59,589 nucleotides of DNA from Planctomicrobium piriforme (GTDB lineage Bacteria; Planctomycetota; Planctomycetia; Planctomycetales; Planctomycetaceae). Position 1 is the first letter of the stretch. Every line of letters starts with the position of its first letter. The notes under the pieces were generated by a model. The model made no database searches, was not told the DNA's origin, and saw only the letters and a program-made list of their open reading frames with translations. Both the position numbers and the translations under genes were made by a program. The DNA lies in the NCBI GenBank assembly GCA_945860955.1, contig CAMATH010000041.1, positions 1 to 59,589 of the forward strand, written 5' to 3'. Below, piece after piece: positions 1 through 59,589 of this stretch.

Positions 1-142
1 AAGCGACTGCGACCCCCGCACCCGAGACCGGATAATGGCAGCGGCCTGAGGCAACTTCTCCACCTCCGTAAACTCGCGCACTCAATCGACGCCTGCGACG
101 AGCGCCGCCGGACCGCGCGCCGACCGCGGGGTTATTGAGCAG

Positions 143-1423
143 TTACGTCACCAACAAATCCCGTTCCGCCGCCGCCACCACTTTCGGATCGCGCTGCCGA
201 AGCTGCTGCAAGTGCTTGCGGGCCACAATCACATGAGGCGGAGGATTCGTCGGGTTGTCGGCGGGTTGGTCCAGCGTCGCGCTCACCAGAAACTTCGCGA
301 TCGCCTTTTTCATCGTTGAGTCGTTGAACCCGGGTGTCCCGTACTTTGAGACCAGCTCGTCCTGCAACTCCCAGTCTTTCCAGCGAGCCAGCGTCTGAAG
401 CACGGTGACGCCATGCAGCGGGTGCGTGTAGAGCGGCCGCAAGGCTCTTCGCAGATCTTCGCGGGAGACTTTGCCGTTGCCATTGTTCCAGCACCACGAC
501 ACCGCCTTGATTGCGTCCCCAGTCTCCCCCGATTCATCCGTCTCAGTCGCCGTCGCGAAGTACCGTTCATTCACAACCTGCAACCCCCGCTCGCCGCTCA
601 ATTGCAGGTATCCGAAGATCAGTCCCGATAAACCGAGCCGCAACGTCTTCCCCTCGGCCCGGACCAGCGTCTCCAGTTGCCGCTCGTCCGCCTCGGTTCC
701 ACAGTAGCCCAGCAGCACCCAATAGGCGCTCCTTCGGATCGCGGGCGTTTTGGGCGAAGAGAGCCAGCCCCGGAGTTTCTCGGGCCCAATGAGCCGGGCG
801 GCGTTCGCGATCTCCATCGTCGGGGCGTTGACCACCTCGGCATGGGCATCGTTCGCGAGGATCACATCGCCGTGTTCCAGAAACTTGAGGTAATACGCCA
901 GCCGGTCGGACCACGGACTTTGGGGATCGGGAGCCTCAGTCGCATACCGCCAGCCCGCTTCCGTCATTTCCAACGGTTCATCCCAATGGATCGACTGGTC
1001 GTCGTTGAGATTTCCCGTCAACAGCCGCAATGCGCCAGGGGTGCCCGCGTGATAACCCCGCACACTCAATCGGTCCCCTTTCGCCACGGAAGCCCCCTCT
1101 CCCCGAACTTCAGCAACGTCAAACAGACTGGCGGCGGGTTTCGCCTGTTTGTCCGACTTCGCAGAGACCCATTTGCCCAACACCACAACCTCCGACCGCG
1201 CGATCCGGTCGGCGAGTGTCAACGTCGGCTGGCCGCAAATCTCGCAGGCCGCCGCCGGCCGGGACGCCATCCACGGCACCAGCAACAACCCCAGAGCCAG
1301 ACAGATACCGATCAGGCGATGCCCAAAACCAGCTGTCGCGGAGCGACGCCCCCACACCCGCCCTGACCGCGTAGGCACCGGTCGTGTGTCCGTCACGTGA
1401 ACGCAATTCGAAGTCGTGTTCAA
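143..1423 (-). CDS. exported CxxC protein, tandem paralogue 3
   Basis: Unknown function. This is the last of three adjacent paralogues on the minus strand, 67 nt after the second. A hydrophobic signal segment (about residues 36-52) is followed by AACEIC, giving a C60-x-x-C63 pair, and then PTLTLADRIARS, the same mature N-terminus as the other two copies. The rest is a helical body with blocks shared by all three: a GLxxLxxGxL-type repeat, a DWELQDELVSKYGTPGF-like block and a final LRQRDPKVV...AERD block. The N-region ahead of the hydrophobic core is long (35 residues). An in-frame GTG at residue 23 (1357) would give a more ordinary signal peptide, so the true start is uncertain. The CxxC right after the cleavage site could bind metal or be redox-active, but that is inference. 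I do not recognise a named family. Confidence 0.8.
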   Translation of the reverse strand: MNTTSNCVHVTDTRPVPTRSGRVWGRRSATAGFGHRLIGICLALGLLLVPWMASRPAAACEICGQPTLTLADRIARSEVVVLGKWVSAKSDKQAKPAASLFDVAEVRGEGASVAKGDRLSVRGYHAGTPGALRLLTGNLNDDQSIHWDEPLEMTEAGWRYATEAPDPQSPWSDRLAYYLKFLEHGDVILANDAHAEVVNAPTMEIANAARLIGPEKLRGWLSSPKTPAIRRSAYWVLLGYCGTEADERQLETLVRAEGKTLRLGLSGLIFGYLQLSGERGLQVVNERYFATATETDESGETGDAIKAVSWCWNNGNGKVSREDLRRALRPLYTHPLHGVTVLQTLARWKDWELQDELVSKYGTPGFNDSTMKKAIAKFLVSATLDQPADNPTNPPPHVIVARKHLQQLRQRDPKVVAAAERDLLVT

Positions 1424-1462
1424 GAATCACCTTCCTTGGTGCCCCCGGTTCTGTTGGATCTT

Positions 1463-1483
1463 CGTGACGAACCGTTCGTCACG
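1463..1483. other. perfect 9-bp hairpin between paralogues
   Basis: A CGTGACGAA / TTCGTCACG inverted repeat with a 3-nt loop lies in the 67-nt gap between paralogues 2 and 3. It has no T-run on either side, so it is more likely an mRNA-processing or attenuating hairpin than a full intrinsic terminator. Confidence 0.45.
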
Positions 1484-1490
1484 CGACCGA

Positions 1491-2693
1491 CTACTGCGGA
1501 AAGAAAAATCGCTCGACCTCGGCGACCCGTTTCGGATCCCGTTCGCGAAGCGCGTCGACGTTCTTCTGCCCCGCCACCGCATGCGCCGGCAGTTCGCCAG
1601 CCTCTTCAGTCGGGACATCTTTCGTGCTGGCGACCATATAGCGGATGATCGCCCGTTTGATCGAGGGGAGGTCGTAGTCTTTGGTGCCATACAGTCTCAT
1701 CAGCTTCTCCTGCTGACTCCAGTCCTTCCAGCGCGCCAGGTCGTTGATGACGATGTCACAGACCGCGGCACGGTCGACCAAGCGGCGCATCGCCGACAGG
1801 ATCCGCTCGCGCGGCACCCGGTCGGAACCGTACGTCCAGAGGAATCGCAATGCCTGCATGGCGGAATACGTCTCGGAAAACGGCGTGGCGGGATCGATGA
1901 TCTTCGTCCGCTCAACGAACTCCATCCCCTTTTCCCCCGCCAAGTACAAATATCCCCCGATCACGCCGTCGATTCCGATTCGGATCTCGTCGGTGTTCGA
2001 CTCAATCTGCTGACGGAAGAACTCCTCATCGTCAGCAGAACCGGTCAGACCCAACATCAGTCCGTACAAGCCACGACGATTCACAGGGAGGTTCTCGTTG
2101 GCCAGCCAGCTCCGTACCTTCTTGGAATCGAACGACTGGACCGCCCCCTGAACATCCTCAAACCGGGCCGACGCGAACTCTTGAAAGGCGTCGTCGGCGA
2201 TCGCCGGGTCGTCGTGTTCCAGGAATTGCAGGTAGAATTGCAATCGCTTTCGTTCCGCCACGTCGCGGGGAGGGGCTTTCTTCAGATAGGCCACCGCCTC
2301 CGCCGACACCGGGACGCGATACGTCCACTCCAAATCACCGTTCGAAGTCGCGCCGAACCAAAGTTCCAGCGTCCCCTTGGAGCCGGGACGCTCAACCGGC
2401 ACGACAACGTCCGAGCCTTTGGCCGGCCCTTTGGGATTTGACTTCAGCAATTCCGTGATTTCGAACGTCGTCTCGGCACCTCGTTCTCCTTTGGCGGGAA
2501 CCATCTTCTTCCAGGAGGCGACAGCGATCACTTCCGCCAGCGCCTGCTGCTCACCGAGCGTGGGCCGCTGCGATTTGGCACAGAACGGACACGCTTCGAC
2601 CGCGCCCGCCACAATCGCAGCCAGCAACAGGGCGGCTATCACCATCCGCCGCAGCGCGCTGAGACTTTCGCTGAAACAGGCTTTCGTGTTCAC
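1491..2693 (-). CDS. exported CxxC protein, tandem paralogue 2
   Basis: Middle member of the three-gene tandem family, 400 aa, unknown function. The signal peptide (hydrophobic about 16-33) ends at VEACPFC, so the C35-x-x-C38 pair sits at or next to the mature N-terminus. The shared helical body includes GLYGLMLGL, GIDGVIGGYLYLAGEKG, SETYSAMQALRFL, LARWKDWSQQEKL and a C-terminal LRERDPKRVAEVERFF block. It follows paralogue 1 by 40 nt in the same orientation, so the three are probably one transcript. Length and layout match its neighbours, and there is no sign of decay. The repeated helical blocks would fit an alpha-solenoid-like fold, which is inference. Confidence 0.85.
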   Translation of the reverse strand: MNTKACFSESLSALRRMVIAALLLAAIVAGAVEACPFCAKSQRPTLGEQQALAEVIAVASWKKMVPAKGERGAETTFEITELLKSNPKGPAKGSDVVVPVERPGSKGTLELWFGATSNGDLEWTYRVPVSAEAVAYLKKAPPRDVAERKRLQFYLQFLEHDDPAIADDAFQEFASARFEDVQGAVQSFDSKKVRSWLANENLPVNRRGLYGLMLGLTGSADDEEFFRQQIESNTDEIRIGIDGVIGGYLYLAGEKGMEFVERTKIIDPATPFSETYSAMQALRFLWTYGSDRVPRERILSAMRRLVDRAAVCDIVINDLARWKDWSQQEKLMRLYGTKDYDLPSIKRAIIRYMVASTKDVPTEEAGELPAHAVAGQKNVDALRERDPKRVAEVERFFFPQ

Positions 2694-2733
2694 ATGGTCT
2701 CCCGTCGTCGCGAGGGCAGCGGATTCCGTGAAA

Positions 2734-4032
2734 CTAATTCAGGAAGAAGAACTTCTCCGCTTCCGTGACCAGTTTCGGATCGCGCTTCCGGAGAGTTTCA
2801 ATATGTTTCTGGCCGCTCTCGGCGTGCGGGGGGAGTTTCTCATTCCCGCCCATCGGCACATCCTTCGTGCTTGCCAGCATGTAGCGGATGATCGATCGTT
2901 TGACTGCGGGAACATCGAACGCCTCGGTCCCATACAGTTCCATCAGCCGGTCCTGAATCGCCCAGTCTTTCAACCGGGCGAGGTCGGCGATGGTCAGGTC
3001 GGCCATTTCGGGCCGGGCTTCGAGCAGCTTTTCGAGAGCGCTCAACAACCGCTTGGTGGGAATCTTCCCCGCTCCGTAAGACGACAGAAAGAGAATCGCC
3101 TGCCGCGCCGCGTAGGTTTCGCTGAACGTTGCCTTGGGGTCGGCGATCTTCGTCTTTTCGATCACATCCAGCCCCTTCTCACCCGTCAGAAGAAGATACC
3201 CTCCCATCACGCCGTCGATGCCCAGTCGGTAATCGTCTGACTTTTCGACGATCTTTTCTTCCATGATCTTGGCATCTTCCGCCGTGCCGCAGAGGCCGAG
3301 CATCAGGCCGTACAGCCCCAGCCGGCCGGCCGAGATCTTCGGGTCGGCGACCCATTTGCGAAGTTTATCCCGCGGGAACTTCTCGGTGAGGGCGACGATG
3401 TCTTTGTAGGGGGCGTTGGCGAATTCCTGGTAGGCGTCACCGGCGATCACCGGGTCACCGGTCTCCAGAAACTTCACAAAGTAGGCGAGCCGCTTTTCGG
3501 GTGCCGTCTCGGGGGAGGGGGCCTGGATCATGTACTGGTACATGCTTTCCGTCACTTCCAGCGGGTTGCCCCATTCGACCCCGCCCGACTGTGTGGCGCT
3601 TCCCAGCAGAATCGAGAGATCGCCCGCTTTCCCTTCGCGATAGCGGTCGATCGTGATCTTCTTCCCTTTTTCCAGAGCTTTGGGGAGAGCGGGCTTGTCA
3701 CCGGCAAGGGCTTTCTCGGTGAACTTCGACTTCGGTTTGTCAGTGGGAGCGGCGACCGGTTTCCCCGGGGCACGGGCGACATCGACGATCGCGTAGGTCG
3801 TCGAGCCGATCGACTCTTTGTCGGGCATTTCCGCCGACACCCACTGCACCAGCACCGCCGCGTCGGACTTGGCGAGCTGTTCGGCCAGAGTCAACGAGGG
3901 GGAAGCGCAAAACGGACAGGCAGTGGCGGCCTGGAGGGACGCGAACAACAGGCCCGCGAACAGGAGCAGTGTCGACAGGGCGACTCGGCACACACCGCTC
4001 ACTCGAAAACGTGGCGAGGCAAGGTCGAACAT
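2734..4032 (-). CDS. exported CxxC protein, tandem paralogue 1
   Basis: First gene of the leftward three-gene paralogue set, 432 aa, unknown function. The signal peptide (hydrophobic about 17-36) ends at ATACPFC (C39-x-x-C42), followed by PSLTLAEQLAKSDAAVLVQWVSA, a pattern repeated in the other two copies. Compared with them it has an insertion rich in Lys and Pro at about residues 85-120. The conserved C-terminal half carries GLYGLMLGLCG, GIDGVMGGYLLLTGEKG, FSETYAARQAILFLSSYG, LARLKDWAIQDRL and LRKRDPKLVTEAEKFF. It diverges from the bfd-like gene at 4307, so the roughly 275-nt gap should hold promoters for both directions. Confidence 0.87.
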   Translation of the reverse strand: MFDLASPRFRVSGVCRVALSTLLLFAGLLFASLQAATACPFCASPSLTLAEQLAKSDAAVLVQWVSAEMPDKESIGSTTYAIVDVARAPGKPVAAPTDKPKSKFTEKALAGDKPALPKALEKGKKITIDRYREGKAGDLSILLGSATQSGGVEWGNPLEVTESMYQYMIQAPSPETAPEKRLAYFVKFLETGDPVIAGDAYQEFANAPYKDIVALTEKFPRDKLRKWVADPKISAGRLGLYGLMLGLCGTAEDAKIMEEKIVEKSDDYRLGIDGVMGGYLLLTGEKGLDVIEKTKIADPKATFSETYAARQAILFLSSYGAGKIPTKRLLSALEKLLEARPEMADLTIADLARLKDWAIQDRLMELYGTEAFDVPAVKRSIIRYMLASTKDVPMGGNEKLPPHAESGQKHIETLRKRDPKLVTEAEKFFFLN

Positions 4033-4210
4033 GATGGAACTCCACAGAATCTAAAGGCGAACATCGAACCCCGTAGCCAGCAGTATACCCGATTTCGGAC
4101 CGACACCAACCCGAAGGTCGATATGCGATCGAATGTCCGATGCGAGACAGGCTGGACGATTCGGAAATCCCCCGACGACGGTCTCAGGCATCGAGAGGAA
4201 AGATTCGGGC

Positions 4211-4239
4211 TTGACGTTCCTGAAATCTGAGTGAATAAT
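4211..4239 (+). promoter_or_regulatory. sigma70-like promoter of the bfd-like gene
   Basis: TTGACG at 4211-4216 and AATAAT at 4234-4239 are separated by exactly 17 nt (5/6 matches to each consensus hexamer). The transcript would start near 4246 and reach the ATG at 4307 after a leader of about 60 nt. Confidence 0.6.
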
Positions 4240-4249
4240 TGCCTGCAAC

Positions 4250-4264
4250 TGAGACTCATTCTCA
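4250..4264. promoter_or_regulatory. Fur-box-like operator
   Basis: TGAGACTCATTCTCA is an inverted repeat around a central base and matches 11 of 14 informative positions of the 7-1-7 Fur consensus (TGATAAT-N-ATTATCA). It begins 11 nt after the -10 element, covering the expected transcription start and early transcribed region, a standard repressor position. Iron repression of the downstream [2Fe-2S] Bfd-type gene would fit the known regulation of bacterioferritin-associated ferredoxins. The binding itself is inference. Confidence 0.55.
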
Positions 4265-4306
4265 ACAATCCCGCCGGCGACGTGCCGGGTTCGATGAGAC
4301 CGGTCG

Positions 4307-4546
4307 ATGCAGATTCCCGAACATTCCCATGACCCCTTCACCGACCACGATCAAATCGTGTGTCGTTGCCTGAAGGTGCGGCTGAGTACAATCGCCGAGG
4401 CGATCGAAGTGTGCGGGCTAACTTCTGTTCGCGAAATCAAGTGCGCCACCGGGGCTGGCGACGGCTGCACTTGCTGCCACGCCCGAATTCGCCAACTGCT
4501 CCGCCAGCATGTAGTGGAACACGACGGCGCGGTCTTGGTGCCGTAG
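4307..4546 (+). CDS. Bfd-like [2Fe-2S] ferredoxin
   Basis: A 79-aa BFD-type iron-sulfur domain. It has VCRCLKV near the N-terminus (C19, C21) and ATGAGDGCTCC (C54, C57) in the arrangement of the Fer2_BFD family, where C-x-C and C-x-x-C ligands hold one [2Fe-2S] cluster. Extra cysteines (C36, C46, C56) are present. Family members help release iron from bacterioferritin or act as small electron-transfer domains. The gene is solitary: no bacterioferritin gene is adjacent, although it could be elsewhere. A good promoter and a Fur-box-like palindrome lie just upstream. The Shine-Dalgarno is weak, but the length matches the family. Confidence 0.82.
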   Translation: MQIPEHSHDPFTDHDQIVCRCLKVRLSTIAEAIEVCGLTSVREIKCATGAGDGCTCCHARIRQLLRQHVVEHDGAVLVP

Positions 4547-4620
4547 GACAGGCCTCGGCCCCATCCGTGAGGCGGCGGCATCTGAAACGGACCACAATCG
4601 GCCAAACAAACGTTTCGTTT

Positions 4621-4752
4621 TCTAAAGACAGGATGAAACGGATGAAGAGGATGGACAGGATTGGCGAGCAACTCCATCCTGTTCATCCCTTTCATCCTCT
4701 TCATCCTGTCAAATTCTTTCCGTCGGTCATACGCACTCTCAGAGCCGCTCAA
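4621..4752 (+). repeat. dispersed 'GGATGAA' repeat, short copy
   Basis: Begins TCTAAAGACAGGATGAA and ends in a CGCACTCTCA block. Between these lie two opposing arms made of GGATGAA-type hexamer/heptamer motifs, so the unit folds into an imperfect hairpin. Longer copies lie at 17391-17584 and, inverted, at 34020-34222, with the same outer boundaries. This copy lacks most of the central spacer seen in the others. Confidence 0.75.
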
Positions 4753-4827
4753 TTACATTCTAAACCCGAGTCGGAGGGGCGGGTGAATTGGGTCTTGGGC
4801 AAGACAGATGGCCGCCGGTGCATGGAA

Positions 4828-4862
4828 CGCGAATCGTCTGATTTGACGCCGTGCGGAGTATA
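4828..4862 (+). repeat. dispersed GTGCGGAGTATA repeat
   Basis: A roughly 35-nt stretch ending GCCGTGCGGAGTATAA recurs nearly identically but inverted at 54894-54931. A shorter version (ACCGTGCGGAGTATA) is at 17355-17369. No coding role is apparent. Confidence 0.6.
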
Positions 4863-4953
4863 ACCTCACCCGCCACAGGCGCTCACTTCGCACATCCGCT
4901 TTCGCCGTGCCGACGTTTTCCAACCCGACCCCGATTTTCCGCGCCATACCCTT

Positions 4954-5005
4954 GAAAAAAACACAACCGCCGACATCCCCAATTCAGGAATGCCGGCGGT
5001 TCGTG
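4954..5005 (-). terminator. intrinsic terminator of the secretin gene
   Basis: Read on the minus strand, a GC-rich stem (GAACCGCCGGCAT pairing with ATGTCGGCGGTT, one mismatch) is followed directly by a run of eight T. It lies 32 nt past the secretin stop codon. This is the clearest intrinsic terminator in the window. Confidence 0.85.
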
Positions 5006-5036
5006 TGAGACTTCGATTCCGCTCGTTGTCGACTGG

Positions 5037-8000
5037 TTACAGTTCGACGCCCAGCAGTTCTTCCTCTTCTTCCTGAATGATGATGCGGGGGGTGACCATC
5101 ATCATCACGCTTTGGGCTTCGCGGCCGACGCCGGTGTTCTTAAACAGTCGACTGATGTACGGAATCTTGTTCAGAATCGGCACACCTGCCATCGAGCGTC
5201 CTTCCTTCAATCGCTTCACACCACCCATCAGCACCGTTCCGCCATCCGGAACGCTGACCGTGGTTTGAATCTGTGTGAACTGGAAGACCGGTTGCTGCAC
5301 GGTAATTGCACCACCGCCGCCACCCGCCTGTCCTTGCTGGCCCTGCTGGCCTTGTTGGCCTTGCTGGCCACCCTGACCACCCTGGCCACCTTGACCACCA
5401 GAGACACCACCGATCCCGCCGAAGCCTTGCTGGGCACCACCGCCACCAAAGCCACCCTGGCCTTGCTGGCCACCCGCTTGGCCACCCCCCTGACCCTGTT
5501 GTTGACCACCGCCGTTCGCCGACAGGAAGGAGAAGGTCTGAACGTCGGTGATCGTGCTGAACAGTGGCGACAGACTCAAGCGGACATAGCGACGGTCGGC
5601 GGAGATGACCGCCAGCACCGTGAGGCTGATGCCGTCAGGCAGGGTGGTGATCACCGGCTGGAATCCGACGGAACCGAACCCAACCGTGGGGATCACACTC
5701 GTCACGAACGGGCGTTGCACCTGGTCACTGATGGTGGCGATCTGGCCATTGAACAGCGTGACTTTCGGGGCGAACATCAAGTTCGACCGCTGATCACCCT
5801 GGGCCGCGTTGATCAGAAAGAACGTTTCGATGTCACTCAGAATCGCCAGACCAACCTGCAAACCGGCTTCTGGTTGGAATCCACCAAACTGGGGGACACC
5901 GATCGGGAACGACCCCTGTCGGAAGGGAATATCGAGATTGTTGGGGAACTGGTTGTTGGGGCTAAGTCCGACGATGCTGCCGTAACGTTGGAATTGATTC
6001 CCGTTGATCAAGTCACGCGGCGGTCCCTGACTGAACGGCGTGTCTCCTCCCGCCTGGCCTTGCTGACCAGCCTGTCCGGCCTGTCCCGCCTGACCGGCTT
6101 GCTGGCCTCCCTGGCCCGCCTGGCCCTGCTGGTTCGTGGTGACGGAGGTTCCGATGCCGTTCGGCGGAAGAGGCTGGCCGAACGTGTTGGGAAGGTTGCC
6201 GTTACCGACGTTGTCCTGCAAGTTGAAGTCAAAGTCGATCCCGATCCGTTCGAAGAACGCGTCGGAGACGGTGATGAATCGCACTTCCACCGTGACTTGC
6301 AGATCCTGCAGACGGCGGAGCTGCTTGAGCAGGTCGGCGATGTCCTCATGCACCGACTGAGTCTGTCGAATCACCAGACTCAACGTCGTGGTGTATTGCC
6401 GGAGTGAACCGGGGCCACCCAACGCTTCCCAACTGCTGGGATCGACGGTCGATTGGATCAGATCAATCAACTCGGTGAAGTCGGCGACCTGAGCGCCTCC
6501 CAGCTGACCCGAGCGGTCCTTCGTTCCGGGGACGCCGCCAAACCCACCCATTTCACCCCGATCGTCGATCTGGGCGAATGCCTGGCCTCCCTTGTTTCCG
6601 CGGTTCGCGACGCTCATCTGGCCGCGGTTTCCACCCGCCCCGGCGCCGGCGATCCCGGCATTCGTGGCCCGGTCGTTGAAGTGATCGGGGGCGGCGTTGT
6701 TGCGCACCGGCACCACCAGGTCGGCGACCGAATAGGTGCGAGTCTGCAATTCACCCTGCTGCCGAGAGCGGCTGGTGATCTTCAGAACGTCATCTTTCAC
6801 GGTGTGCGCGAGTCGCAACGGTTCGAGCAGGAACCGCAACGCGGTTTTCATTTTGACCCCGTCGAGGTCGATCGAAACCGGGGTACTCAACGTCACCCCT
6901 TCTTCGTCGAGACCTGCCGGGTCGAGGATGATGTTGATGTCGGCGAGTGTCTGCAGGTGCTTGACGACCGTCGACAAGGGCGCGTCTTCAAAGTGCAGCG
7001 ACACATCGCGAGAGAGACTCTGCTGAATTTTCTTCTCTTCCGAGGACGGTTCGTAACTGCTGGGGTTCTTGTACTTCTCCCGCCGATCCGAAAGATCCTT
7101 CCACGTCTTGGCGCTGGGGTAGCCGATATCGGGGGTGAAGGGGTGGTCGGCGATCGTCCGTTCGACATCGTCGAGCTGCTTGCCGAACTCATCCGCCTTC
7201 CGTTCCTTCAACCATTCATTGAAGTGATTGCGGGAGGCGAATCGGGCTTTCAGCACCATCAGCTCGGCGACCTCGTCTCCGGGCCGCAACTGCTGCGCCT
7301 GCTTGGCGACGACTTCCGCCTCTTCGAAGCGTTTTTCCCGAATCAGCACGTTGAATTCGTCGACTTTCTCGGCGAATTCCTTTTCCACCATGATTTTCGA
7401 ATCCCGCTCGCGACGGATGCCACTGAGAACCTCCTGGTTGCGCGATTCGAGATCGAGTTTGGGGCCGTTGATTTTGCGGGCGTAGTCAATCGCCTGCCGC
7501 GAGGCCGCGAGTGCCTTCAGCATCGGAGCTGTGACGCTCGATTCCAGCCCCGAGTTGTTGACGCTTTCTTGCGCCTTATTCAGCACGACGAGGCCGGCGT
7601 TGGGGTCGGTTTCGGCGAGCTTCTCGGCCTTGTATTTGGCATTACGCACTTCGGTGCGCAGTTTGTCGATGGAGGCGATGCGCCGGTCATCGGCCGCGTC
7701 GATGGGCGCGATCTTTGAGGGGGTTTCCTGGTCAGATTCCGATGTTGCCTCTTCTTCGGCCGAGACGAGCTGAATCTTCTTTTTCTTGGTGACCACCCGA
7801 TTGGAGGCGTGCGAAGCCAGGAATTCCCGGACTTCGGTCGCCTGCCGCGAGGGGAGGCGTTCGCCCGACTTGAAAGCCTTGAGATACAGGTCGTAGGCGG
7901 CTTCGTGATCGCCACCGCGGAGGGCTTCTTTTCCCTGACGATAGAGATCGGCGGCGGACTCCTTGGAGTTGGCGATCTCGGGATCTTCGAACGCCGGCAC

Positions 8001-8468
8001 CGACGACAGATCGTCTGCGCTGGCATCTGAAGATTCGTCCTCCCCAGCCGAGTTCTTCGACGCTGGCTGTTTCGTTCCCTGCGAACTCTTGGTCGCCTTG
8101 GCGATCTGGCTCAGCAGGAGTTCGGGGTCGAGGTCGAGCTTGTCGAAGGCGACATCGCAATCATTGGCCTCTTCGGCCAGTTGGCGGGCGTCGTCCAGAT
8201 CGCCCGCTTCGAACGCCGCCTGAGCGGCCGCCAGAAGTCGGCGGGCACGGGCGACAGCTTCGGCCTTGCCCGCAGAGTCGGGAGAGGCCGACTGGCCGCG
8301 CACGACCGTTCGGGGAGTCTGCTTACTCTTCGCAGTCGCCGCGCCGGTCGGTCGACCGGCTTTTGGCGAAGGTCCAGAGGCCTCGACACCACCCAAGGCG
8401 GTGGCGGCCCAAAGCACGCTGGTGGATAACACACCGGTCCAGGCGGTAAACCCAAAGATGGGATGCAA
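5037..8468 (-). CDS. large orphan secretin (GspD/PilQ-like)
   Basis: Outer-membrane channel of the secretin superfamily. Order: signal peptide; helical, probably TPR-like N-terminal half with charged linkers; a secretin/TonB short N-terminal domain (VSLHFEDAPLSTVVKHLQ); a ring-building domain ending VTVEVRFITVSDAFFERIGIDF; then the secretin core, including SNLMFAPKVTLFNGQIATISD, TTVSVPDGGTVLMGG and the C-terminal VMMMVTPRIII. Two Gly/Gln-rich low-complexity inserts (about 5310-5515 and 6050-6130) interrupt the core. I choose the TTG at 8468 because AAGGAG lies 9 nt upstream and the signal peptide then starts immediately. The open frame extends to an ATG at 8546. At 1144 aa it is larger than usual GspD or PilQ. 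No other type II secretion or pilus genes are adjacent. Confidence 0.85.
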   Translation of the reverse strand: MHPIFGFTAWTGVLSTSVLWAATALGGVEASGPSPKAGRPTGAATAKSKQTPRTVVRGQSASPDSAGKAEAVARARRLLAAAQAAFEAGDLDDARQLAEEANDCDVAFDKLDLDPELLLSQIAKATKSSQGTKQPASKNSAGEDESSDASADDLSSVPAFEDPEIANSKESAADLYRQGKEALRGGDHEAAYDLYLKAFKSGERLPSRQATEVREFLASHASNRVVTKKKKIQLVSAEEEATSESDQETPSKIAPIDAADDRRIASIDKLRTEVRNAKYKAEKLAETDPNAGLVVLNKAQESVNNSGLESSVTAPMLKALAASRQAIDYARKINGPKLDLESRNQEVLSGIRRERDSKIMVEKEFAEKVDEFNVLIREKRFEEAEVVAKQAQQLRPGDEVAELMVLKARFASRNHFNEWLKERKADEFGKQLDDVERTIADHPFTPDIGYPSAKTWKDLSDRREKYKNPSSYEPSSEEKKIQQSLSRDVSLHFEDAPLSTVVKHLQTLADINIILDPAGLDEEGVTLSTPVSIDLDGVKMKTALRFLLEPLRLAHTVKDDVLKITSRSRQQGELQTRTYSVADLVVPVRNNAAPDHFNDRATNAGIAGAGAGGNRGQMSVANRGNKGGQAFAQIDDRGEMGGFGGVPGTKDRSGQLGGAQVADFTELIDLIQSTVDPSSWEALGGPGSLRQYTTTLSLVIRQTQSVHEDIADLLKQLRRLQDLQVTVEVRFITVSDAFFERIGIDFDFNLQDNVGNGNLPNTFGQPLPPNGIGTSVTTNQQGQAGQGGQQAGQAGQAGQAGQQGQAGGDTPFSQGPPRDLINGNQFQRYGSIVGLSPNNQFPNNLDIPFRQGSFPIGVPQFGGFQPEAGLQVGLAILSDIETFFLINAAQGDQRSNLMFAPKVTLFNGQIATISDQVQRPFVTSVIPTVGFGSVGFQPVITTLPDGISLTVLAVISADRRYVRLSLSPLFSTITDVQTFSFLSANGGGQQQGQGGGQAGGQQGQGGFGGGGAQQGFGGIGGVSGGQGGQGGQGGQQGQQGQQGQQGQAGGGGGAITVQQPVFQFTQIQTTVSVPDGGTVLMGGVKRLKEGRSMAGVPILNKIPYISRLFKNTGVGREAQSVMMMVTPRIIIQEEEEELLGVEL

Positions 8469-8477
8469 TGAACGGTT

Positions 8478-8483
8478 CTCCTT
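8478..8483 (-). promoter_or_regulatory. Shine-Dalgarno that selects the TTG start of the secretin
   Basis: AAGGAG on the minus strand, 9 nt before the TTG at 8468. The upstream in-frame ATG (8546) would add 26 residues ahead of the hydrophobic signal segment. Confidence 0.5.
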
Positions 8484-8546
8484 GGGTGACGTTGGGAGAC
8501 AGTCTGGCGCGAAACGCGGCTGTGTTCGCTCGGCCGACGGGAACAT

Positions 8547-9355
8547 AGAAACCTCGTACTATGAACCGGGGAGTTGGGGACTGGGAATTATGCGAATCGG
8601 AGGGGAGTCGTAGAGGGAACAGAACGTCCCCGGTTGTAGACCGATCCGCAGGTGGCGAATGGTCCGAGGTGGGGCCGGTGAAAACCGGCGACGAACGGAA
8701 GCTAGGAAGGGGCAGTGACGGGAGGAAGTGAGGAGAGGTGCGGTTGATACTCAGAACTCATGGTTGAGGTCAATACGAGTTTTGAATTTTTCTTGAGCCC
8801 CGGCGATTACCAAAATTCGCCGATCCAAAGCGCTAACGGATCTTTTACACAAAGGACAGCCGCCGGCGACCCCTTGGTGCCCTGGGGTTAATAAGAACTG
8901 AAGGCCCGCAACGGCCTGCGAGAAGGCAAAGAAAAAGAGTAGCCGACTGGTAAGAGAGGCGCTCGCCCGGGATGGTTGCATTCCAACCCGGCTCCCTTTC
9001 CAGTCGGCATACTCTTCAAAGGCTCGAATCAATCTCGCTCTGGTTTCTCCGGCAGAGCGAGGCTGATTCTCACCGCTTCGCGAAAAAAGTAAAAAGCAAT
9101 CGGCGTGCCATTCATCGCATTCCTGTTCCAAAAATCTCTCAACCCGTGATTTCTCGCAGATTTTCCAGGGTTTTTTGAATAACGACTGTTTGGGAATGCC
9201 GGCCAGTGCCGGCGGGTTGCCCCATTCAATGGCACTTCGCCCCGTTGTCTGCTCAAATCGAGGGCTACCTGGATTCCTCTGCCGAATTGCCCCCCCCCGG
9301 CGCAATGACGGCAATCTTCTTCGATCACCGCACTCCCTCTTCATTTTGGTTCGCC
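8547..9355. other. intergenic region without a convincing gene
   Basis: Divergent control region between the secretin and the PVC-cytochrome gene. Open frames here (for example 8751-9371 minus) lack recognisable domains or codon structure. A short GCCGGC-CAGT-GCCGGC hairpin is at about 9199-9214. AT-richer stretches around 8760-8850 and 9080-9180 may hold promoters, but I cannot pick one with confidence. Confidence 0.5.
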
Positions 9356-12300
9356 ATGACAATTCGCTCATTCGCCTGGGTCGTTCTGTTCAGCCTGTCG
9401 GCGACCCCACTCTGCGCCGCCCCCCCCATCCCCCACGCACAGGACAAACCCCCTGGTCCCGCCCTCTCTCCGACCGAAGCGCTCGCCCATATGAAAGTCC
9501 CTCCGGGCTTTTCGGTTGAGCTGGTCGCCAGTGAACCCGATTTGGTCAACCCGGTTGCGATGTGCTTTGATGAGCAGGGACGCATCTGGGTTTGCGAGAG
9601 TGTCGAATACCCCCGCCGATCACCCGGCAAGGGAAAGGATCGCATCAAGGTCTTCGAAGACACCGATCACGATGGCAAGGCCGACAAGGTCACGCTGTTC
9701 GCTGACGGTCTCAACATCCCTTCAGGAATCGCCGTTGGACATGGCGGGGTCTGGGTCGCGAATTCTCCCGACATACTGTTCATGCAGGATTTCGACGGAG
9801 ATTTGAAAGTCGACAAGACAGAGGTTGTTGTCACCGGTTTCGGTCGTTCCGATACGCATGAGTTGCCCAATTCGCTGGTTTGGGGCCCCGATGGCTGGCT
9901 CTACGGTTTGAATGGCGTCTTTAACGAAAGCCGGGTGAAATACCGAGGCAAAGAACACGTCTTCACGTGCGCGATGTTCCGCATTCATCCCCGCACGCGG
10001 GATTTTGAACTCTTCGCCGAGGGAACCAGCAATCCCTGGGGGATCGCGTTCGATCACGAAGGGAGCGCCTTCGTGTCGGCCTGCGTGATTGACCATTTCT
10101 GGCATATCGTGCAGTCGGGGTATTACCATCGGCAGGGTGGCCCCTATCCGCCCCACACCTGGAAAATCGAATCGATCGTCAAACACAAACACCAGAAAGC
10201 CGCCTACTGCGGATTGACCTTCTTTGACAGCGACGCATATCCCCCAGCGTATCGAGGCAAGATGTACATGGGGAACATTCACGGCAACTGCGTGAATGTC
10301 GACGCGATTCGCCGGGAAGGATCCACCTATTTCGCGACCGGTGAGCCCGACTTCCTGACCGCAGACGACGCGTGGTTCATGCCGGTGTCACAGAAGACCG
10401 GACCAGACGGATGCCTGTATGTTCTCGACTGGTACGACCAGTATCACTGCTATCAGGACGCGAACCGCGATCCCGAGGGGATTGAGCGGGCCAAGGGGCG
10501 GTTGTACCGGGTGCGTTACAAAGAGACCCCCAGGGCACCTGAATTCAATCTGGCGAAGGAAACGGATCAGCAACTGATCGAACGGCTCGGTTCCCCAAAC
10601 ATCTACTTCCGTGAGACCGCCCATCGGATATTGGTCGAACGCAACAGCGCCGCCAGCCGAGCCGAACTGGAGACGCTGGTACTCAATGGCAAGACTCCCG
10701 CAAAGACCCGGGCACACGCGCAATGGGCGCTCGGTTCGAACGGACTGCCGGAGGCGACCCACGCGAAACTGCTGAGCCATTCGGAACCGTCGGTGCGTGC
10801 GTTCGCGGTGCGTGTGGCGGGAAATCAGAAAGAGGTCTCTCCCGCCATCGCGAAGCAGATCGCGGCGCTCGCGACCGATCCGTCCCCCGATGTACGTTTG
10901 CAGGTGGCGATCGCGTCGGTGCGGGTGAAGGGACTGGATCCGATCACGATCCTCGTCGCTGTTCTCGACGCCTCTTCGGGCGACGTGCTGATTCCCAATG
11001 TGGTCTGGCAGAATCTGCATCCCCTGCTGCCGACGCGGGGTGCGGAGTTTGTGAAAACGTGGAACGCGGGAACGAAGCGCAGCAAGGATTTGACCGAGGC
11101 GATCGCGCCGCGCGCGTTTGAGCGGTTACTGTCGGCCCCCGAAGTGTCGGCTCAGGTACCGGTCGATCTGGTGGCGTCGCTGCGCGACGCGGCTCCCGTC
11201 GCCGCCCAGCAATGTCTGGCGCGACTCGCGGCGCGCGTGCAGACGGGCGAACTGCGCGACAAACGACTCGAAGAGTTCAAACAGGCGCTGGAACCGACAC
11301 TAAAACCATTGTTGCAGTCGACCGTTTCGCATCCCGCGGAGCTTGACGCCGCGCTGCTGGCGGTTTCGTGGAAAGATCCGCGCGGACTGCCCGCGGTGCG
11401 GCAGACATTTCGCACTGCCGGACTCGACCCGGAACTGCGGCTCAGGGCATTGCAGGCGCTGGTCGCGACAGGAGACACGGGAATCCTGGAGTCAGCCGGT
11501 GCGGCACTCACCACTCCCATCGTACGCGGTCCACGCACGTCGCCTGAAACGGCTGCCGCGTTTCCTGGACAGGTGCTGGCGGCCTTAGGACGTCTTGAAG
11601 ACCCAAAGGTGGCCGAGGTCGTATTGGAGGCGTTTCCGAAACTCCCCCCCGAAATCCAGCCGCGGGCTGTCGAATTGCTGACGCAACGGGCGGTCTGGGC
11701 GAAGCAACTTCTCGTCGCCATTGGCGAAAAGAAGCTCCCGGCGGAATCGTTGAATCAGAACCAGGTGCGTAAGTTGCTGGCGACGCGCGACAAGGAATTG
11801 ATCGCGGCGGTCTCGCGGCACTGGGGGACGATTCGCGAGGGACGTAATCCCGACCGAGACGCCCAGATCGCTGAGTTCCGCGCCGAGTTCCGCAAGAACC
11901 CGGGTGACCCGCATCGTGGGCAGGAGGCGTTCAAAAAGGTGTGTGGTCAGTGCCATAAGATGTATGGCCAAGGGGAGGAAGTTGGACCGGATATCACCTC
12001 CAACGGCCGATCGAGTTTTGATCAGTTGGTGTCCAACGTGTTTGATCCCTCACTGGTGATTGGAGCCGCTTTCCAGGCGCGCACGATTCTCACCAAGAGT
12101 GGTCGAGTGGTAACCGGGCTCGTGGTTGAAGATACCCCGGAGCGCGTGGTGTTGAAGCTGCAAGGAGGCAAGCTGGAAGCGATTCCCCGCGATGAAATCG
12201 AGGAGGAAAAAAACAGTGAGTTGTCGTTGATGCCTGAGGATCTGGAGCGGACGTTGAAGCCGCAGGAACTGTTGGATCTGTTCGCGTTCATCACACTCGA

Positions 12301-12808
12301 TCGACCGCCGACCGATTCCGAGGCGAAACCGATTCCGGGCCTGAGGGACACTTCGCCCCGCGACGTGACGGAACCGGCGTTGTTCGGTTCCATCCTGGTT
12401 GAAGTCGCCCCGGGATTCACCACCAGCGCAGTGGGTGAGCGGGGACTGGGGCTGCTCCGGTCGTACGCCGGCCGCGAGCGGGTCATGCGGACGCATCCCG
12501 TCGATGAGAAAACGCCGTGCGTACTGACGCGGAATGTCACGGTTCCCTCCGAAGGGGAGACCCGACTCAAGGTGTCGGCCTCTCATGATCGGACGGGAGA
12601 TTGGCGATTGCTCGTGAAAGCGAATGACGACACGCTTGTGGACCAGATCATTGGTCCTGAATCGTCGAAAGGTGGCTGGACAGAATTGGAGGTCGATCTG
12701 TCGAAGTACGCCGGCCAGAAAGTGAAGCTGTCGCTGCACAACGTGGCGAACAACTGGTCGAATGAATTCGCCTATTGGGGGCGTGTGGAGGTCGTGACGG
12801 GGAAGTGA
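9356..12808 (+). CDS. PVC-type membrane-bound dehydrogenase / heme-binding protein
   Basis: Exported multidomain protein typical of Planctomycetes and Verrucomicrobia. The start at 9356 is chosen because a signal peptide (MTIRSFAWVVLFSLSATPLCA) begins there; the frame is open to 9206. Order: a beta-propeller 'membrane-bound dehydrogenase' domain (PPGFSVELVASEPDLVNPVAM through LDWYDQYHCYQDANRDPEG); HEAT-like repeats (about residues 380-850); a PVC-type cytochrome c domain with KKVCGQCHKMYGQGEEVGPD, where CxxCH is the heme site; and a C-terminal beta-sandwich resembling carbohydrate-binding modules. The family is thought to act in periplasmic oxidation of sugars or polyols, but the substrate is unknown. 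It is followed by a DUF1549/DUF1553 gene and a DUF1501 gene, a common planctomycete grouping. Confidence 0.9.
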   Translation: MTIRSFAWVVLFSLSATPLCAAPPIPHAQDKPPGPALSPTEALAHMKVPPGFSVELVASEPDLVNPVAMCFDEQGRIWVCESVEYPRRSPGKGKDRIKVFEDTDHDGKADKVTLFADGLNIPSGIAVGHGGVWVANSPDILFMQDFDGDLKVDKTEVVVTGFGRSDTHELPNSLVWGPDGWLYGLNGVFNESRVKYRGKEHVFTCAMFRIHPRTRDFELFAEGTSNPWGIAFDHEGSAFVSACVIDHFWHIVQSGYYHRQGGPYPPHTWKIESIVKHKHQKAAYCGLTFFDSDAYPPAYRGKMYMGNIHGNCVNVDAIRREGSTYFATGEPDFLTADDAWFMPVSQKTGPDGCLYVLDWYDQYHCYQDANRDPEGIERAKGRLYRVRYKETPRAPEFNLAKETDQQLIERLGSPNIYFRETAHRILVERNSAASRAELETLVLNGKTPAKTRAHAQWALGSNGLPEATHAKLLSHSEPSVRAFAVRVAGNQKEVSPAIAKQIAALATDPSPDVRLQVAIASVRVKGLDPITILVAVLDASSGDVLIPNVVWQNLHPLLPTRGAEFVKTWNAGTKRSKDLTEAIAPRAFERLLSAPEVSAQVPVDLVASLRDAAPVAAQQCLARLAARVQTGELRDKRLEEFKQALEPTLKPLLQSTVSHPAELDAALLAVSWKDPRGLPAVRQTFRTAGLDPELRLRALQALVATGDTGILESAGAALTTPIVRGPRTSPETAAAFPGQVLAALGRLEDPKVAEVVLEAFPKLPPEIQPRAVELLTQRAVWAKQLLVAIGEKKLPAESLNQNQVRKLLATRDKELIAAVSRHWGTIREGRNPDRDAQIAEFRAEFRKNPGDPHRGQEAFKKVCGQCHKMYGQGEEVGPDITSNGRSSFDQLVSNVFDPSLVIGAAFQARTILTKSGRVVTGLVVEDTPERVVLKLQGGKLEAIPRDEIEEEKNSELSLMPEDLERTLKPQELLDLFAFITLDRPPTDSEAKPIPGLRDTSPRDVTEPALFGSILVEVAPGFTTSAVGERGLGLLRSYAGRERVMRTHPVDEKTPCVLTRNVTVPSEGETRLKVSASHDRTGDWRLLVKANDDTLVDQIIGPESSKGGWTELEVDLSKYAGQKVKLSLHNVANNWSNEFAYWGRVEVVTGK

Positions 12809-13022
12809 CGCCGGCCGACGCCGCTGGGCGGGGATTCGACCCGAGTCCTGCGCCAACATGTCAATTCGCCGCGCAGCCTACCCTCGTCATGGCCTTGAAC
12901 GAGGCGTTGGCCACGGGCCGTGGCGAGTATAAATCGACACGCCCCGCCCTGCGCTGTAGAATCAAGGAACCATGATGTGTTCCTTTTCGAGACGTGTCGG
13001 CTCGACCGGAGTTGCGTGAACA

Positions 13023-15596
13023 ATGCGGTCTTCCTGCCTGATTCTGGCCTCCGCCCTGCTGCTGGGTGGATTCCCTGTCCCCGTCGCGCTGGCTGACGAC
13101 GAGGTCGAGTTCACCCGTGACGTCGCCCCACTGTTTCAGCGCTACTGTGCCGATTGTCATGGTGCCGAGAAACAAAGGGGAGGGCTGCGGCTCGATAGAA
13201 CGTCGGCGATTCGCGCGGGGGGAGACAGTGGAGAGGCGCTCGTCGCGGGGAAGAGTGCCGAGAGCATGCTGTTTCGCGTCCTGTCGGCGGCGGACGGTGC
13301 CCCTTTGATGCCGCCGGAAGGGAAACCCCGACCGACCGAAGCCGAGCGCATCCTGATCCAGCGCTGGATCGACCAGGGAGCCAAACTCCCGGACGCCGAG
13401 CCGGCCGCGACTCCCAGGAAGGGGGCCGACCATTGGGCGTTCCAACCGATCCGTCGCAAGCTCCCCCCGGTGGTGAATAGCGGTGTGACGGTGCGGAATC
13501 CCATCGACGCGTTCGTCAACGCGGGTCTGGAATCGCAGGGACTCACTCCGTCTCCCGAAGCCGACAAAGTCACGTTGATCCGTCGTGTGAGTTTCGACCT
13601 GCTCGGCCTCCCCCCCAGTCCCGAAGAGGTCGCGGCGTTCATCCAGGATACCCGTCCCAACGCGTATGAACTGCTGGTGGAACGCCTGCTCCAGTCGCCC
13701 CACTTTGGAGAACGCTGGGGTCGGCATTGGCTCGATCTTTCGCGGTACGCCGACTCGAACGGCTTCACTCGCGATACCGCCCGTTCCATTTGGATGTACC
13801 GCGAGTGGGTGATCGAGGCGCTCAATCGCGATCTCCCGTTTGACCAGTTCACCGTGGAACAGATTGCGGGGGACATGCTGCCCAACGCGACCCGGGCTCA
13901 GCGCGTCGCCACCGGTTTCCATCGCAATACTTTGGTCAACGAAGAAGGGGGGACCGACCCCGAACAGTTCCGCGTGGAATCGGTGGTCGACCGGGTGAAC
14001 ACGACCGGCCTGGTGTTTCTGGGCCTGACCGTCGGATGCGCCCAGTGCCACGAACACAAATACGACCCGCTCAGCCAGCGCGAGTATTATCAGCTCTACG
14101 CCTTCCTGAATAACGCCGACGAGCCCAAACTCGAAGCCCCCTCTGCGGAACAAGTTGCCCAGGGACTCCCTGAAAAGCGGACGCAGCTTCAGAAACAGAT
14201 CGCCGACCTAGAGCAGAAATTCTCTGCTAAAAAAGAGGAGTTCCTGGCGGCGATCGAGGCGTTGGAAAAGACGATTCCCGACGAGGAACGCAAAAAGCTC
14301 CCGATGGAAGTGCTGAACGCGCTCAACCTGTCCCCCATCATGCGGACCGACCAGAACCGTGCCGATCTGGCGGCGTATTACCGCAAGCTCCCGGAAGCGC
14401 AACAGAAGTTTCCCGAACTCGCCGAGATTGTCGGACTGCTGGCGCAGATTCCGCAATTTGTTTCCACTCTGGTCATGCAGGAACGTCCGAAACCCCGAGA
14501 GACACACATCCATATCCGGGGAGACTTTCTGCGACATGGCGCTGTGGTGGAACCGGCCGTCCCCGCCGCCCTGCCCCCCCTCTCACTGCAATCCGACCGA
14601 CCAAACCGGCTCGACTTCGCCCGCTGGCTGGTGGATTCACGGAACCCGCTGACGGCTCGCGTCACCATCAACCGCGTGTGGCTCAAGTTCTTCGGACGCG
14701 GAATTGTCGAAACCGAAAACGACTTTGGCATGCAGGGAACACCTCCCACTCATCCCGAACTGCTCGACTGGCTGGCCGCCGAGTTCATGCAACCAACCGT
14801 GTCGACCGCCGTCGGAGTAACCTCCGCTCCCGGTGCCCCGTCCCCCCCGGCTGAGATTCCCTGGAGCCTGAAACGGATGGTGAAGCTGATTGTCAATTCA
14901 GCGACCTATCGCCAGTCGTCCCGATTCCGTCCGGAACTTGCCGAGGTCGACCCGGCGAATCGTTTGTACTCCCGCCAGTCGCGCGTTCGCCTGGATGCCG
15001 AGAATATCCGTGACACGGCCTTGGCGGCGAGTGGATTGCTGACCCGCACGATCGGTGGTCCCAGTGTCAACCCGCCGCAACCGGAGGGGGTGTTTGACTT
15101 CACCCAGGACAAAAAGCCCTGGAACACCGCGACCGGACCCGATCGGTACCGCCGCGGAATGTATACTTACCTCTGGCGCTCCAGCCCCTACCCGGCGATG
15201 ACGGTGTTTGACTTCCCCGACGCCAACGTCACCTGCACACGACGCAATCGTTCCAACACTCCGCTCCAGTCGCTGACCCTCGCGAACGACCTGCAATTCG
15301 TTGAGTTCGCGCAGGCGCTCGCAAGGCGAGTCTTAAAAGAAGCCTCCACCGACGACTCCAGCCGGCTCGGGATGGCGTTTCGCCTGTGCGTCGCGCGGGA
15401 ACCCAACGCGATCGAACAACAGCGGCTGTCGACTTTGCTGACGGAACAACGAAACGAGTTCGCCGCGAATCCCCAAGAGGCAGAACTGCTGCTCCCTGCG
15501 AAAACGGAAGTGGGTGTCCCCGCCCCCGAATTCGCCGCTTGGGCCGCCGTCTGCCGCGTGCTGATGAATTTGGACGAATTCATTACACGCGAATAA
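13023..15596 (+). CDS. PSCyt1/DUF1549/DUF1553 exported cytochrome protein
   Basis: 857-aa exported protein. The signal peptide ([24 protein letters not shown]) is followed by a planctomycete cytochrome-c domain ([21 protein letters not shown], heme motif CADCH), DUF1549 (from [19 protein letters not shown] through the [25 protein letters not shown] region, with a second CAQCH) and DUF1553 ([19 protein letters not shown] to the end). A coiled-coil linker lies at about 385-430. Such proteins are abundant in planctomycetes, almost always paired with a DUF1501 gene as here, 106 nt downstream. Their substrates are not established; electron transfer during periplasmic polysaccharide breakdown is a common guess. 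Confidence 0.93.
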
Positions 15597-15702
15597 GCCA
15601 CACGTCGCGACGTTGGACGAGTGACTCGTCTCCGTCGCGACAGTCAACCGTCGGCGATTGCGACCGACGGTTTTTATACCAAGGGTCAAACCTGTGACTC
15701 CC

Positions 15703-17157
15703 ATGAACCCGAATCAGAACAGTCCTGAGCTCCGCGAGATCACCCGCCGGCATTTCTTCCAGAATTGCCAGGTCGGTCTCGGTGCCGCCGCTTTGGGTTC
15801 GATGTTACTGTCGGACCGCGTACTGTCGGCTCCCGTCGACGCGCGGGAGACCAACCCGTTCGCCACCCGGCAGGGACACTTTCCCGCCAAAGCCAAGAAC
15901 GTGATCTTCCTGTTCATGGCGGGGGGGCCCAGTCAGTTGGAGCTGTTCGACTACAAGCCGAAGCTGCAGGAACTTGACGGCCAGGTCATTCCCGAATCGT
16001 ACGTCAAAAACAAACGGTTCGCGTTCATCAAGCGGGACGCGAAGCTGCTTGGGGGAAAACGCAAGTTCGCCAAACACGGTCAAAGTGGTGCGGAGATCAG
16101 CGAACTGTTGCCCCATCTGGCGACGGTGGCTGACGATTTGTGTATCGTCCGCGGGATGGCGACCGACGTCTTCAACCACGGACCGGCGAAGTTGTTCGTC
16201 AACACTGGTTCGCCGCAGTTCATGGGCCGGCCCAGTATGGGAGCGTGGGTCACCTACGGCATTGGCAGCGAATCGACCGACTTGCCCGGCTTCGTCGTAC
16301 TGCAATCCGGTCCGCGCGGACCGCGTGGCGGTTCCCCCTTATGGGCCAGCGGTTTCCTCCCCACCACGTACCAGGGGGTTCCGTTTCGATCGGGGGCCGA
16401 GCCAATCCTGAATCTGTCGAGCCCCAAAGGGATCGATTCGAACCGCCAGAAGCAATTCGTCGACGCGGTGAACGATCTGAACCGGGCTCGTTTGACCGAG
16501 ACGGGAGACCCCGAGATCGCCACGCGAATCGCCGCCTATGAAATGGCGTATCGCATGCAGACGAGCGCTCCTGATCTGATGAACGTCGCGGGAGAGACGG
16601 CGGCGACGCTCGAGTCGTATGGTGCCGAGCCGGGAAAACCATCTTTCGCCAACAACTGCCTGCTCGCCCGCCGGCTCGTGGAACGGGGGGTCCGCTTCGT
16701 CCAGTTGTATCACACCGACTGGGATCATCACGGCAACGTCGGAACCGAATTGGGCAAATCGCTGGACGAGCGCTGCAAGGAAGTCGACCAGGCGTGTGCC
16801 GCCTTGATCAAAGATCTGAAGCAGCGCGGATTGCTCGACAGCACGCTGATCGTCTGGGGGGGAGAGTTTGGGCGGACACCGCAGGGCGAGCCGCGCGACA
16901 TGCTGGGACGCGATCACCACATCGACGGCTACACTATGTGGCTCGCGGGAGGCGGGACGAAAGCGGGAGTCACCGTGGGAGAGACCGACGAGATCGGCTA
17001 CTACGTGGTGAAAGACAAGGTGCATGTCCACGACCTGCAGGCGACCATTCTGCATCTGCTGGGTCTCGACCACCTGAAGCTCACGTTCCGTTTCCAGGGG
17101 CGCGACTATCGGTTGACCGACGTGGCGGGAAATGTCTGCCCACTGCTGCTGGCGTAA
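15703..17157 (+). CDS. DUF1501 Tat-exported protein
   Basis: 484-aa DUF1501 protein with an alkaline-phosphatase/sulfatase-like fold. The start at 15703 places the twin-arginine motif (ITRRHFFQNCQVG) near the N-terminus. Recognisable blocks include NVIFLFMAGGPSQLELFDYKP, HGPAKLFVNTGSPQFMGRPSMGAWVTYGIG, VRFVQLYHTDWDHHGN, TLIVWGGEFGRTPQG, GRDHHIDGYTMWLAGGG and LHLLGLDHLKLTF. The His/Asp-rich blocks resemble metal ligands of the sulfatase superfamily. It probably works with the preceding DUF1549/DUF1553 protein in the periplasm; the reaction is unknown. Confidence 0.93.
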   Translation: MNPNQNSPELREITRRHFFQNCQVGLGAAALGSMLLSDRVLSAPVDARETNPFATRQGHFPAKAKNVIFLFMAGGPSQLELFDYKPKLQELDGQVIPESYVKNKRFAFIKRDAKLLGGKRKFAKHGQSGAEISELLPHLATVADDLCIVRGMATDVFNHGPAKLFVNTGSPQFMGRPSMGAWVTYGIGSESTDLPGFVVLQSGPRGPRGGSPLWASGFLPTTYQGVPFRSGAEPILNLSSPKGIDSNRQKQFVDAVNDLNRARLTETGDPEIATRIAAYEMAYRMQTSAPDLMNVAGETAATLESYGAEPGKPSFANNCLLARRLVERGVRFVQLYHTDWDHHGNVGTELGKSLDERCKEVDQACAALIKDLKQRGLLDSTLIVWGGEFGRTPQGEPRDMLGRDHHIDGYTMWLAGGGTKAGVTVGETDEIGYYVVKDKVHVHDLQATILHLLGLDHLKLTFRFQGRDYRLTDVAGNVCPLLLA

Positions 17158-17282
17158 ATCAAGTCATCGTCGGCGTCCCCCAACGCGACCTTAGCGGGTG
17201 TTGTCGGCAGTTCAATACACAACCAATGCGGACATCGAATCGCGCAGAATCGAGTCACAGCCTCCGGGCGCTGCCGCACTTC

Positions 17283-17333
17283 ACGCCCGCCAGGAAGCGC
17301 TATCAAGTTCCCGCTTCCTGACGGCCGTGGCTC
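17283..17333. repeat. REP-like palindrome (GCCAGGAAGCG family)
   Basis: GCCCGCCAGGAAGCG and CGCTTCCTGACGGCCGTGGC pair around a roughly 11-nt loop. Related hairpins sit at 26861-26920 (perfect) and 34284-34331 (degenerate), always between genes. Confidence 0.7.
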
Positions 17334-17390
17334 CGTCAAAATGTTTCAACGCGGACCGTGCGGAGTATATCCAGTAAGCGGGCCGTTGAA

Positions 17391-17584
17391 TTTTTAGACA
17401 GGATGAAAGGGATGAAGAGGATGGCTGACTCGACTGTCGATTGTGGGGATTGGAAGTTTTTCGATTTCAGCCGCTGATCCAGTGAGCAGGAATGGCGAGC
17501 AACTCCATCCTGTTCATCCCTTTCATCCTCTTCATCCTGTCAAATTCTTTCCGTCCGTCGTACGCACTCTCATAGCTGCACAAC
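17391..17584 (+). repeat. dispersed 'GGATGAA' repeat, full copy
   Basis: Starts TTTTTAGACAGGATGAAAGG and ends at the CGCACTCTCA block followed by AGCTGCACAAC. The two GGATGAA-rich arms face each other across a spacer of about 75 nt containing TTTTTCGATT and GAGCAGGAATGG. Both spacer words recur in the copy at 34020-34222. Confidence 0.75.
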
Positions 17585-17709
17585 CACTTTCCGCAGTTCC
17601 GCTTCACGGCCCACTCGCGGCGTTCGCTGGCCGTGGCACCCAACTTAGCCTCCAAGCGGGCCGTTGTATAAAATAGGGTCGGCCCAGAAGCGGGCTGTAA
17701 AAAAAATTC

Positions 17710-17833
17710 GCATGCCCGGCCAAGAAGAAAGCGGCATCCATGCCAAACAAGCCGTCCATGGTGCGTGAACGCTTGACACAGCGAGGATGAACTACACCGA
17801 GTGAGGGGGCTTTCTTCTCTGGGCCGGGCATGC
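17710..17833. repeat. 124-bp element with 23-25-bp terminal inverted repeats
   Basis: GCATGCCCGGCCAAGAAGAAAGC (17710-17732, shown here in two pieces: GCATGCCCGGCC and AAGAAGAAAGC) pairs with the inverted segment at 17809-17833, which carries two extra bases. The 76-nt interior contains a small GGCATCCATGCC hairpin. There is no coding content. Either a MITE-like element or a long structured RNA. Confidence 0.6.
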
Positions 17834-17924
17834 GGGGGTGTACGCGTTGCCCGAAGTGATTCGAGATTGTTGTGGGATTCGAGGGGGGTCGTTATCGGCG
17901 GCGGATCGAGCGGTTCCCATGGGG

Positions 17925-18413
17925 CTAATCCGCTAGCTCTTTGAGCAGCGGCCCGAACGCGGGCATTTCCTGTCGCAGCAATTCCAGCCAGGCGAGCGGG
18001 TTCCAGATCTCAACACAAACGACGGCACCGACGAGCATGACTTCCGTTTCCGGGGCAACGTCGAGGAACTCCCGAAACCCTTCGGGGACGACCAGCCGGG
18101 ATCGACCAGCCAGTTTCACCATGCGGCTGCGGGTCGAGAGCAGGCGACCGAATCGCTGCACCTCGCCCCACTTTTGCTCCATCCTTCCAAGCTGGATCTT
18201 TTGCTGGATGAGCGACACGCCATCGTCGAGGCGTTTCTGCCAGTCGGCGGCGCGCCACAGACTCAAGCAGCCAGCCCGCTCCTTCACCAGGATCACATCC
18301 CCCGATTCATTCGAAACGGGTTCCGCCAATTCCGGCGGGAGAGTGATGCGGTAGCGATCGTCGATCACCCGCTTGAACTCGCCAGTGATGAACGATTGCG
18401 GGGGAGCCGACAT
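17925..18413 (-). CDS. mraZ: MraZ-like AbrB-fold regulator
   Basis: 162-aa MraZ-family protein, a DNA-binding regulator built from two SpoVT/AbrB-like halves. The first half carries [19 protein letters not shown] with the D-x-x-x-R signature. The second carries [18 protein letters not shown], where Ala replaces the signature Asp. The start at 18413 ([16 protein letters not shown]) is preferred over 18467 because it begins just before the first domain. In most bacteria mraZ heads the division and cell wall cluster with mraW (rsmH) next to it. Here no such gene follows: repeats lie downstream, and pyrE is divergent. Planctomycetes lack FtsZ, so an orphan copy is plausible. The role may have diverged. 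Confidence 0.8.
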
Positions 18414-18819
18414 GGAACCACACGGCGAGGAGTCGCGAACCACCACCGCGACAGCCGCGGTGGCCACTGATTCAACAACCCCATCGTAATGGGCGTGAAT
18501 CCCACAATCAACAGATTTCTAAAGAGCGTTCTGGGCGTCAAACCCACGAAGATGAGTACAGCCTACATTTCCGGTGCGACAATTTCAAATCCCACAACCC
18601 CGAAATTCCAATTTTTCCGAAACCCGCATCGAGCGAAGAACAAACCGTCAGTCACTTGCGGGGTGCGCGCCGTGACGACTAACCTGCGCCCGCCCCCACC
18701 GGAGCGAGGCCCTTCCCCCGCCCGAGTCACCACTCGCAGCCGCGATGAACCGATTTCGTTGGTCACGTGACCAGGTGTGCGTGAGGACGGCGTGTCACAC
18801 CCACGGAGAGAAGTATTTC

Positions 18820-19374
18820 ATGTTTGATCGCGAACGACTGATCACCCTGTTTCGAGAGCGCGCACTGAAGTTTGGAGACTTCACTCTCGCATCGGGACGG
18901 AAGGCGAGTTACTACCTCGACGGGAAACAGATTTCGCTGCACTCCGAGGGCTTGCGGCTTGTCAGCGAAGGATTGCTCGACCTGCTCGATGGTGTCGAGT
19001 TCGACGCGATCGGCGGAATGTCGATTGGAGCCGATCCGATTGTCGGAGGGGTACTGGCGGTCGCGGGAGCTCGGGGCCGGTCGCTGTGCGGATTCATGGT
19101 TCGCAAAGAGGCGAAGGGACATGGGACCCAGCGGTACATTGAAGGTCCGATGAAGCCGGGAATGAAGGTTGTCGTCATCGACGACGTGGTGACCACGGGT
19201 GGCAGCGCGTTGCAAGCGGTTGATCGGATTGTGGAGTTTGGCTGCGATGTGGTCCGGATCGTCGCGGTGATCGACCGTATGGAAGGGGGAGCCGCCAATT
19301 TCGCAGCACGGAATCTGCCCCTATCCAATCTGTTGACGATTCGCGACTTCGGAATCGAGCCTCCCCCGGCGTAA
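18820..19374 (+). CDS. pyrE: orotate phosphoribosyltransferase
   Basis: 184-aa PyrE, which converts orotate and PRPP to orotidine 5'-monophosphate in pyrimidine synthesis. Diagnostic features: FTLASGRKASYYLDGKQ near the N-terminus, IGGMSIGADPIVGGV, FMVRKEAKGHGTQRYIEG with the catalytic flexible loop, and the PRPP-binding motif VVVIDDVVTTGGSAL. The start at 18820 is chosen because GGAGAG lies about 10 nt upstream and the length then matches the family; the frame is open to 18745. The next gene starts 32 nt downstream but is functionally unrelated. Confidence 0.95.
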   Translation: MFDRERLITLFRERALKFGDFTLASGRKASYYLDGKQISLHSEGLRLVSEGLLDLLDGVEFDAIGGMSIGADPIVGGVLAVAGARGRSLCGFMVRKEAKGHGTQRYIEGPMKPGMKVVVIDDVVTTGGSALQAVDRIVEFGCDVVRIVAVIDRMEGGAANFAARNLPLSNLLTIRDFGIEPPPA

Positions 19375-19406
19375 TCACGACGGGGTCATCCCGAACGGAG
19401 AGCGAC

Positions 19407-22400
19407 ATGCGTTATCGAAAAGTGACGGCGTCGGCCGGTTTCGCTCTGCTGGCGATCTGCGGTGCCCTCGCTTTCTGGCAGTTCCGCAAGCCCGACTGGC
19501 CGCGGGAATTCGATGACCACATCGTCTTCCCGGTCGCAACAGCTTCCGCGCCGGGTGAAAAGCAAGTGCGTCGTCCGGTGGTCCGTCCAAAACCACGCGG
19601 CGACATCGTACGCTGTCCCGTCACGAAAGATGCGTGGTTTTCCAACCTCGACGACGAAGCGAACGGCAACCTGGGGGGCGAAGAACGACTGAAACTGAAG
19701 TCGTACCAGGAATTCTCGCTAGTCGACATTGATCCAAAACCACTGAAGGGACGGGTGATTCAGGCGGCCACGTTGCATCTCCAGGTGATTTCTCCCGAAA
19801 TCCTGAAACGGGTCTCGGTCGGGTCGGTCGCCGCCGACTGGGTTGAAGGGAGTTCGAGACGCTACCAACCGCAAGTGGGAAGTTCGTCGTTTCGGTGGCG
19901 GATTGGGCCGGAAACCCCCTGGTCGTTCGCGGGAAGTGACCTTTCGAGCGTGGTTCTGGGCAACGGGAATACGCTGTGGTGGATGGCGGATGCGACGGTT
20001 CCCGACGACGACGGCTGGCAGCGGATCGCGGTGGAGCCGGCGGTTGTCGCCGCCCGCGCCGCGGAATTAAGCCACGGGTTCGTCGTTTTCGATGATCAAG
20101 GCTCGGAGTGGAGCCTGAACGCCGGCAAGTTTGAGAAGCGTCCACCGGCGAACCGGTTTGTCGCCAGTCGCGATGCCGGAACGCGGTCGGCCCCCTGGCT
20201 CGAAGTGGTGTTGGGAGATCCCGACAACCAGCCCCCGCGAATCTGTGAGGGATTCTCGCTCGATCCCGAAACGTCCCGGCTCCCTCAGGGTGAAGCGATC
20301 ATCCACTGGGAGACCCCCAGCGACGAGGGGCCGGCTGGAACAATCGGCTTTTTGGTGGACCTGGATGGCGAGCCATTGCCCCGTTATCTGATCCCCAACG
20401 CGGGGAACCCAGGAGAAGCGGTCGAACTTCATTGTCGTGATGGAGTCGTCGCCAGCGACGCAGTTCGCGAATTGCGCGTGCGGGGGGTGGATGCCGCAGG
20501 TAATGTCGGTCCTCCCGCGACGTTCTCTTTTCAACCCTCCATTCGAACCCCACGGACACTTCCCGAAGTCGAACCGGAGGGAGACGCTCCGTTGGGTGAA
20601 TCGCCCCGGCTGGATGGCGCGAAGATCTCCATTGTCGACACGCTCGACAAAGTTCACCCGGCGACCGGGGGTTTCATCCCGGAACAGCCTGCGGACTACC
20701 CGGTCAGAAACCCTCTTTGGAACGCGGCGAATCGCACGATCTCGCTGCATGCCGCCCAAAACGAAATTGTGGGATTTCAGATCGTGATCGACGGTCGCCT
20801 GGAGAAATTCGCCGCCAGGCTCGACTGGGATCTCCCCCGGCTCAATGCCGAATTCCTGCGTGCCGGACTTGTCCGATCAAAGCTCGGCCCACTGCCGGAT
20901 CCGCTGGTTCGCCTGGAACCGGAATTCGAAATCCCACCCGACAAATCACAGACCGCGGAGTCACGATACACGAGTGTCTGGTGCGAATCGGTCATTCCCC
21001 ACGCATTTCCCCCGGGAGCGCATACGGGAAAACTGGTCCTGAGCGGGCCGAATTCGACACTGGAACTGAACGTCAATCTGACCGTTTGGCCGTTCGAATT
21101 GCCCGATCGTCTGTCGTTCATTCCGGAGCTGAACTGTTATTCCCTGCCCGAGAACGCCTATGACTATTACCGTCTGGCGCACCGTCACCGGACCGTGGTC
21201 AACCGCCTCCCGTATTCGCAATCGGGGAAGATCGATAAAGATTGTGCCCCGGATGTGTCGGGCGGAAAAATTGACTGGAAAAAGTACGACTCGCGATTCG
21301 GTCCGCTGTTAGACGGGTCGGCGTTTGACGATCTGCCGCGCCGCGGTGTCCCTCTGGAGACTTTCTACCTGCCGATTCACGAAAACTGGCCGACGCCGAT
21401 TGCCGACCACTACAACGGCAGTTATTGGGCCGACTTGGCGTTTTCGACAGGTTACCGCGAGAAATTCCGCGATGCGGTCTCGGAGTTCGCCCGCCATGTC
21501 GAGGAGAGCGGCTGGAGTCGAACACAGTTTCAGGTCTATCTCAACAACAAGATCAAATACAAAAAGCCCGACTGGAAGAACGGTTCATCGCCGTGGCTGC
21601 TCGATGAGCCGGCGCAATTCCAGGATTTTTGGGCGGTCCGCTGGTTTGGAATGGCATTTCGCGATGGCCTTTCCGCCTCGCGGCTCGACAATCCACCGTT
21701 GGTATTCCGAGTCGACATCTCCCGACCACAATGGCAACGTGACAGCTTCAACGAGATCCTCGACTACAATGTCTGCGCGTCCGGTGCGGGGCGTGAGTAC
21801 CGTCGATTGTTGCTCGACAATCAACGTCGGTTCGGACAGCAAATCATTGACTACGGAACGAGCAATCCGGTTGAGGCCAGCAACCTTCAGCCTGCGGGCT
21901 GGTGTCTGGACGCCTGGTGCCATGGGGCCGATGGAGTTCTGCCCTGGAATACCATTGGTAAACCCAAGTCGTGGGAGACCGCCGACCAGTTGGCATTGCT
22001 CTATCCCGCAATGTCGCAAGGGAAGGGAGAACCTGCCCCTTCCCTCCGTTTGAAGAGCTACCTGCGCGGACAACAGGATGTTGAGTACCTGGCGTTATGG
22101 GCGACGATGACCGGCGAACCACGGTGGGCGGTGGGCCAGCAAGTGATCGCCGCTTTGAAATTGCGCCCCGAGGCGCGCGGCACGGGACATGTTGGCGATG
22201 AAGATGCCGGCCTCCTGGCGTATGACTCCCTCCGCCCCCAACAACTCACTGCGTTTCGTATTGCAATCGCCCGGCAGTTGGCAGAACGGGGGGCTGAAAT
22301 GAAATCAACCCCCCGACCGCTGGTTCCCGAACGGAAGTCGCGTCGCTCGCGGGGAGGCTACGTCACTGTTGGCGTTGTACCGTGGGACAGCTCGGCGGAC

Positions 22401-22430
22401 GCCAAATCGCAAGAGCGCAGTGCCCCGTAG
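19407..22430 (+). CDS. large DUF4091 protein, glycoside-hydrolase-like
   Basis: 1007-aa protein with an N-terminal signal anchor (hydrophobic about residues 8-25). The N-terminal third has beta-rich segments (a DNA-repeat or CBM-like region, KDAWFSNLDDEANGNLGGEE, WVEGSS, Ig-like PPRICEGFSLDP). The centre resembles a TIM-barrel glycosidase (FYLPIHENWPTPIADHYNG). The C-terminal DUF4091 region contains GWCLDAWCHGADGVLPWNT and LKSYLRGQQDVEYLALW, the hallmark of that family. Probably periplasmic or membrane-anchored and carbohydrate-active; the substrate cannot be read from the sequence. It begins 32 nt after pyrE and may be read from the same promoter. Confidence 0.83.
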   Translation: MRYRKVTASAGFALLAICGALAFWQFRKPDWPREFDDHIVFPVATASAPGEKQVRRPVVRPKPRGDIVRCPVTKDAWFSNLDDEANGNLGGEERLKLKSYQEFSLVDIDPKPLKGRVIQAATLHLQVISPEILKRVSVGSVAADWVEGSSRRYQPQVGSSSFRWRIGPETPWSFAGSDLSSVVLGNGNTLWWMADATVPDDDGWQRIAVEPAVVAARAAELSHGFVVFDDQGSEWSLNAGKFEKRPPANRFVASRDAGTRSAPWLEVVLGDPDNQPPRICEGFSLDPETSRLPQGEAIIHWETPSDEGPAGTIGFLVDLDGEPLPRYLIPNAGNPGEAVELHCRDGVVASDAVRELRVRGVDAAGNVGPPATFSFQPSIRTPRTLPEVEPEGDAPLGESPRLDGAKISIVDTLDKVHPATGGFIPEQPADYPVRNPLWNAANRTISLHAAQNEIVGFQIVIDGRLEKFAARLDWDLPRLNAEFLRAGLVRSKLGPLPDPLVRLEPEFEIPPDKSQTAESRYTSVWCESVIPHAFPPGAHTGKLVLSGPNSTLELNVNLTVWPFELPDRLSFIPELNCYSLPENAYDYYRLAHRHRTVVNRLPYSQSGKIDKDCAPDVSGGKIDWKKYDSRFGPLLDGSAFDDLPRRGVPLETFYLPIHENWPTPIADHYNGSYWADLAFSTGYREKFRDAVSEFARHVEESGWSRTQFQVYLNNKIKYKKPDWKNGSSPWLLDEPAQFQDFWAVRWFGMAFRDGLSASRLDNPPLVFRVDISRPQWQRDSFNEILDYNVCASGAGREYRRLLLDNQRRFGQQIIDYGTSNPVEASNLQPAGWCLDAWCHGADGVLPWNTIGKPKSWETADQLALLYPAMSQGKGEPAPSLRLKSYLRGQQDVEYLALWATMTGEPRWAVGQQVIAALKLRPEARGTGHVGDEDAGLLAYDSLRPQQLTAFRIAIARQLAERGAEMKSTPRPLVPERKSRRSRGGYVTVGVVPWDSSADAKSQERSAP

Positions 22431-22537
22431 CCGGGCCAAGCCTTTTCCTGCCGAAATATTGGTCTGGCGTCAAATGGGGAGACTGGGTAGAGTCCGCTAC
22501 GGATGTCCCATTCCCACCCCTTACCGATGAAGTCAGC

Positions 22538-23545
22538 TTGAACCTCAGTCTGCCCAATTTCGTCCCGCACTGGTTGTTGCGAAATGGGCATTTCCAAACC
22601 CTGGCGGCGGCGTACCTGGATGGACGGCTTCCTCCCGATCGGGCGGGCAGGCATCTGGTGACCTTGGCCGACGGTGACCGGATCGTGCTGCACGACGATT
22701 GTCCCGAGAGCTGGAATCCCGGGGATCAGGCGGCGCTGCTGATCCACGGCCTCGCCGGCGATCATCGCAGCCCCTACCTGCGCCGCGTCGCCCATCGCCT
22801 GAATCTTCACGGCGTTCGCACGTTCCGAATGGATATGCGCTCCTGTGGCGCGGGGATGGCGTTGGCGAAACTCCCCTATCATAGCGGCCGATCAGACGAC
22901 GCCCGGGCCGCCCTTCGGGAGATCGTCCGGCAATGCCCCGGTTCTGGAATTGCCGCCTTGGGATTTTCGCTCGGCGGGAGCGTGCTGCTGAAACTGGCGG
23001 GAGAATGCCCGGCACTCAATCCCCCAGAATTGGAATCGGTACTGGCAGTCTGTCCCCCCGTGGATCTGGCGTTTTGCGTGGAACGATTGGGGGACGGCCT
23101 GAGCCGTTTCTACGACAGGTATTTTCTGACGTTGCTGATGAATCACGTCGCGAAATGGCGGACGCTCGTTCCGGGCGTCCCCGATCCGAGTATTCCCCGC
23201 CCGCCGCGACGAATTGAAGAATTCGACGACCAGTTCACCGGTCCGTTGTGTGGATTCGGAACCGGGGCGAATTACTACCGCGAGACCAGCGCTTGGCAAT
23301 TCGTTCCTGGAATTCGGGTTCCGACGCTGATTCTGGGTGCGAACGACGACCCGCTGGTGGGGATCGAATCGCTGCGGCGATTGAAACTCCCCGACAGCGT
23401 GCGACTCCACACCACCCCTGGTGGCGGTCATTTGGGATTCCGCGGTCAGGGGTGTGGCGACCCCGACTGGTCCTGGATGGACTGGAGGGCCGTAGATTGG
23501 GTGCTTCAGCCGCGGCAGAAGCAGGTTATCATGCGGGCGGCGTAA
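22538..23545 (+). CDS. YheT-like alpha/beta hydrolase
   Basis: Alpha/beta-hydrolase of the YheT type. Visible features: the family opening PHWLLRNGHFQTL; ALLIHGLAGDHRSPYL (oxyanion-hole region); the nucleophile elbow ALGFSLGGSVLLKLAGE (Ser in GFSLG); Asp in LGANDDPLVG; His in GGGHLGF. Members are predicted esterases or lipases of unknown natural substrate. I place the start at the TTG 22538 (MNLSLPNFVPHWLL), because upstream residues look non-conserved. The frame is open to a GTG at 22382 that would overlap the previous gene by 49 nt. No ATG fits and the Shine-Dalgarno is weak, so the start is uncertain. Confidence 0.85.
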   Translation: MNLSLPNFVPHWLLRNGHFQTLAAAYLDGRLPPDRAGRHLVTLADGDRIVLHDDCPESWNPGDQAALLIHGLAGDHRSPYLRRVAHRLNLHGVRTFRMDMRSCGAGMALAKLPYHSGRSDDARAALREIVRQCPGSGIAALGFSLGGSVLLKLAGECPALNPPELESVLAVCPPVDLAFCVERLGDGLSRFYDRYFLTLLMNHVAKWRTLVPGVPDPSIPRPPRRIEEFDDQFTGPLCGFGTGANYYRETSAWQFVPGIRVPTLILGANDDPLVGIESLRRLKLPDSVRLHTTPGGGHLGFRGQGCGDPDWSWMDWRAVDWVLQPRQKQVIMRAA

Positions 23546-23688
23546 CACTGGGGCATTGGGCGCAGCCTTGCTAGGCTGTGGCTTCGCGTGACGGGCGCGA
23601 TGTGGTTCGCGACGCCGTCTGTCCCTCACCGCCCGGCGGAATCCGTCCGCCCGGCCAAACCGCATGTTCGCGTGGAGTCTGTACTTCG

Positions 23689-24675
23689 ATGCCCAAGGTC
23701 GTCATCACCGCCAAAATCGCCCAGGAAGGCCCGCACAATCAGATCTTCGCCGACCATGGCTTCGAGGTCGTGTCCCCCCCCGCCGGCTGCGATGTGTTTC
23801 AGGAAGACCAGTTGATCGCCATTCTGAAGGATGCCGACGCGTCGCTCGCCGGCTCGGAACCGTATACACCGCGCGTGATTCAGTCGCTCCCGCGTCTGCG
23901 CACCGTGACTCGGGCGGGAGTGGGGTTTGACGCGGTCAATCTCGCGGCCTGCGACGCCGCCGACATTCCGGTCTGCGTCACCCCGGGGGTCAATCATCAT
24001 TCGGTCGCCGAGCATACCATCGCGCTGCTGATGGCGATCGCCCGGGGATTTCCGCTGCTCGACCGCAAGGTGCGGGCGAATCAATGGGCCCGGCGGAGCT
24101 ATCCCCGTGTGCAGGGAAAGACGCTGGGACTCGTGGGCCTGGGCCGAATTGGTCAGGCGACCGCCACGCGCGGCGTCGGTCTGGGAATGAAAGTGATCGC
24201 GTTCGAGCCGTTTCCCAATCCGGAATTCTGCAAACAGTGGAACATCGAACTGGTCGATCGCGACACGCTGTTCGCCCAATCCGATTTCATTTCGCTGCAC
24301 TGTCCGATGAGCGCCGAGAATCTGCATCTGATCAACAAAACCAACATCGCGAAAATGAAGCCGACCGCGATGCTGATCAACACGGCACGGGGACCGCTGG
24401 TCAACGAAGCCGACCTTTACGAAGCGCTAAAAACCGGTCGGCTGGCGGCGGCGGGGCTGGACGTGTTCGAGGTCGAACCGCTCCCGCTTTCCAGTCCGCT
24501 GCTCACGCTCGACAACGTGCTGCTGAGCGGCCACGTGGCGGGACTTGACGACGATTCCGCTTACGGCACCTCGAAAATGTGTGCCGAGATCATTGTCGGG
24601 CTGCACGCCGGTCGCTGGCCGGATGGCTGCGTCGTGAATCTGAAGAGTCGCACCGGGTGGACCTGGAAGAAGTAG
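23689..24675 (+). CDS. D-2-hydroxyacid / phosphoglycerate dehydrogenase-like
   Basis: 328-aa NAD-dependent D-2-hydroxyacid dehydrogenase. Features: TVTRAGVGFDAVNLAAC, the Rossmann motif LGLVGLGRIGQ, HCPMSAENLHLINK, the catalytic Arg in NTARGPLVNE, the Glu in VFEVEPLP and the His in SGHVAGLD. The arrangement fits the SerA/glyoxylate-reductase family, but the C-terminal ACT regulatory domain of long SerA proteins is missing, so a substrate other than 3-phosphoglycerate is possible. The start at 23689 (MPKVVITAKIAQEG) is chosen because homology-like sequence begins there. DUF1080 and Gfo/Idh/MocA genes follow closely, which suggests a shared sugar-acid catabolic operon. Confidence 0.9.
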   Translation: MPKVVITAKIAQEGPHNQIFADHGFEVVSPPAGCDVFQEDQLIAILKDADASLAGSEPYTPRVIQSLPRLRTVTRAGVGFDAVNLAACDAADIPVCVTPGVNHHSVAEHTIALLMAIARGFPLLDRKVRANQWARRSYPRVQGKTLGLVGLGRIGQATATRGVGLGMKVIAFEPFPNPEFCKQWNIELVDRDTLFAQSDFISLHCPMSAENLHLINKTNIAKMKPTAMLINTARGPLVNEADLYEALKTGRLAAAGLDVFEVEPLPLSSPLLTLDNVLLSGHVAGLDDDSAYGTSKMCAEIIVGLHAGRWPDGCVVNLKSRTGWTWKK

Positions 24676-24714
24676 TACAAAGAACTGGGACGACGATTTT
24701 CCTGGAGCCGCCCG

Positions 24715-25536
24715 ATGTCTGTTCGGTTAGTCCTCTGCCTGTTCCTGCTGTTCGCGACCCTCCAGCCGGCGGCCCCCGCCGTCGCGAGCGACGCGATCCA
24801 ACCGAAGCAGAAGATCATCCTGTTCAACGGAACCGATCTCGACGGATTCACCACCTGGCTGCGGGACACGAAGACCGAGGATCCCCGGCGGGTGTTTCGC
24901 GTTACCGATGGGGAATTGCACATCACCGGCGACGGTTTTGGTTACCTGGGAACGCGGGAGCGGTACGGCGATTATCGCCTGGTCGCGGAGTACCGCTGGG
25001 GAAAAAAGACCGACGGCGGAAAGTTCGTCCGGAATTCCGGGATCATGCTGCATTCCGTTCCAGAAGACGGAACGTATCAGGGAGTCTGGACGTCGTCGAT
25101 TGAATGTCAGCTCGCGCAGGGATGTGTCGGAGACTTGATTGTCATCCGCGGAAACGATCCCTCAGCAAACCCATTCCCGGTGTCAGTCGCCGCCGAGGTT
25201 GAGGTCGCTCCCGATGGCAAACGCCACCGCTGGAAAGAGGGGGGGCCACCCAAAATGTTTCCCCCGACCCGTGGTCAACTCTGGTGGTCCAGGCACGATT
25301 GGGATTTTCAGGAGCTGATCGATACCCGGGGAAAAGACGATGTCGAAAGCCCGGTCGGGGAATGGACCCGTGTGGAATGTGTATGTGACGGCGATCGCAT
25401 TGAGGTGACCGTCAACGGACACCGCGTGAATCGGAGTGAGCGGGTCAATCCCGCCGCCGGTCGAATCCTGCTACAGTCCGAAGGATTCGAGCTGTTCATC
25501 CGCAAACTGGAACTGCACCCCCTGACCCCGGAATGA
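24715..25536 (+). CDS. exported DUF1080 protein
   Basis: 273-aa exported protein: signal peptide (MSVRLVLCLFLLFATLQPAAPAVA) and a DUF1080 lectin/glucanase-like beta-sandwich with ILFNGTDLDGFTTWL, TDGELHITGDGFGYLGTRERYGDYRLVAEYRW, NSGIMLHSV and VNGHRVN. DUF1080 is related to 3-keto-glycoside hydrolases and is very common in planctomycetes. It overlaps the following oxidoreductase by 4 nt (ATGA), which indicates translational coupling. A pair that oxidises and then cleaves keto-sugars is plausible. Confidence 0.9.
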   Translation: MSVRLVLCLFLLFATLQPAAPAVASDAIQPKQKIILFNGTDLDGFTTWLRDTKTEDPRRVFRVTDGELHITGDGFGYLGTRERYGDYRLVAEYRWGKKTDGGKFVRNSGIMLHSVPEDGTYQGVWTSSIECQLAQGCVGDLIVIRGNDPSANPFPVSVAAEVEVAPDGKRHRWKEGGPPKMFPPTRGQLWWSRHDWDFQELIDTRGKDDVESPVGEWTRVECVCDGDRIEVTVNGHRVNRSERVNPAAGRILLQSEGFELFIRKLELHPLTPE

Positions 25537-26822
25537 CCACCATGCCATCGGAATCGACTCGCCGAAGTTTTCTCGCGACCTCAGCGGCGACCTTCGCCGG
25601 GACTCTGGCCACCGCGGGCGGGCTACATGCCGCGGGCGACGATGCGCTGCGTGTTGGTCTGATTGGTTGTGGCGGACGTGGGAGCGGGGCGGCGGCTCAG
25701 GCGTTGCGGGCCGATAAGAACGTCACACTGTTCGCCATGGGAGACGCGTTCTCCGACCGGATCGAGACCAGTCTGGCGGCGATTCGCGACGAGGCCGATG
25801 TCGCGTCCAAGATCGATGTCCCCGTCGAACGGCGGTTCACCGGTTTCGACGCCTACAAACAGGTCATCGCCTGTTGCGATGTGGTGCTGTTGTGTACCCC
25901 GCCGCAGTTTCGACCACTCCATCTGAAGGCGGCGATCGACGCGGGTCGGCACGTCTTCGCCGAGAAGCCGGTGGCCGTCGACGCCCCCGGCGTCCGATCG
26001 GTCCTCGCGACGTGTGAAGAGGCGAAGCGCAAGGGACTGTCGGTCGTTTCCGGGTTGTGTCTGCGGTACGACAACGGATTCCGCGAGACCGTCCGCAGAA
26101 TCCACGAGGGAGAGATCGGTGATGTCGTCTCGATGGAAGCGAATGACTATCGCGGGGCGATTTGGGTGAAACCGCGCGAGTCGGAATGGACCGACATGGT
26201 CTGGCAGATGCGCAACTGGTACTACTTCACGTGGTTGTCCGGGGATTTCAACGTCGAGCAGCACGTCCACTACCTCGACGTCTGTTCGTGGGTGATGGGA
26301 AACCAGTACCCGGTCCAGGCGGTCGGAATGGGGGGCCGGCAGGTGCGGACCGAACCACAGTTCGGCCAGATCTTCGACCACTTTTCGGTGGTGTACGAGT
26401 TCGCCAATGGAGTGACGTTCTACAGCAACTGCCGGCAACAGTCGGAGTGCGCCCGCGACATGAGCGTGAAAATCGCGGGTTCGAAGGGACGCGGATTGCT
26501 GACCGAAAAGCAGCGTGGCCAGAAGTTGACGTCATCGAAAGCCGAATGGATCTTCAATGGGCCAGCCAACCTGATGTATCAGACGGAACACGACGAGCTG
26601 TTCGCCAGCATCCGCAGCGGCAAGCCGATCAACAATGGCGACTACATGGCGAAGAGTACGCTGCTGGGGATCATGGGGCGGATGGCCGCTTACACCGGGC
26701 AGCGGATCACCTGGGAAATGGCGCTGAATTCCCAGGAAGATCTGACCCCGCCCGCGTACGACTGGAACATCGCACTCGCCGTCCCCCCGGTGGCGCGACC
26801 GGGGGTGACGAAGTTTCGGTAG
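25533..26822 (+). CDS. Tat-exported Gfo/Idh/MocA oxidoreductase
   Basis: 429-aa NAD(P)-dependent oxidoreductase of the Gfo/Idh/MocA family. The twin-arginine signal (STRRSFLATSAATFAGTL) predicts export of the folded, cofactor-loaded enzyme. The Rossmann motif is VGLIGCGGRGSG, and the family motif is AEKPVAVDAPG. A C-terminal alpha/beta substrate domain follows, with VEQHVHYLDVCSWVMGNQYP. The start codon overlaps the stop of the DUF1080 gene; an alternative ATG is at 25542. The role is probably oxidation of a sugar or keto-sugar, substrate unknown. Confidence 0.92.
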   Translation: MTTMPSESTRRSFLATSAATFAGTLATAGGLHAAGDDALRVGLIGCGGRGSGAAAQALRADKNVTLFAMGDAFSDRIETSLAAIRDEADVASKIDVPVERRFTGFDAYKQVIACCDVVLLCTPPQFRPLHLKAAIDAGRHVFAEKPVAVDAPGVRSVLATCEEAKRKGLSVVSGLCLRYDNGFRETVRRIHEGEIGDVVSMEANDYRGAIWVKPRESEWTDMVWQMRNWYYFTWLSGDFNVEQHVHYLDVCSWVMGNQYPVQAVGMGGRQVRTEPQFGQIFDHFSVVYEFANGVTFYSNCRQQSECARDMSVKIAGSKGRGLLTEKQRGQKLTSSKAEWIFNGPANLMYQTEHDELFASIRSGKPINNGDYMAKSTLLGIMGRMAAYTGQRITWEMALNSQEDLTPPAYDWNIALAVPPVARPGVTKFR

Positions 26823-26860
26823 TACCGCACCCCCGTGCGGTCGGTGGTGAGACTTTCTGG

Positions 26861-26920
26861 CAGAGCCGCGCCCGTCAGGAAGCGGTTGCTTGATTCCGCT
26901 TCCTGACGGGCGCGGCTCTG
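26861..26920. repeat. perfect 25-bp REP-like palindrome
   Basis: The left arm (26861-26885, CAGAGCCGCGCCCGTCAGGA then AGCGG) and the right arm (26896-26920) are exact reverse complements around the 10-nt loop TTGCTTGATT. It lies between convergent genes, so it can stop transcription from both sides, although it lacks a T-run. It belongs with the hairpins at 17283-17333 and 34284-34331. Confidence 0.85.
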
Positions 26921-26969
26921 CGCACGGAATCGTCCGATTTGCGACCGCGCGAGACAAAATCCCCGCCGA

Positions 26970-27557
26970 CTAATTCAGCGTCTGCAGAATCTCCTCGGTG
27001 ATGTCCAGGCCGCTCTGGTAGACCACATCCTGATTGATGAGGGCCAGAATCTCCTGCGGGGGCTTCGTGTCGTCCAGCGGCTGAGCGGCGAAGCGAATCA
27101 CCAGCCGAATTCCCTTCTCGTCGGCGTATTTCTGAATCCGGTCGGCGATCACGCGGTAGGTCTTGATATTCAGCATCTTCTCGGCTTCCAGCACCTTGAG
27201 GATGTGATTCTGGCGGAATTCTTCGGTTTCCTTCGCCTTTTGCTGGAATTCGGTCCCAATCCGCCGTTGTTCTTCTGAGCCAGGCTTCGCTTTGCGTCCT
27301 TCGGTTTGAAGCTGCATGAGAACCTGTTGTTTCTCTTGAAACGCCTTCTGCGCCTCGGCGACCTCGCTTTGCAGCTCTTCTCGTTTGGCGACGTATTCCT
27401 TGTCGGCGTTGAACAGTTTCACCATGTCGACCAGCGCGATGTCCGTGCGCGCGGGCCGGTCTTCCTGACCAACGACGGTCGCCCGGTTCGCCCAGGTGTA
27501 ACCGAGTAACAGAGCCAGCAGGGTTGAGGTGATCGCGAACGCGGATTGGCGGGGCAT
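26970..27557 (-). CDS. OmpH/Skp-like periplasmic chaperone
   Basis: 195-aa OmpH-family protein. The signal peptide (MPRQSAFAITSTLLALLLGYTWA) is followed by DIALVDMVKLFNADKEYVAKREEL, a long coiled coil (about residues 55-135) and a C-terminal IADRIQKYADEKGIRLVIRF block, the usual Skp layout. Skp holds unfolded outer-membrane proteins in the periplasm. AAGGA lies about 10 nt before the ATG at 27557, which favours this start over 27566 or 27701. No bamA or lpxD is adjacent. It converges with the oxidoreductase, with the perfect palindrome between them. Confidence 0.85.
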   Translation of the reverse strand: MPRQSAFAITSTLLALLLGYTWANRATVVGQEDRPARTDIALVDMVKLFNADKEYVAKREELQSEVAEAQKAFQEKQQVLMQLQTEGRKAKPGSEEQRRIGTEFQQKAKETEEFRQNHILKVLEAEKMLNIKTYRVIADRIQKYADEKGIRLVIRFAAQPLDDTKPPQEILALINQDVVYQSGLDITEEILQTLN

Positions 27558-27993
27558 GCAAGTCATCCTTGGAAGGGAGGTTCGGGGGGAGAACCGAATG
27601 GAGGAACAGTCCACCGATCGTAACGGTGGATGCTTGGAAATGGCAAATCCGGCGTGTGGGTCAAAGTGAACAACGCCAAAGTCCTGGATTCGGCACGGCA
27701 AGCCTGCGGCCTGCAGCGCTACACGCCGCAGCCGTCGCTCGAAATCGGTAATCGGGTTACGGTGCTGGCGGGCGCGATTGGGTGCGGGGGGTTACTGAAA
27801 TCTGATCGGGGCGCTGAAACCGCCCGGCTCGCCTGGCGGCGACATTCTCATGCACATGCCAGGCCCTCAATTGGCTGGCCCCACCACGTCCCACCACTTT
27901 CCGCCACCACCACCTTCAGGGATTCTCCCACAACTTCCCCGGAGGTAAACTCTCGGCAGGGGATTGTGATCAAACTGCCAAGTGGAGCGGCTC

Positions 27994-29739
27994 GTGAGTG
28001 AAATTGTCGGAATTGATCTGGGTACCACCAACTCGCTCATCGCCGTCTTTCGCGACGGCCGGCCGCAGTTGATCTCCAATGTTCACGGGGATACGCTCAC
28101 CCCTTCGGTGGTGGGAGTTCTCCCTTCGGGCGAGGTGATCGTCGGAAGTCCGGCGAAGGAATTGCGAGTGACGGAGCCGCACCGCTGCGCCGCGACCTTC
28201 AAGCGTTTAATGGGGCAAAATCAGTCGCTGAAGCTGGGGGGAAAGTCGTTCATCGCTCCGGAGCTGTCGGCCATGGTGCTGCGGTCGTTGAAGTGCGACG
28301 CCGAGACGTTTCTGGGTGAAACTGTCTCAGAAGCGGTGATCACGGTGCCTGCGTATTTCAATGATCATCAGCGTAAAGCGACGCGGCTGGCGGGAGAGTT
28401 GGCCGGCCTCAAGGTGCGCCGGATCGTCAACGAGCCAACGGCCGCCGCTCTGGCCTACGGTTTTCATGATCGACAGGCCCGGAAAAAGCTTCTGGTGATC
28501 GATCTGGGGGGCGGGACGTTTGACGTGACATTGATGGATGTATTTGAAGGGGCACTGGAAATCATCTCGACCGCCGGCGAGAACTTCCTGGGGGGAGAGG
28601 ATTTCACCGATCGCCTGGCCTCCGCGGTGCTGTCGTCGCGAAATCTGCAGTTCGAGGTGATGGAGCAACGGAATCCCCTGATGGTCTCTCGGCTGCGTGA
28701 AGAGTGCGAAGCGGCCAAGAGAATCCTCTCGACGCACGAAACGGCGGCGATTCGCATTCCCGATCCGCGGGGAATCCTGGATTCCGATTCCGCCGACTTT
28801 GTCATCAGTCGGTCGGCGTTCACCGAGATTGTCCGCCCGTTGCTCGACCGATTGCGCGGCCCGATCGATAAGGCGCTTCACGACGGTCGCTGCGCCCGAC
28901 ATGAAGTCGACGAAGTGATTCTCGCGGGAGGGGCGACGCGGATGCCGGCGATTGCCGACCTGGTGCGCGACGACTTTGGTCGCATTCCGTGCTGCAGCCT
29001 GAATCCCGACGAAGTGGTGGCTCTGGGGGCGGCGGTGCAGGCGGCACTGATCGTCGACGACGTCGCGGTGGAGGACGTGGTGATGACCGACGTCTGCCCG
29101 CACACCCTGGGAGTGGCCATCGTCAAGGAATTCGGCGGACACTTGGAGGAGGGCTATTTCTCTCCCGTCATCCACCGCAATACCACGATTCCGGTTTCCC
29201 GCGAGGAACGGTATGCCACCGTCCACCCGCACCAGACGTCGATTCTCCTGCAGGTCTATCAGGGAGAGGCGCGACGCGTTAAAGACAACCTGCTCTTGGG
29301 CCAGTTGACCGTCGATGGCATTCCGCCGGGCCCCCCGGGACAGCCCATCGAGGTGCGGTTCACGTACGATCTCAACGGCATTCTGGAAGTCGAGGCGTAC
29401 GTTCCCGGAGGAGGGCGAAAATTCCAGGCCATCCTGAACCATCAGTCCTCTGGCTTGTCGAACGACGAAATCCGCGAAGCGGTCAAAAGGATGCAGGCGA
29501 TCAAGTTCTATCCTCGCGACGACTTGCGGAATCAAAGACTGGTTTTGTTCTGCGAACGCCTGGTGGGGGAGGTCGGGGTCGACGATCGAGACCGTCTTGA
29601 GGCGGCCCTGGACCTCTTCGAACAGGCGATGTCGTCCGGAGATCGCGACCGGTTTTCCGAAGCGCGGCGATTGTTGATACACTTGCTGCTTGATTTGGGA
29701 ATCGCCAATCCAGAACCGGATGTTGAAGAGGAGTCCTGA
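27994..29739 (+). CDS. short Hsp70-family chaperone
   Basis: 581-aa Hsp70. The ATPase domain has phosphate-1 [25 protein letters not shown], phosphate-2 [13 protein letters not shown] and the adenosine motif [10 protein letters not shown]. The beta substrate-binding domain contains [17 protein letters not shown] and [20 protein letters not shown]. The lid is short and there is no EEVD-like tail, so it is smaller than canonical DnaK (about 640 aa). The GTG at 27994 has GGAG about 7 nt upstream; the frame begins at GTG 27982. No grpE or canonical dnaJ is adjacent. Two genes of the same strand follow (gaps 32 and 21 nt), a TM protein and a degenerate J-domain protein, so this looks like a dedicated chaperone cassette. 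Confidence 0.92.
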
Positions 29740-29771
29740 GGGAGACGCTCCATCAGGATCATACGTGTCGC

Positions 29772-30833
29772 ATGCCCATCCGCACGGATGAAGAGCTTCG
29801 AAACTACCTGGCCTCGGCAATTCGAAGTCGCGGCCCGGTCGAGTTATTGGAACTGCGACGTCGCTGGCATGGCGGTCGAATTTCGACTGCCACCTTGGAT
29901 TCCACGGAAAGTGCCACACCGCCAGTCGGTCTCGCGACTGCGGATGTGTCTCGATCGGAATCGCGGAAAGAGGGGATGGCTCGCAGTCCCACTGTGGATT
30001 CGCACTCTCAGGAATGGCGGGAATTAAAGGACTTCTGGTCGCACGCCCTGGGGCTTCCGCCGTCCGAGATGCTGATTCAATTGCGACCGTTTCTGGAGTC
30101 GGACTGGGACGATATCCGAGATGCCGCCGTTCGATCGAGATGGGCGATCGAAAACCGGAGCGACTTCGAAACTCAGTGGCCCCGGTCGCTGCCTTCTGAG
30201 CTGCGCGACACGTTTCTCCAGATTCTGCTGTTGCCCGCATCGCAATCTCTTGCGCTACGTGAAGAACTGCGGCAACAGCTTCGTCAGTCGAGGGGGGGAG
30301 TCGCTGGCTTTCGGCGATATCTGCGACGGGTGGAACGAGGCTTTCCATCCGATGCTCGCAGTCGTTTCCGTGATCTTCACTCCGACCTGCTCGCAACATT
30401 GACCGACCAGCGAGTTGAGGCGGAATGGAAAAAGGGCATTGAGCCACTGCCGTATCTGGTTTTTCTGGCTGCCGCGATGGCACTCTCGCAGTTTTTCGCA
30501 CCCCGGCAACCCCCGGGAGGCCACGCTTTTTCAGTTTCATTCGACGAGCGAAAACCGCAGGCTTCTCCGGGTGCCACGGACCGCACACCTGCCGAGACCG
30601 AGAAGTCGCTCCGCTCGTTGCAGGCGAGTATTGACGAGTTGAAGCGAGCCGAATCCCAGCAGTCGCGTCAGCATCAAATCGATCAAATCCGTGCGCGAAT
30701 CACGACGGAATTCCTGGTCTCGCGAGGCAACGAGGAGTACCACGAACGGCTGCGGGAACTTCTCAAGCAAATTCCGCCGGCAAATCCCCATGACAGCGGC
30801 ACTTTCCCACCACAAACCGCAAAACCGCGCTGA
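29772..30833 (+). CDS. unknown single-TM protein of the Hsp70 cassette
   Basis: 353 aa, no family recognised. Visible parts: a charged N-terminus (RTDEELRNYLASAIRSRG), a helical region with LKDFWSHALGLPPSEM and ESDWDDIRDAAVRSRWAIE, one hydrophobic segment (PYLVFLAAAMALSQFFA, about residues 225-242), then a Pro-rich linker and a C-terminal coiled coil (ETEKSLRSLQASIDELKRAESQQSRQ). Its position between Hsp70 and the J-like gene, with gaps of only 32 and 21 nt, argues for a joint function, perhaps as a membrane anchor or client adaptor. That function is inference from context. Confidence 0.75.
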   Translation: MPIRTDEELRNYLASAIRSRGPVELLELRRRWHGGRISTATLDSTESATPPVGLATADVSRSESRKEGMARSPTVDSHSQEWRELKDFWSHALGLPPSEMLIQLRPFLESDWDDIRDAAVRSRWAIENRSDFETQWPRSLPSELRDTFLQILLLPASQSLALREELRQQLRQSRGGVAGFRRYLRRVERGFPSDARSRFRDLHSDLLATLTDQRVEAEWKKGIEPLPYLVFLAAAMALSQFFAPRQPPGGHAFSVSFDERKPQASPGATDRTPAETEKSLRSLQASIDELKRAESQQSRQHQIDQIRARITTEFLVSRGNEEYHERLRELLKQIPPANPHDSGTFPPQTAKPR

Positions 30834-30854
30834 GAAAATTTTCGAGAAATCGCA

Positions 30855-32462
30855 ATGGCTGACTCCGACGAGGATCCGAAATGGGAATTGCTCCCGTCAG
30901 AGCCGGCCCGATTCTTTGATCTGCCGGTTCTCTTTGACCGCACGGAACTCAAGCGTCGTTACCACTCCTATCTGCGGCGATTCAAGCCCGAGTTTTTCCC
31001 GACGGAATTCCAGCGGATTCGCGCCGCGTACGAAGCGCTCGACCGTGAACTTCGCTACCGCGAGACTCAACCACTCCCGACTCTGGACGACGCGAGTCCT
31101 CCCAACCGACAGGCAGAAGCCGATCTCGCTGGGACGCGTCCCTTGGGTTCGCCCGATCGTCACACGCCGCCGTCCGGGTTTAGCAATTTGCTCGAGATGG
31201 CTCCGGAAGAACTTCATCGGGAATTGGCTGGAAAGCCGTGGAAGTCCGCACAAGAGCATCTTCTCCTGGCGCTGCTGAACGACGCCCGGGGATCGGGTGA
31301 GGCACTGGATTTTCTGGCGGATCTGCTCGCCGGTTTGATAGCCGCGCCACGCGATTCCAATCTACATCAATTGCTTCGCGAGTTCCTGCGCGGCGACGAG
31401 GCGCGGACGCGTTGTCAGGAGTTCCTCGAACGAATTTTCGCGGATTGTCCGCGGGATTTCGTATTCGCCGCCACGGAACCGCTGTGGGATGAACTTGCGC
31501 GGCAGGTTCCTTACGCGAAATTCCGCACGGTGTTCAACGAGTGCTTCGATCGTGTGCGTGACCCAGAGCGGTCGGGTCGAATTGTTTTGGAAATTCATCT
31601 GGCGAAGCGACTGTTGTTCCATGTGCAGCCGGGATTTGAGAATGAAACACTCGACCGGCTGACTCAAGCAGACATTTACTGGCCCGCGTGGTTCGACCAG
31701 GAAATGTGGATGATCGAGCGACTGTCGGACTATTGCCGGGTCCGGCATTCATTTCTCAATGGCGATCCCCTGCGGACTCAACTCGACGAGATGATTCGGG
31801 CCTACTGTGAAGACGCCCCGAACTTCGATCATCGGTATCTGAACTTCCAGGCGAAACTCGCACGCGACTTTGGCGCGCTGGCCGCCGCGTTTCCCGTCGC
31901 ACCTGACTCGAACGTTGACGTCGCCTGGCAGGCCTGGAACTGCCTTTGCGACGACGTTGAGGGGCGATTCCGAAGTGATCCTCCTGTGCCATACGAGATT
32001 GCGCTGCAGGCACTCTCATTTCTTCCTGCGCAACTCCACGCCGCGGGACGGCCTCGTTTGTTTCCGGGAAAACAGTGGGAAATCGACGAATACATCCTCT
32101 TTGGGGGATGTGTCCATTTCATTTGGGCGATACTCTTGGTGGTGTCGTTTTATTTCAAACAGGGGACCGGGACTGCGGTTTTATGGGGGCTGCTCGGGCT
32201 TCTCCTTGGTATACCGGCACAGGCCGTCGTCGGTGAAATGCTGACGTTCGTCAGTTCCTGGTTTTCACGCAGGGTCTACTGTCGACGATTACGGCCCGTG
32301 CTGCTCGCCTACGTGCGCCAGTTTCCGATACCCGTCGCGCTCGTGTCGCAACAGCTCATGCAGTACGAATTGGGTGGCGGACGGACAGAAAGTCTAGTCA
32401 GGCACGTCGGTGACGATGTCGCATTGCGGATGTATGCCACGGCGGTCCGCCTGACGAGCTGA
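30855..32462 (+). CDS. membrane protein with degenerate J domain
   Basis: 535 aa. The N-terminus looks like a J domain: FDLPVLFDRTELKRRYHSYL, then RRFKPEFFPTEFQRIRAAYEALDRELRYRE (shown in two parts), with the helix II / loop / helix III pattern at about residues 21-68. The HPD tripeptide needed to stimulate Hsp70 is replaced by KPE. A long helical middle region follows, then two transmembrane segments (about 415-435 and 440-462, around HFIWAILLVVSFYF and WGLLGLLLGIPAQAVVG) and a cytoplasmic tail. Third gene of the cassette. It may recruit the neighbouring Hsp70 to the membrane without classical ATPase stimulation, which is inference. Confidence 0.78.
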   Translation: MADSDEDPKWELLPSEPARFFDLPVLFDRTELKRRYHSYLRRFKPEFFPTEFQRIRAAYEALDRELRYRETQPLPTLDDASPPNRQAEADLAGTRPLGSPDRHTPPSGFSNLLEMAPEELHRELAGKPWKSAQEHLLLALLNDARGSGEALDFLADLLAGLIAAPRDSNLHQLLREFLRGDEARTRCQEFLERIFADCPRDFVFAATEPLWDELARQVPYAKFRTVFNECFDRVRDPERSGRIVLEIHLAKRLLFHVQPGFENETLDRLTQADIYWPAWFDQEMWMIERLSDYCRVRHSFLNGDPLRTQLDEMIRAYCEDAPNFDHRYLNFQAKLARDFGALAAAFPVAPDSNVDVAWQAWNCLCDDVEGRFRSDPPVPYEIALQALSFLPAQLHAAGRPRLFPGKQWEIDEYILFGGCVHFIWAILLVVSFYFKQGTGTAVLWGLLGLLLGIPAQAVVGEMLTFVSSWFSRRVYCRRLRPVLLAYVRQFPIPVALVSQQLMQYELGGGRTESLVRHVGDDVALRMYATAVRLTS

Positions 32463-32514
32463 GGAATTGATCGCCCCCCGGGGCTGATAACGCTGGAATC
32501 CGCTCACTCGATTC

Positions 32515-32568
32515 CGAATCGGTCCCAGCGGCGATTGACCTCGAGTGTCAATCCGCCGCTGGGATTCG
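32515..32568. terminator. long hairpin between convergent genes
   Basis: CCCAGCGGCGATTGAC (32524-32539) pairs with GTCAATCCGCCGCTGGG (32547-32563, one bulge) around a 7-nt loop. Outer CGAAT/ATTCG bases extend the stem. It lies between the J-like gene and the DUF1232 gene, so it probably ends both transcripts, although no T-run follows. Confidence 0.6.
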
Positions 32569-32630
32569 AGTGGAATGCGCGGCTCGGAAAACCGTCGAAA
32601 ATCGGCCTGTCGCCAAGTGACGGTGGTGGT

Positions 32631-32972
32631 TCAGCCGATGCGGCGGTTCTGGTACTTCGCGAGTTCGTGGCACAACGAACCGACCGCGGCCAGGATGACG
32701 CCCGCGTCGTCGGTGAGTCCGACGATCGGAAGAATGTCAGGAACCGCATCAACGGGAGAAACAAGATAGATTAACGCGCCGATCGCGATCGCTTTGGAAG
32801 TCCAGGCGGCGCTGGGGTCACGGGCCATCGCCCACAGCGATTGGACATTGCCCCACATTTTGGCGATCGCGCCCCGGTTCATTCCCCCGAGGTTCGACTG
32901 AATCCGATCGACGTCGTTCTGCGCGGCACCGGAGGAGTACTGGTTCAAGCGGTCTTGTGCGTCACGGTCCAT
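32631..32972 (-). CDS. DUF1232 (YkvA-like) membrane protein
   Basis: 113-aa protein with the DUF1232 signature ALIYLVSPVDAVPDILPIVGLTDD in its hydrophobic C-terminal half (shown for recognition as ALIYLVSPVDAVPD plus ILPIVGLTDD). The N-terminal half is short and polar. The family is widespread, small and of unknown function. The start at 32972 (MDRDAQDRLNQ) has AAGGAA about 8 nt upstream; the open frame to 33113 would add residues without homology. It sits 141 nt after the unknown 172-aa gene on the same strand. Confidence 0.85.
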   Translation of the reverse strand: MDRDAQDRLNQYSSGAAQNDVDRIQSNLGGMNRGAIAKMWGNVQSLWAMARDPSAAWTSKAIAIGALIYLVSPVDAVPDILPIVGLTDDAGVILAAVGSLCHELAKYQNRRIG

Positions 32973-33113
32973 GAGTTGTTCCTTTCGACGGGTAGAAACG
33001 AAACAGAAGGTACTTTGGTTCACGAAGGGTTTCTGCCGCAAGTTCACAGGGGAGATCCCCGAGGAACCGGTCAGGCTCGCGGAGACATTCAGTTTGCACC
33101 ATTGGGTTCGCAC

Positions 33114-33632
33114 TCAACTCGGTTTGTACCCGGCTTGGTACAGCATCTGTTCGACTTCGGCTCGTTCTTCGTGGGCGTACTGTGTCACGAAGAGGAACAA
33201 TTCCTGGTCGAAAGCTTCGGGGTTGATGGCAATTTGCAGCATCGCGGTGTAGTGGGCGCTGTGCCGTTCGAGATTCCAGTCTCCATATTGAAGCGAACTG
33301 CTGCGGTTTTCGAGAAACTGGTCCACTTCACGGGGCGGGCGAGTGAAAAACTTGAAGGGGGTGGCCGCGTAGCAGGTGAGCCGGCCCGCTTCGAAGCCGA
33401 TGCAGATGACCCGTTCTTCAAACTCGTAAGCGGCGAATTCGGCCTCCAGGGTCTGAATTTCGAAGCCCGCTTGTTTGCAGAGGTCGTACATCACCCCGGC
33501 GAAATCCGAGAGACGGTGCGCCCGCTCGCGATCGGTCTGTTCGCGGCGGTGCTTTTCGTGGTTGTGGTGGTGGTAGGCATGCGCGGCGGCGTGTAGCGCG
33601 TGGTGAATCAATTTGTGCCAGATGTCGCTCAT
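33114..33632 (-). CDS. unknown His-rich-N-terminus protein
   Basis: 172 aa, no family recognised. A His-rich stretch at the N-terminus (WHKLIHHALHAAAHAYHHH, residues 5-23) could bind metal. The rest looks globular and cytoplasmic, with FAGVMYDLCKQAGFEIQTLE, EERVICIGFEAGRLTCYA and a C-terminal HEERAEVEQMLYQAGY helix. It is upstream of, and on the same strand as, the DUF1232 gene. Base composition and length look like an ordinary gene. Confidence 0.75.
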   Translation of the reverse strand: MSDIWHKLIHHALHAAAHAYHHHNHEKHRREQTDRERAHRLSDFAGVMYDLCKQAGFEIQTLEAEFAAYEFEERVICIGFEAGRLTCYAATPFKFFTRPPREVDQFLENRSSSLQYGDWNLERHSAHYTAMLQIAINPEAFDQELFLFVTQYAHEERAEVEQMLYQAGYKPS

Positions 33633-33861
33633 GGGGCGGCCTTTCTCGTTCGATCATGTCACCAGGAGTGAATGCCTTTTTTTTTATTCAAGGTGCGACT
33701 GGCGGGGGATCAACAACGTCTTTTTGTGGAGTGTCAGGTTCTTCGTAAGGATGGGGGGAGTTTACGTGGGATCGGTTGCGGGGAAGCGGGGAGGAACTGT
33801 GGTAGGGCGGGGTTGCTTACCAATAAAGACGCTGCTGCCGACAGAATTTTTCAGGAATCTC

Positions 33862-34335
33862 ATTTTTTTCAACGACCCGCCTGGAGGCTCAATTGGGTGC
33901 CTCAGCCAGCGAACCAAGCGAGTCGGCCGGGCGAGCGTCTACGGACATTGTGTTTGGGATCCGGGCGATCGTCGCCGCAAAGCGGGCGCTCTACCAATCC
34001 GGACCAAACTGCGGAATTGTGTTGTGCGGCGCTGAGAGTGCGTACGACCGACGGAAAGAATTCGACAGGATGAAGAGGATGAAAGGGATGAACAGGATGG
34101 AGTTGCGCGCCATTCCTGCTCTCGGGGTAGGTGGCGGTAATCGAAAAACCCCATCCCCCACGGTCGACAGACGCCTGGGCAATCCTGTCCATCCCCTTCA
34201 TCCCTTGCATCCTGTCTAAAAAGCAGCGGTCCGTTTGCAGGCTCCGCTCTGCGCGGTCCGGGTTGAAACATTGTGATGGATCAGCGCCCGGCGGAAAGCG
34301 GGAGGTTTGATACCGCTTCCCGATGGCCGCGATTC
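33862..34335 (-). repeat. composite dispersed repeat, inverted copy
   Basis: Inverted, longer relative of 17283-17690. From right to left it holds the degenerate palindrome (34284-34331), the TGTTTCAACCCGGACCG block (from about 34271), the GGATGAA repeat (34020-34222) and the terminal GGAGGCTCAATTGGGTGCC block (33884-33902). It fills most of the 1.1-kb gap between the 172-aa gene and the sigma factor. The other parts of the gap (33633-33861 and 34336-34745) show no gene. Confidence 0.7.
34020..34222 (-). repeat. dispersed 'GGATGAA' repeat, inverted full copy
   Basis: On the minus strand it opens TTTTTAGACAGGATGCAAGG and closes with the CGCACTCTCA block, the same limits as the copies at 4621 and 17391. 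Its spacer carries TTTTTCGATT and GAGCAGGAATGGCG, as in the 17391 copy. Confidence 0.75.
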
Positions 34336-34745
34336 CCCGAAACGGTCTTGTTTCCCTGTGTGCGACGAAAAAGATCGAATCGCCGGATGCCGTCCCCAGC
34401 GTCGCGTCGTGCCACTCCAACGACGGCGGCGGCGCTCGAGTGAAGCGGTCAACTGGCCGATCGGAAACCGGGCGAGACCGCGTTCGGACATCCTCCCCAG
34501 GCAATTCCGGCGAGTTTTTCGGAATTTTTGGGGAAACAACATTCGTTGCCGGTATCTGTTTGTAACTGCTTTCTGAATAATGAGTTGTGGAATGCGATCG
34601 GTTTGGGCTGATCGGAATCCGCCATCGCATTCTGGTAATTGTCAAAAAATTTCCAGATGATTGAAAAAACTCCGGATCGCCGACGTCTTTACCATCGAAC
34701 GACGGTGAAATTCCCGAGTTGCCCCTGTGGGAGAACGTGAGCCCG

Positions 34746-35834
34746 ATGAGTACATCAGATCAGGAGACTCCTGGTTCCAGTGCGATGGAGTCCCTGATGC
34801 GAAAGGCGTTGTCGGGTGATTTGCAGGCGATCATCGATCTCCAGTTGCCTGGTCACTTTGAAAAAGTGCTTGAGTTCGCACTCGAGGAGGAACGTGAGCC
34901 CAAGCCCGGGGTGACTTATTTGCTGGACGGCGTATTCCCTGATTTGAAGAAAGAAGATTCCGAAGTAACTTCCGAGCCAACAGACATCGATGTTGAACCG
35001 GAGCCGCTGGGCGCGGTCGCACAGAAACTTCTGCGCAGGGAACCGCTGTTTCGCCAACTCCTGGAGCAGGCACTCGTTGTGAAGCGAGCAGAAAATCGAC
35101 TGCGTCCACACAATGCGAAATTGAACAAAAGTGAGCGGGCTCAGCTCGAAGCAAAGTGTTCTCAGTATTTGAGTCGGGTTCGGGCGATTACAAATGTTCC
35201 CTCGGTGGCTCTGGAATTCTTGCGGTGGTTTCAACGCGGGGATCCCGATGCCAATGAACTCATCGTACACGTCGCGGGGCCCTATTTGTGGGCATGTACG
35301 GTCAATATCCTCAATCACTCTTCAGAACGGGCGAAAGATAGTTACCAAACCGCCTGGCTCAAGGCCTATAAGTGGCGAGACCGTTTTCGGGGTTCCGGAA
35401 AATTCGGCGGCTGGCTGGCGACTATATTTCGACGTCAGGCGCTGGATCTTGTCGACTCGGTCGAATCCGAGGCTCCCGCTTCGTTCGAGGAACCGGTTGG
35501 CGATCGCGCCAGGTCACCCGAAGAGTCGATCGATATTCAGGATGCGATCGCGTGGGCGACCAGTGATTTTTCGTCCGACCGATTGCGGATCCTCGAATTG
35601 CGGGTCGAGGGCAAGGCATTTGCCGAGATCGCCACAGCGATCGGGGCAACTCCTGCAAAGGCTCGATCTGAATGGATCAAAATCCAGGGACTGCTCCGCA
35701 ACCGGTTGGAATCGCAAGGCCTGGACTTGCCTCCGGAGATTTCCGAAAAGAATCCCGGCGACGATTCGTCTTTCCCCTCGCCGGAAACACAACACACAGA
35801 TGGAGATTCGAATGAAGACAATTCCGATGAGTGA
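34746..35834 (+). CDS. sigma-70-family (ECF-like) factor with long N-terminus
   Basis: 362-aa RNA polymerase sigma factor. The C-terminal half has region 2 (YQTAWLKAYKWRDRFRGSGK then FGGWLATIFRRQALDLV, residues about 203-240) and region 4 (RLRILELRVEGKAFAEIATA, IGATPAKARSEWIKIQGLLR) with the ECF-type helix-turn-helix. The N-terminal 180 residues are acidic and not part of a usual ECF factor; they could sense or bind a partner. The start at 34746 (MSTSDQETPG) is chosen; TTG 34719 and GTG 34737 are alternatives. It overlaps the next gene by about 35 nt, and that gene overlaps the NACHT gene, so the three are probably co-translated. Targets and regulation are unknown. Confidence 0.85.
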   Translation: MSTSDQETPGSSAMESLMRKALSGDLQAIIDLQLPGHFEKVLEFALEEEREPKPGVTYLLDGVFPDLKKEDSEVTSEPTDIDVEPEPLGAVAQKLLRREPLFRQLLEQALVVKRAENRLRPHNAKLNKSERAQLEAKCSQYLSRVRAITNVPSVALEFLRWFQRGDPDANELIVHVAGPYLWACTVNILNHSSERAKDSYQTAWLKAYKWRDRFRGSGKFGGWLATIFRRQALDLVDSVESEAPASFEEPVGDRARSPEESIDIQDAIAWATSDFSSDRLRILELRVEGKAFAEIATAIGATPAKARSEWIKIQGLLRNRLESQGLDLPPEISEKNPGDDSSFPSPETQHTDGDSNEDNSDE

Positions 35835-36561
35835 ACTGCGGGCATTCCTCAAAAAGGTGCCGCCTGACCGTGCCTCCGGTCCTCCGCCAATGTTCCCTCT
35901 CGGTGGCGTTGGCAGCGGCGAGCTTCCCGAAGTCGCGACCGCAGTCGCCGGATTGGCGCCAGCGGACTGCGAGGCGAATCGCCTCTACGCCGAGCAGGCA
36001 GTTGGCGTTCACGGATTGAGAATCGAAGCCTATGAAACCGAGGATCATCGCCTGATGGTCGCGCTCACGTCCAAGAATCCTCAGCTTCAAGGCCATGCCG
36101 TGTGGGTCGCTTTCGAAGGCGATCAACCAGACGGGCTGGTTACTGAAAAATTTCGGTTTGACCCCCAGGCTGCCAATCCACAGATGGCGTGCAAAGATCT
36201 GGGCCCTGTTTCCGAACTCCGCGAAAAGCTTGGTAATCGTCTCCGCTGGACCGTGTATACGCCCGAATTCAAACCAGAGGACCATGCCAGCGAGATTCCT
36301 GACACGAACACCGCCAGACTCGACTCCGTCGACAGCCATTACATGGAACGGTGCCTCCGATCGGTCCGCTCGGCGAGATTCGAATCCCTGGTCGTCCGTT
36401 TCCTGCCAGACCGTCACGATTCCACCCGGTTGACCGATTTGGTCCTGCGGAACCTATGTGCCATTCGAAATGAATCAACTTCCCAGTCTCCGCCAACTCA
36501 CGGATCTCATCGAAGCCGGGTCAAAAAGATCGAGTCTCCGTGTACGCGGTCTGCTGAGTGA
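35800..36561 (+). CDS. unknown protein linking sigma factor and NACHT NTPase
   Basis: 253 aa if started at ATG 35800; ATGs at 35812 and 35827 are alternatives (MKTIPMSELRAFLKK). No family recognised. After a Pro/Gly-rich segment it has a beta-rich core (HGLRIEAYETEDHRLMVALT, GHAVWVAFEGDQPDG) and an Arg-rich C-terminus. It overlaps the sigma gene by about 35 nt and the NACHT gene by about 92 nt, a strong sign of one operon. By position it could be an anti-sigma factor or a signal adaptor; that is inference. The open frame extends upstream to 35194, but that part lies entirely within the sigma gene. Confidence 0.6.
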   Translation: MEIRMKTIPMSELRAFLKKVPPDRASGPPPMFPLGGVGSGELPEVATAVAGLAPADCEANRLYAEQAVGVHGLRIEAYETEDHRLMVALTSKNPQLQGHAVWVAFEGDQPDGLVTEKFRFDPQAANPQMACKDLGPVSELREKLGNRLRWTVYTPEFKPEDHASEIPDTNTARLDSVDSHYMERCLRSVRSARFESLVVRFLPDRHDSTRLTDLVLRNLCAIRNESTSQSPPTHGSHRSRVKKIESPCTRSAE

Positions 36562-39500
36562 TTCCGATCCCATTCAGAGGTGTTTTCACGAGCTCGCCGC
36601 GTCTGACGGTGGCGGACCCGACCGGGAGGTGATCGAGACGTGCTGGAAAGGACTGGCCAGTACCAGCCTGTTCGCGACCTTGAGTGGCACCCTGGCGAAT
36701 GAACTCGAATCCAAAGATTGTCACCGGTTGCAGCGAAATCTCCTCAATCGGTTCGCCGCCTCGCAGGCGGCGCTCGCCGCCGTCCGCGCCGGGCGCGATC
36801 CGAATCCTGATCATCTGACGCAACTTTTCTACTGGCTCGGGCGTGCGAGGGATGGCGAAACCGCCTCCTTGCCAAGCTGCGAATTCACGCGCGATCCACG
36901 CTGGGCTCCCTCACAATTGCTGGCTGAAGCGTCTCGCAGGCTCATCTGCCTCTCCCCTGCGCCAGCGGGCTTCTCCGTCGACGATCTCTGTTACCGGCGT
37001 GATGTCGCGCTGCTCTGGTTGGAGCGGACCAACTTGGGCGACATCAGCCGGTCGGCGGTGGAGATCGCCCACACGGTCTACGTTCCGGTCGCCGCGGTTG
37101 ATACTTCCAGGAATGATGGATTCCTCCTGGATCTCTTTCTCGAACAAATCGCCCCGGATCCGGAATTGCCCGACTGCGCGGTGTTGGTCGAGCATCCCGA
37201 TCTGTGGAATCGGCTGCTGGGGGGAGAAGTGGCCGAGGCGGTGCGTGAGGGTTGGAACGCATGTCATTTCACGACCCTGTGCCGATGGTCACTCACACCC
37301 CGAGACGCGTCACGTACCCGGTTGACGCTCAAAGGGCGGTCTCATTCCGGAGGGGCGCATGCCGGCTTCCGGTTCCTGGCCGCCGGCGAGACCTATGATC
37401 GGGGCGTTCTCATCGCGGCCGAAGTCAAAGTTGTCGAACGAGGCAAAGGCTCGGTGGCGTCGACACCCGATCGCCCGCAAGGCAGGCTCGACAGCCAGAA
37501 CCGACAGTTTCAACTGATTCAGGTCGGGTCGATTCATCAGAAACTCGACGCCGCTTGCGCCCCGAACGCGCGAATCCATACGGCATTTCTCGCTCCGGGC
37601 CCCGAAGACGACAAGAATCCGCGACCGGAATCGCGGTATGGCGAGAAACTGATCGTCAAGACGATTTCCTGCCTGGATGATGCGTTTCCCACCGCCAGTT
37701 TGTCCCCGGTGGTGTCGTCCTACCTGGAATGGGTCATCCACGAACATTCGAAACTGCGCATCTGGGGGGTCGGGACGGAAGGGGGCCGCACCCCCACAGT
37801 CGATCTTGAACAGGTCTATGTCGCTCTGAGTGGTTACCAGACTTCGGAAGGAGAATGGGCCGCCACGGGCCGGTTGATGAAACAGGAGGCCGATCGCCGG
37901 ACGGAACTCGAACTCCGCGAACGGTTCGGCGGCCTGCAATGCGACCTCAAAGACTTAAGCGATGATGACCGGGAACAGATTCAGATTCGCTTGAGCGGCG
38001 ATCTGCTTGCCTTCACCGAACGGGATCGGATCGCGCCGGGGAAATTTCAGTCTCGCTCGGCGGAGGGGCCGGCCGCGGCGGACAAGGAGACTCGCGAGAT
38101 TTCACTCGGAGAGGCGTTCGCGAAATACCGTCGGCTGGTGATCCTGGGCGATCCGGGCAGTGGGAAGACGACGCTGGTGCGGTGGATGGCACGTCAGATG
38201 GCCAGTACGCTGCGGCGACCCGTTCCCGCGGACGCCCGCGGTCCCCGTGTTCTGGTCCCCACCCGGCAGGTCGACCCCAGCCGACCCGACGACGCCAACC
38301 TCTTTGATTTGGGGCCACCCAGATTTCCTGTACTGGTACGAGCGGCCCAGTTCGCCGAGGCGCTGCGCGTCAGCCGAGATTCCCGACAGGAACCCCCGAA
38401 ACTGCTCGACATCCTGACCCACCCGCAGTGGGAACGGAGATTCCCCCACGACCCGAGTTCGGGAACATCGGGAATTCCCGCGTCCAGCACGGCGAAGCGG
38501 ATCGAAGAGGCGATTCTGGGAAACCGCGCGGTGCTGTTGATCGACGGTCTGGACGAAGTGACCACCAGCGCCGACCGCAAAGCGATCGTGGCGGCGATCG
38601 ATGACTTCCTTCAGTTGCAGGTCAACAGCGAGGGGATGCCGGGCGAGACCGGGGGAAATCAGGTGGTGATCACGAGTCGGGTCGCCGGGTACTGGGCGGC
38701 ACCGATTTCGGTGGAACAGGTGCAGATGGTATTCAAGATTCAGCCGATGCGGCGGATTTCGGTGGAGCAGTTTTGCCATAATTGGAGCCGGGTCGCTCCC
38801 AACTGGCATCGCGAGACGGATGACTCAGGTGGTCGATCGGCGACGGCGGAAGGACTGATCGCGGAGATTTATGACCCGAAAAATCCCAGTCGGTCGAACC
38901 TGGCGGGGAACCCGCTCTTGCTGACGGTCATGGCGGAGTCGTTTCGGCGCGATGACAGGCTGCCCCAGCAGCGGTCGGAGTTGTTCCAATTGACGATCGG
39001 CTATTTGATCAACGAATGGCATCGGGACGACCGGATGGATGATCGGTCGCAATTGAGCATCGACGAAACCTGGGTGGTGCTGGGAGCTGTCGCCGCGTTT
39101 ATTCATCAACATCGTGCGGACAATCTTCTGTGGGATCGTGAGGCGCAGAGTGAGATCATAAGGGCGTTGGAAAACACCGATCGACCGAGGAATGAACTCA
39201 AGCGGGTCGCCGACCGTTTTCTGACAACCGCCCGGGAGAATGTCGGACTGTTGACGGAGGTGGGGCGTGGCGTGTGGCGATTCCTGCATCAGAACGTTCA
39301 GGAATACCTGGCGGCCCGTCACGTGATGGCGGAAGGTCCGGGGTCGGCGGCACTACAGATCCTGTCGCGACTCGACAATCCCCGCTGGAGGGAGCCGCTG
39401 TTGATGGGACTGGGGCATGCCAGTCGGGTTTGGCCGACGCGCCAGTTCCGGGAACTGGTGGATCAGATTTTGCTGGCGGACGGGGCGGTGGGAAACGAGT

Positions 39501-42500
39501 TGCCAAGATCGCATTTGCTGGTGCTGGACGCGGCGCTGGAAATGGAAGAGGTTCCGGAGGGACTGTGGGAACGCCTCAGCGAGCGCTTGATCGCGATTTA
39601 CTCGGCGCCGACGGGGATCGGTCGATGTCCCCCGTTGCGTTCACGGATCGAGAGCGCGTTTGAAAAGATCCGGGAGTACTGGCCCCATTCCGGACTCGAT
39701 CGCTTTCTGGTCTCGAAACTCCAGCAGGCGACGACCGCCTGCGGGGTCGCGGAGTTGATTCGTTCCAATGTCCGCTGTTCCGCCGCCGTTCTCTCTGCGC
39801 TCTATGCGGCGCGACGGTTTGATTCGCCGCAGCGGGGCTGGGTGATCGACCGCACATTGCAGTCCATCGCGCAGTCGACTGCCGCTGTCACCGCGAACCC
39901 TCGCGAAACGGGATCAGACTCGAAGACAGAAGCCGATTCTCCTGCGGCAACTCCGGCCCCCCCCGTCCGAGAATTTCCGCCGGCGTTACGATTGAGAAAG
40001 AATCTGCTGTTTCGGCGCGATGTGGACTGGAATGATTTCTTCGCGCGCCATACTGAAGCATCTCGGTTCGTGGTCGCGCTGTTCGGCGGTCTGGGTGATT
40101 TTGACGCCCCCAGCGTCACAACAGAGTATGCGCTGCGCGCCCGATTGCTGCAGTTTGGGGGATCGCTGGTATGGGACGCAAAGTCGGACGATCCGATTTA
40201 TGAAATGGCGCTCTGGATGGATAAGGGGCTCAAGCAGAAACTCATTCAGGCGCAGACAAAACCGTCGTTTTGTCCGGAGTTCATTTATCGCGATACGTTT
40301 GACCCCGCCCTGTCGGATCTGGTCTGGAACTACCTGTGCGATCTGGTCGACCAACCACACCACGCGGATGCCACTCGCCGTGAATTGGCACAATACCTCG
40401 CTGAGTCCTGGCGGGACGAAGCGCGACCGAACGAACAGCGGATCGAGGCGGCACTGGGGCTGACCCTGTTGTTGGGTGAGAATTCCCCAGACGTGGTGGC
40501 AGCGCGGGATTGGTTCATTTCCCGGGAGGATGGCCGAAATGAGGCGCTGCGCATGCGAAATGCCCTCCGCGATCCGGTCGTGCGTTCAACAGACTATTGC
40601 ATCGCTGGAACCAAAGACATCCTCGAGAAACTGTCGGACCAGCGATTGATCGATATCGTGTCCGCGCTGCTGGATCTGCATCTGGCGATGGGAGGGATTC
40701 CAGTCAAAGTGCTCGACCTGGCTGTCGCGACACACCCCACGGCGTCCCGTTACATCCTCGCGGAACAGTGGGCGTACTGGGTCGCCGGCTGTTCTGATGA
40801 CAACATCTACAATTTCGCGGTCGTGCTCGACACCCTGGGAAAACAACTGACAAACGAAATCACCCAGTGTTTCGCCTATCTGCATTTATCGATGAATCGG
40901 CGCTGGGATGGTCACCTGGGTTGGCCGGTTGAGTCCGTTCCTCCCAAATCTGAAAACTGGTTCGACAATTTTGTCATCGCGCTCGAGGCGGCGACCGCGA
41001 TTCCTCCCCGGATTCATCTCGCCTGGATCTGGACCATCGCCGAGGCGTTGCGACCCCTTCTCAAACCGGAATTGACCGCCGAGCTCGACGCGATTGTCCT
41101 GTCTCAACCTCTGACGATCATTGTGGAGTATGACGACACGTTCACGTCCACGCTGGAAACCTGGCAGGCCGATTACCTGTTCAAGAAGACGGAACGGGTG
41201 ATCTATCCTTATCTTCGAGCCCGAACATGGTTGCGCATGATTCAGGTGATGCCGGAACGCAGGCAGGAACTGATCGAACGATCGTGCGCGGACGCGGCGC
41301 TCGCCGCCCTTGGAACCGAGGATAAACAGGTCTCGCGCCTGCAGTCGGCCCTGATTTATGAACGGTTGGCGACCGACCTGGTTCCCGAAGGACGCGAGTC
41401 GTTTCGAATCGCCGTCGAAATGGCGTTCCAGCTCGATTCCAGCAATCGGGTGCGTTCGTTGACGCGCTTGTCCCGTTTGTGCGATCCCGCGGAACGCCCC
41501 GTGTTGCTGAAGGACGCCATCGACGTTCTCCGTTCGATCGGGAATCCCGAGGAACGCGCGGAACTTCTCGCGGAACTTCAGGCGGAATGGCCGCTTTACC
41601 CGGAAACCAGCCGGGAGCTGAGGCGCCTCGCCGGCGAATTGCCCTCTGCCGAACTGCGGGCGCGAGCGCAGAGGAAACTGGCGCCCGTCATGGGTGAGGT
41701 CGCCGGCCAAACCGACGACCTGGAAAATCAGGTCTGCTGGTCGACTGTGCTGCTGGGAGCCGAGCTGGAGGATTTGTGCCGTGAATTCTCACCTCCCGCG
41801 GGATTGGATGCGATCTGGGAACGGGTCGCGCATGGCGACGCGGGGGCGTTCTCGCGACTGTGTGAGCTGGGCAGAATTGATGGCTTGGCGCTGACCTACC
41901 GCGCCGCGTCCGTTCTTTCGCAACTCCGCGGCCAGTCGCGTCACGCGGAACTGGCAACGATTCTCTCACTCGTGCGGGATCCCGACCCGCGAGCCAGCCG
42001 ACTCATCGAACCCTGGTTGCAGGATCCCAATCCCGAGATCCAGCTCCCCACCGCGCTGCTGCTGGCGGAGGGGCAGGTCTGGCGGCCCGAAGTCGTTGCG
42101 CGGCTTGGCGATTGTCTCAGGGCGGGTAATGACCGGTTGCGTTTTCGCGCCGCCAAGGCCTGTTACTTTAAATGGAATGCCCGACTGGCCCGCGCTCTCG
42201 GCTTGGAGACTCTGTTGGCGGTGGGCAGAAGCCAATTGAGACTGACGATTCAAAACGTCGGTGCCGCCCTCGCCTGGAGCTGGTTCTGGCAAAACGTCAA
42301 ACACAATGACGTGGCGATTTTCGACGAACTCGTCCGCATCGCGGATTGCGACGAACACGAGCGACAGAGGGCGGCACACAGCGTTCTCAGTCATATGAAT
42401 TCCACCTCCAGCGCGGTTTCGCAGCGGTTGATTGAAAAACTCCCGGACGCGTCGGATGAGACGCAAAAGTCACTTCTGATCTCGCTGCGCAGGTTGCGCT

Positions 42501-43774
42501 GTCGGTATGACGAATCGGCTGTTCTGAACATTCTTCGAACCCGAGCCGGGGCGACGCAGCGGGAAGCGGCGCTGGTGTTCGTTGAGTGCGGCACGTCGCC
42601 AGCCACCATTTCTGAGTTGCTGCCGTTGGTGTGCGATGAATCGTTTTCGGTCGCGGTACGGTCGATTGTGCTGACCTGCCTGGGGGGAATCGCGGCGGAC
42701 TATCTGGTCCGGTTCGAAACGCAATTGGCCGTATTCAACTCTTCCGACAAGTCGGAGGAGATGAAGCAGGACTACCTGCTCAAGCTGCTCCCCCAAAACG
42801 GGATGAACGATCTGACCTCGGAAGTGGTCGACGAGGTGGTCGAGACGATTCACATGGCGATGGAACGGGCACTTCAATCCACAGATTCACGAATGAACGA
42901 TGCCGGCGCGCAGGCGCTGGCGGCAGTCTACCTGGCGCTCGAAGCACGCGAAGTTCCATTACGATCGCGCGGGCGATTTCCCGTCTCTCGCGACGCTTAC
43001 CTGGCTCGGGTGGGTGATCCCTCCCGGGCACTTTTTGGCTTGATTGACTCGGAACGATACACTCTCTGGTGGAGTCAGAAATACAAAAAAATGATCGAGG
43101 AGGCCGAGAGTTTCGTCAATGAACACGACTCCCTGCTGATTCCTCCGCTTGTGGAAACGCTGCACCAGGAATTGCAAGCTCCGCTCAACCGGGGGGGGGA
43201 TCTCCGACTCAGTGGGCTGGTGGATATTTCGGCCCATGTCGCGGTCTGCTTTCCCGCTCAATTCAACGAGCAGGCGGCGAAATATCCGTATTTTGGCGAC
43301 AACCTCGCGGTTATCGCCGGTCGGCTGAATGGTTTTCCCGGCCGAATGGGCGCGATCACGATGCTGGGTGTTCTGCGACAACCGGCGGGGCGCGCCGTGG
43401 CCGAGGCGATTCGGTCGGGAATTCGGGACGTCTGGCCGGTCCAGTCGGCGACGCTGGAGGCCGTGGGACGAATCAGTCAGTTCTCGGATGAAATGGTGGA
43501 AGTGTTGCTGGAGGAACTGGACAACCCCAGCCGGCTCACCGCGTTCACCGCCGCGCGGCTGTTGACATCCATCGGAACCTCCGAAAGGGCCTCGGTTGAG
43601 GTTCGACAACGGATCCTATCCCGAATGACCACCGTCGCCTCACAGGAAACCCACGACAACGAAGTCTTCATGCTGGATGAAAACACCAGTTCCGACCGCT
43701 GGTGCATCCACCACTTGGGTCGGCTCGACGATTTGTTGCACAAAGCGATGATGGAAATTGGTGGTTTGATTTGA
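36470..43774 (+). CDS. giant NACHT STAND NTPase with HEAT-like C-terminus
   Basis: 2434-aa protein (GTG 36458 is an alternative start). Order: helical N-terminal region; a possible Lon/S16-like domain at about residues 285-360 (GRSHSGGAH, GVLIAAEV, VGSIHQKLDAA); a NACHT ATPase with P-loop LVILGDPGSGKTTLVRWMA (about 557-575), Walker B AVLLIDGLDEV (about 687) and sensor-like VVITSRVAGYW; then LAGNPLLLTVMAE and FLHQNVQEYLAARHV, typical of the helical and winged-helix parts; then about 1400 residues of HEAT/ARM-like repeats. NACHT proteins of this kind act as nucleotide-driven sensors in signalling, and several defend against phage. No signal peptide or TM segment is seen. It overlaps the upstream unknown gene, so sigma factor, unknown protein and NTPase form one unit. 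The trigger is unknown. Confidence 0.85.
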   Translation: MNQLPSLRQLTDLIEAGSKRSSLRVRGLLSDSDPIQRCFHELAASDGGGPDREVIETCWKGLASTSLFATLSGTLANELESKDCHRLQRNLLNRFAASQAALAAVRAGRDPNPDHLTQLFYWLGRARDGETASLPSCEFTRDPRWAPSQLLAEASRRLICLSPAPAGFSVDDLCYRRDVALLWLERTNLGDISRSAVEIAHTVYVPVAAVDTSRNDGFLLDLFLEQIAPDPELPDCAVLVEHPDLWNRLLGGEVAEAVREGWNACHFTTLCRWSLTPRDASRTRLTLKGRSHSGGAHAGFRFLAAGETYDRGVLIAAEVKVVERGKGSVASTPDRPQGRLDSQNRQFQLIQVGSIHQKLDAACAPNARIHTAFLAPGPEDDKNPRPESRYGEKLIVKTISCLDDAFPTASLSPVVSSYLEWVIHEHSKLRIWGVGTEGGRTPTVDLEQVYVALSGYQTSEGEWAATGRLMKQEADRRTELELRERFGGLQCDLKDLSDDDREQIQIRLSGDLLAFTERDRIAPGKFQSRSAEGPAAADKETREISLGEAFAKYRRLVILGDPGSGKTTLVRWMARQMASTLRRPVPADARGPRVLVPTRQVDPSRPDDANLFDLGPPRFPVLVRAAQFAEALRVSRDSRQEPPKLLDILTHPQWERRFPHDPSSGTSGIPASSTAKRIEEAILGNRAVLLIDGLDEVTTSADRKAIVAAIDDFLQLQVNSEGMPGETGGNQVVITSRVAGYWAAPISVEQVQMVFKIQPMRRISVEQFCHNWSRVAPNWHRETDDSGGRSATAEGLIAEIYDPKNPSRSNLAGNPLLLTVMAESFRRDDRLPQQRSELFQLTIGYLINEWHRDDRMDDRSQLSIDETWVVLGAVAAFIHQHRADNLLWDREAQSEIIRALENTDRPRNELKRVADRFLTTARENVGLLTEVGRGVWRFLHQNVQEYLAARHVMAEGPGSAALQILSRLDNPRWREPLLMGLGHASRVWPTRQFRELVDQILLADGAVGNELPRSHLLVLDAALEMEEVPEGLWERLSERLIAIYSAPTGIGRCPPLRSRIESAFEKIREYWPHSGLDRFLVSKLQQATTACGVAELIRSNVRCSAAVLSALYAARRFDSPQRGWVIDRTLQSIAQSTAAVTANPRETGSDSKTEADSPAATPAPPVREFPPALRLRKNLLFRRDVDWNDFFARHTEASRFVVALFGGLGDFDAPSVTTEYALRARLLQFGGSLVWDAKSDDPIYEMALWMDKGLKQKLIQAQTKPSFCPEFIYRDTFDPALSDLVWNYLCDLVDQPHHADATRRELAQYLAESWRDEARPNEQRIEAALGLTLLLGENSPDVVAARDWFISREDGRNEALRMRNALRDPVVRSTDYCIAGTKDILEKLSDQRLIDIVSALLDLHLAMGGIPVKVLDLAVATHPTASRYILAEQWAYWVAGCSDDNIYNFAVVLDTLGKQLTNEITQCFAYLHLSMNRRWDGHLGWPVESVPPKSENWFDNFVIALEAATAIPPRIHLAWIWTIAEALRPLLKPELTAELDAIVLSQPLTIIVEYDDTFTSTLETWQADYLFKKTERVIYPYLRARTWLRMIQVMPERRQELIERSCADAALAALGTEDKQVSRLQSALIYERLATDLVPEGRESFRIAVEMAFQLDSSNRVRSLTRLSRLCDPAERPVLLKDAIDVLRSIGNPEERAELLAELQAEWPLYPETSRELRRLAGELPSAELRARAQRKLAPVMGEVAGQTDDLENQVCWSTVLLGAELEDLCREFSPPAGLDAIWERVAHGDAGAFSRLCELGRIDGLALTYRAASVLSQLRGQSRHAELATILSLVRDPDPRASRLIEPWLQDPNPEIQLPTALLLAEGQVWRPEVVARLGDCLRAGNDRLRFRAAKACYFKWNARLARALGLETLLAVGRSQLRLTIQNVGAALAWSWFWQNVKHNDVAIFDELVRIADCDEHERQRAAHSVLSHMNSTSSAVSQRLIEKLPDASDETQKSLLISLRRLRCRYDESAVLNILRTRAGATQREAALVFVECGTSPATISELLPLVCDESFSVAVRSIVLTCLGGIAADYLVRFETQLAVFNSSDKSEEMKQDYLLKLLPQNGMNDLTSEVVDEVVETIHMAMERALQSTDSRMNDAGAQALAAVYLALEAREVPLRSRGRFPVSRDAYLARVGDPSRALFGLIDSERYTLWWSQKYKKMIEEAESFVNEHDSLLIPPLVETLHQELQAPLNRGGDLRLSGLVDISAHVAVCFPAQFNEQAAKYPYFGDNLAVIAGRLNGFPGRMGAITMLGVLRQPAGRAVAEAIRSGIRDVWPVQSATLEAVGRISQFSDEMVEVLLEELDNPSRLTAFTAARLLTSIGTSERASVEVRQRILSRMTTVASQETHDNEVFMLDENTSSDRWCIHHLGRLDDLLHKAMMEIGGLI

Positions 43775-43778
43775 TGGC

Positions 43779-43797
43779 TCCCGGCCGATTGCCGGGA
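43779..43797. terminator. 7-bp hairpin after the NACHT gene
   Basis: TCCCGGC / GCCGGGA with a 5-nt loop begins 5 nt after the stop codon. There is no T-run, so it is a weak terminator candidate. Confidence 0.35.
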
Positions 43798-44064
43798 CGG
43801 GGTGCCGAAGGATTGCCTGGCTCGTCGACCTGCGGTGGCATCCCATGATCCTCCGCACGGCATCAAATCAGGCGATTGGCGTCCGTCTTTTCTGTTGTAC
43901 ATCCGACACGCCGGGTGTTGGCCTTGAAGGGATTGATAACCGCAGCGCACATAACAGGAGAGCAGCGATGGACATTTTCGGCAATGAAGAGAACCGCGAC
44001 ATCCACGGGAACTCGATGGATCGGAACATCCACGGGAACCCGTCGAACCGGGTACGATCGTCGC

Positions 44065-44575
44065 ATGTACATCCGCCAATACATGCGAAAGCTCAATGGA
44101 ACCCGCCAAGCCTACTGGGCACTGGTGGAGTCAACGCGTACCGCGCGTGGTCCTCGGCAGCGCATCGTTGCCTGGCTGGGACGCCTCGACGAACAGGGCC
44201 GACTCGGGATTGAGCAGGCGGCCCAGATGGATCGCGGTAAAAATCCATCGAGGGACCGACAGCGATCGTTGTTCGGTGAGGAGTTCCCCATCCCTGAGCC
44301 GCGGTGGGTGGAGGTCAATGCGGCCGAGGTCCGGGCACAGAACCCGCGCCAGTTTGGCGGTCCCTGGTTGGCGCTCGAACTGGTTCGACGGCTGGGACTG
44401 GATGAGTTCCTCGAACGTGTCATGCCGCGCGGCAAGGAACGGATTCCGTGGTCGCTGACCAGTCTGATTCTGGTGATCGCGCGCCTGCTCGAACCCTCCA
44501 GCGAACTCTTCACAGCGGAACAGTGGTATCCCAAGACGGCGCCACCCGAATTGTTGGGTGTCCCCGCAGTGCTGA
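44065..44575 (+). pseudogene. truncated IS1634-type transposase
   Basis: The frame beginning MYIRQYMRKLNGTRQAYWAL and continuing RQRIVAWLGRLDEQGRLGIE, LALELVRRLGLDEFLERVM, IARLLEPSSELFTAEQWYPK and LLGVPA matches the N-terminal part of IS1634-family DDE transposases. It stops matching at about 44575, where LTQRSQ and unrelated sequence follow, so the DDE core is gone. The upstream flank has two copies of ACATCCACGGGAAC 27 nt apart (43999 and 44026). The breakpoint is 110 nt before the CHAT gene, so the element or its deletion may have reshaped that gene's promoter. Confidence 0.65.
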
Positions 44576-44683
44576 CACAACGAAGCCAATTCGGGGTCAA
44601 CCCAGGTTGGGCGTACTGCCGCGACTCTCTCCGTTTCACTAAAATCTCCCCATCGTTTCTCCTCTCCCCATTGTGGCAGCGCC

Positions 44684-47600
44684 ATGGCCGATTACCTTGA
44701 CGTCTTTATCCTCTGCTCCGACCCGGTCAATCTGCGGCCGACGTTAAACCTCGGGCAGGAACTGGCGGCGTTCGAGCGGATTGTGCGAGATTCCGAATGG
44801 CCAGTGCGGTTGCGGAAAATCGTCCCCCCCACGCTGGAACAGTTGGAACGGGAATTCTCGCTCGCCGGGCAGCGCGGCGAGCGGCCGGCCGTGTTCCATT
44901 TCCTGGGGCACGGCGACGACGACGGCCTCTATTTCGAAGACGAGCACGGTCGAGCCGAGCTGGTCAAGGGAAGCCAGTTGCGCCAGGCGCTGGCCAATTC
45001 GCCGGTCAAAGTCGCTTTGCTCAACGCCTGCTGGTCGGCCACCTCTCGGGGCGTCTCGCTGTGCGAATTCCTGACCCGCGAACAAGTCGCTCAGTGTGCC
45101 ATCGGCCATCAGCGGCCGGTCGCCGATTCCAGTGCAATCGAGTTCGCCCACCAATTCTACACGCTGGCGACCACAGGGAAATCGGTGCGGGAAGCGCAGC
45201 AGCGGGCCCGCAATTCGCTGGCCGAAAAGAGGCTGATGGGGGCCTCCGAAGTCGAACTGGTGGGGGATGGGGAATTCCTGCTGACCGCCGACCCGGTGCG
45301 GAACGCGGCCCGACCGCCCCAGTTCGAAGGGGGCCAGCCGAAACTGGGAAGCGTCGACGACGTGGGGATCTTCTTTGGCCGGGGCGACGAGCTGATCGAA
45401 TTGAGCGAGGCGTTCGCCGACTCGAAATTCGCGGCGTTCGGGCTGTGGGGAATCGGCGGGATCGGCAAGACGGCGCTGGCGAAGACCGCCGCTGCCAGGA
45501 ATGTGTGGCGATTTCAGGGGGTGGCGTTCGTCGATGTGCGCGACGCGGCGCAGAAGACGACCGCCGAGCTGCTGCGGCTGGCGCTCAACCGGCTGTTTCC
45601 CGGCGCGCCCGACAACGACCCGGCGTTTGAACTGGCGAAACGGCTGAAAGAAGCCCCCAGCCTGCTCGTACTCGACAATCTCGAAGATCTGCCGGCGGAG
45701 GAACATGCGGCGCTCGGGCGGTTCATCGAAAAAATCCCGCGGAACGGCTCGCACCTGCTGCTGACGGCGCGGGTTCCGCTGGCTGCGATCGAGCGACTGC
45801 CGGGTGTCCGTACAAGACGGCTGACGCAGGGGCTGGACGACTGGAACGGGGCGCATTATGTGCAGCATGTCGCCGAGGTGAAGGAGTGCCTGGCACTGAA
45901 GGACGAACTGCGGCTGCGCGAAGGGAACCGGCTGGAGGGGAGGTGCGTGCTGGTGAACCAACGGCTGCACGGGCACCCGAAAATGCTGGAACTGTCGGTG
46001 GGCCGGGCTCTGCAGGGGCAGGCCGCGCTCGACGAGGCCCTGGTCGCACTTCCCGAAGAGATGGAACAGCAATTCGCCGCGTTGCTGGCAACGTACCTGG
46101 CGCACCTGGGGCAAGAGGGCCGCCAGGTGTTGTCGCTGTTGCAGTTCTTTCCGACGGGGCGGGTGACACCGGAAGAGCTGTCGGCGGCGGCAGCAGCGTC
46201 GCTGGAAGCGACGGCGGAAAATCGGACCGATCCGTCCGATTTGACTGATCCGTCCGATGAATCTCCCGCACCCGTCAGCACGCGAGATCCCGACGCCGAC
46301 GTCGATTCCCCCGAACCCGATCTGACCTGGCTGCACCGCGGCCGGCAGCAACTGGTGGGGGCCGGGTTGCTCGAATACGACCAGGCGAGCGACCTGTTCG
46401 AGTTTCACCAGTCGATCCTCGACGAGTCCCGACGACGGAATCTCGAGGGTCCAGCTCGGCGCATGATCTTCGTGAGGCTGCTCGGCCACTACGCCAACTA
46501 CTTTCAGCAGTACCACAACGATTACGACCGGCTCGACCGTTGTTTCGGTAACGCGATCACCCTGATGGAGGGGTTGTGGCAGATGCGATCGGAGGCGGGG
46601 CCGGTCGACGGAATTCTGGCGGGAATGACGGACTCGATGGGCAACTACCTGCTGCAGCGCGGCCGGTGGCAACTCAAGGAACGCTGGCACGAACGGGCGG
46701 TCGAACTGCGCGAGACGTCGTCGCATGCGAAGAACGATGCGGCACTCGCGCTGCAGAAGTACCAGCAGGCGCAGGTGATGGCCGCGCGCGGCGACAACTC
46801 GGGAGCCCGGAGCGCCCTGATCGAAGCGCAGGAATTTTGTGAACGGTCCGGAGACCAGCAGGGGCTGGCCGCTTCGTTGCACCAGTTGGCGAATCTCGAA
46901 TTTCAAGCCGGCTCGCACGCCGAAGCGCAACAACTTTGGGAACGCTCGATCAAGATCGATACCGAGATCGGCGATATCGCGGGGGCGTCAACCACCCGCA
47001 GCATGCTCGCTCAAGTGGAAGCGATGGCGGGCAACTTCCAACGGGCGATCACCCTCGCCAGCCAGTCGGTCCAGGACCTCGAACGCCTGGGGTACGCGCA
47101 GGTCGACCAGGCGCGCAGCATTTTGGCGTCGATCCAGCAGTTGGCGAGTGGCGGTGCCGTTCCCGCCGCGGGGAATGCGGGACTCTTGCAACGGTTCCAA
47201 ACAGAATTGGCGCGCTGGTCGGCGTTGAGCGGCAGCGAGCGGCAACAACAACTGGTCCAGCTTGCCGCAACGTCCGACCGCGTCGCCGCGGCGCTTACCT
47301 GGCTGGCACACAGCGTCGTCTGCTTTCAACAGCGCGAGCTTCCGGAATGCCAGGCGGCTTTGGCCCAAGCTGAAGCGATCGCCGCGGAAGTGAACGACGC
47401 CGAATTGACTTCGCTGATCGCCACGGCCCGGGAGCAGCTCGCCGCAGCCGCCCCGTCGGCGAGTTCCGCCCCCGACGAGTTGTCCGCCGCGATGCGGCAC
47501 ATCAAAGCGGGCGATTTTGCCGCCGCCGACGGACTGCTTCGCCAGGCGCTGGCGACCGCACGCAACGCGGGTGAGCCAGTCGGCGTCGCCACCTGTTTGT

Positions 47601-47752
47601 TCCTTCTGGGGCAAGTTGAGTACTTGCAGGGGAAAGCCGGCGACGCGGTCGCCGCGCTGCGCGAAGCGCTGGAACTGGCGACTCAGGCGAACGAAGTCGA
47701 TCTCGTCAAGGAGATTCAAAAGGTGCTGACGGTGGCAGTGCATGGTAAGTAG
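44684..47752 (+). CDS. CHAT protease - STAND NTPase - TPR protein
   Basis: 1022 aa, cytoplasmic. The N-terminal CHAT (caspase-like) domain has FHFLGHGDDDGLYFED with catalytic His76 and VALLNACWSATS with catalytic Cys116, followed by FAHQFYTLATTGKSVREAQ. Next is a STAND ATPase: P-loop FGLWGIGGIGKTALAKTAA (about 251-269), Walker B SLLVLDNLEDL (about 326) and LLLTARVPLAAIERLPGV. The C-terminal 400 residues are TPR-like helical repeats. CHAT proteases with repeat domains act in programmed responses, the TPR-CHAT of type III-E CRISPR being one example. The domain order here resembles caspase-type immune sensors. A C1 peptidase gene follows about 700 nt downstream on the same strand. The start has no clear Shine-Dalgarno. 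Confidence 0.88.
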   Translation: MADYLDVFILCSDPVNLRPTLNLGQELAAFERIVRDSEWPVRLRKIVPPTLEQLEREFSLAGQRGERPAVFHFLGHGDDDGLYFEDEHGRAELVKGSQLRQALANSPVKVALLNACWSATSRGVSLCEFLTREQVAQCAIGHQRPVADSSAIEFAHQFYTLATTGKSVREAQQRARNSLAEKRLMGASEVELVGDGEFLLTADPVRNAARPPQFEGGQPKLGSVDDVGIFFGRGDELIELSEAFADSKFAAFGLWGIGGIGKTALAKTAAARNVWRFQGVAFVDVRDAAQKTTAELLRLALNRLFPGAPDNDPAFELAKRLKEAPSLLVLDNLEDLPAEEHAALGRFIEKIPRNGSHLLLTARVPLAAIERLPGVRTRRLTQGLDDWNGAHYVQHVAEVKECLALKDELRLREGNRLEGRCVLVNQRLHGHPKMLELSVGRALQGQAALDEALVALPEEMEQQFAALLATYLAHLGQEGRQVLSLLQFFPTGRVTPEELSAAAAASLEATAENRTDPSDLTDPSDESPAPVSTRDPDADVDSPEPDLTWLHRGRQQLVGAGLLEYDQASDLFEFHQSILDESRRRNLEGPARRMIFVRLLGHYANYFQQYHNDYDRLDRCFGNAITLMEGLWQMRSEAGPVDGILAGMTDSMGNYLLQRGRWQLKERWHERAVELRETSSHAKNDAALALQKYQQAQVMAARGDNSGARSALIEAQEFCERSGDQQGLAASLHQLANLEFQAGSHAEAQQLWERSIKIDTEIGDIAGASTTRSMLAQVEAMAGNFQRAITLASQSVQDLERLGYAQVDQARSILASIQQLASGGAVPAAGNAGLLQRFQTELARWSALSGSERQQQLVQLAATSDRVAAALTWLAHSVVCFQQRELPECQAALAQAEAIAAEVNDAELTSLIATAREQLAAAAPSASSAPDELSAAMRHIKAGDFAAADGLLRQALATARNAGEPVGVATCLFLLGQVEYLQGKAGDAVAALREALELATQANEVDLVKEIQKVLTVAVHGK

Positions 47753-47884
47753 CCGTCCACAAACATATTCGTGATTTGCGATCCTCACGCGGAGTCGGGA
47801 ATTCAGCAGTTTGACGTCGACGTTCCCTGTTCCGTCGGGTTGAGTATCGTCTCAAGGAGGTCAACGATTCACAGCTTCACCTCC

Positions 47885-48010
47885 ACTGCGGCGCAGCCGC
47901 CGGTCGCATCCCATTAGGGATGCAATACAGTAGCCGGGGGTCGCAGCGCAGCGGAGACCCCCGGATAACCTGATGAATTGTGTGCATCCCGGAGGGATGC
48001 CAGAAGCGTG
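47885..48010 (+). repeat. inverted-repeat arm (GCATCCCGGAGGGATGC family), left
   Basis: Contains GCGGCGCAGCCGCC, CAGTAGCCGGGGGTCGCAGC, CGGAGACCCCCGG and GCATCCCGGAGGGATGCC. The same blocks recur in reverse order and orientation at 48128-48250, so the two form a long imperfect palindrome with a 117-nt centre. They occupy most of the gap between the CHAT and peptidase genes; the remaining parts show no gene. Confidence 0.7.
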
Positions 48011-48127
48011 GTTGTCGTGTGAGACTCTCGCATGGGTAGCAGTGTTTCGCGGTATACGAATGAATCACTCTCGCGTCTGCCTGACAGTGGGAAATTGAGA
48101 ATCGTGACCAAAATCGCCGAACACGAT

Positions 48128-48250
48128 TCTGGCATCCCTCCGGGATGCTGTTCCAGACACGCCGCTTCCCGGGGGTCTGCGCTGCGCTTCGCCCCCCGGC
48201 TACTCTCTGGCATCCCGATCGGGATGCGACGGCGGCTGCGCCGCGAGAAA
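48128..48250 (-). repeat. inverted-repeat arm (GCATCCCGGAGGGATGC family), right
   Basis: Reverse-oriented partner of 47885-48010, with GGCATCCCTCCGGGATGC, CCCGGGGGTCTGCGCTGCGC, CCCCCCGGCTACTCTCTGGC and GCGGCTGCGCCGCG. Each arm also contains its own small hairpin (GCATCCC-GGGATGC). Confidence 0.7.
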
Positions 48251-48448
48251 CCCTACAAAACGATGGATTCGATCTTGGACGGCCGCTACGTCATAGATCA
48301 AGCGCCCTCGCTTGAGAGAGGTCGGGGCGTTCAGACAACATGGTCAGTGCCATTGTGCGAGAGTGTTGTGTATTTTGGCGTCGAACGACCGGTGGGCTGA
48401 CGCCGCACCGTTCGCCTGTTATTTTCTTGTTTCGATTTTCGCACTCCC

Positions 48449-49555
48449 ATGATCATCACCGACGCCCGCCAGCACCTCTACCGCCCGTTCGACACCGACC
48501 TGCTTCCCGCCGAGGCGGCCTTGAAGCTCGCCGACCTGGGAATCACCACGCTCGCCGAGTTGCGCGACCACTGGGCCTACGGCAACCGCCTGCTGATTCG
48601 CGAGTACCTGGGCGAGGGGGCGCTGCGGTTCGTGACCGCGTCCCCTGGGGCCATGCTGGCGACCCGCGGTTCGACCAGCCAGCCCAGCAACGTGGTCAAT
48701 CTGCTGGAGGCGGGTCGGCCCGCGCCGCTCGTGCGGCACGCGCGGGGAGTGATTCTGCCGGAGAGCGAACGCCGCACTCCCGCCGCCGCTCCAGCCGCCC
48801 GGGCCCGCGCGACGCGCGGCGGAATGACTCTGGCGAGTCGGCTTCCCAAGCCGGCCGGTCGCCCGACGGTATCGCTGGTCGACCGATTTCCCGCCGTTCG
48901 CGACCAGAAGTCGCGCGGCACCTGCGTCGCGTTCGCCTCGGTGGCGTTTCTGGAGTTTCATCTGACGGCGCAGCAGGGGGCGGCGGTCGCGCGGCATTCC
49001 GAACAGTTCGTCTACTGGGCCTGTAAAGAGGACGACCAGATCCCGACTGACGAGGGAACCTACGTCCGGACCGCCCGCAACGTGCTCAAAACGCGTGGGG
49101 CCTGCCTGCATCGAACCTGGAAGTACAACCCCCTGCCGATCGCGAACAACGAGGGGCAAGGGCCGGCCCCTGCGGGCGCGATCGAGGAAGCGAAGGCCTC
49201 GAAGTGGTCGGGAGTTCGCAAGCTGGCGGCGCGCAACACCGGCGCGCTGCGAACCGCGCTCGACGCGGGCCGCCCGGTCGTGCTCTCTGTGAAGACGTTT
49301 CCAAACTGGGACTTCGACGTCGTGGCTCAGACCGGCGAGATTTCCCTGCCGTTCCCCGGCAGCAACAGCGACGGCGGGCACGCGATCTGTCTGGTCGGAT
49401 ATGAATTGAACCCCGAGTTCCCCGGCGGCGGAGCATTCCTCTTCCGCAATTCGTGGGGAACCGGCTGGGCGAAAAAAGAGGGCCGCTTCGGCCCCGGCTA
49501 CGGAACGCTCTACTTCGAATACGTCGAAAAGTACGGACTCGAAGCGTTCGCGTAA
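48449..49555 (+). CDS. cytoplasmic C1 (papain-like) peptidase
   Basis: 368 aa without signal peptide. The papain-fold domain (about residues 142-368) keeps the full active site: oxyanion Gln153 and nucleophile Cys159 in VRDQKSRGTCVAFASVAF, His311 in GGHAICLVGYE and Asn334 in LFRNSWGTGWA. An N-terminal region has a predicted helical module (EAALKLADLGITTLAELRDH, residues 22-41, and on to about 56), followed by an Ala/Arg-rich linker that could act as a propeptide. Secreted papain-like enzymes normally have signal peptides; their absence here, plus the CHAT/STAND gene upstream, suggests an intracellular effector or a protease activated by CHAT cleavage. That is inference. Confidence 0.87.
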   Translation: MIITDARQHLYRPFDTDLLPAEAALKLADLGITTLAELRDHWAYGNRLLIREYLGEGALRFVTASPGAMLATRGSTSQPSNVVNLLEAGRPAPLVRHARGVILPESERRTPAAAPAARARATRGGMTLASRLPKPAGRPTVSLVDRFPAVRDQKSRGTCVAFASVAFLEFHLTAQQGAAVARHSEQFVYWACKEDDQIPTDEGTYVRTARNVLKTRGACLHRTWKYNPLPIANNEGQGPAPAGAIEEAKASKWSGVRKLAARNTGALRTALDAGRPVVLSVKTFPNWDFDVVAQTGEISLPFPGSNSDGGHAICLVGYELNPEFPGGGAFLFRNSWGTGWAKKEGRFGPGYGTLYFEYVEKYGLEAFA

Positions 49556-49616
49556 CAGGGGGACGGGCCTTGATCCGGGCCGTGCTTCCGCACGAAGCCG
49601 GTGGACCTCTCGCATT

Positions 49617-49920
49617 CACTTTCAATTTACCCCAACGGGGTTGGATCCCATAGCCCAGGGTTGGTCGAGCGGAGCGAGCCCTACCCTGGGTTTTTGAATC
49701 GTCACCGAGCCGTACCCTGAAAGGGTTCCATCCAGGCCGCACGCAGGAACAGCTCGTCGATTTTCGGTACGTATCAATGAACTATTGATGGTTCGATTCA
49801 CGCGTTCGCTCCAGATCGAACCCTTTCAGGGTAAGTAAGAACCGATTTGTCGCGTGACCCAGGGTAGGTCTCGCTGCGCTCGACCAACCCTGGGCTTTGC
49901 TATAAAACCCCTACGGGGTA
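49617..49920. repeat. 300-bp imperfect palindrome (AGCCCAGGGTTGGTCGAGC family)
   Basis: The left half (49617-49731) holds ACCCCAACGGGGTTGG, AGCCCAGGGTTGGTCGAGCG, CTACCCTGGG and ACCCTGAAAGGGTTC. The right half (49817-49920) holds the same words inverted. The centre (49732-49816) is unrelated. It fills most of the gap between the peptidase gene and the convergent 85-aa gene; no gene is visible. Confidence 0.75.
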
Positions 49921-50009
49921 GACGCGCATCACGGAACTCGATTGTCACATGATCGCCAACTTAGCTCAACCGCTGGTCATTCGGTTTGTCCGAAGTCATT
50001 CGGACCACC

Positions 50010-50267
50010 TCAATCCACAATGACGCCGCGGGACCGCTTCTTCGGCGGCTTCCGGCAGCGTTCGATGAAACTGGGCGTCAGATACCCTTCGACCAGCGCG
50101 AGCAGCTTGTCGAATTCCTCTTTCGGAACGTCCAGCGCCTGGCGAACCCCCTCGGCGTTGTGGACGGCGTGTTCAAAGAACGCCTCGGCGCTCGACACGC
50201 CGAACTTGCGTTGCAGCGTTTCGCGGTGCGACTTCGGAAACGACCGGATATCGGCGAGTGCTTTCAT
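50010..50267 (-). CDS. small unknown helical protein
   Basis: 85 aa, no named family. A helical module (LQRKFGVSSAEAFFEHAVHN, residues 18-37, running to about 60 with EFDKLLALVEGYL) is followed by a basic tail (CRKPPKKRSRG). The module pattern (hydrophobic - G - I/V - S/T - S/T ... N) resembles residues 26-56 of the C1 peptidase (ADLGITTLAELRDHWAYGNR). Both may be helix-hairpin-helix-like adaptor units. It converges on the peptidase gene across the 300-bp palindrome. A small partner or inhibitor of the peptidase is possible, but unproven. Confidence 0.6.
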   Translation of the reverse strand: MKALADIRSFPKSHRETLQRKFGVSSAEAFFEHAVHNAEGVRQALDVPKEEFDKLLALVEGYLTPSFIERCRKPPKKRSRGVIVD

Positions 50268-50901
50268 TGTGTGATTTTATCACGCAGCCTGTTCGAGAAT
50301 CCACGTCGAAATCGCGGCGCAGCAGCCAACCCCCCTCTCCCCGCGCACGACACCGCAAGGCACGCTGGACACCGTTGCGGCGAGAGGCGTCGGGGGTGAG
50401 GGGGACACCCATCGTCGGCAACGACTCCCTCTTGGGTGACGTCTTGTTTGACCTTCACCCGCATTGCCCCTTTTCTAGGGCTGTCAAGTGAGAATTTTTT
50501 GGGGAGGCCGCAGTCGTATTTGCGCAACGTGAGCCGTCTTTCTACGACTGGCGCAGAAAAATGGAACGACTCCGATACGCGCTCGCCGCGAGTTTGTTTG
50601 CTGGTCGCCGATTGGGACGGGGTCCAAAGACGGAGGCGGAGACGTCTCTGCTGGGGTAGCTTCAACCTTTTACCTGGAATGTCTCGTCCACATCAGACGA
50701 GCATCGAATTGGCTACATCGAAGATTTGATCCAGCTCGGACGGCTTGGTCCCACGGTACTCATCCGGACGCTACTGGGCGCCAAGGGGCTTTTAAGGATG
50801 GTGACCGAACCGCCTCGAATTGTCCTGACTTGTTCCCGTCGGCTGTGGTGTCTCCTGGTCGATGGGGTTTTGTGAAAACTTCGTGCTGTGGATTGACTTT
50901 T
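50268..50901. other. intergenic region without a convincing gene
   Basis: Between the 85-aa gene and the IS110 transposase. The open frames (for example 50264-50665 minus, 50436-50729 plus) have Arg/Pro-rich translations with no domain. The part closest to 50902 should contain the right end of the IS110 element. Confidence 0.45.
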
Positions 50902-52857
50902 TCAGTCGGTTGGCGTGCTACACTCTGCTACCTGGGCGGAGGATAGAGCGCTGGTGGGAACCAACTCGAGCGCCGTCCCAGGGGCCGTCACCGAGATCTT
51001 TGGCGGTGGTGCTCCTCGCGCCGCCGTCCCGCCTGATTTTGACTCTGCCCCACCGGCGTTCTGCGCCGAGCGTGGAGCGGTCGCCTTTCGTTTACGTTCC
51101 GTCGTCTGCTTCTCACGCGGGGTCGCGTCCCGTTTCGTCCTGGCGCTGCGCTGGGATCGCCCGGCGGTGGTCTTCGCGGCGCGAGTCGTCGCGCTGGATC
51201 CGTGTTGTTGAGCTTCTGGGGTGACGCTCGCGGGTGCAGCGTTCGGACAGCAGGTGCCGCCCATCACGTTGTGCCACCATGTCGGCAGCTCCGGCTCCAC
51301 CACTGAGTCTGGCAACAGGTTGGCGACTGTGGTGTCGGCTTCCAGCTCCAGCATCTGGCGCGTGTCCAACGGCACCGTTCCCAATCGGTCGATTCCCACG
51401 GCGGGTGTCGGAACCGCTGCTGGCACACTCGCCGCCGGCTGGATGGGCGTCGCCGCGGGAGCCAGCGTCGCGTTCACTGCCACGTCCCTCTTTCCAACCC
51501 GTTTTGCCGACTCTCGGGGATGGTCCTCTCGCGATAAATCCCGGGGGTTTGGGGGCAGAGCCCCCAACGCTCCACCCGCCGCCGACTCTCGTTTTGGCAA
51601 TCGGCCGACGCCCGGCTTGAATCGTTCCATTGAGAACGGCTGTCCCCTCTCGACCACCGCATACAACGCCAATGGCAGCCGACGCATGATCGCCACCACT
51701 GCCGGTTTGCTGCGCCCCCCATCCTTCCTCTTCTTCGCCTCAAACCAGCCTTTCAGATGCCGCTGCTGAACCAATCGCAGGGCGGCATAGAACAACCAGC
51801 GACGCGCCTCCGATGAACCGCGCTTCGTGATCCGCAGTTGTCCCTGATGCTTCCCACTACTCCGTTCCTTCAGGTTCAGCCCCAGCGACTTGCGGTACGC
51901 CGGACCAGAGTCGAAGTCTCCAGGGTGTCCCACCGTCGCAAACAGCACCGCCGCCGTGTTCACTCCCACCACCTCTGCCATCCGCTGCAAGACCGGTTGG
52001 CTCCGCACCATCTTTCCCAGTCGCCGTCCCGTTTGCAGCAACTCCCCATGCGCCGCAAACGCCGCCTGGGCCGTCTGCTTCATCAGACGCTCCGTCGAGG
52101 CGTCCATGCGCACTCCCACCGTCGACTGCGCACTTCCGATCAACGCCTGCACCTTCTTTACCGTGAGGTGGTGTCCACCCCACTTTTTCAGACGCGCCGC
52201 CGCTTCCGGATCCGCCGCCAGTTTCGCGGATCCGCCGTACTCCATCAGGCACATCTGCATTGTCGGCGTCTTCGGCTTCAACAAGGCGCTCGCCTCCGGC
52301 CAGTGACGCGCCAGCAACGACTCCAGTCGACCCAGCCACTGCTGCAACGTCAACCGCTGTGCCGTCAGCCATGATGTGTCGCATCGCAACTGCTCCACCC
52401 ACTCCGCATTGTTCGGCGCTGCCCACTCCCGCGACTTTCCATGCGCGGCCAGTTCCGCCAGAATCGCGGCGTCCTTGCCGTCGTGCTGGCTCGGAACTCC
52501 GTCGAACACCTCGGAGTAGTCCCGCGCCACCTTCCCTCTCACTCGCGCCACTCTGACACCGGCATCGGCCAGAGCTTGTCGCAACGCGTCCCCATTCGTG
52601 CCGGTCGACTCCATCACCACGGTCGCCTCCCGACTCCGCGCCAGCACCCGCACCCGGTCGACGAACTCCCGCAGTTCGCTCGGCTGCTTCACACACCAGG
52701 GCCGGCTGTACTTGTTGTTGCTGTCTCGAACCACCGCGTACAACTCCTCTTTCCCGACGTCCACTCCGATCCACACCTGGCCTGCCGGCAGCTCCGACAA
52801 TACCGCCGACACGTCCACATCCTTGACTCCGACCGAACGATACATTCTCTTGTTCAT
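50902..52857 (-). CDS. IS110-family transposase with long disordered tail
   Basis: 651-aa DEDD transposase of the IS110 family. The RuvC-like domain carries WIGVDVGKEELYAV (D33), VVMESTGTNGDAL (E83) and SQHDGKDAAILAELAAHG (D126, D129). The C-terminal Tnp domain has GVNTAAVLFATVGHPGDF and FRKS-type ITKRGSSEARRWLFYAALR with the candidate nucleophile Ser. Family members are usually 320-450 aa. Here about 225 extra residues (from about 427) form an Ala/Pro/Thr-rich then Lys/Arg-rich low-complexity tail ending ALSSAQVAECSTPTD. The catalytic residues look intact, so the element may be active. The overlapping frame at 51857-52942 is a shadow. Confidence 0.9.
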   Translation of the reverse strand: MNKRMYRSVGVKDVDVSAVLSELPAGQVWIGVDVGKEELYAVVRDSNNKYSRPWCVKQPSELREFVDRVRVLARSREATVVMESTGTNGDALRQALADAGVRVARVRGKVARDYSEVFDGVPSQHDGKDAAILAELAAHGKSREWAAPNNAEWVEQLRCDTSWLTAQRLTLQQWLGRLESLLARHWPEASALLKPKTPTMQMCLMEYGGSAKLAADPEAAARLKKWGGHHLTVKKVQALIGSAQSTVGVRMDASTERLMKQTAQAAFAAHGELLQTGRRLGKMVRSQPVLQRMAEVVGVNTAAVLFATVGHPGDFDSGPAYRKSLGLNLKERSSGKHQGQLRITKRGSSEARRWLFYAALRLVQQRHLKGWFEAKKRKDGGRSKPAVVAIMRRLPLALYAVVERGQPFSMERFKPGVGRLPKRESAAGGALGALPPNPRDLSREDHPRESAKRVGKRDVAVNATLAPAATPIQPAASVPAAVPTPAVGIDRLGTVPLDTRQMLELEADTTVANLLPDSVVEPELPTWWHNVMGGTCCPNAAPASVTPEAQQHGSSATTRAAKTTAGRSQRSARTKRDATPREKQTTERKRKATAPRSAQNAGGAESKSGGTAARGAPPPKISVTAPGTALELVPTSALSSAQVAECSTPTD

Positions 52858-53010
52858 GGGGATGACCTTCCGCGAATTGGCTTGGGAACCGCCACCGGTT
52901 CCTCTCTCGATTCATATTGAGGCATCCCCACCTCTTTTTCACTTACCAGCCAGGCCACCAGATTTGGTGGCTTGCTCTGTCAGCTTTATAGCCAACTCAT
53001 CCGGCCGTCG
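52858..53010 (-). ncRNA. candidate bridge RNA region of the IS110 element
   Basis: In the IS110 group, a guide (bridge) RNA is encoded in the non-coding end upstream of the transposase. Here that stretch holds two clean stem-loops with 6-nt loops: GCCACC-AGATTT-GGTGGC (52954-52971) and GGAACC-GCCACC-GGTTCC (52885-52902). Position and structure fit; guide-target complementarity has not been checked. Confidence 0.35.
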
Positions 53011-53015
53011 GCCAC

Positions 53016-53039
53016 CTTCTCCCCGAAAGCGGGGAGAAG
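53016..53039. other. perfect 9-bp hairpin at the outer edge of the IS110 region
   Basis: CTTCTCCCC-GAAAGC-GGGGAGAAG. No T-run follows on either strand. It could mark the element boundary or be an unrelated hairpin. Confidence 0.4.
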
Positions 53040-53564
53040 CATCCGATTCAAGCCGAACTGCGTCGTCGCGACAATGTGGCGGACGGCGTTCCTACGACGC
53101 CGCGGTCTGGACGCCCGAGGGCAGAGTTGAGTGGAGACAGATTGAAACGTCGTATCGGAAACGAATGTTGCCACGACGGTGAAGTCAAACGACGGGTTAC
53201 GCTGATCCGAACTGGCCGCCGGCTGCGCCGTCGGGCGCGACGCCGCGGAGCGTCGTCGCGACATGAACCGCCACTGCCGGGCTTTGCCTCTTCGCCGTCT
53301 TGAATTGCCAATTCTCTCTCAATTCCCCAAAAAACGAAAAAACAGACCACCTCACACTTGAATCCTAAAAATACACGCGTATACTGAAACGTATGAGTAC
53401 TTCCTCGACGCAGTTCGATGGGGATTCGAACGCGGTGTGCTATGAATTCACGGGTGATTCACACATCTGACCCGAGGGGAACCGGGCGTCGCGAAGCGAA
53501 CGCAAGCGACTTCTTCGAAACGCACGAGCGGGAGTCGAACCGGATTGAGCAATCGTGGCCGGTC
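53040..53564. other. intergenic region without a convincing gene
   Basis: Contains GC-rich sequence with CGCCG/CGGCG repeats and an AT-richer part (about 53330-53400, with ATACACGCGTATACTGAAACG) that may be a relic promoter. Open frames here are antisense extensions of the cupin gene or lack domains. Confidence 0.4.
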
Positions 53565-54044
53565 TCAATGCGTCGGCACCTTGATCTCGATGCCGTACGT
53601 TGGGGCGATTTCCAGCAGCTTGTCGATTTCTGCCTTCGACGGGGGCGGCGCGGTTGTGGCCCCTTGCGGAACCGGGACGCCGAATTCGAAGAACATTCTC
53701 TCCAGGCCCGCTGGCGCGATCGAAATGAGCATTCGTGCCTGTTTATCGCTTTCGTTCTTGAATGCGTGTGGCGTCCCGACGGGCATGTTGGCGAACATTC
53801 CGGTGGTGGCCACGACCCGTTCATCGCCGATGCTGAACGTGATTTCCCCTTCCAGGATGTAGAACCCCTCCTCCTCCCGGCTGTGAACATGTGGGGGAGG
53901 TCCCCCGCCCGGTGGTATGATCGCTTCCCACAGGGCGTACTTGCCGTCAGTCTCTTCACCGGTCGCCAGGAAACGATACACGTCACCAACGACGGCGACG
54001 GTTCGACCTTCGGAAGTGGTTCTCAGCGTTCTCGAGTGAGGCAT
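53565..54044 (-). CDS. cupin-domain protein
   Basis: 159-aa single-domain cupin. Motif 1 is PPHVHSREEEGFYILEGEITF (G-x5-HxH-x3,4-E-x6-G type, with two His and one Glu as metal ligands). Motif 2 is NMPVGTPHAFKNES with the third His. The start at 54044 (MPHSRTLRTT) is chosen; the frame runs to 54056. Cupins of this type include dioxygenases and sugar-binding regulators, and the ligand cannot be told here. It diverges from the DUF1990 gene. Confidence 0.88.
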   Translation of the reverse strand: MPHSRTLRTTSEGRTVAVVGDVYRFLATGEETDGKYALWEAIIPPGGGPPPHVHSREEEGFYILEGEITFSIGDERVVATTGMFANMPVGTPHAFKNESDKQARMLISIAPAGLERMFFEFGVPVPQGATTAPPPSKAEIDKLLEIAPTYGIEIKVPTH

Positions 54045-54195
54045 GCTCAGCACCATTCGGCTTTCTTCGTCTTGAGGGTCTTCAACTGACCGCTGATGAT
54101 ATTCAACAAATTCTCAGCGGCAATCCGGAATTCGTCATTTCCCTGGACCCTTTCCGCTGGCTCATACATCGTCGCGGACGAGATTGAGGATTTCG

Positions 54196-54768
54196 ATGTT
54201 GTCGCTGCAAAAACCGTCTGTCGAATCCATTCGTCGTTTCCTTTCGGAACAGTCGGCACTGGATTTCAGTTATCCCGCAGTCGGAGCGACTGCAACCACG
54301 CCGCCCGCTGGGCATGTCGTCGATCGAACCCGGGTCAAGCTGGGTGAGGGTGCGTTGGTGTTCGATTTGGCGGTAGCCGCACTTCAGCGGTGGGAACAGT
54401 TTCGACTCGGCTGGGTCGAGGCCTGGTCGCCAGACACGCCGATTCAACCGGGCCAGGTTGTGGCGGTGATGGGGTGGGCCGTTGGCATGTGGTGGTTGAA
54501 TGCGTGCCGGATTGTGTATGTCTTGGATGAATTCGGGCCGATCCGGAGATTCGGCTTCGCTTACGGCACCTTACCGTGCCACGCGGAAAGTGGCGAAGAG
54601 AGATTCCTGATCGAATGGGACCGGGCCGACAATAGTGTGTGGTACGACATCCTGGCCTTCTCACGACCAAACCAACTCCTGACCCGGCTGGGCTATCCGT
54701 TTGTCCGCCGCCTGCAGAAACGGTTCGCACGGGAGTCGGCGACCTCGATGTGCCGTTCCGTACAGTAG
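54196..54768 (+). CDS. DUF1990 protein
   Basis: 190-aa protein that fits DUF1990 along its length: DFSYPAVGATATTPPAGHVV, LGEGALVFDLAVAALQRWEQ, WWLNACRIVYVLDEFGPIRR, FGFAYGTLPCHAESGEERF and VWYDILAFSRPNQLLTRLGYP. The family is START-like in predicted fold and of unknown function. The start at ATG 54196 is chosen over TTG 54184. A divergent cupin gene lies 152 nt away. Confidence 0.88.
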   Translation: MLSLQKPSVESIRRFLSEQSALDFSYPAVGATATTPPAGHVVDRTRVKLGEGALVFDLAVAALQRWEQFRLGWVEAWSPDTPIQPGQVVAVMGWAVGMWWLNACRIVYVLDEFGPIRRFGFAYGTLPCHAESGEERFLIEWDRADNSVWYDILAFSRPNQLLTRLGYPFVRRLQKRFARESATSMCRSVQ

Positions 54769-54893
54769 CTTATCGGCGTAAATTCGAAGCGTTCTGTCGC
54801 GCCGCCGAGGGACCATTGGCGATCGATGTGACCGGGGGGCCGACTGCGGTGAAGACCGAACCAATGCTGCTGGCGCAATCGGCGCAGGGGTGG

Positions 54894-54931
54894 TTTTATA
54901 CTCCGCACGGCGTGAAATCAGACGATTCACG
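54894..54931 (-). repeat. dispersed GTGCGGAGTATA repeat, inverted copy
   Basis: On the minus strand this reads ATCGTCTGATTTCACGCCG then TGCGGAGTATAAAA, nearly identical to 4828-4862. Confidence 0.6.
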
Positions 54932-55071
54932 TCCCCAGACCCCATTCGGCTCGAGGAGTGTCGTTTTAGCCACCGATCTCCTTCACCTGCCGGGCGAGCC
55001 GGCAAGGGGTCGCTCAATAAATGTCCGATTTTGCCCCGCTCGCAGTAGGACAACACCTCAGTCCGGAAACG

Positions 55072-55104
55072 ACACAACCCGCTACAAAGTAGCGGGTTGT
55101 GTTG
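55072..55104 (-). terminator. hairpin downstream of the tRNA-Cys fragment
   Basis: ACACAACCC-CGCTAC and GTAGCGGGTTGTGT pair across a short loop with one bulge. On the minus strand it begins immediately after the tRNA 3' end, where a tRNA terminator would be. The following CGTTTCC is only weakly T-rich. Confidence 0.5.
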
Positions 55105-55161
55105 AGAGGCCCCGGTCGGAGTCGAACCGACGATGGCGGATTTGCAATCCGAACGCACCGT
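55105..55161 (-). other. 3' part of tRNA-Cys (GCA): probable attachment site
   Basis: The minus strand reads CGGATTGCAAATCCG (anticodon arm, anticodon GCA), a variable region, GTCGGTTCGACTCCGAC (perfect T arm) and CGGGGCC-T (3' acceptor strand and discriminator). No D arm or matching GGCCCCG 5' strand exists upstream (55162-55260), so this is only the 3' half of a tRNA-Cys. Integrases often target tRNA 3' halves and leave such a copy at one end of the inserted element. The element would lie to the right, and the restored tRNA should be at its far end, outside the window. Confidence 0.7.
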
Positions 55162-55255
55162 TTTTGAGCGGGTTTTTAACGGTCCGCTTACCGTTCACCC
55201 CCAAATCCTGGAACATCACTTTCGTGCTACAAAAACAGCATTTTTGTGACAATGA

Positions 55256-55345
55256 GTGAGTTTCCTAGTGAGTGCGGGCGGAATCGATTCGCAACCACCG
55301 CACGGCGAATTCGGAAGGGTGTTTTGGTGAGTTTTCTGGTGAGTG
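55256..55345 (+). repeat. direct repeats near the attachment site
   Basis: GTGAGTTTCCTAGTGAGTG (55256-55274) and GTGAGTTTTCTGGTGAGTG (55327-55345) agree at 17 of 19 positions and are 71 nt apart. A looser third copy is at about 55408-55432 (GTGAGC...GGTTGAGTG). Placed between the attachment site and the first genes, they could be integrase/excisionase arm-type sites or replication iterons. Confidence 0.5.
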
Positions 55346-55452
55346 ATTTCCACTACGTTTCCAGCGGCAGAGTGCGGTTCAAATAGATCCATTTCAGTTT
55401 GTTTCTGGTGAGCTATTTTCTCCGGTTGAGTGCGTCGAAAACGTGCAAATTG

Positions 55453-55481
55453 TTGACAACGTCGACTGAGTTCGGTACCAT
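55453..55481 (+). promoter_or_regulatory. sigma70-like promoter of the element's early genes
   Basis: TTGACA (6/6) at 55453-55458 and TACCAT at 55476-55481 with a 17-nt spacer. The -35 box is embedded in GTTGACAAC, a near-palindrome that could be an operator. The first gene starts about 190 nt downstream. Confidence 0.55.
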
Positions 55482-55668
55482 CGGGGTTTGAAAAAACGTG
55501 CGAGTTGTTCTTCACCACATTCCGGTGGTTGCGGACCCGACAAATCCCGAAGTTCATTCTCTACAAGGAAAGAACTGCGTCTTACCTTCGAACTCGTGGA
55601 AAAGTTCGGGGGCGGGGTGAGTCAGTCGGCAACCAACGCCAGAGGCATCGGCTAGGAAAAGTGCGTTG

Positions 55669-55884
55669 ATGGATCCTGATTTTCAGGATCAGTTCGTCAC
55701 GGTTGGCGAGCTGAGCGAGCGCGTACGTATCAGTATCGGGGCGATCTACCAGCGGGTTCGACGGCGGCAATTGCCTGTGCGTCGGGTCGGGCGGCAGATT
55801 CGATTGCCATTGAAAGAGTGTGTCCGCATTCTCGTGCGCGACATGCCGGCGATTGTTTCCGGGGAGGGTAGCAGCAATGGCTGA
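55669..55884 (+). CDS. small HTH excisionase-like protein
   Basis: 71-aa helix-turn-helix protein of the MerR/excisionase type: FVTVGELSERVRISIGAIYQ, then RVRRRQLPVRRVGRQIRLPL, a DNA-binding helix plus wing, the typical 'excisionase family DNA-binding' pattern. AGGAAAA is about 10 nt upstream of ATG 55669. Its stop overlaps the start of the next gene (ATGGCTGA), so the two are translationally coupled. Position next to a tRNA attachment site supports a role in excision or early regulation. Confidence 0.75.
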   Translation: MDPDFQDQFVTVGELSERVRISIGAIYQRVRRRQLPVRRVGRQIRLPLKECVRILVRDMPAIVSGEGSSNG

Positions 55885-56104
55885 ACACACTCCCGGAATC
55901 GTCGACACGACGAAAATCTACACGCTGCCGGCACTCGCGAGGGCGACCGGCTGGGGTAAGGCGGGAATCCGGTCAGCTCGACGCAAAGGGCTGATCGTGC
56001 GGTACGCCAGTGGCAAAGCGTTCGTACTGGGAACCGACATCGCAGAGTTTCTGCGCTCGTGTCCCAGTGAATCGCCGACTGCCGCCAAAGTCACCCCCCG
56101 CTAA
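55877..56104 (+). CDS. second small HTH protein
   Basis: 75 aa from ATG 55877. TLPALARATGWGKAGIRSAR and KGLIVRYASGKAFVLGTDIA again give a helix-turn-helix followed by a wing, close in layout to the preceding protein. The frame is open upstream to 55820, but the overlap with the first gene sets the start. Probably a regulator of the integrated element or a recombination directionality factor. Confidence 0.7.
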   Translation: MAEHTPGIVDTTKIYTLPALARATGWGKAGIRSARRKGLIVRYASGKAFVLGTDIAEFLRSCPSESPTAAKVTPR

Positions 56105-56110
56105 TTGAAA

Positions 56111-56144
56111 AACCCCGGCGGCCGTGGCGGGCCTGCGCGGGGTT
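56111..56144. other. hairpin ahead of the primase gene
   Basis: AACCCCG (56111-56117) pairs with CGGGGTT (56138-56144) across a GC-rich interior. On the minus strand it is followed by TTTTTCAATT, so it may terminate antisense transcription; on the plus strand it could act as an attenuator. Confidence 0.35.
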
Positions 56145-56172
56145 CGCACAATGTAACGGAGATCTTAACACG

Positions 56173-57486
56173 ATGCCAAACACGAATCTATCGGAGGCGC
56201 TGCGCCTCGCCAGTCTCGGATACCCGGTCTTTCCCTGCGTCCCCGGGGAGAAACGGCCATTGAATTCTAACGGATGCCTGGGGGCGACAGTCGACCGCGA
56301 CACGATCACCGTCTGGTGGACGCAGACGCCGAACGCGAATATCGGACTGTCGACAAACGGTCTTTGCGTGGTCGACGTTGACCCGCTGAACGACGGTTCG
56401 CCCAACCCGTGGTTTGGCGAGTGGATCGACGGTCTGGACGATCCGCCCAAAGCACGGACGCCCCGGCGTGGAATTCATCTGGTCTACAGTGCGCCCGCAG
56501 GGTCGAACCTGCGAAACACGACCGGCAAGTTGGCTCCACGCGTCGATACGCGAGCCGATGGCGGCTACATCTGCGTCGCCCCGTCGTGTACCGCCAACGG
56601 CCAATACCAATGGACGAAGGAACTGCCCCAGCGGTGCGAACTGCCGGTTCTGCCGCAATGGCTGTTCGACCGGTTGGCAGGGAATCAGTTTGCGAATTTA
56701 AGGTCGGTCGACGAAACGATTGACGTTCAAAGCCGAAACCCGAGCGAACTGTCCGCGACGTCGACATCATCCACAATTCCCAATGGCGAGCGGAACTCGA
56801 CATTGGCGAGTCTCGGCGGATTTTTGCGACGGGGCGGATTGAGTGAAACCGAGATTCGCGCCGCTCTCTACGCGGCGAACGTCCAAAGATGCGTTCCTCC
56901 CCTCGATGAAGCCGAAGTGGCGGCAATCGCCCGTTCGGTAAGCCGCTACGAACCGGACGAAAAGACGCAGGCGATGGCGGAAGAGTCCGCGAAATATCCC
57001 GGCGAGCCAATCGACTGGCCCGAAGTGCAACCGCTCCCAATTGGACTCCCCCCCGTCGAACCGTTTGACCCGTCGATGCTTCCTGACGCTTTCTATGGAT
57101 GGCTGGCGGACGTCTCAGAACGGATGCAAACCCCGCTCGACTTTGCCGGCGTCGGTGCCATGATCTCACTGGCGGGCGTCGTCGGTCGCAAGATCTGCAT
57201 TCGACCGAAGCAATACGACGACTGGGAAGTCGTTCCCAATTTATGGGGGGCAATCATCGGTCGCCCCGGGCTGCTGAAAAGTCCCGTGTTGAAAGAAGTG
57301 ACCAAACCGCTCTGCCGACTGGAAGCCGAAGCCCGTAATCGATTCGCAGACGATCTCGCCCGCTTCGAGATTGAACACGCCGCATGGAAGTTGCGACAAA
57401 AGCAAGGCCAACAGCAGCGAAATGCAGCTCGCAACATCGACGACACGAACGACAACCACGACGGCGATAACAACCCCATTTCCTAA
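56173..57486 (+). CDS. primase-polymerase with DUF3987 N-terminal part
   Basis: 437-aa replication protein. The N-terminal bifunctional primase/polymerase domain (ALRLASLGYPVFPCVPGEKR, VVDVDPLND with catalytic Asp pair, RTPRRGIHLVYSAP, DTRADGGYICVAPS) is followed by a PriCT-like helical segment (LGGFLRRGGLSETEIRAALY) and the start of a DUF3987 helicase/primase-associated domain (PDAFYGWLADVSERMQTPLD, LWGAIIGRPGLLKSPVLKEV). It stops inside the DUF3987 linker, and the remainder is the next gene. Such proteins replicate plasmids, phage satellites and integrative elements. GGAG lies about 8-11 nt before the ATG. Confidence 0.87.
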   Translation: MPNTNLSEALRLASLGYPVFPCVPGEKRPLNSNGCLGATVDRDTITVWWTQTPNANIGLSTNGLCVVDVDPLNDGSPNPWFGEWIDGLDDPPKARTPRRGIHLVYSAPAGSNLRNTTGKLAPRVDTRADGGYICVAPSCTANGQYQWTKELPQRCELPVLPQWLFDRLAGNQFANLRSVDETIDVQSRNPSELSATSTSSTIPNGERNSTLASLGGFLRRGGLSETEIRAALYAANVQRCVPPLDEAEVAAIARSVSRYEPDEKTQAMAEESAKYPGEPIDWPEVQPLPIGLPPVEPFDPSMLPDAFYGWLADVSERMQTPLDFAGVGAMISLAGVVGRKICIRPKQYDDWEVVPNLWGAIIGRPGLLKSPVLKEVTKPLCRLEAEARNRFADDLARFEIEHAAWKLRQKQGQQQRNAARNIDDTNDNHDGDNNPIS

Positions 57487-57503
57487 TTCAAGGAACACGA
57501 GAC

Positions 57504-58622
57504 ATGGCCGATATTTCAGACCGAGACCACGATCCCGAGCCGAAACCGCCCGTTCGGCGTCGTTACATGCTGAACGATACCACCGCCGAAAAACTCGGCG
57601 TCATTCTGCAAGAGAATCCGAACGGAACGACGGTGTTCCGGGATGAACTGACCGGACTGTTGAGAATGCTCGACAAACCCGGCAACGAGACCGCCCGATC
57701 GTTCTTTCTGGAGTGCTGGAACGGTGATGGCAATTTCGTTTTCGACCGCATCATGCGAGGGACTGTCGATATTGCCGCCTGTTGTCTCTCGATTCTCGGC
57801 GGCATCCAACCCGGTCCGTTGCAGGGGTACCGTCAACAGGCAATGAAGATCGGAGCCGGCGACGACGGATTGATGCAGCGGTTCCAATTGTTGGTACAGC
57901 CCGACCAGTCTACGACCTGGAAGAACGTCGACCGCTGGCCGAGCAAGGACGCGAAAAACCGTGCGTTCGAGGTCTTCGAACGACTCGACCGAATGGACGG
58001 GTTCCAGATGGGTGGAGGTGTCGACGACTACAACCGCGACGCTGTTCCCTACGTTCGATTCAGTCGAGAAGCTCAGCCGGTCTTCGACGACTGGCGGACC
58101 GGTTTGGAACATCGCCTGCGGGCCGGAACTGATGGCCAAGCGCTGGAATCGCACTTGGCGAAATACCGCAGTCTCATTCCGTCGCTGGCGCTGCTTCTGC
58201 ACTTGGCAGACTCCGGAACGGGGGCGGTCGGACGGCCGGCCCTGGAACGTGCGATTCGCTGGGGTCGGTACCTCGAATCGCACGCTCGGCGAGTTTACGG
58301 CGACGCGGATCGGCCTGGAATGCAGTCGACCCGAGCACTGGCCCGCAAAATCACTGATCGATCGGTTCAGGACTCGTTCTCCGCCCGCGACATTTACCGA
58401 AACGAGTGGTCGCAACTGAATGACGCAAACACGGTCGAACAGGCGGCGGGCGAACTGGAGAAACTCGGCTGGCTGGTTTTTCGACAACTTGAAACGGGGG
58501 GTCGCAAGGCGGGTCGCTGGTTCATCAATCCCCGAGTCTATGAACTGACAAAACCGACAGAACCGACACAAGGGGTGGCTTCTGACGGTTATGGCGGTTT
58601 TGTCGGTGGGGTAGGGAGATGA
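57504..58622 (+). CDS. DUF3987 C-terminal protein
   Basis: 372 aa: the C-terminal part of a DUF3987 protein. Blocks: MLNDTTAEKLGVILQENPNG, TVFRDELTGLLRMLDKPGNE, FLECWNGDGNFVFDRIMRGT, LSILGGIQPGPLQGYRQQAM and GAGDDGLMQRFQLLVQPD. A winged-helix-like C-terminus (SFSARDIYRNEWSQL) follows. AAGGAA about 10 nt before the ATG shows it is translated on its own. It lies 17 nt after the primase gene in a different frame, so the usual single chain is split into two, either by natural fission or an old frameshift. Confidence 0.85.
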   Translation: MADISDRDHDPEPKPPVRRRYMLNDTTAEKLGVILQENPNGTTVFRDELTGLLRMLDKPGNETARSFFLECWNGDGNFVFDRIMRGTVDIAACCLSILGGIQPGPLQGYRQQAMKIGAGDDGLMQRFQLLVQPDQSTTWKNVDRWPSKDAKNRAFEVFERLDRMDGFQMGGGVDDYNRDAVPYVRFSREAQPVFDDWRTGLEHRLRAGTDGQALESHLAKYRSLIPSLALLLHLADSGTGAVGRPALERAIRWGRYLESHARRVYGDADRPGMQSTRALARKITDRSVQDSFSARDIYRNEWSQLNDANTVEQAAGELEKLGWLVFRQLETGGRKAGRWFINPRVYELTKPTEPTQGVASDGYGGFVGGVGR

Positions 58623-59500
58623 ATCGCAACACAGTCTGGCGGCGGTCAAACCACTTCGGTTAAAATCGTCCAACCACGTCGGGGTACGCCCGATTCCGTG
58701 CCTGAGCCTGAAACAAACGCATCGGTTGCCGATGGCAGCGGGCAGGGCCTAGTCCCTTCACTGGGGTTAAGGGGAATTCGTCGCCTGAGCCAAGTGAACC
58801 GAACGAGTACCCATGCTCCGTCGGGTGGCAGGGCCTGGAACCGCACGGCGGGAGGGGTGGCGTTGTAACAGGTCAAGGGGAATCCCGGGAGGGCATCCCC
58901 GTCTGCGGTTCACCAGCTTTGGGGAACTTTTACACGCACGGGGTCAATTTCCGGCTAGTGGTTGGGGTCGACGGGAAAACGACGGGAAACCCTATAACAC
59001 AAGTGGATTTCGATCATTCGGTCGAAAACACGGAATCGGGCGGCGACGCGATGGCAGGAGGGGGGCCGGAATTTCACCGATCCTTCGATCCACAGACCGC
59101 GTTGGAACCGCGCACATATATTTGACGGTTGCGATTCCCGAATTCTCCCGAGGGGGGATTGGGGGGCAGTCCGCCCGGGTCCTTCCCGGTAGTCTTTCCC
59201 AGTCGACCGATTCGTGTGGACGCGGGATTTTCGGTTTCCTTAGTTTCCGCCCCCCCTCTCCGTTTCGGGTCCCTCCCCGGCGGTCGATCCGAGGGACGTC
59301 TATGGGAACCGTTGGAAGAATAGACTGACTTTCTAACGCACTACGGTTCGGCCGAATCGGAATCACGTTCCGGGTGTTCCTTTATTCATGCGTTGACGCC
59401 GATTCGGTTGCGATTGACCAACGTTCGCGGCGGGTGGTAGCCCGGTCAATCATCGAGTACCACAATTGATTTAGGCAAAATTTTGAACGGAGTGTCGAAA
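58623..59500. other. 880-nt stretch without a convincing gene
   Basis: GC-rich, with repeated words (GGCAGGGCCT at about 58739 and 58829) and several short hairpins. The only open frames (58646-58876 minus, 58813-59328 plus) lack domains and have atypical composition. It could hold an origin, a structured RNA or a decayed gene of the element. Confidence 0.4.
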
Positions 59501-59589
59501 ATGGGCGGACTGGGAAGCGGCAACTGGTTTCGGTGGCAGGGGAGCAAGGCGACCGTCGAACAGTCGCTGGCGCTCGCGGTCAGCACATT
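59501..59589 (+). CDS. start of a conserved MGGLGSG protein (partial)
   Basis: Only the first 29 codons are in the window: MGGLGSGNWFRWQGSKATVE then QSLALAVST. From general knowledge, this N-terminus (MGGxGSGxxxRW..K.TVE) is seen in many planctomycete proteins of unknown function, often near mobile or repeated regions. GGAG lies about 10 nt before the ATG. Confidence 0.6.
   Translation, partial: MGGLGSGNWFRWQGSKATVEQSLALAVST

Follow-up and report, generated by a model that had tools for sequence, protein, structure and literature searches.

An overlapping trio of sigma factor, middle protein and giant NACHT protein in one genome suggests an alarm sensor able to change gene expression

Described systems closest to the locus

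In the Craspase system of type III-E CRISPR, Csx29, Csx30 and CASP-sigma form a protease-to-sigma relay (PMC10028731), and a sensor-protease, an anti-sigma factor and a sigma factor are linked in the same manner in the CalpL/CalpT/CalpS relay (PMC12751052, PMC11229360). ECF sigma genes have also been predicted beside EACC2-caspase conflict genes, for which a transcription output was proposed (PMC8195603). The locus analyzed here, in a window (the whole stretch of DNA that was analyzed) of 59,589 nucleotides, is an overlapping trio of genes on the + strand in the order ECF-type sigma factor, middle protein, giant NACHT protein. Judged against the portions of these sources available to us, the trio resembles Craspase in having genes for a middle protein and a sigma factor together with that of a defence sensor; however, the Craspase sensor is Cas7-11 with crRNA and its protease the CHAT-type Csx29, whereas here the sensor would be a NACHT protein and a protease is only conjectural. 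With CalpL/CalpT/CalpS, again as far as the available text goes, it shares the three-part logic of sensor, anti-sigma and sigma factor, but CalpL is composed of SAVED plus Lon and senses cyclic tetra-adenylate, whereas Pfam gave no SAVED match in the NACHT protein (E ≤0.1 for the whole protein, E ≤10 for residues 1-527 and 878-2434) and a Lon likeness was not supported. The likeness to the EACC2-caspase neighbourhoods, as set out in the accessible part of that paper (PMC8195603), is the predicted transcription arm within a conflict system; those neighbourhoods carry EACC2-caspase and DUF1822 proteins, whereas the trio has no caspase or DUF1822 match in Pfam. Nor was there any Pfam match to EACC1, EACC2 or Trypco in the sigma or middle protein, the presence of the EACC models in the library being unconfirmed. 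The EruA antiphage NACHT (NCBIfam NF058535) has a common NACHT-associated sequence with the giant protein (65.7 bits, E 2.5e-18), but this score compares with an equivalog cut-off of 1000, and the EruA model has 1318 aa against 2434 aa here; EruA was not met by name in the open-access literature searched. A preliminary description of this DNA knew of no characterised system with this exact trio. This is fair, and no NACHT/sigma trio was recognised in the open-access literature searched, but the ECF sigma/caspase pairing had been predicted and two protease/anti-sigma/sigma relays studied, on the available text of those reports (PMC8195603, PMC10028731, PMC12751052).

The gene trio, the sigma factor and the middle protein

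The sigma, middle and giant NACHT genes of the preliminary description are borne out by overlaps of 35 and 92 nt, by forward-frame scores and, for the sigma and NACHT genes, by Pfam matches (Table 1). The sigma/middle overlap becomes 23 nt if the second ATG of the middle gene is used and the middle/NACHT overlap 104 nt if the GTG start is used; an alternative in-frame TTG at 34719 is possible for the sigma gene. From the overlaps we infer that the three genes may be translated as a unit, and no strong ribosome-binding sites were seen in the bases upstream of the starts. Codon log-odds per frame, trained on the other genes of the window, placed the sigma frame best of the three forward frames over 34740-35819 (0.12 to 0.25 per codon) and the middle frame best over 35820-36419 (0.15 to 0.22 per codon), after which the NACHT frame was favoured among the forward frames (0.32 at 36540, 0.20 at 36660 and only 0.01 at 36780). 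At the end of the middle ORF about 45 codons, around two thirds of them inside the overlap, are without a coding signal of their own. These scores support the presence of three real genes, although they fall short of proof because at some points the antisense frame reaches a similar score (0.31 vs 0.24 at 34860; 0.22 vs 0.16 at 36060). The ~1.1 kb before the sigma gene (33632-34746) appears gene-poor. A pattern scan of 34200-36600 returned no sigma-70 type promoters and an Rfam scan of the window no match, while ten pairs compared for adaptor domains common to the trio parts and a CHAT protein gave none above shuffles. The window also contains an IS110 transposase gene and a transposase-like fragment, the latter spotted by eye.

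Table 1. Features of the locus, with positions in the window
Feature	Position	Strand	Details and basis
ECF-type sigma factor	34746..35834	+	362 aa, ATG start; Pfam Sigma70_r2, TIGR02937, frame score
Sigma factor parts			residues 1-155 orphan extension; region 2, 190-236; sigma fold to ~320; acidic C-terminal tail
Middle protein	35800..36561	+	253 aa from ATG 35800 (249 from ATG 35812), orphan; favoured forward frame to ~36420
Beta-sandwich domain of middle protein	36001..36261	+	six strands, one helix; AlphaFold2 single sequence
Giant NACHT protein	36470..43774	+	2434 aa, start ATG 36470 (or GTG 36458); Pfam NACHT, Walker motifs
N-terminal region, residues 1-413	36470..37708	+	orphan; effector slot by alignment
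Linker and NACHT module, residues 414-980	37709..39409	+	alignments A1, A2
Alpha-solenoid (HEAT-like), residues 981-2434	39410..43771	+	HEAT_2, alignment A3
Coupling-protein-like (TraG/VirD4) segment in solenoid, residues 1442-1463, SDDNIYNFAVVLDTLGKQ	40793..40858	+	profile score

Sigma region 2 is present (Pfam Sigma70_r2, E 7e-9, 35.8 bits vs a cut-off of 24), and the sigma factor is a plausible output, as proposed earlier; TIGR02937 gave 38.3 bits on residues 184-319, under its cut-off of 42.9. Relatives of the sigma factor among the matches listed were sigma-core matches only, with 22-37% identity. The preliminary description had set against its own reading the case of orthologous sigma factors occurring without the NTPase; no ortholog of the trio's sigma factor was found among these matches, so that strictly such a case was not seen. 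No middle or NACHT gene was recognised beside other sigma matches at 20 loci (17 from relatives, three from the own genome), which were inspected by eye along the sigma strand, the sigma ORF itself being missed by the ORF list in some (including L076 and L085), and the loci inspected resemble ordinary ECF loci. Matches to the sigma factor also occurred in plasmids.

For the middle protein, AlphaFold2 on the single sequence gave a pLDDT of ~80 in the beta-sandwich and 51.6 overall, and most of the protein outside this domain is of low confidence and probably disordered. Fold comparison of the beta-sandwich returned only generic Ig-like matches with Z below 8; that VIA-align gave no clear fold match counts against no family. 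The 249-aa form had no match up to E 10 in Pfam, with no detectable anti-sigma domain and no Trypco2; the middle protein had no match up to E 10 among PDB sequences. Credible relatives were absent from 148 other genomes and from viral_contigs, the plasmid search gave one match (E 0.2), and a weak second match in the own genome contained stops. When the beta-sandwich alone was searched in 249 other genomes there were five weak matches, four of which were inspected as ORFs in 2-3 kb loci, none beside a sigma gene. We propose that the middle protein may hold the sigma factor; a single folded domain flanked by long stretches of low confidence would be in keeping with a cleavable holder.

The giant NACHT protein and its relatives

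The NACHT domain scores above the Pfam cut-off (29.1 bits vs 26.7, E 1e-6), and both Walker A (GDPGSGKTT at residue 560) and Walker B (LLIDGLDE at 689) are intact. The C-terminal part matches HEAT_2 only weakly (E 0.0018, below cut-off), and the solenoid is homologous in relatives and conserved up to its last residues. This agrees with the NACHT switch and HEAT-like C-terminus read previously, and the long alpha-solenoid is the probable sensor. The family is rare and patchy, being found in Cyanobacteria, Ktedonobacteria and Actinobacteria (Anabaena cylindrica WP_015217806.1, Scytonema, Trichodesmium, Ktedonospora, Actinacidiphila and Catenulispora), plus a second copy in the own genome. These relatives are homologous over the NACHT module and solenoid, with 24-30% identity in alignments A1 and A2 (Scytonema by tblastn), and homology to the Anabaena protein begins at residue 414 and runs to the protein end. 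No full-length solenoid relative was found in 391 other genomes of the phylum, with up to two candidates scored per genome. At seven relatives' loci, in six of which the upstream side was visible, no sigma gene was found, while the same approach detected five of five ECF control loci. The same gene order, which had been expected in other planctomycetes, did not turn up within the genomes sampled (148 others for the middle protein, 296 for the N-terminal region and 391 for the solenoid), and in this sample a single locus carries the trio. A small gene lies directly upstream of the giant gene at three relatives' loci (L042, L044 and L046), that in L046 with Trypco2, a domain described from conflict systems in the part of the source available (PMC10907252); in a further relative (L035) the gene 192 nt upstream encodes 154 aa.

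Before the start of homology the relatives carry a caspase (by annotation), TIR plus DUF4062, or a trypsin-like domain (by Pfam), whereas the N-terminus here is an orphan. Because of these domains, residues 1-413 are assigned by alignment to the effector slot, and the giant protein probably has its own effector. The same domains leave the earlier notion of a transcriptional output "instead of cell killing" unsupported. Residues 1-413 had no Pfam family match up to E 10, and a search with residues 1-527 found no relatives in 296 other genomes of the family and class (up to four candidates scored per genome). Across 392 genomes of the phylum, at E up to 1, short matches appeared in 42 others (best E 8e-4); nine loci from eight of these genomes, when recompared, were judged to be noise, the best amounting to 60 residues at 35% identity (L069). 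There were no N-terminal relatives in plasmids and none in genome_contigs or viral_contigs, where both searches detect close relatives only, and structure prediction gave no usable model (pLDDT 34). A Lon-like protease at residues 275-405 was considered and rejected as its likeness did not beat controls. By eye, GRSHSGGAHAG and VGSIHQKLDAA resemble the Lon Ser-Lys motifs. An HMM of eight Lon domains gave 3.5 bits, a score reached by none of 2000 shuffles, but it covered the Lys half only, and a broader Lon HMM gave -5.0 bits (541 of 2000 shuffles as high). Alignment to Lon by hhalign with four profiles yielded a probability of at most 1.7%, against 1.5-2.0% for the best shuffles (60 for each of three profiles), and the paired-motif score was equalled by 12 of 300 shuffles and 54 of 384 decoy segments.

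A putative sigma arm, its alternatives and a coupling-protein-like segment

Our preferred reading, to which we give a probability of about 0.4, is that the locus encodes a conflict sensor of the NACHT (STAND) type to which a sigma arm has been added, with the sigma factor held by the middle protein until NACHT activation. The solenoid would recognise an invader-linked ligand, perhaps something touching conjugative coupling proteins, and ATP-driven oligomerisation would switch on the N-terminal region. The middle protein would hold the sigma factor in an inactive state until it is itself cleaved or displaced by the activated NACHT complex, and the freed sigma factor would turn on further defence genes alongside the N-terminal effector's own action. 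The logic would be that of Craspase and CalpL/CalpT/CalpS with a NACHT sensor replacing the CRISPR sensor; a proteolytic release step is a further guess, and a rather unlikely one. Counting for this reading are the overlapping genes, each holding the favoured forward frame, a NACHT family with varied N-terminal domains and a Trypco2 gene before one relative, the single folded domain of the middle protein, and, in the text available, the predicted ECF/caspase pairing (PMC8195603) and the two studied relays (PMC10028731; PMC12751052, PMC11229360). Counting against it are the single locus, the lack of a sigma gene at the seven relatives' loci under a fully detected control set, a middle protein without a detectable anti-sigma domain, and the orphan N-terminal region with its low pLDDT and Lon tests not above controls.

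It is also conceivable, if doubtful, that the first two genes serve as a switch for expression of the NACHT gene: their products would sense stress separately and turn on the operon, and the NACHT protein would act only via its own N-terminal effector. ECF factors frequently control the operon in which they are encoded. The sigma gene comes first in this one, the giant protein brings its own effector-slot region, and no sigma gene was seen near the relatives, all of which would fit; the close overlaps, however, are silent on which gene acts on which, and nothing separates this explanation from the sigma-arm reading. The presence of one locus only, the seven relatives' loci at which no sigma gene was found, a family patchy across phyla and the transposase sequences in the window would all suit an improbable third case in which the NACHT gene is unrelated to the sigma/middle pair and lies next to it by chance, overlapping through compact packing, but same-strand overlaps of this length after a gene-poor stretch look operon-like. 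That the middle protein instead works with the N-terminal effector, in the manner of the Trypco or EACC genes preceding other conflict proteins, with the sigma factor a passenger, would accord with the small upstream genes of the four relatives but is a long shot; the middle protein gave no Pfam match, Trypco2 included.

Bacterial NLR-like proteins are regarded mainly as killers. If the sigma-arm reading is true, a NACHT sensor that also drives a sigma factor would demonstrate that in bacteria an NLR design can pass its signal to transcription, and the protease/anti-sigma relays described for CRISPR would gain a CRISPR-free sensor. A bolder version, to which we would give poor odds, is an NLR-type sensor wired to RNA polymerase, in which the giant NACHT protein detects conjugative transfer by means of a built-in coupling-protein mimic and then frees the held ECF sigma factor, so that a local effector is fired together with a transcription programme; in the relatives the mimic would be a separate protein, a dead TraG/VirD4 decoy supplied in trans. 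If upheld, the coupling-protein likeness would offer a concrete, testable guess at what such a giant NACHT protein detects and, in bacteria, a counterpart to the integrated decoys of plant NLRs; no NACHT protein with VirD4 decoys was recognised in the open-access literature searched. The TraG/VirD4 likeness was first spotted by eye, with profile scoring afterwards: against a profile built from three TraG-like proteins encoded next to NACHT genes the segment scored 16.6 bits, the best of 446 other ORFs reaching 7.8 bits and the best of 1000 shuffles 6.5. The TraG copies adjoin three NACHT relatives, and these copies are probably inactive.

The overlapping trio and its surroundings

The sigma, middle and giant NACHT genes overlap by 35 nt (sigma/middle) and 92 nt (middle/NACHT), and both the coordinates and the overlaps agree with those of the preliminary description. 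In a codon log-odds scan trained on the other genes of the window the best forward frame shifts from sigma to middle to NACHT, a succession which supports the three being real genes. It should be noted that at some positions an antisense frame scores about equally well, so that taken by itself the scan is no proof, and that the end portion of the middle ORF, mostly within the overlap, has no codon signal of its own. The window is an entire contig (C41) of an 8.4 Mb assembly of 282 contigs, and its gene families, PSD1, PSCyt1/2 and DUF1501 among them, point to a planctomycete.

Coordinates of the trio, of the coupling-protein-like segment and of the TraG/VirD4-like genes at relatives' loci
Feature	Sequence	Position	Strand	Remark
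Sigma gene	window	34746-35834	+	
Middle gene	window	35800-36561	+	
Giant NACHT gene	window	36470-43774	+	
Coupling-protein-like segment	window	40793-40858		NACHT residues 1442-1463
TraG/VirD4-like gene, P. piriforme contig C36 copy	L036	4909-6192	-	tail to tail with giant NACHT gene
TraG/VirD4-like gene, Actinacidiphila	L045	16183-17391	-	tail to tail with giant NACHT gene
TraG/VirD4-like gene, Catenulispora	L046	16301-17668	-	tail to tail with giant NACHT gene

A dispersed element of about 200-300 bp (33990-34300), with a long hairpin whose arms are at 34061-34098 and 34182-34219, precedes the sigma gene by some 450 bp. A second copy is present in the window (17312-17598, minus strand), and at least 39 further copies with 78-90% identity were found in the same genome (40 of 164 candidates scored). 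Directly downstream of the NACHT gene, a 1022-aa protein with CHAT, STAND-like and TPR parts is encoded at 44684-47752; the ORF between these two genes (43876-44700) is, by eye, a candidate transposase fragment. An IS110-type transposase with both Pfam domains is encoded at 50902-52857 (minus strand).

The giant NACHT family and its effector slot

The giant protein has a NACHT domain above the Pfam cut-off, with intact Walker A and Walker B motifs. A protein from an Anabaena plasmid, assigned by its annotation to the caspase family, shows 28% identity to it over residues 414-1921 and 25% across the final 333 residues. When genome_contigs (84,980 species) was scanned with a profile as guide, 117 stretches matched, and relatives are encoded in five of them (Trichodesmium, Scytonema, Ktedonospora, Actinacidiphila, and Catenulispora). 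P. piriforme itself encodes another family member on contig C36 (L036 1-4873), its 5' end truncated by the contig edge and an in-frame stop near that edge. A sample of 391 further planctomycete genomes, each scored for no more than two candidates, yielded no full-length relative, and 26 of them gave short partial matches only. The family looks rare and scattered across at least four phyla, and this scatter suggests horizontal transfer. In Trichodesmium (L042 9278-15938) and Scytonema (L044 6667-13193) the giant gene is in two ORFs, reflecting either a broken gene or a sequencing error.

The relatives vary N-terminal to the part they have in common. The Ktedonospora protein (L043 8792-15739) has tandem TIR (5e-17) and DUF4062 (6e-6) Pfam domains ahead of the NACHT module, DUF4062 being a TIR-like antiphage NADase according to PMC13174449. 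The Catenulispora N-terminus is trypsin-like (Pfam, 3e-12) and that of Anabaena is a caspase by annotation; the Actinacidiphila start is called trypsin-like solely from its evident likeness to the Catenulispora-type sequence, and the Trichodesmium and Scytonema starts caspase-like solely from that to the Anabaena type. For the corresponding 413 residues of the window protein, no relative was found in 296 other family and class genomes nor in plasmids, genome_contigs or viral contigs, the phylum sample gave chance-level matches only, and the structure prediction (pLDDT 34) yielded no usable fold. A Lon-like protease had been suspected in the N-terminal region from two motifs; controls gave no support. 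Since residues 1-413 occupy the slot in which relatives carry effector domains, they likely contain one as well, and the contrast previously drawn, transcription instead of cell killing, therefore does not follow.

The sigma/middle pair and the proposed signalling

Region 2 of the sigma factor is clear (Pfam, 7e-9), and the ECF-wide model spans residues 184-319 with a score slightly below cut-off; residues 1-165 alone match no Pfam family to E 10. Sigma matches occur in 93 of 149 family and class genomes, P. piriforme counted. The matches listed share a common sigma core (22-37% identity), and among them the N-terminal extension is covered by the P. piriforme gene only. When 20 sigma-match loci were read by eye, in some of which (L076 and L085 included) the sigma ORF is absent from the ORF list used, neighbours were ordinary and no middle or NACHT gene was recognised.

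The middle protein has no Pfam family to E 10 and no PDB sequence match. AlphaFold2, run on the single 249-aa sequence (from the second ATG), predicts a beta-sandwich at residues 64-150 (pLDDT ~80), with the remainder mostly at low confidence; structure comparisons brought up generic sandwiches only, with no Foldseek match at E <=0.001 and a best VIA Z of 7.6. The protein is not recognisable as an anti-sigma factor, and we infer such a role from gene position.

Tblastn with the window sigma factor detected no sigma gene in the 140,198 nt that make up the loci of the seven relatives (best E 4.2), the side expected to hold it being visible in six of them (L036, the C36 locus, is 5'-truncated); as a positive control, five of five ECF loci were recovered at 1e-4 or better. 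As far as sampled, the sigma/middle pair is thus an addition peculiar to the window locus. In Catenulispora a Trypco2 gene (Pfam, 1e-25) lies immediately upstream of the giant gene, and for the small genes that precede it in Trichodesmium, Scytonema, and Anabaena no Pfam family scores above cut-off. Overall, the genes and the NACHT family are real, the family is apparently rare, and the sigma/middle addition is known once.

The trio has the same parts list as two described systems: in one, Csx30 blocks CASP-sigma unless it is cleaved by Csx29 (PMC10028731), and in the other CalpL cleaves CalpT, so that CalpS is freed (PMC12751052, PMC11229360). A transcription output is predicted in PMC8195603 for ECF sigma genes adjoining EACC2-caspase conflict genes. 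By analogy we propose a relay in which the NACHT complex would bind a ligand and then disrupt the middle protein, whereupon the sigma factor would be freed. Such signalling is plausible, and every step beyond the gene layout is one that we infer. Its strongest competitor is a reading in which the sigma and middle proteins do no more than govern expression of the NACHT gene.

Likeness to conjugative coupling proteins

At three relatives' loci a TraG/VirD4-like gene lies 11-35 nt from the giant NACHT gene. The encoded proteins share 44-74% identity, and the two tested match PF02534 (9e-48 and 5e-33). The Walker A Gly-Lys is kept in none of the three (Lys is changed to Arg in two; Catenulispora keeps Lys, the preceding Gly being gone) and the Walker B glutamate is lost in two, whereas Gly-Lys and DE are intact in 18 of 18 planctomycete homologues, a count confined to matches with a fetched locus and covering 18 of these 20 loci (L154 is the query and L173 holds a broken copy). 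Judged by these losses the three proteins are probably inactive copies, possibly acting as decoys of conjugative coupling proteins.

A segment (residues 1442-1463) of the window solenoid (residues 981-2434), first seen by eye and tested afterwards, resembles a conserved TraG stretch, and the homologous place carries it in the window, Ktedonospora, Scytonema, and Anabaena proteins; Trichodesmium, whose gene is split there, was left out. With a profile of the three NACHT-adjacent copies these score 16.6, 11.5, 7.8, and 3.1 bits, respectively, where 1000 window-protein shuffles reach 6.5 at most and 446 other ORFs 7.8; with a profile of the 18 intact homologues they score 7.0, 1.2, 5.5, and 3.8, against 3.0 for the best shuffle and 3.3 for the best other ORF. 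The window segment beats the controls with both profiles, that of Ktedonospora with the three-copy profile only (below them with the other), and those of Scytonema and Anabaena with the 18-homologue profile only, Scytonema equalling the best decoy and Anabaena falling below the controls with the three-copy profile. In the three NACHT proteins encoded beside a TraG-like gene there is no match at the homologous place. With the NACHT-adjacent TraG-like proteins as queries, tblastn found no such gene at the other four loci (window, Ktedonospora, Scytonema, and Anabaena); at the Anabaena locus, however, a gene annotated with a type IV secretion DNA-binding domain (L035 2706-3791), which these queries did not match, lies some 3.5 kb upstream of the NACHT gene. 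This four-versus-three split may represent a single evolutionary event. The likeness suggests, as a hypothesis, that the segment acts as a mimic or decoy towards something with which coupling proteins come into contact, in which case conjugation would be the event sensed.
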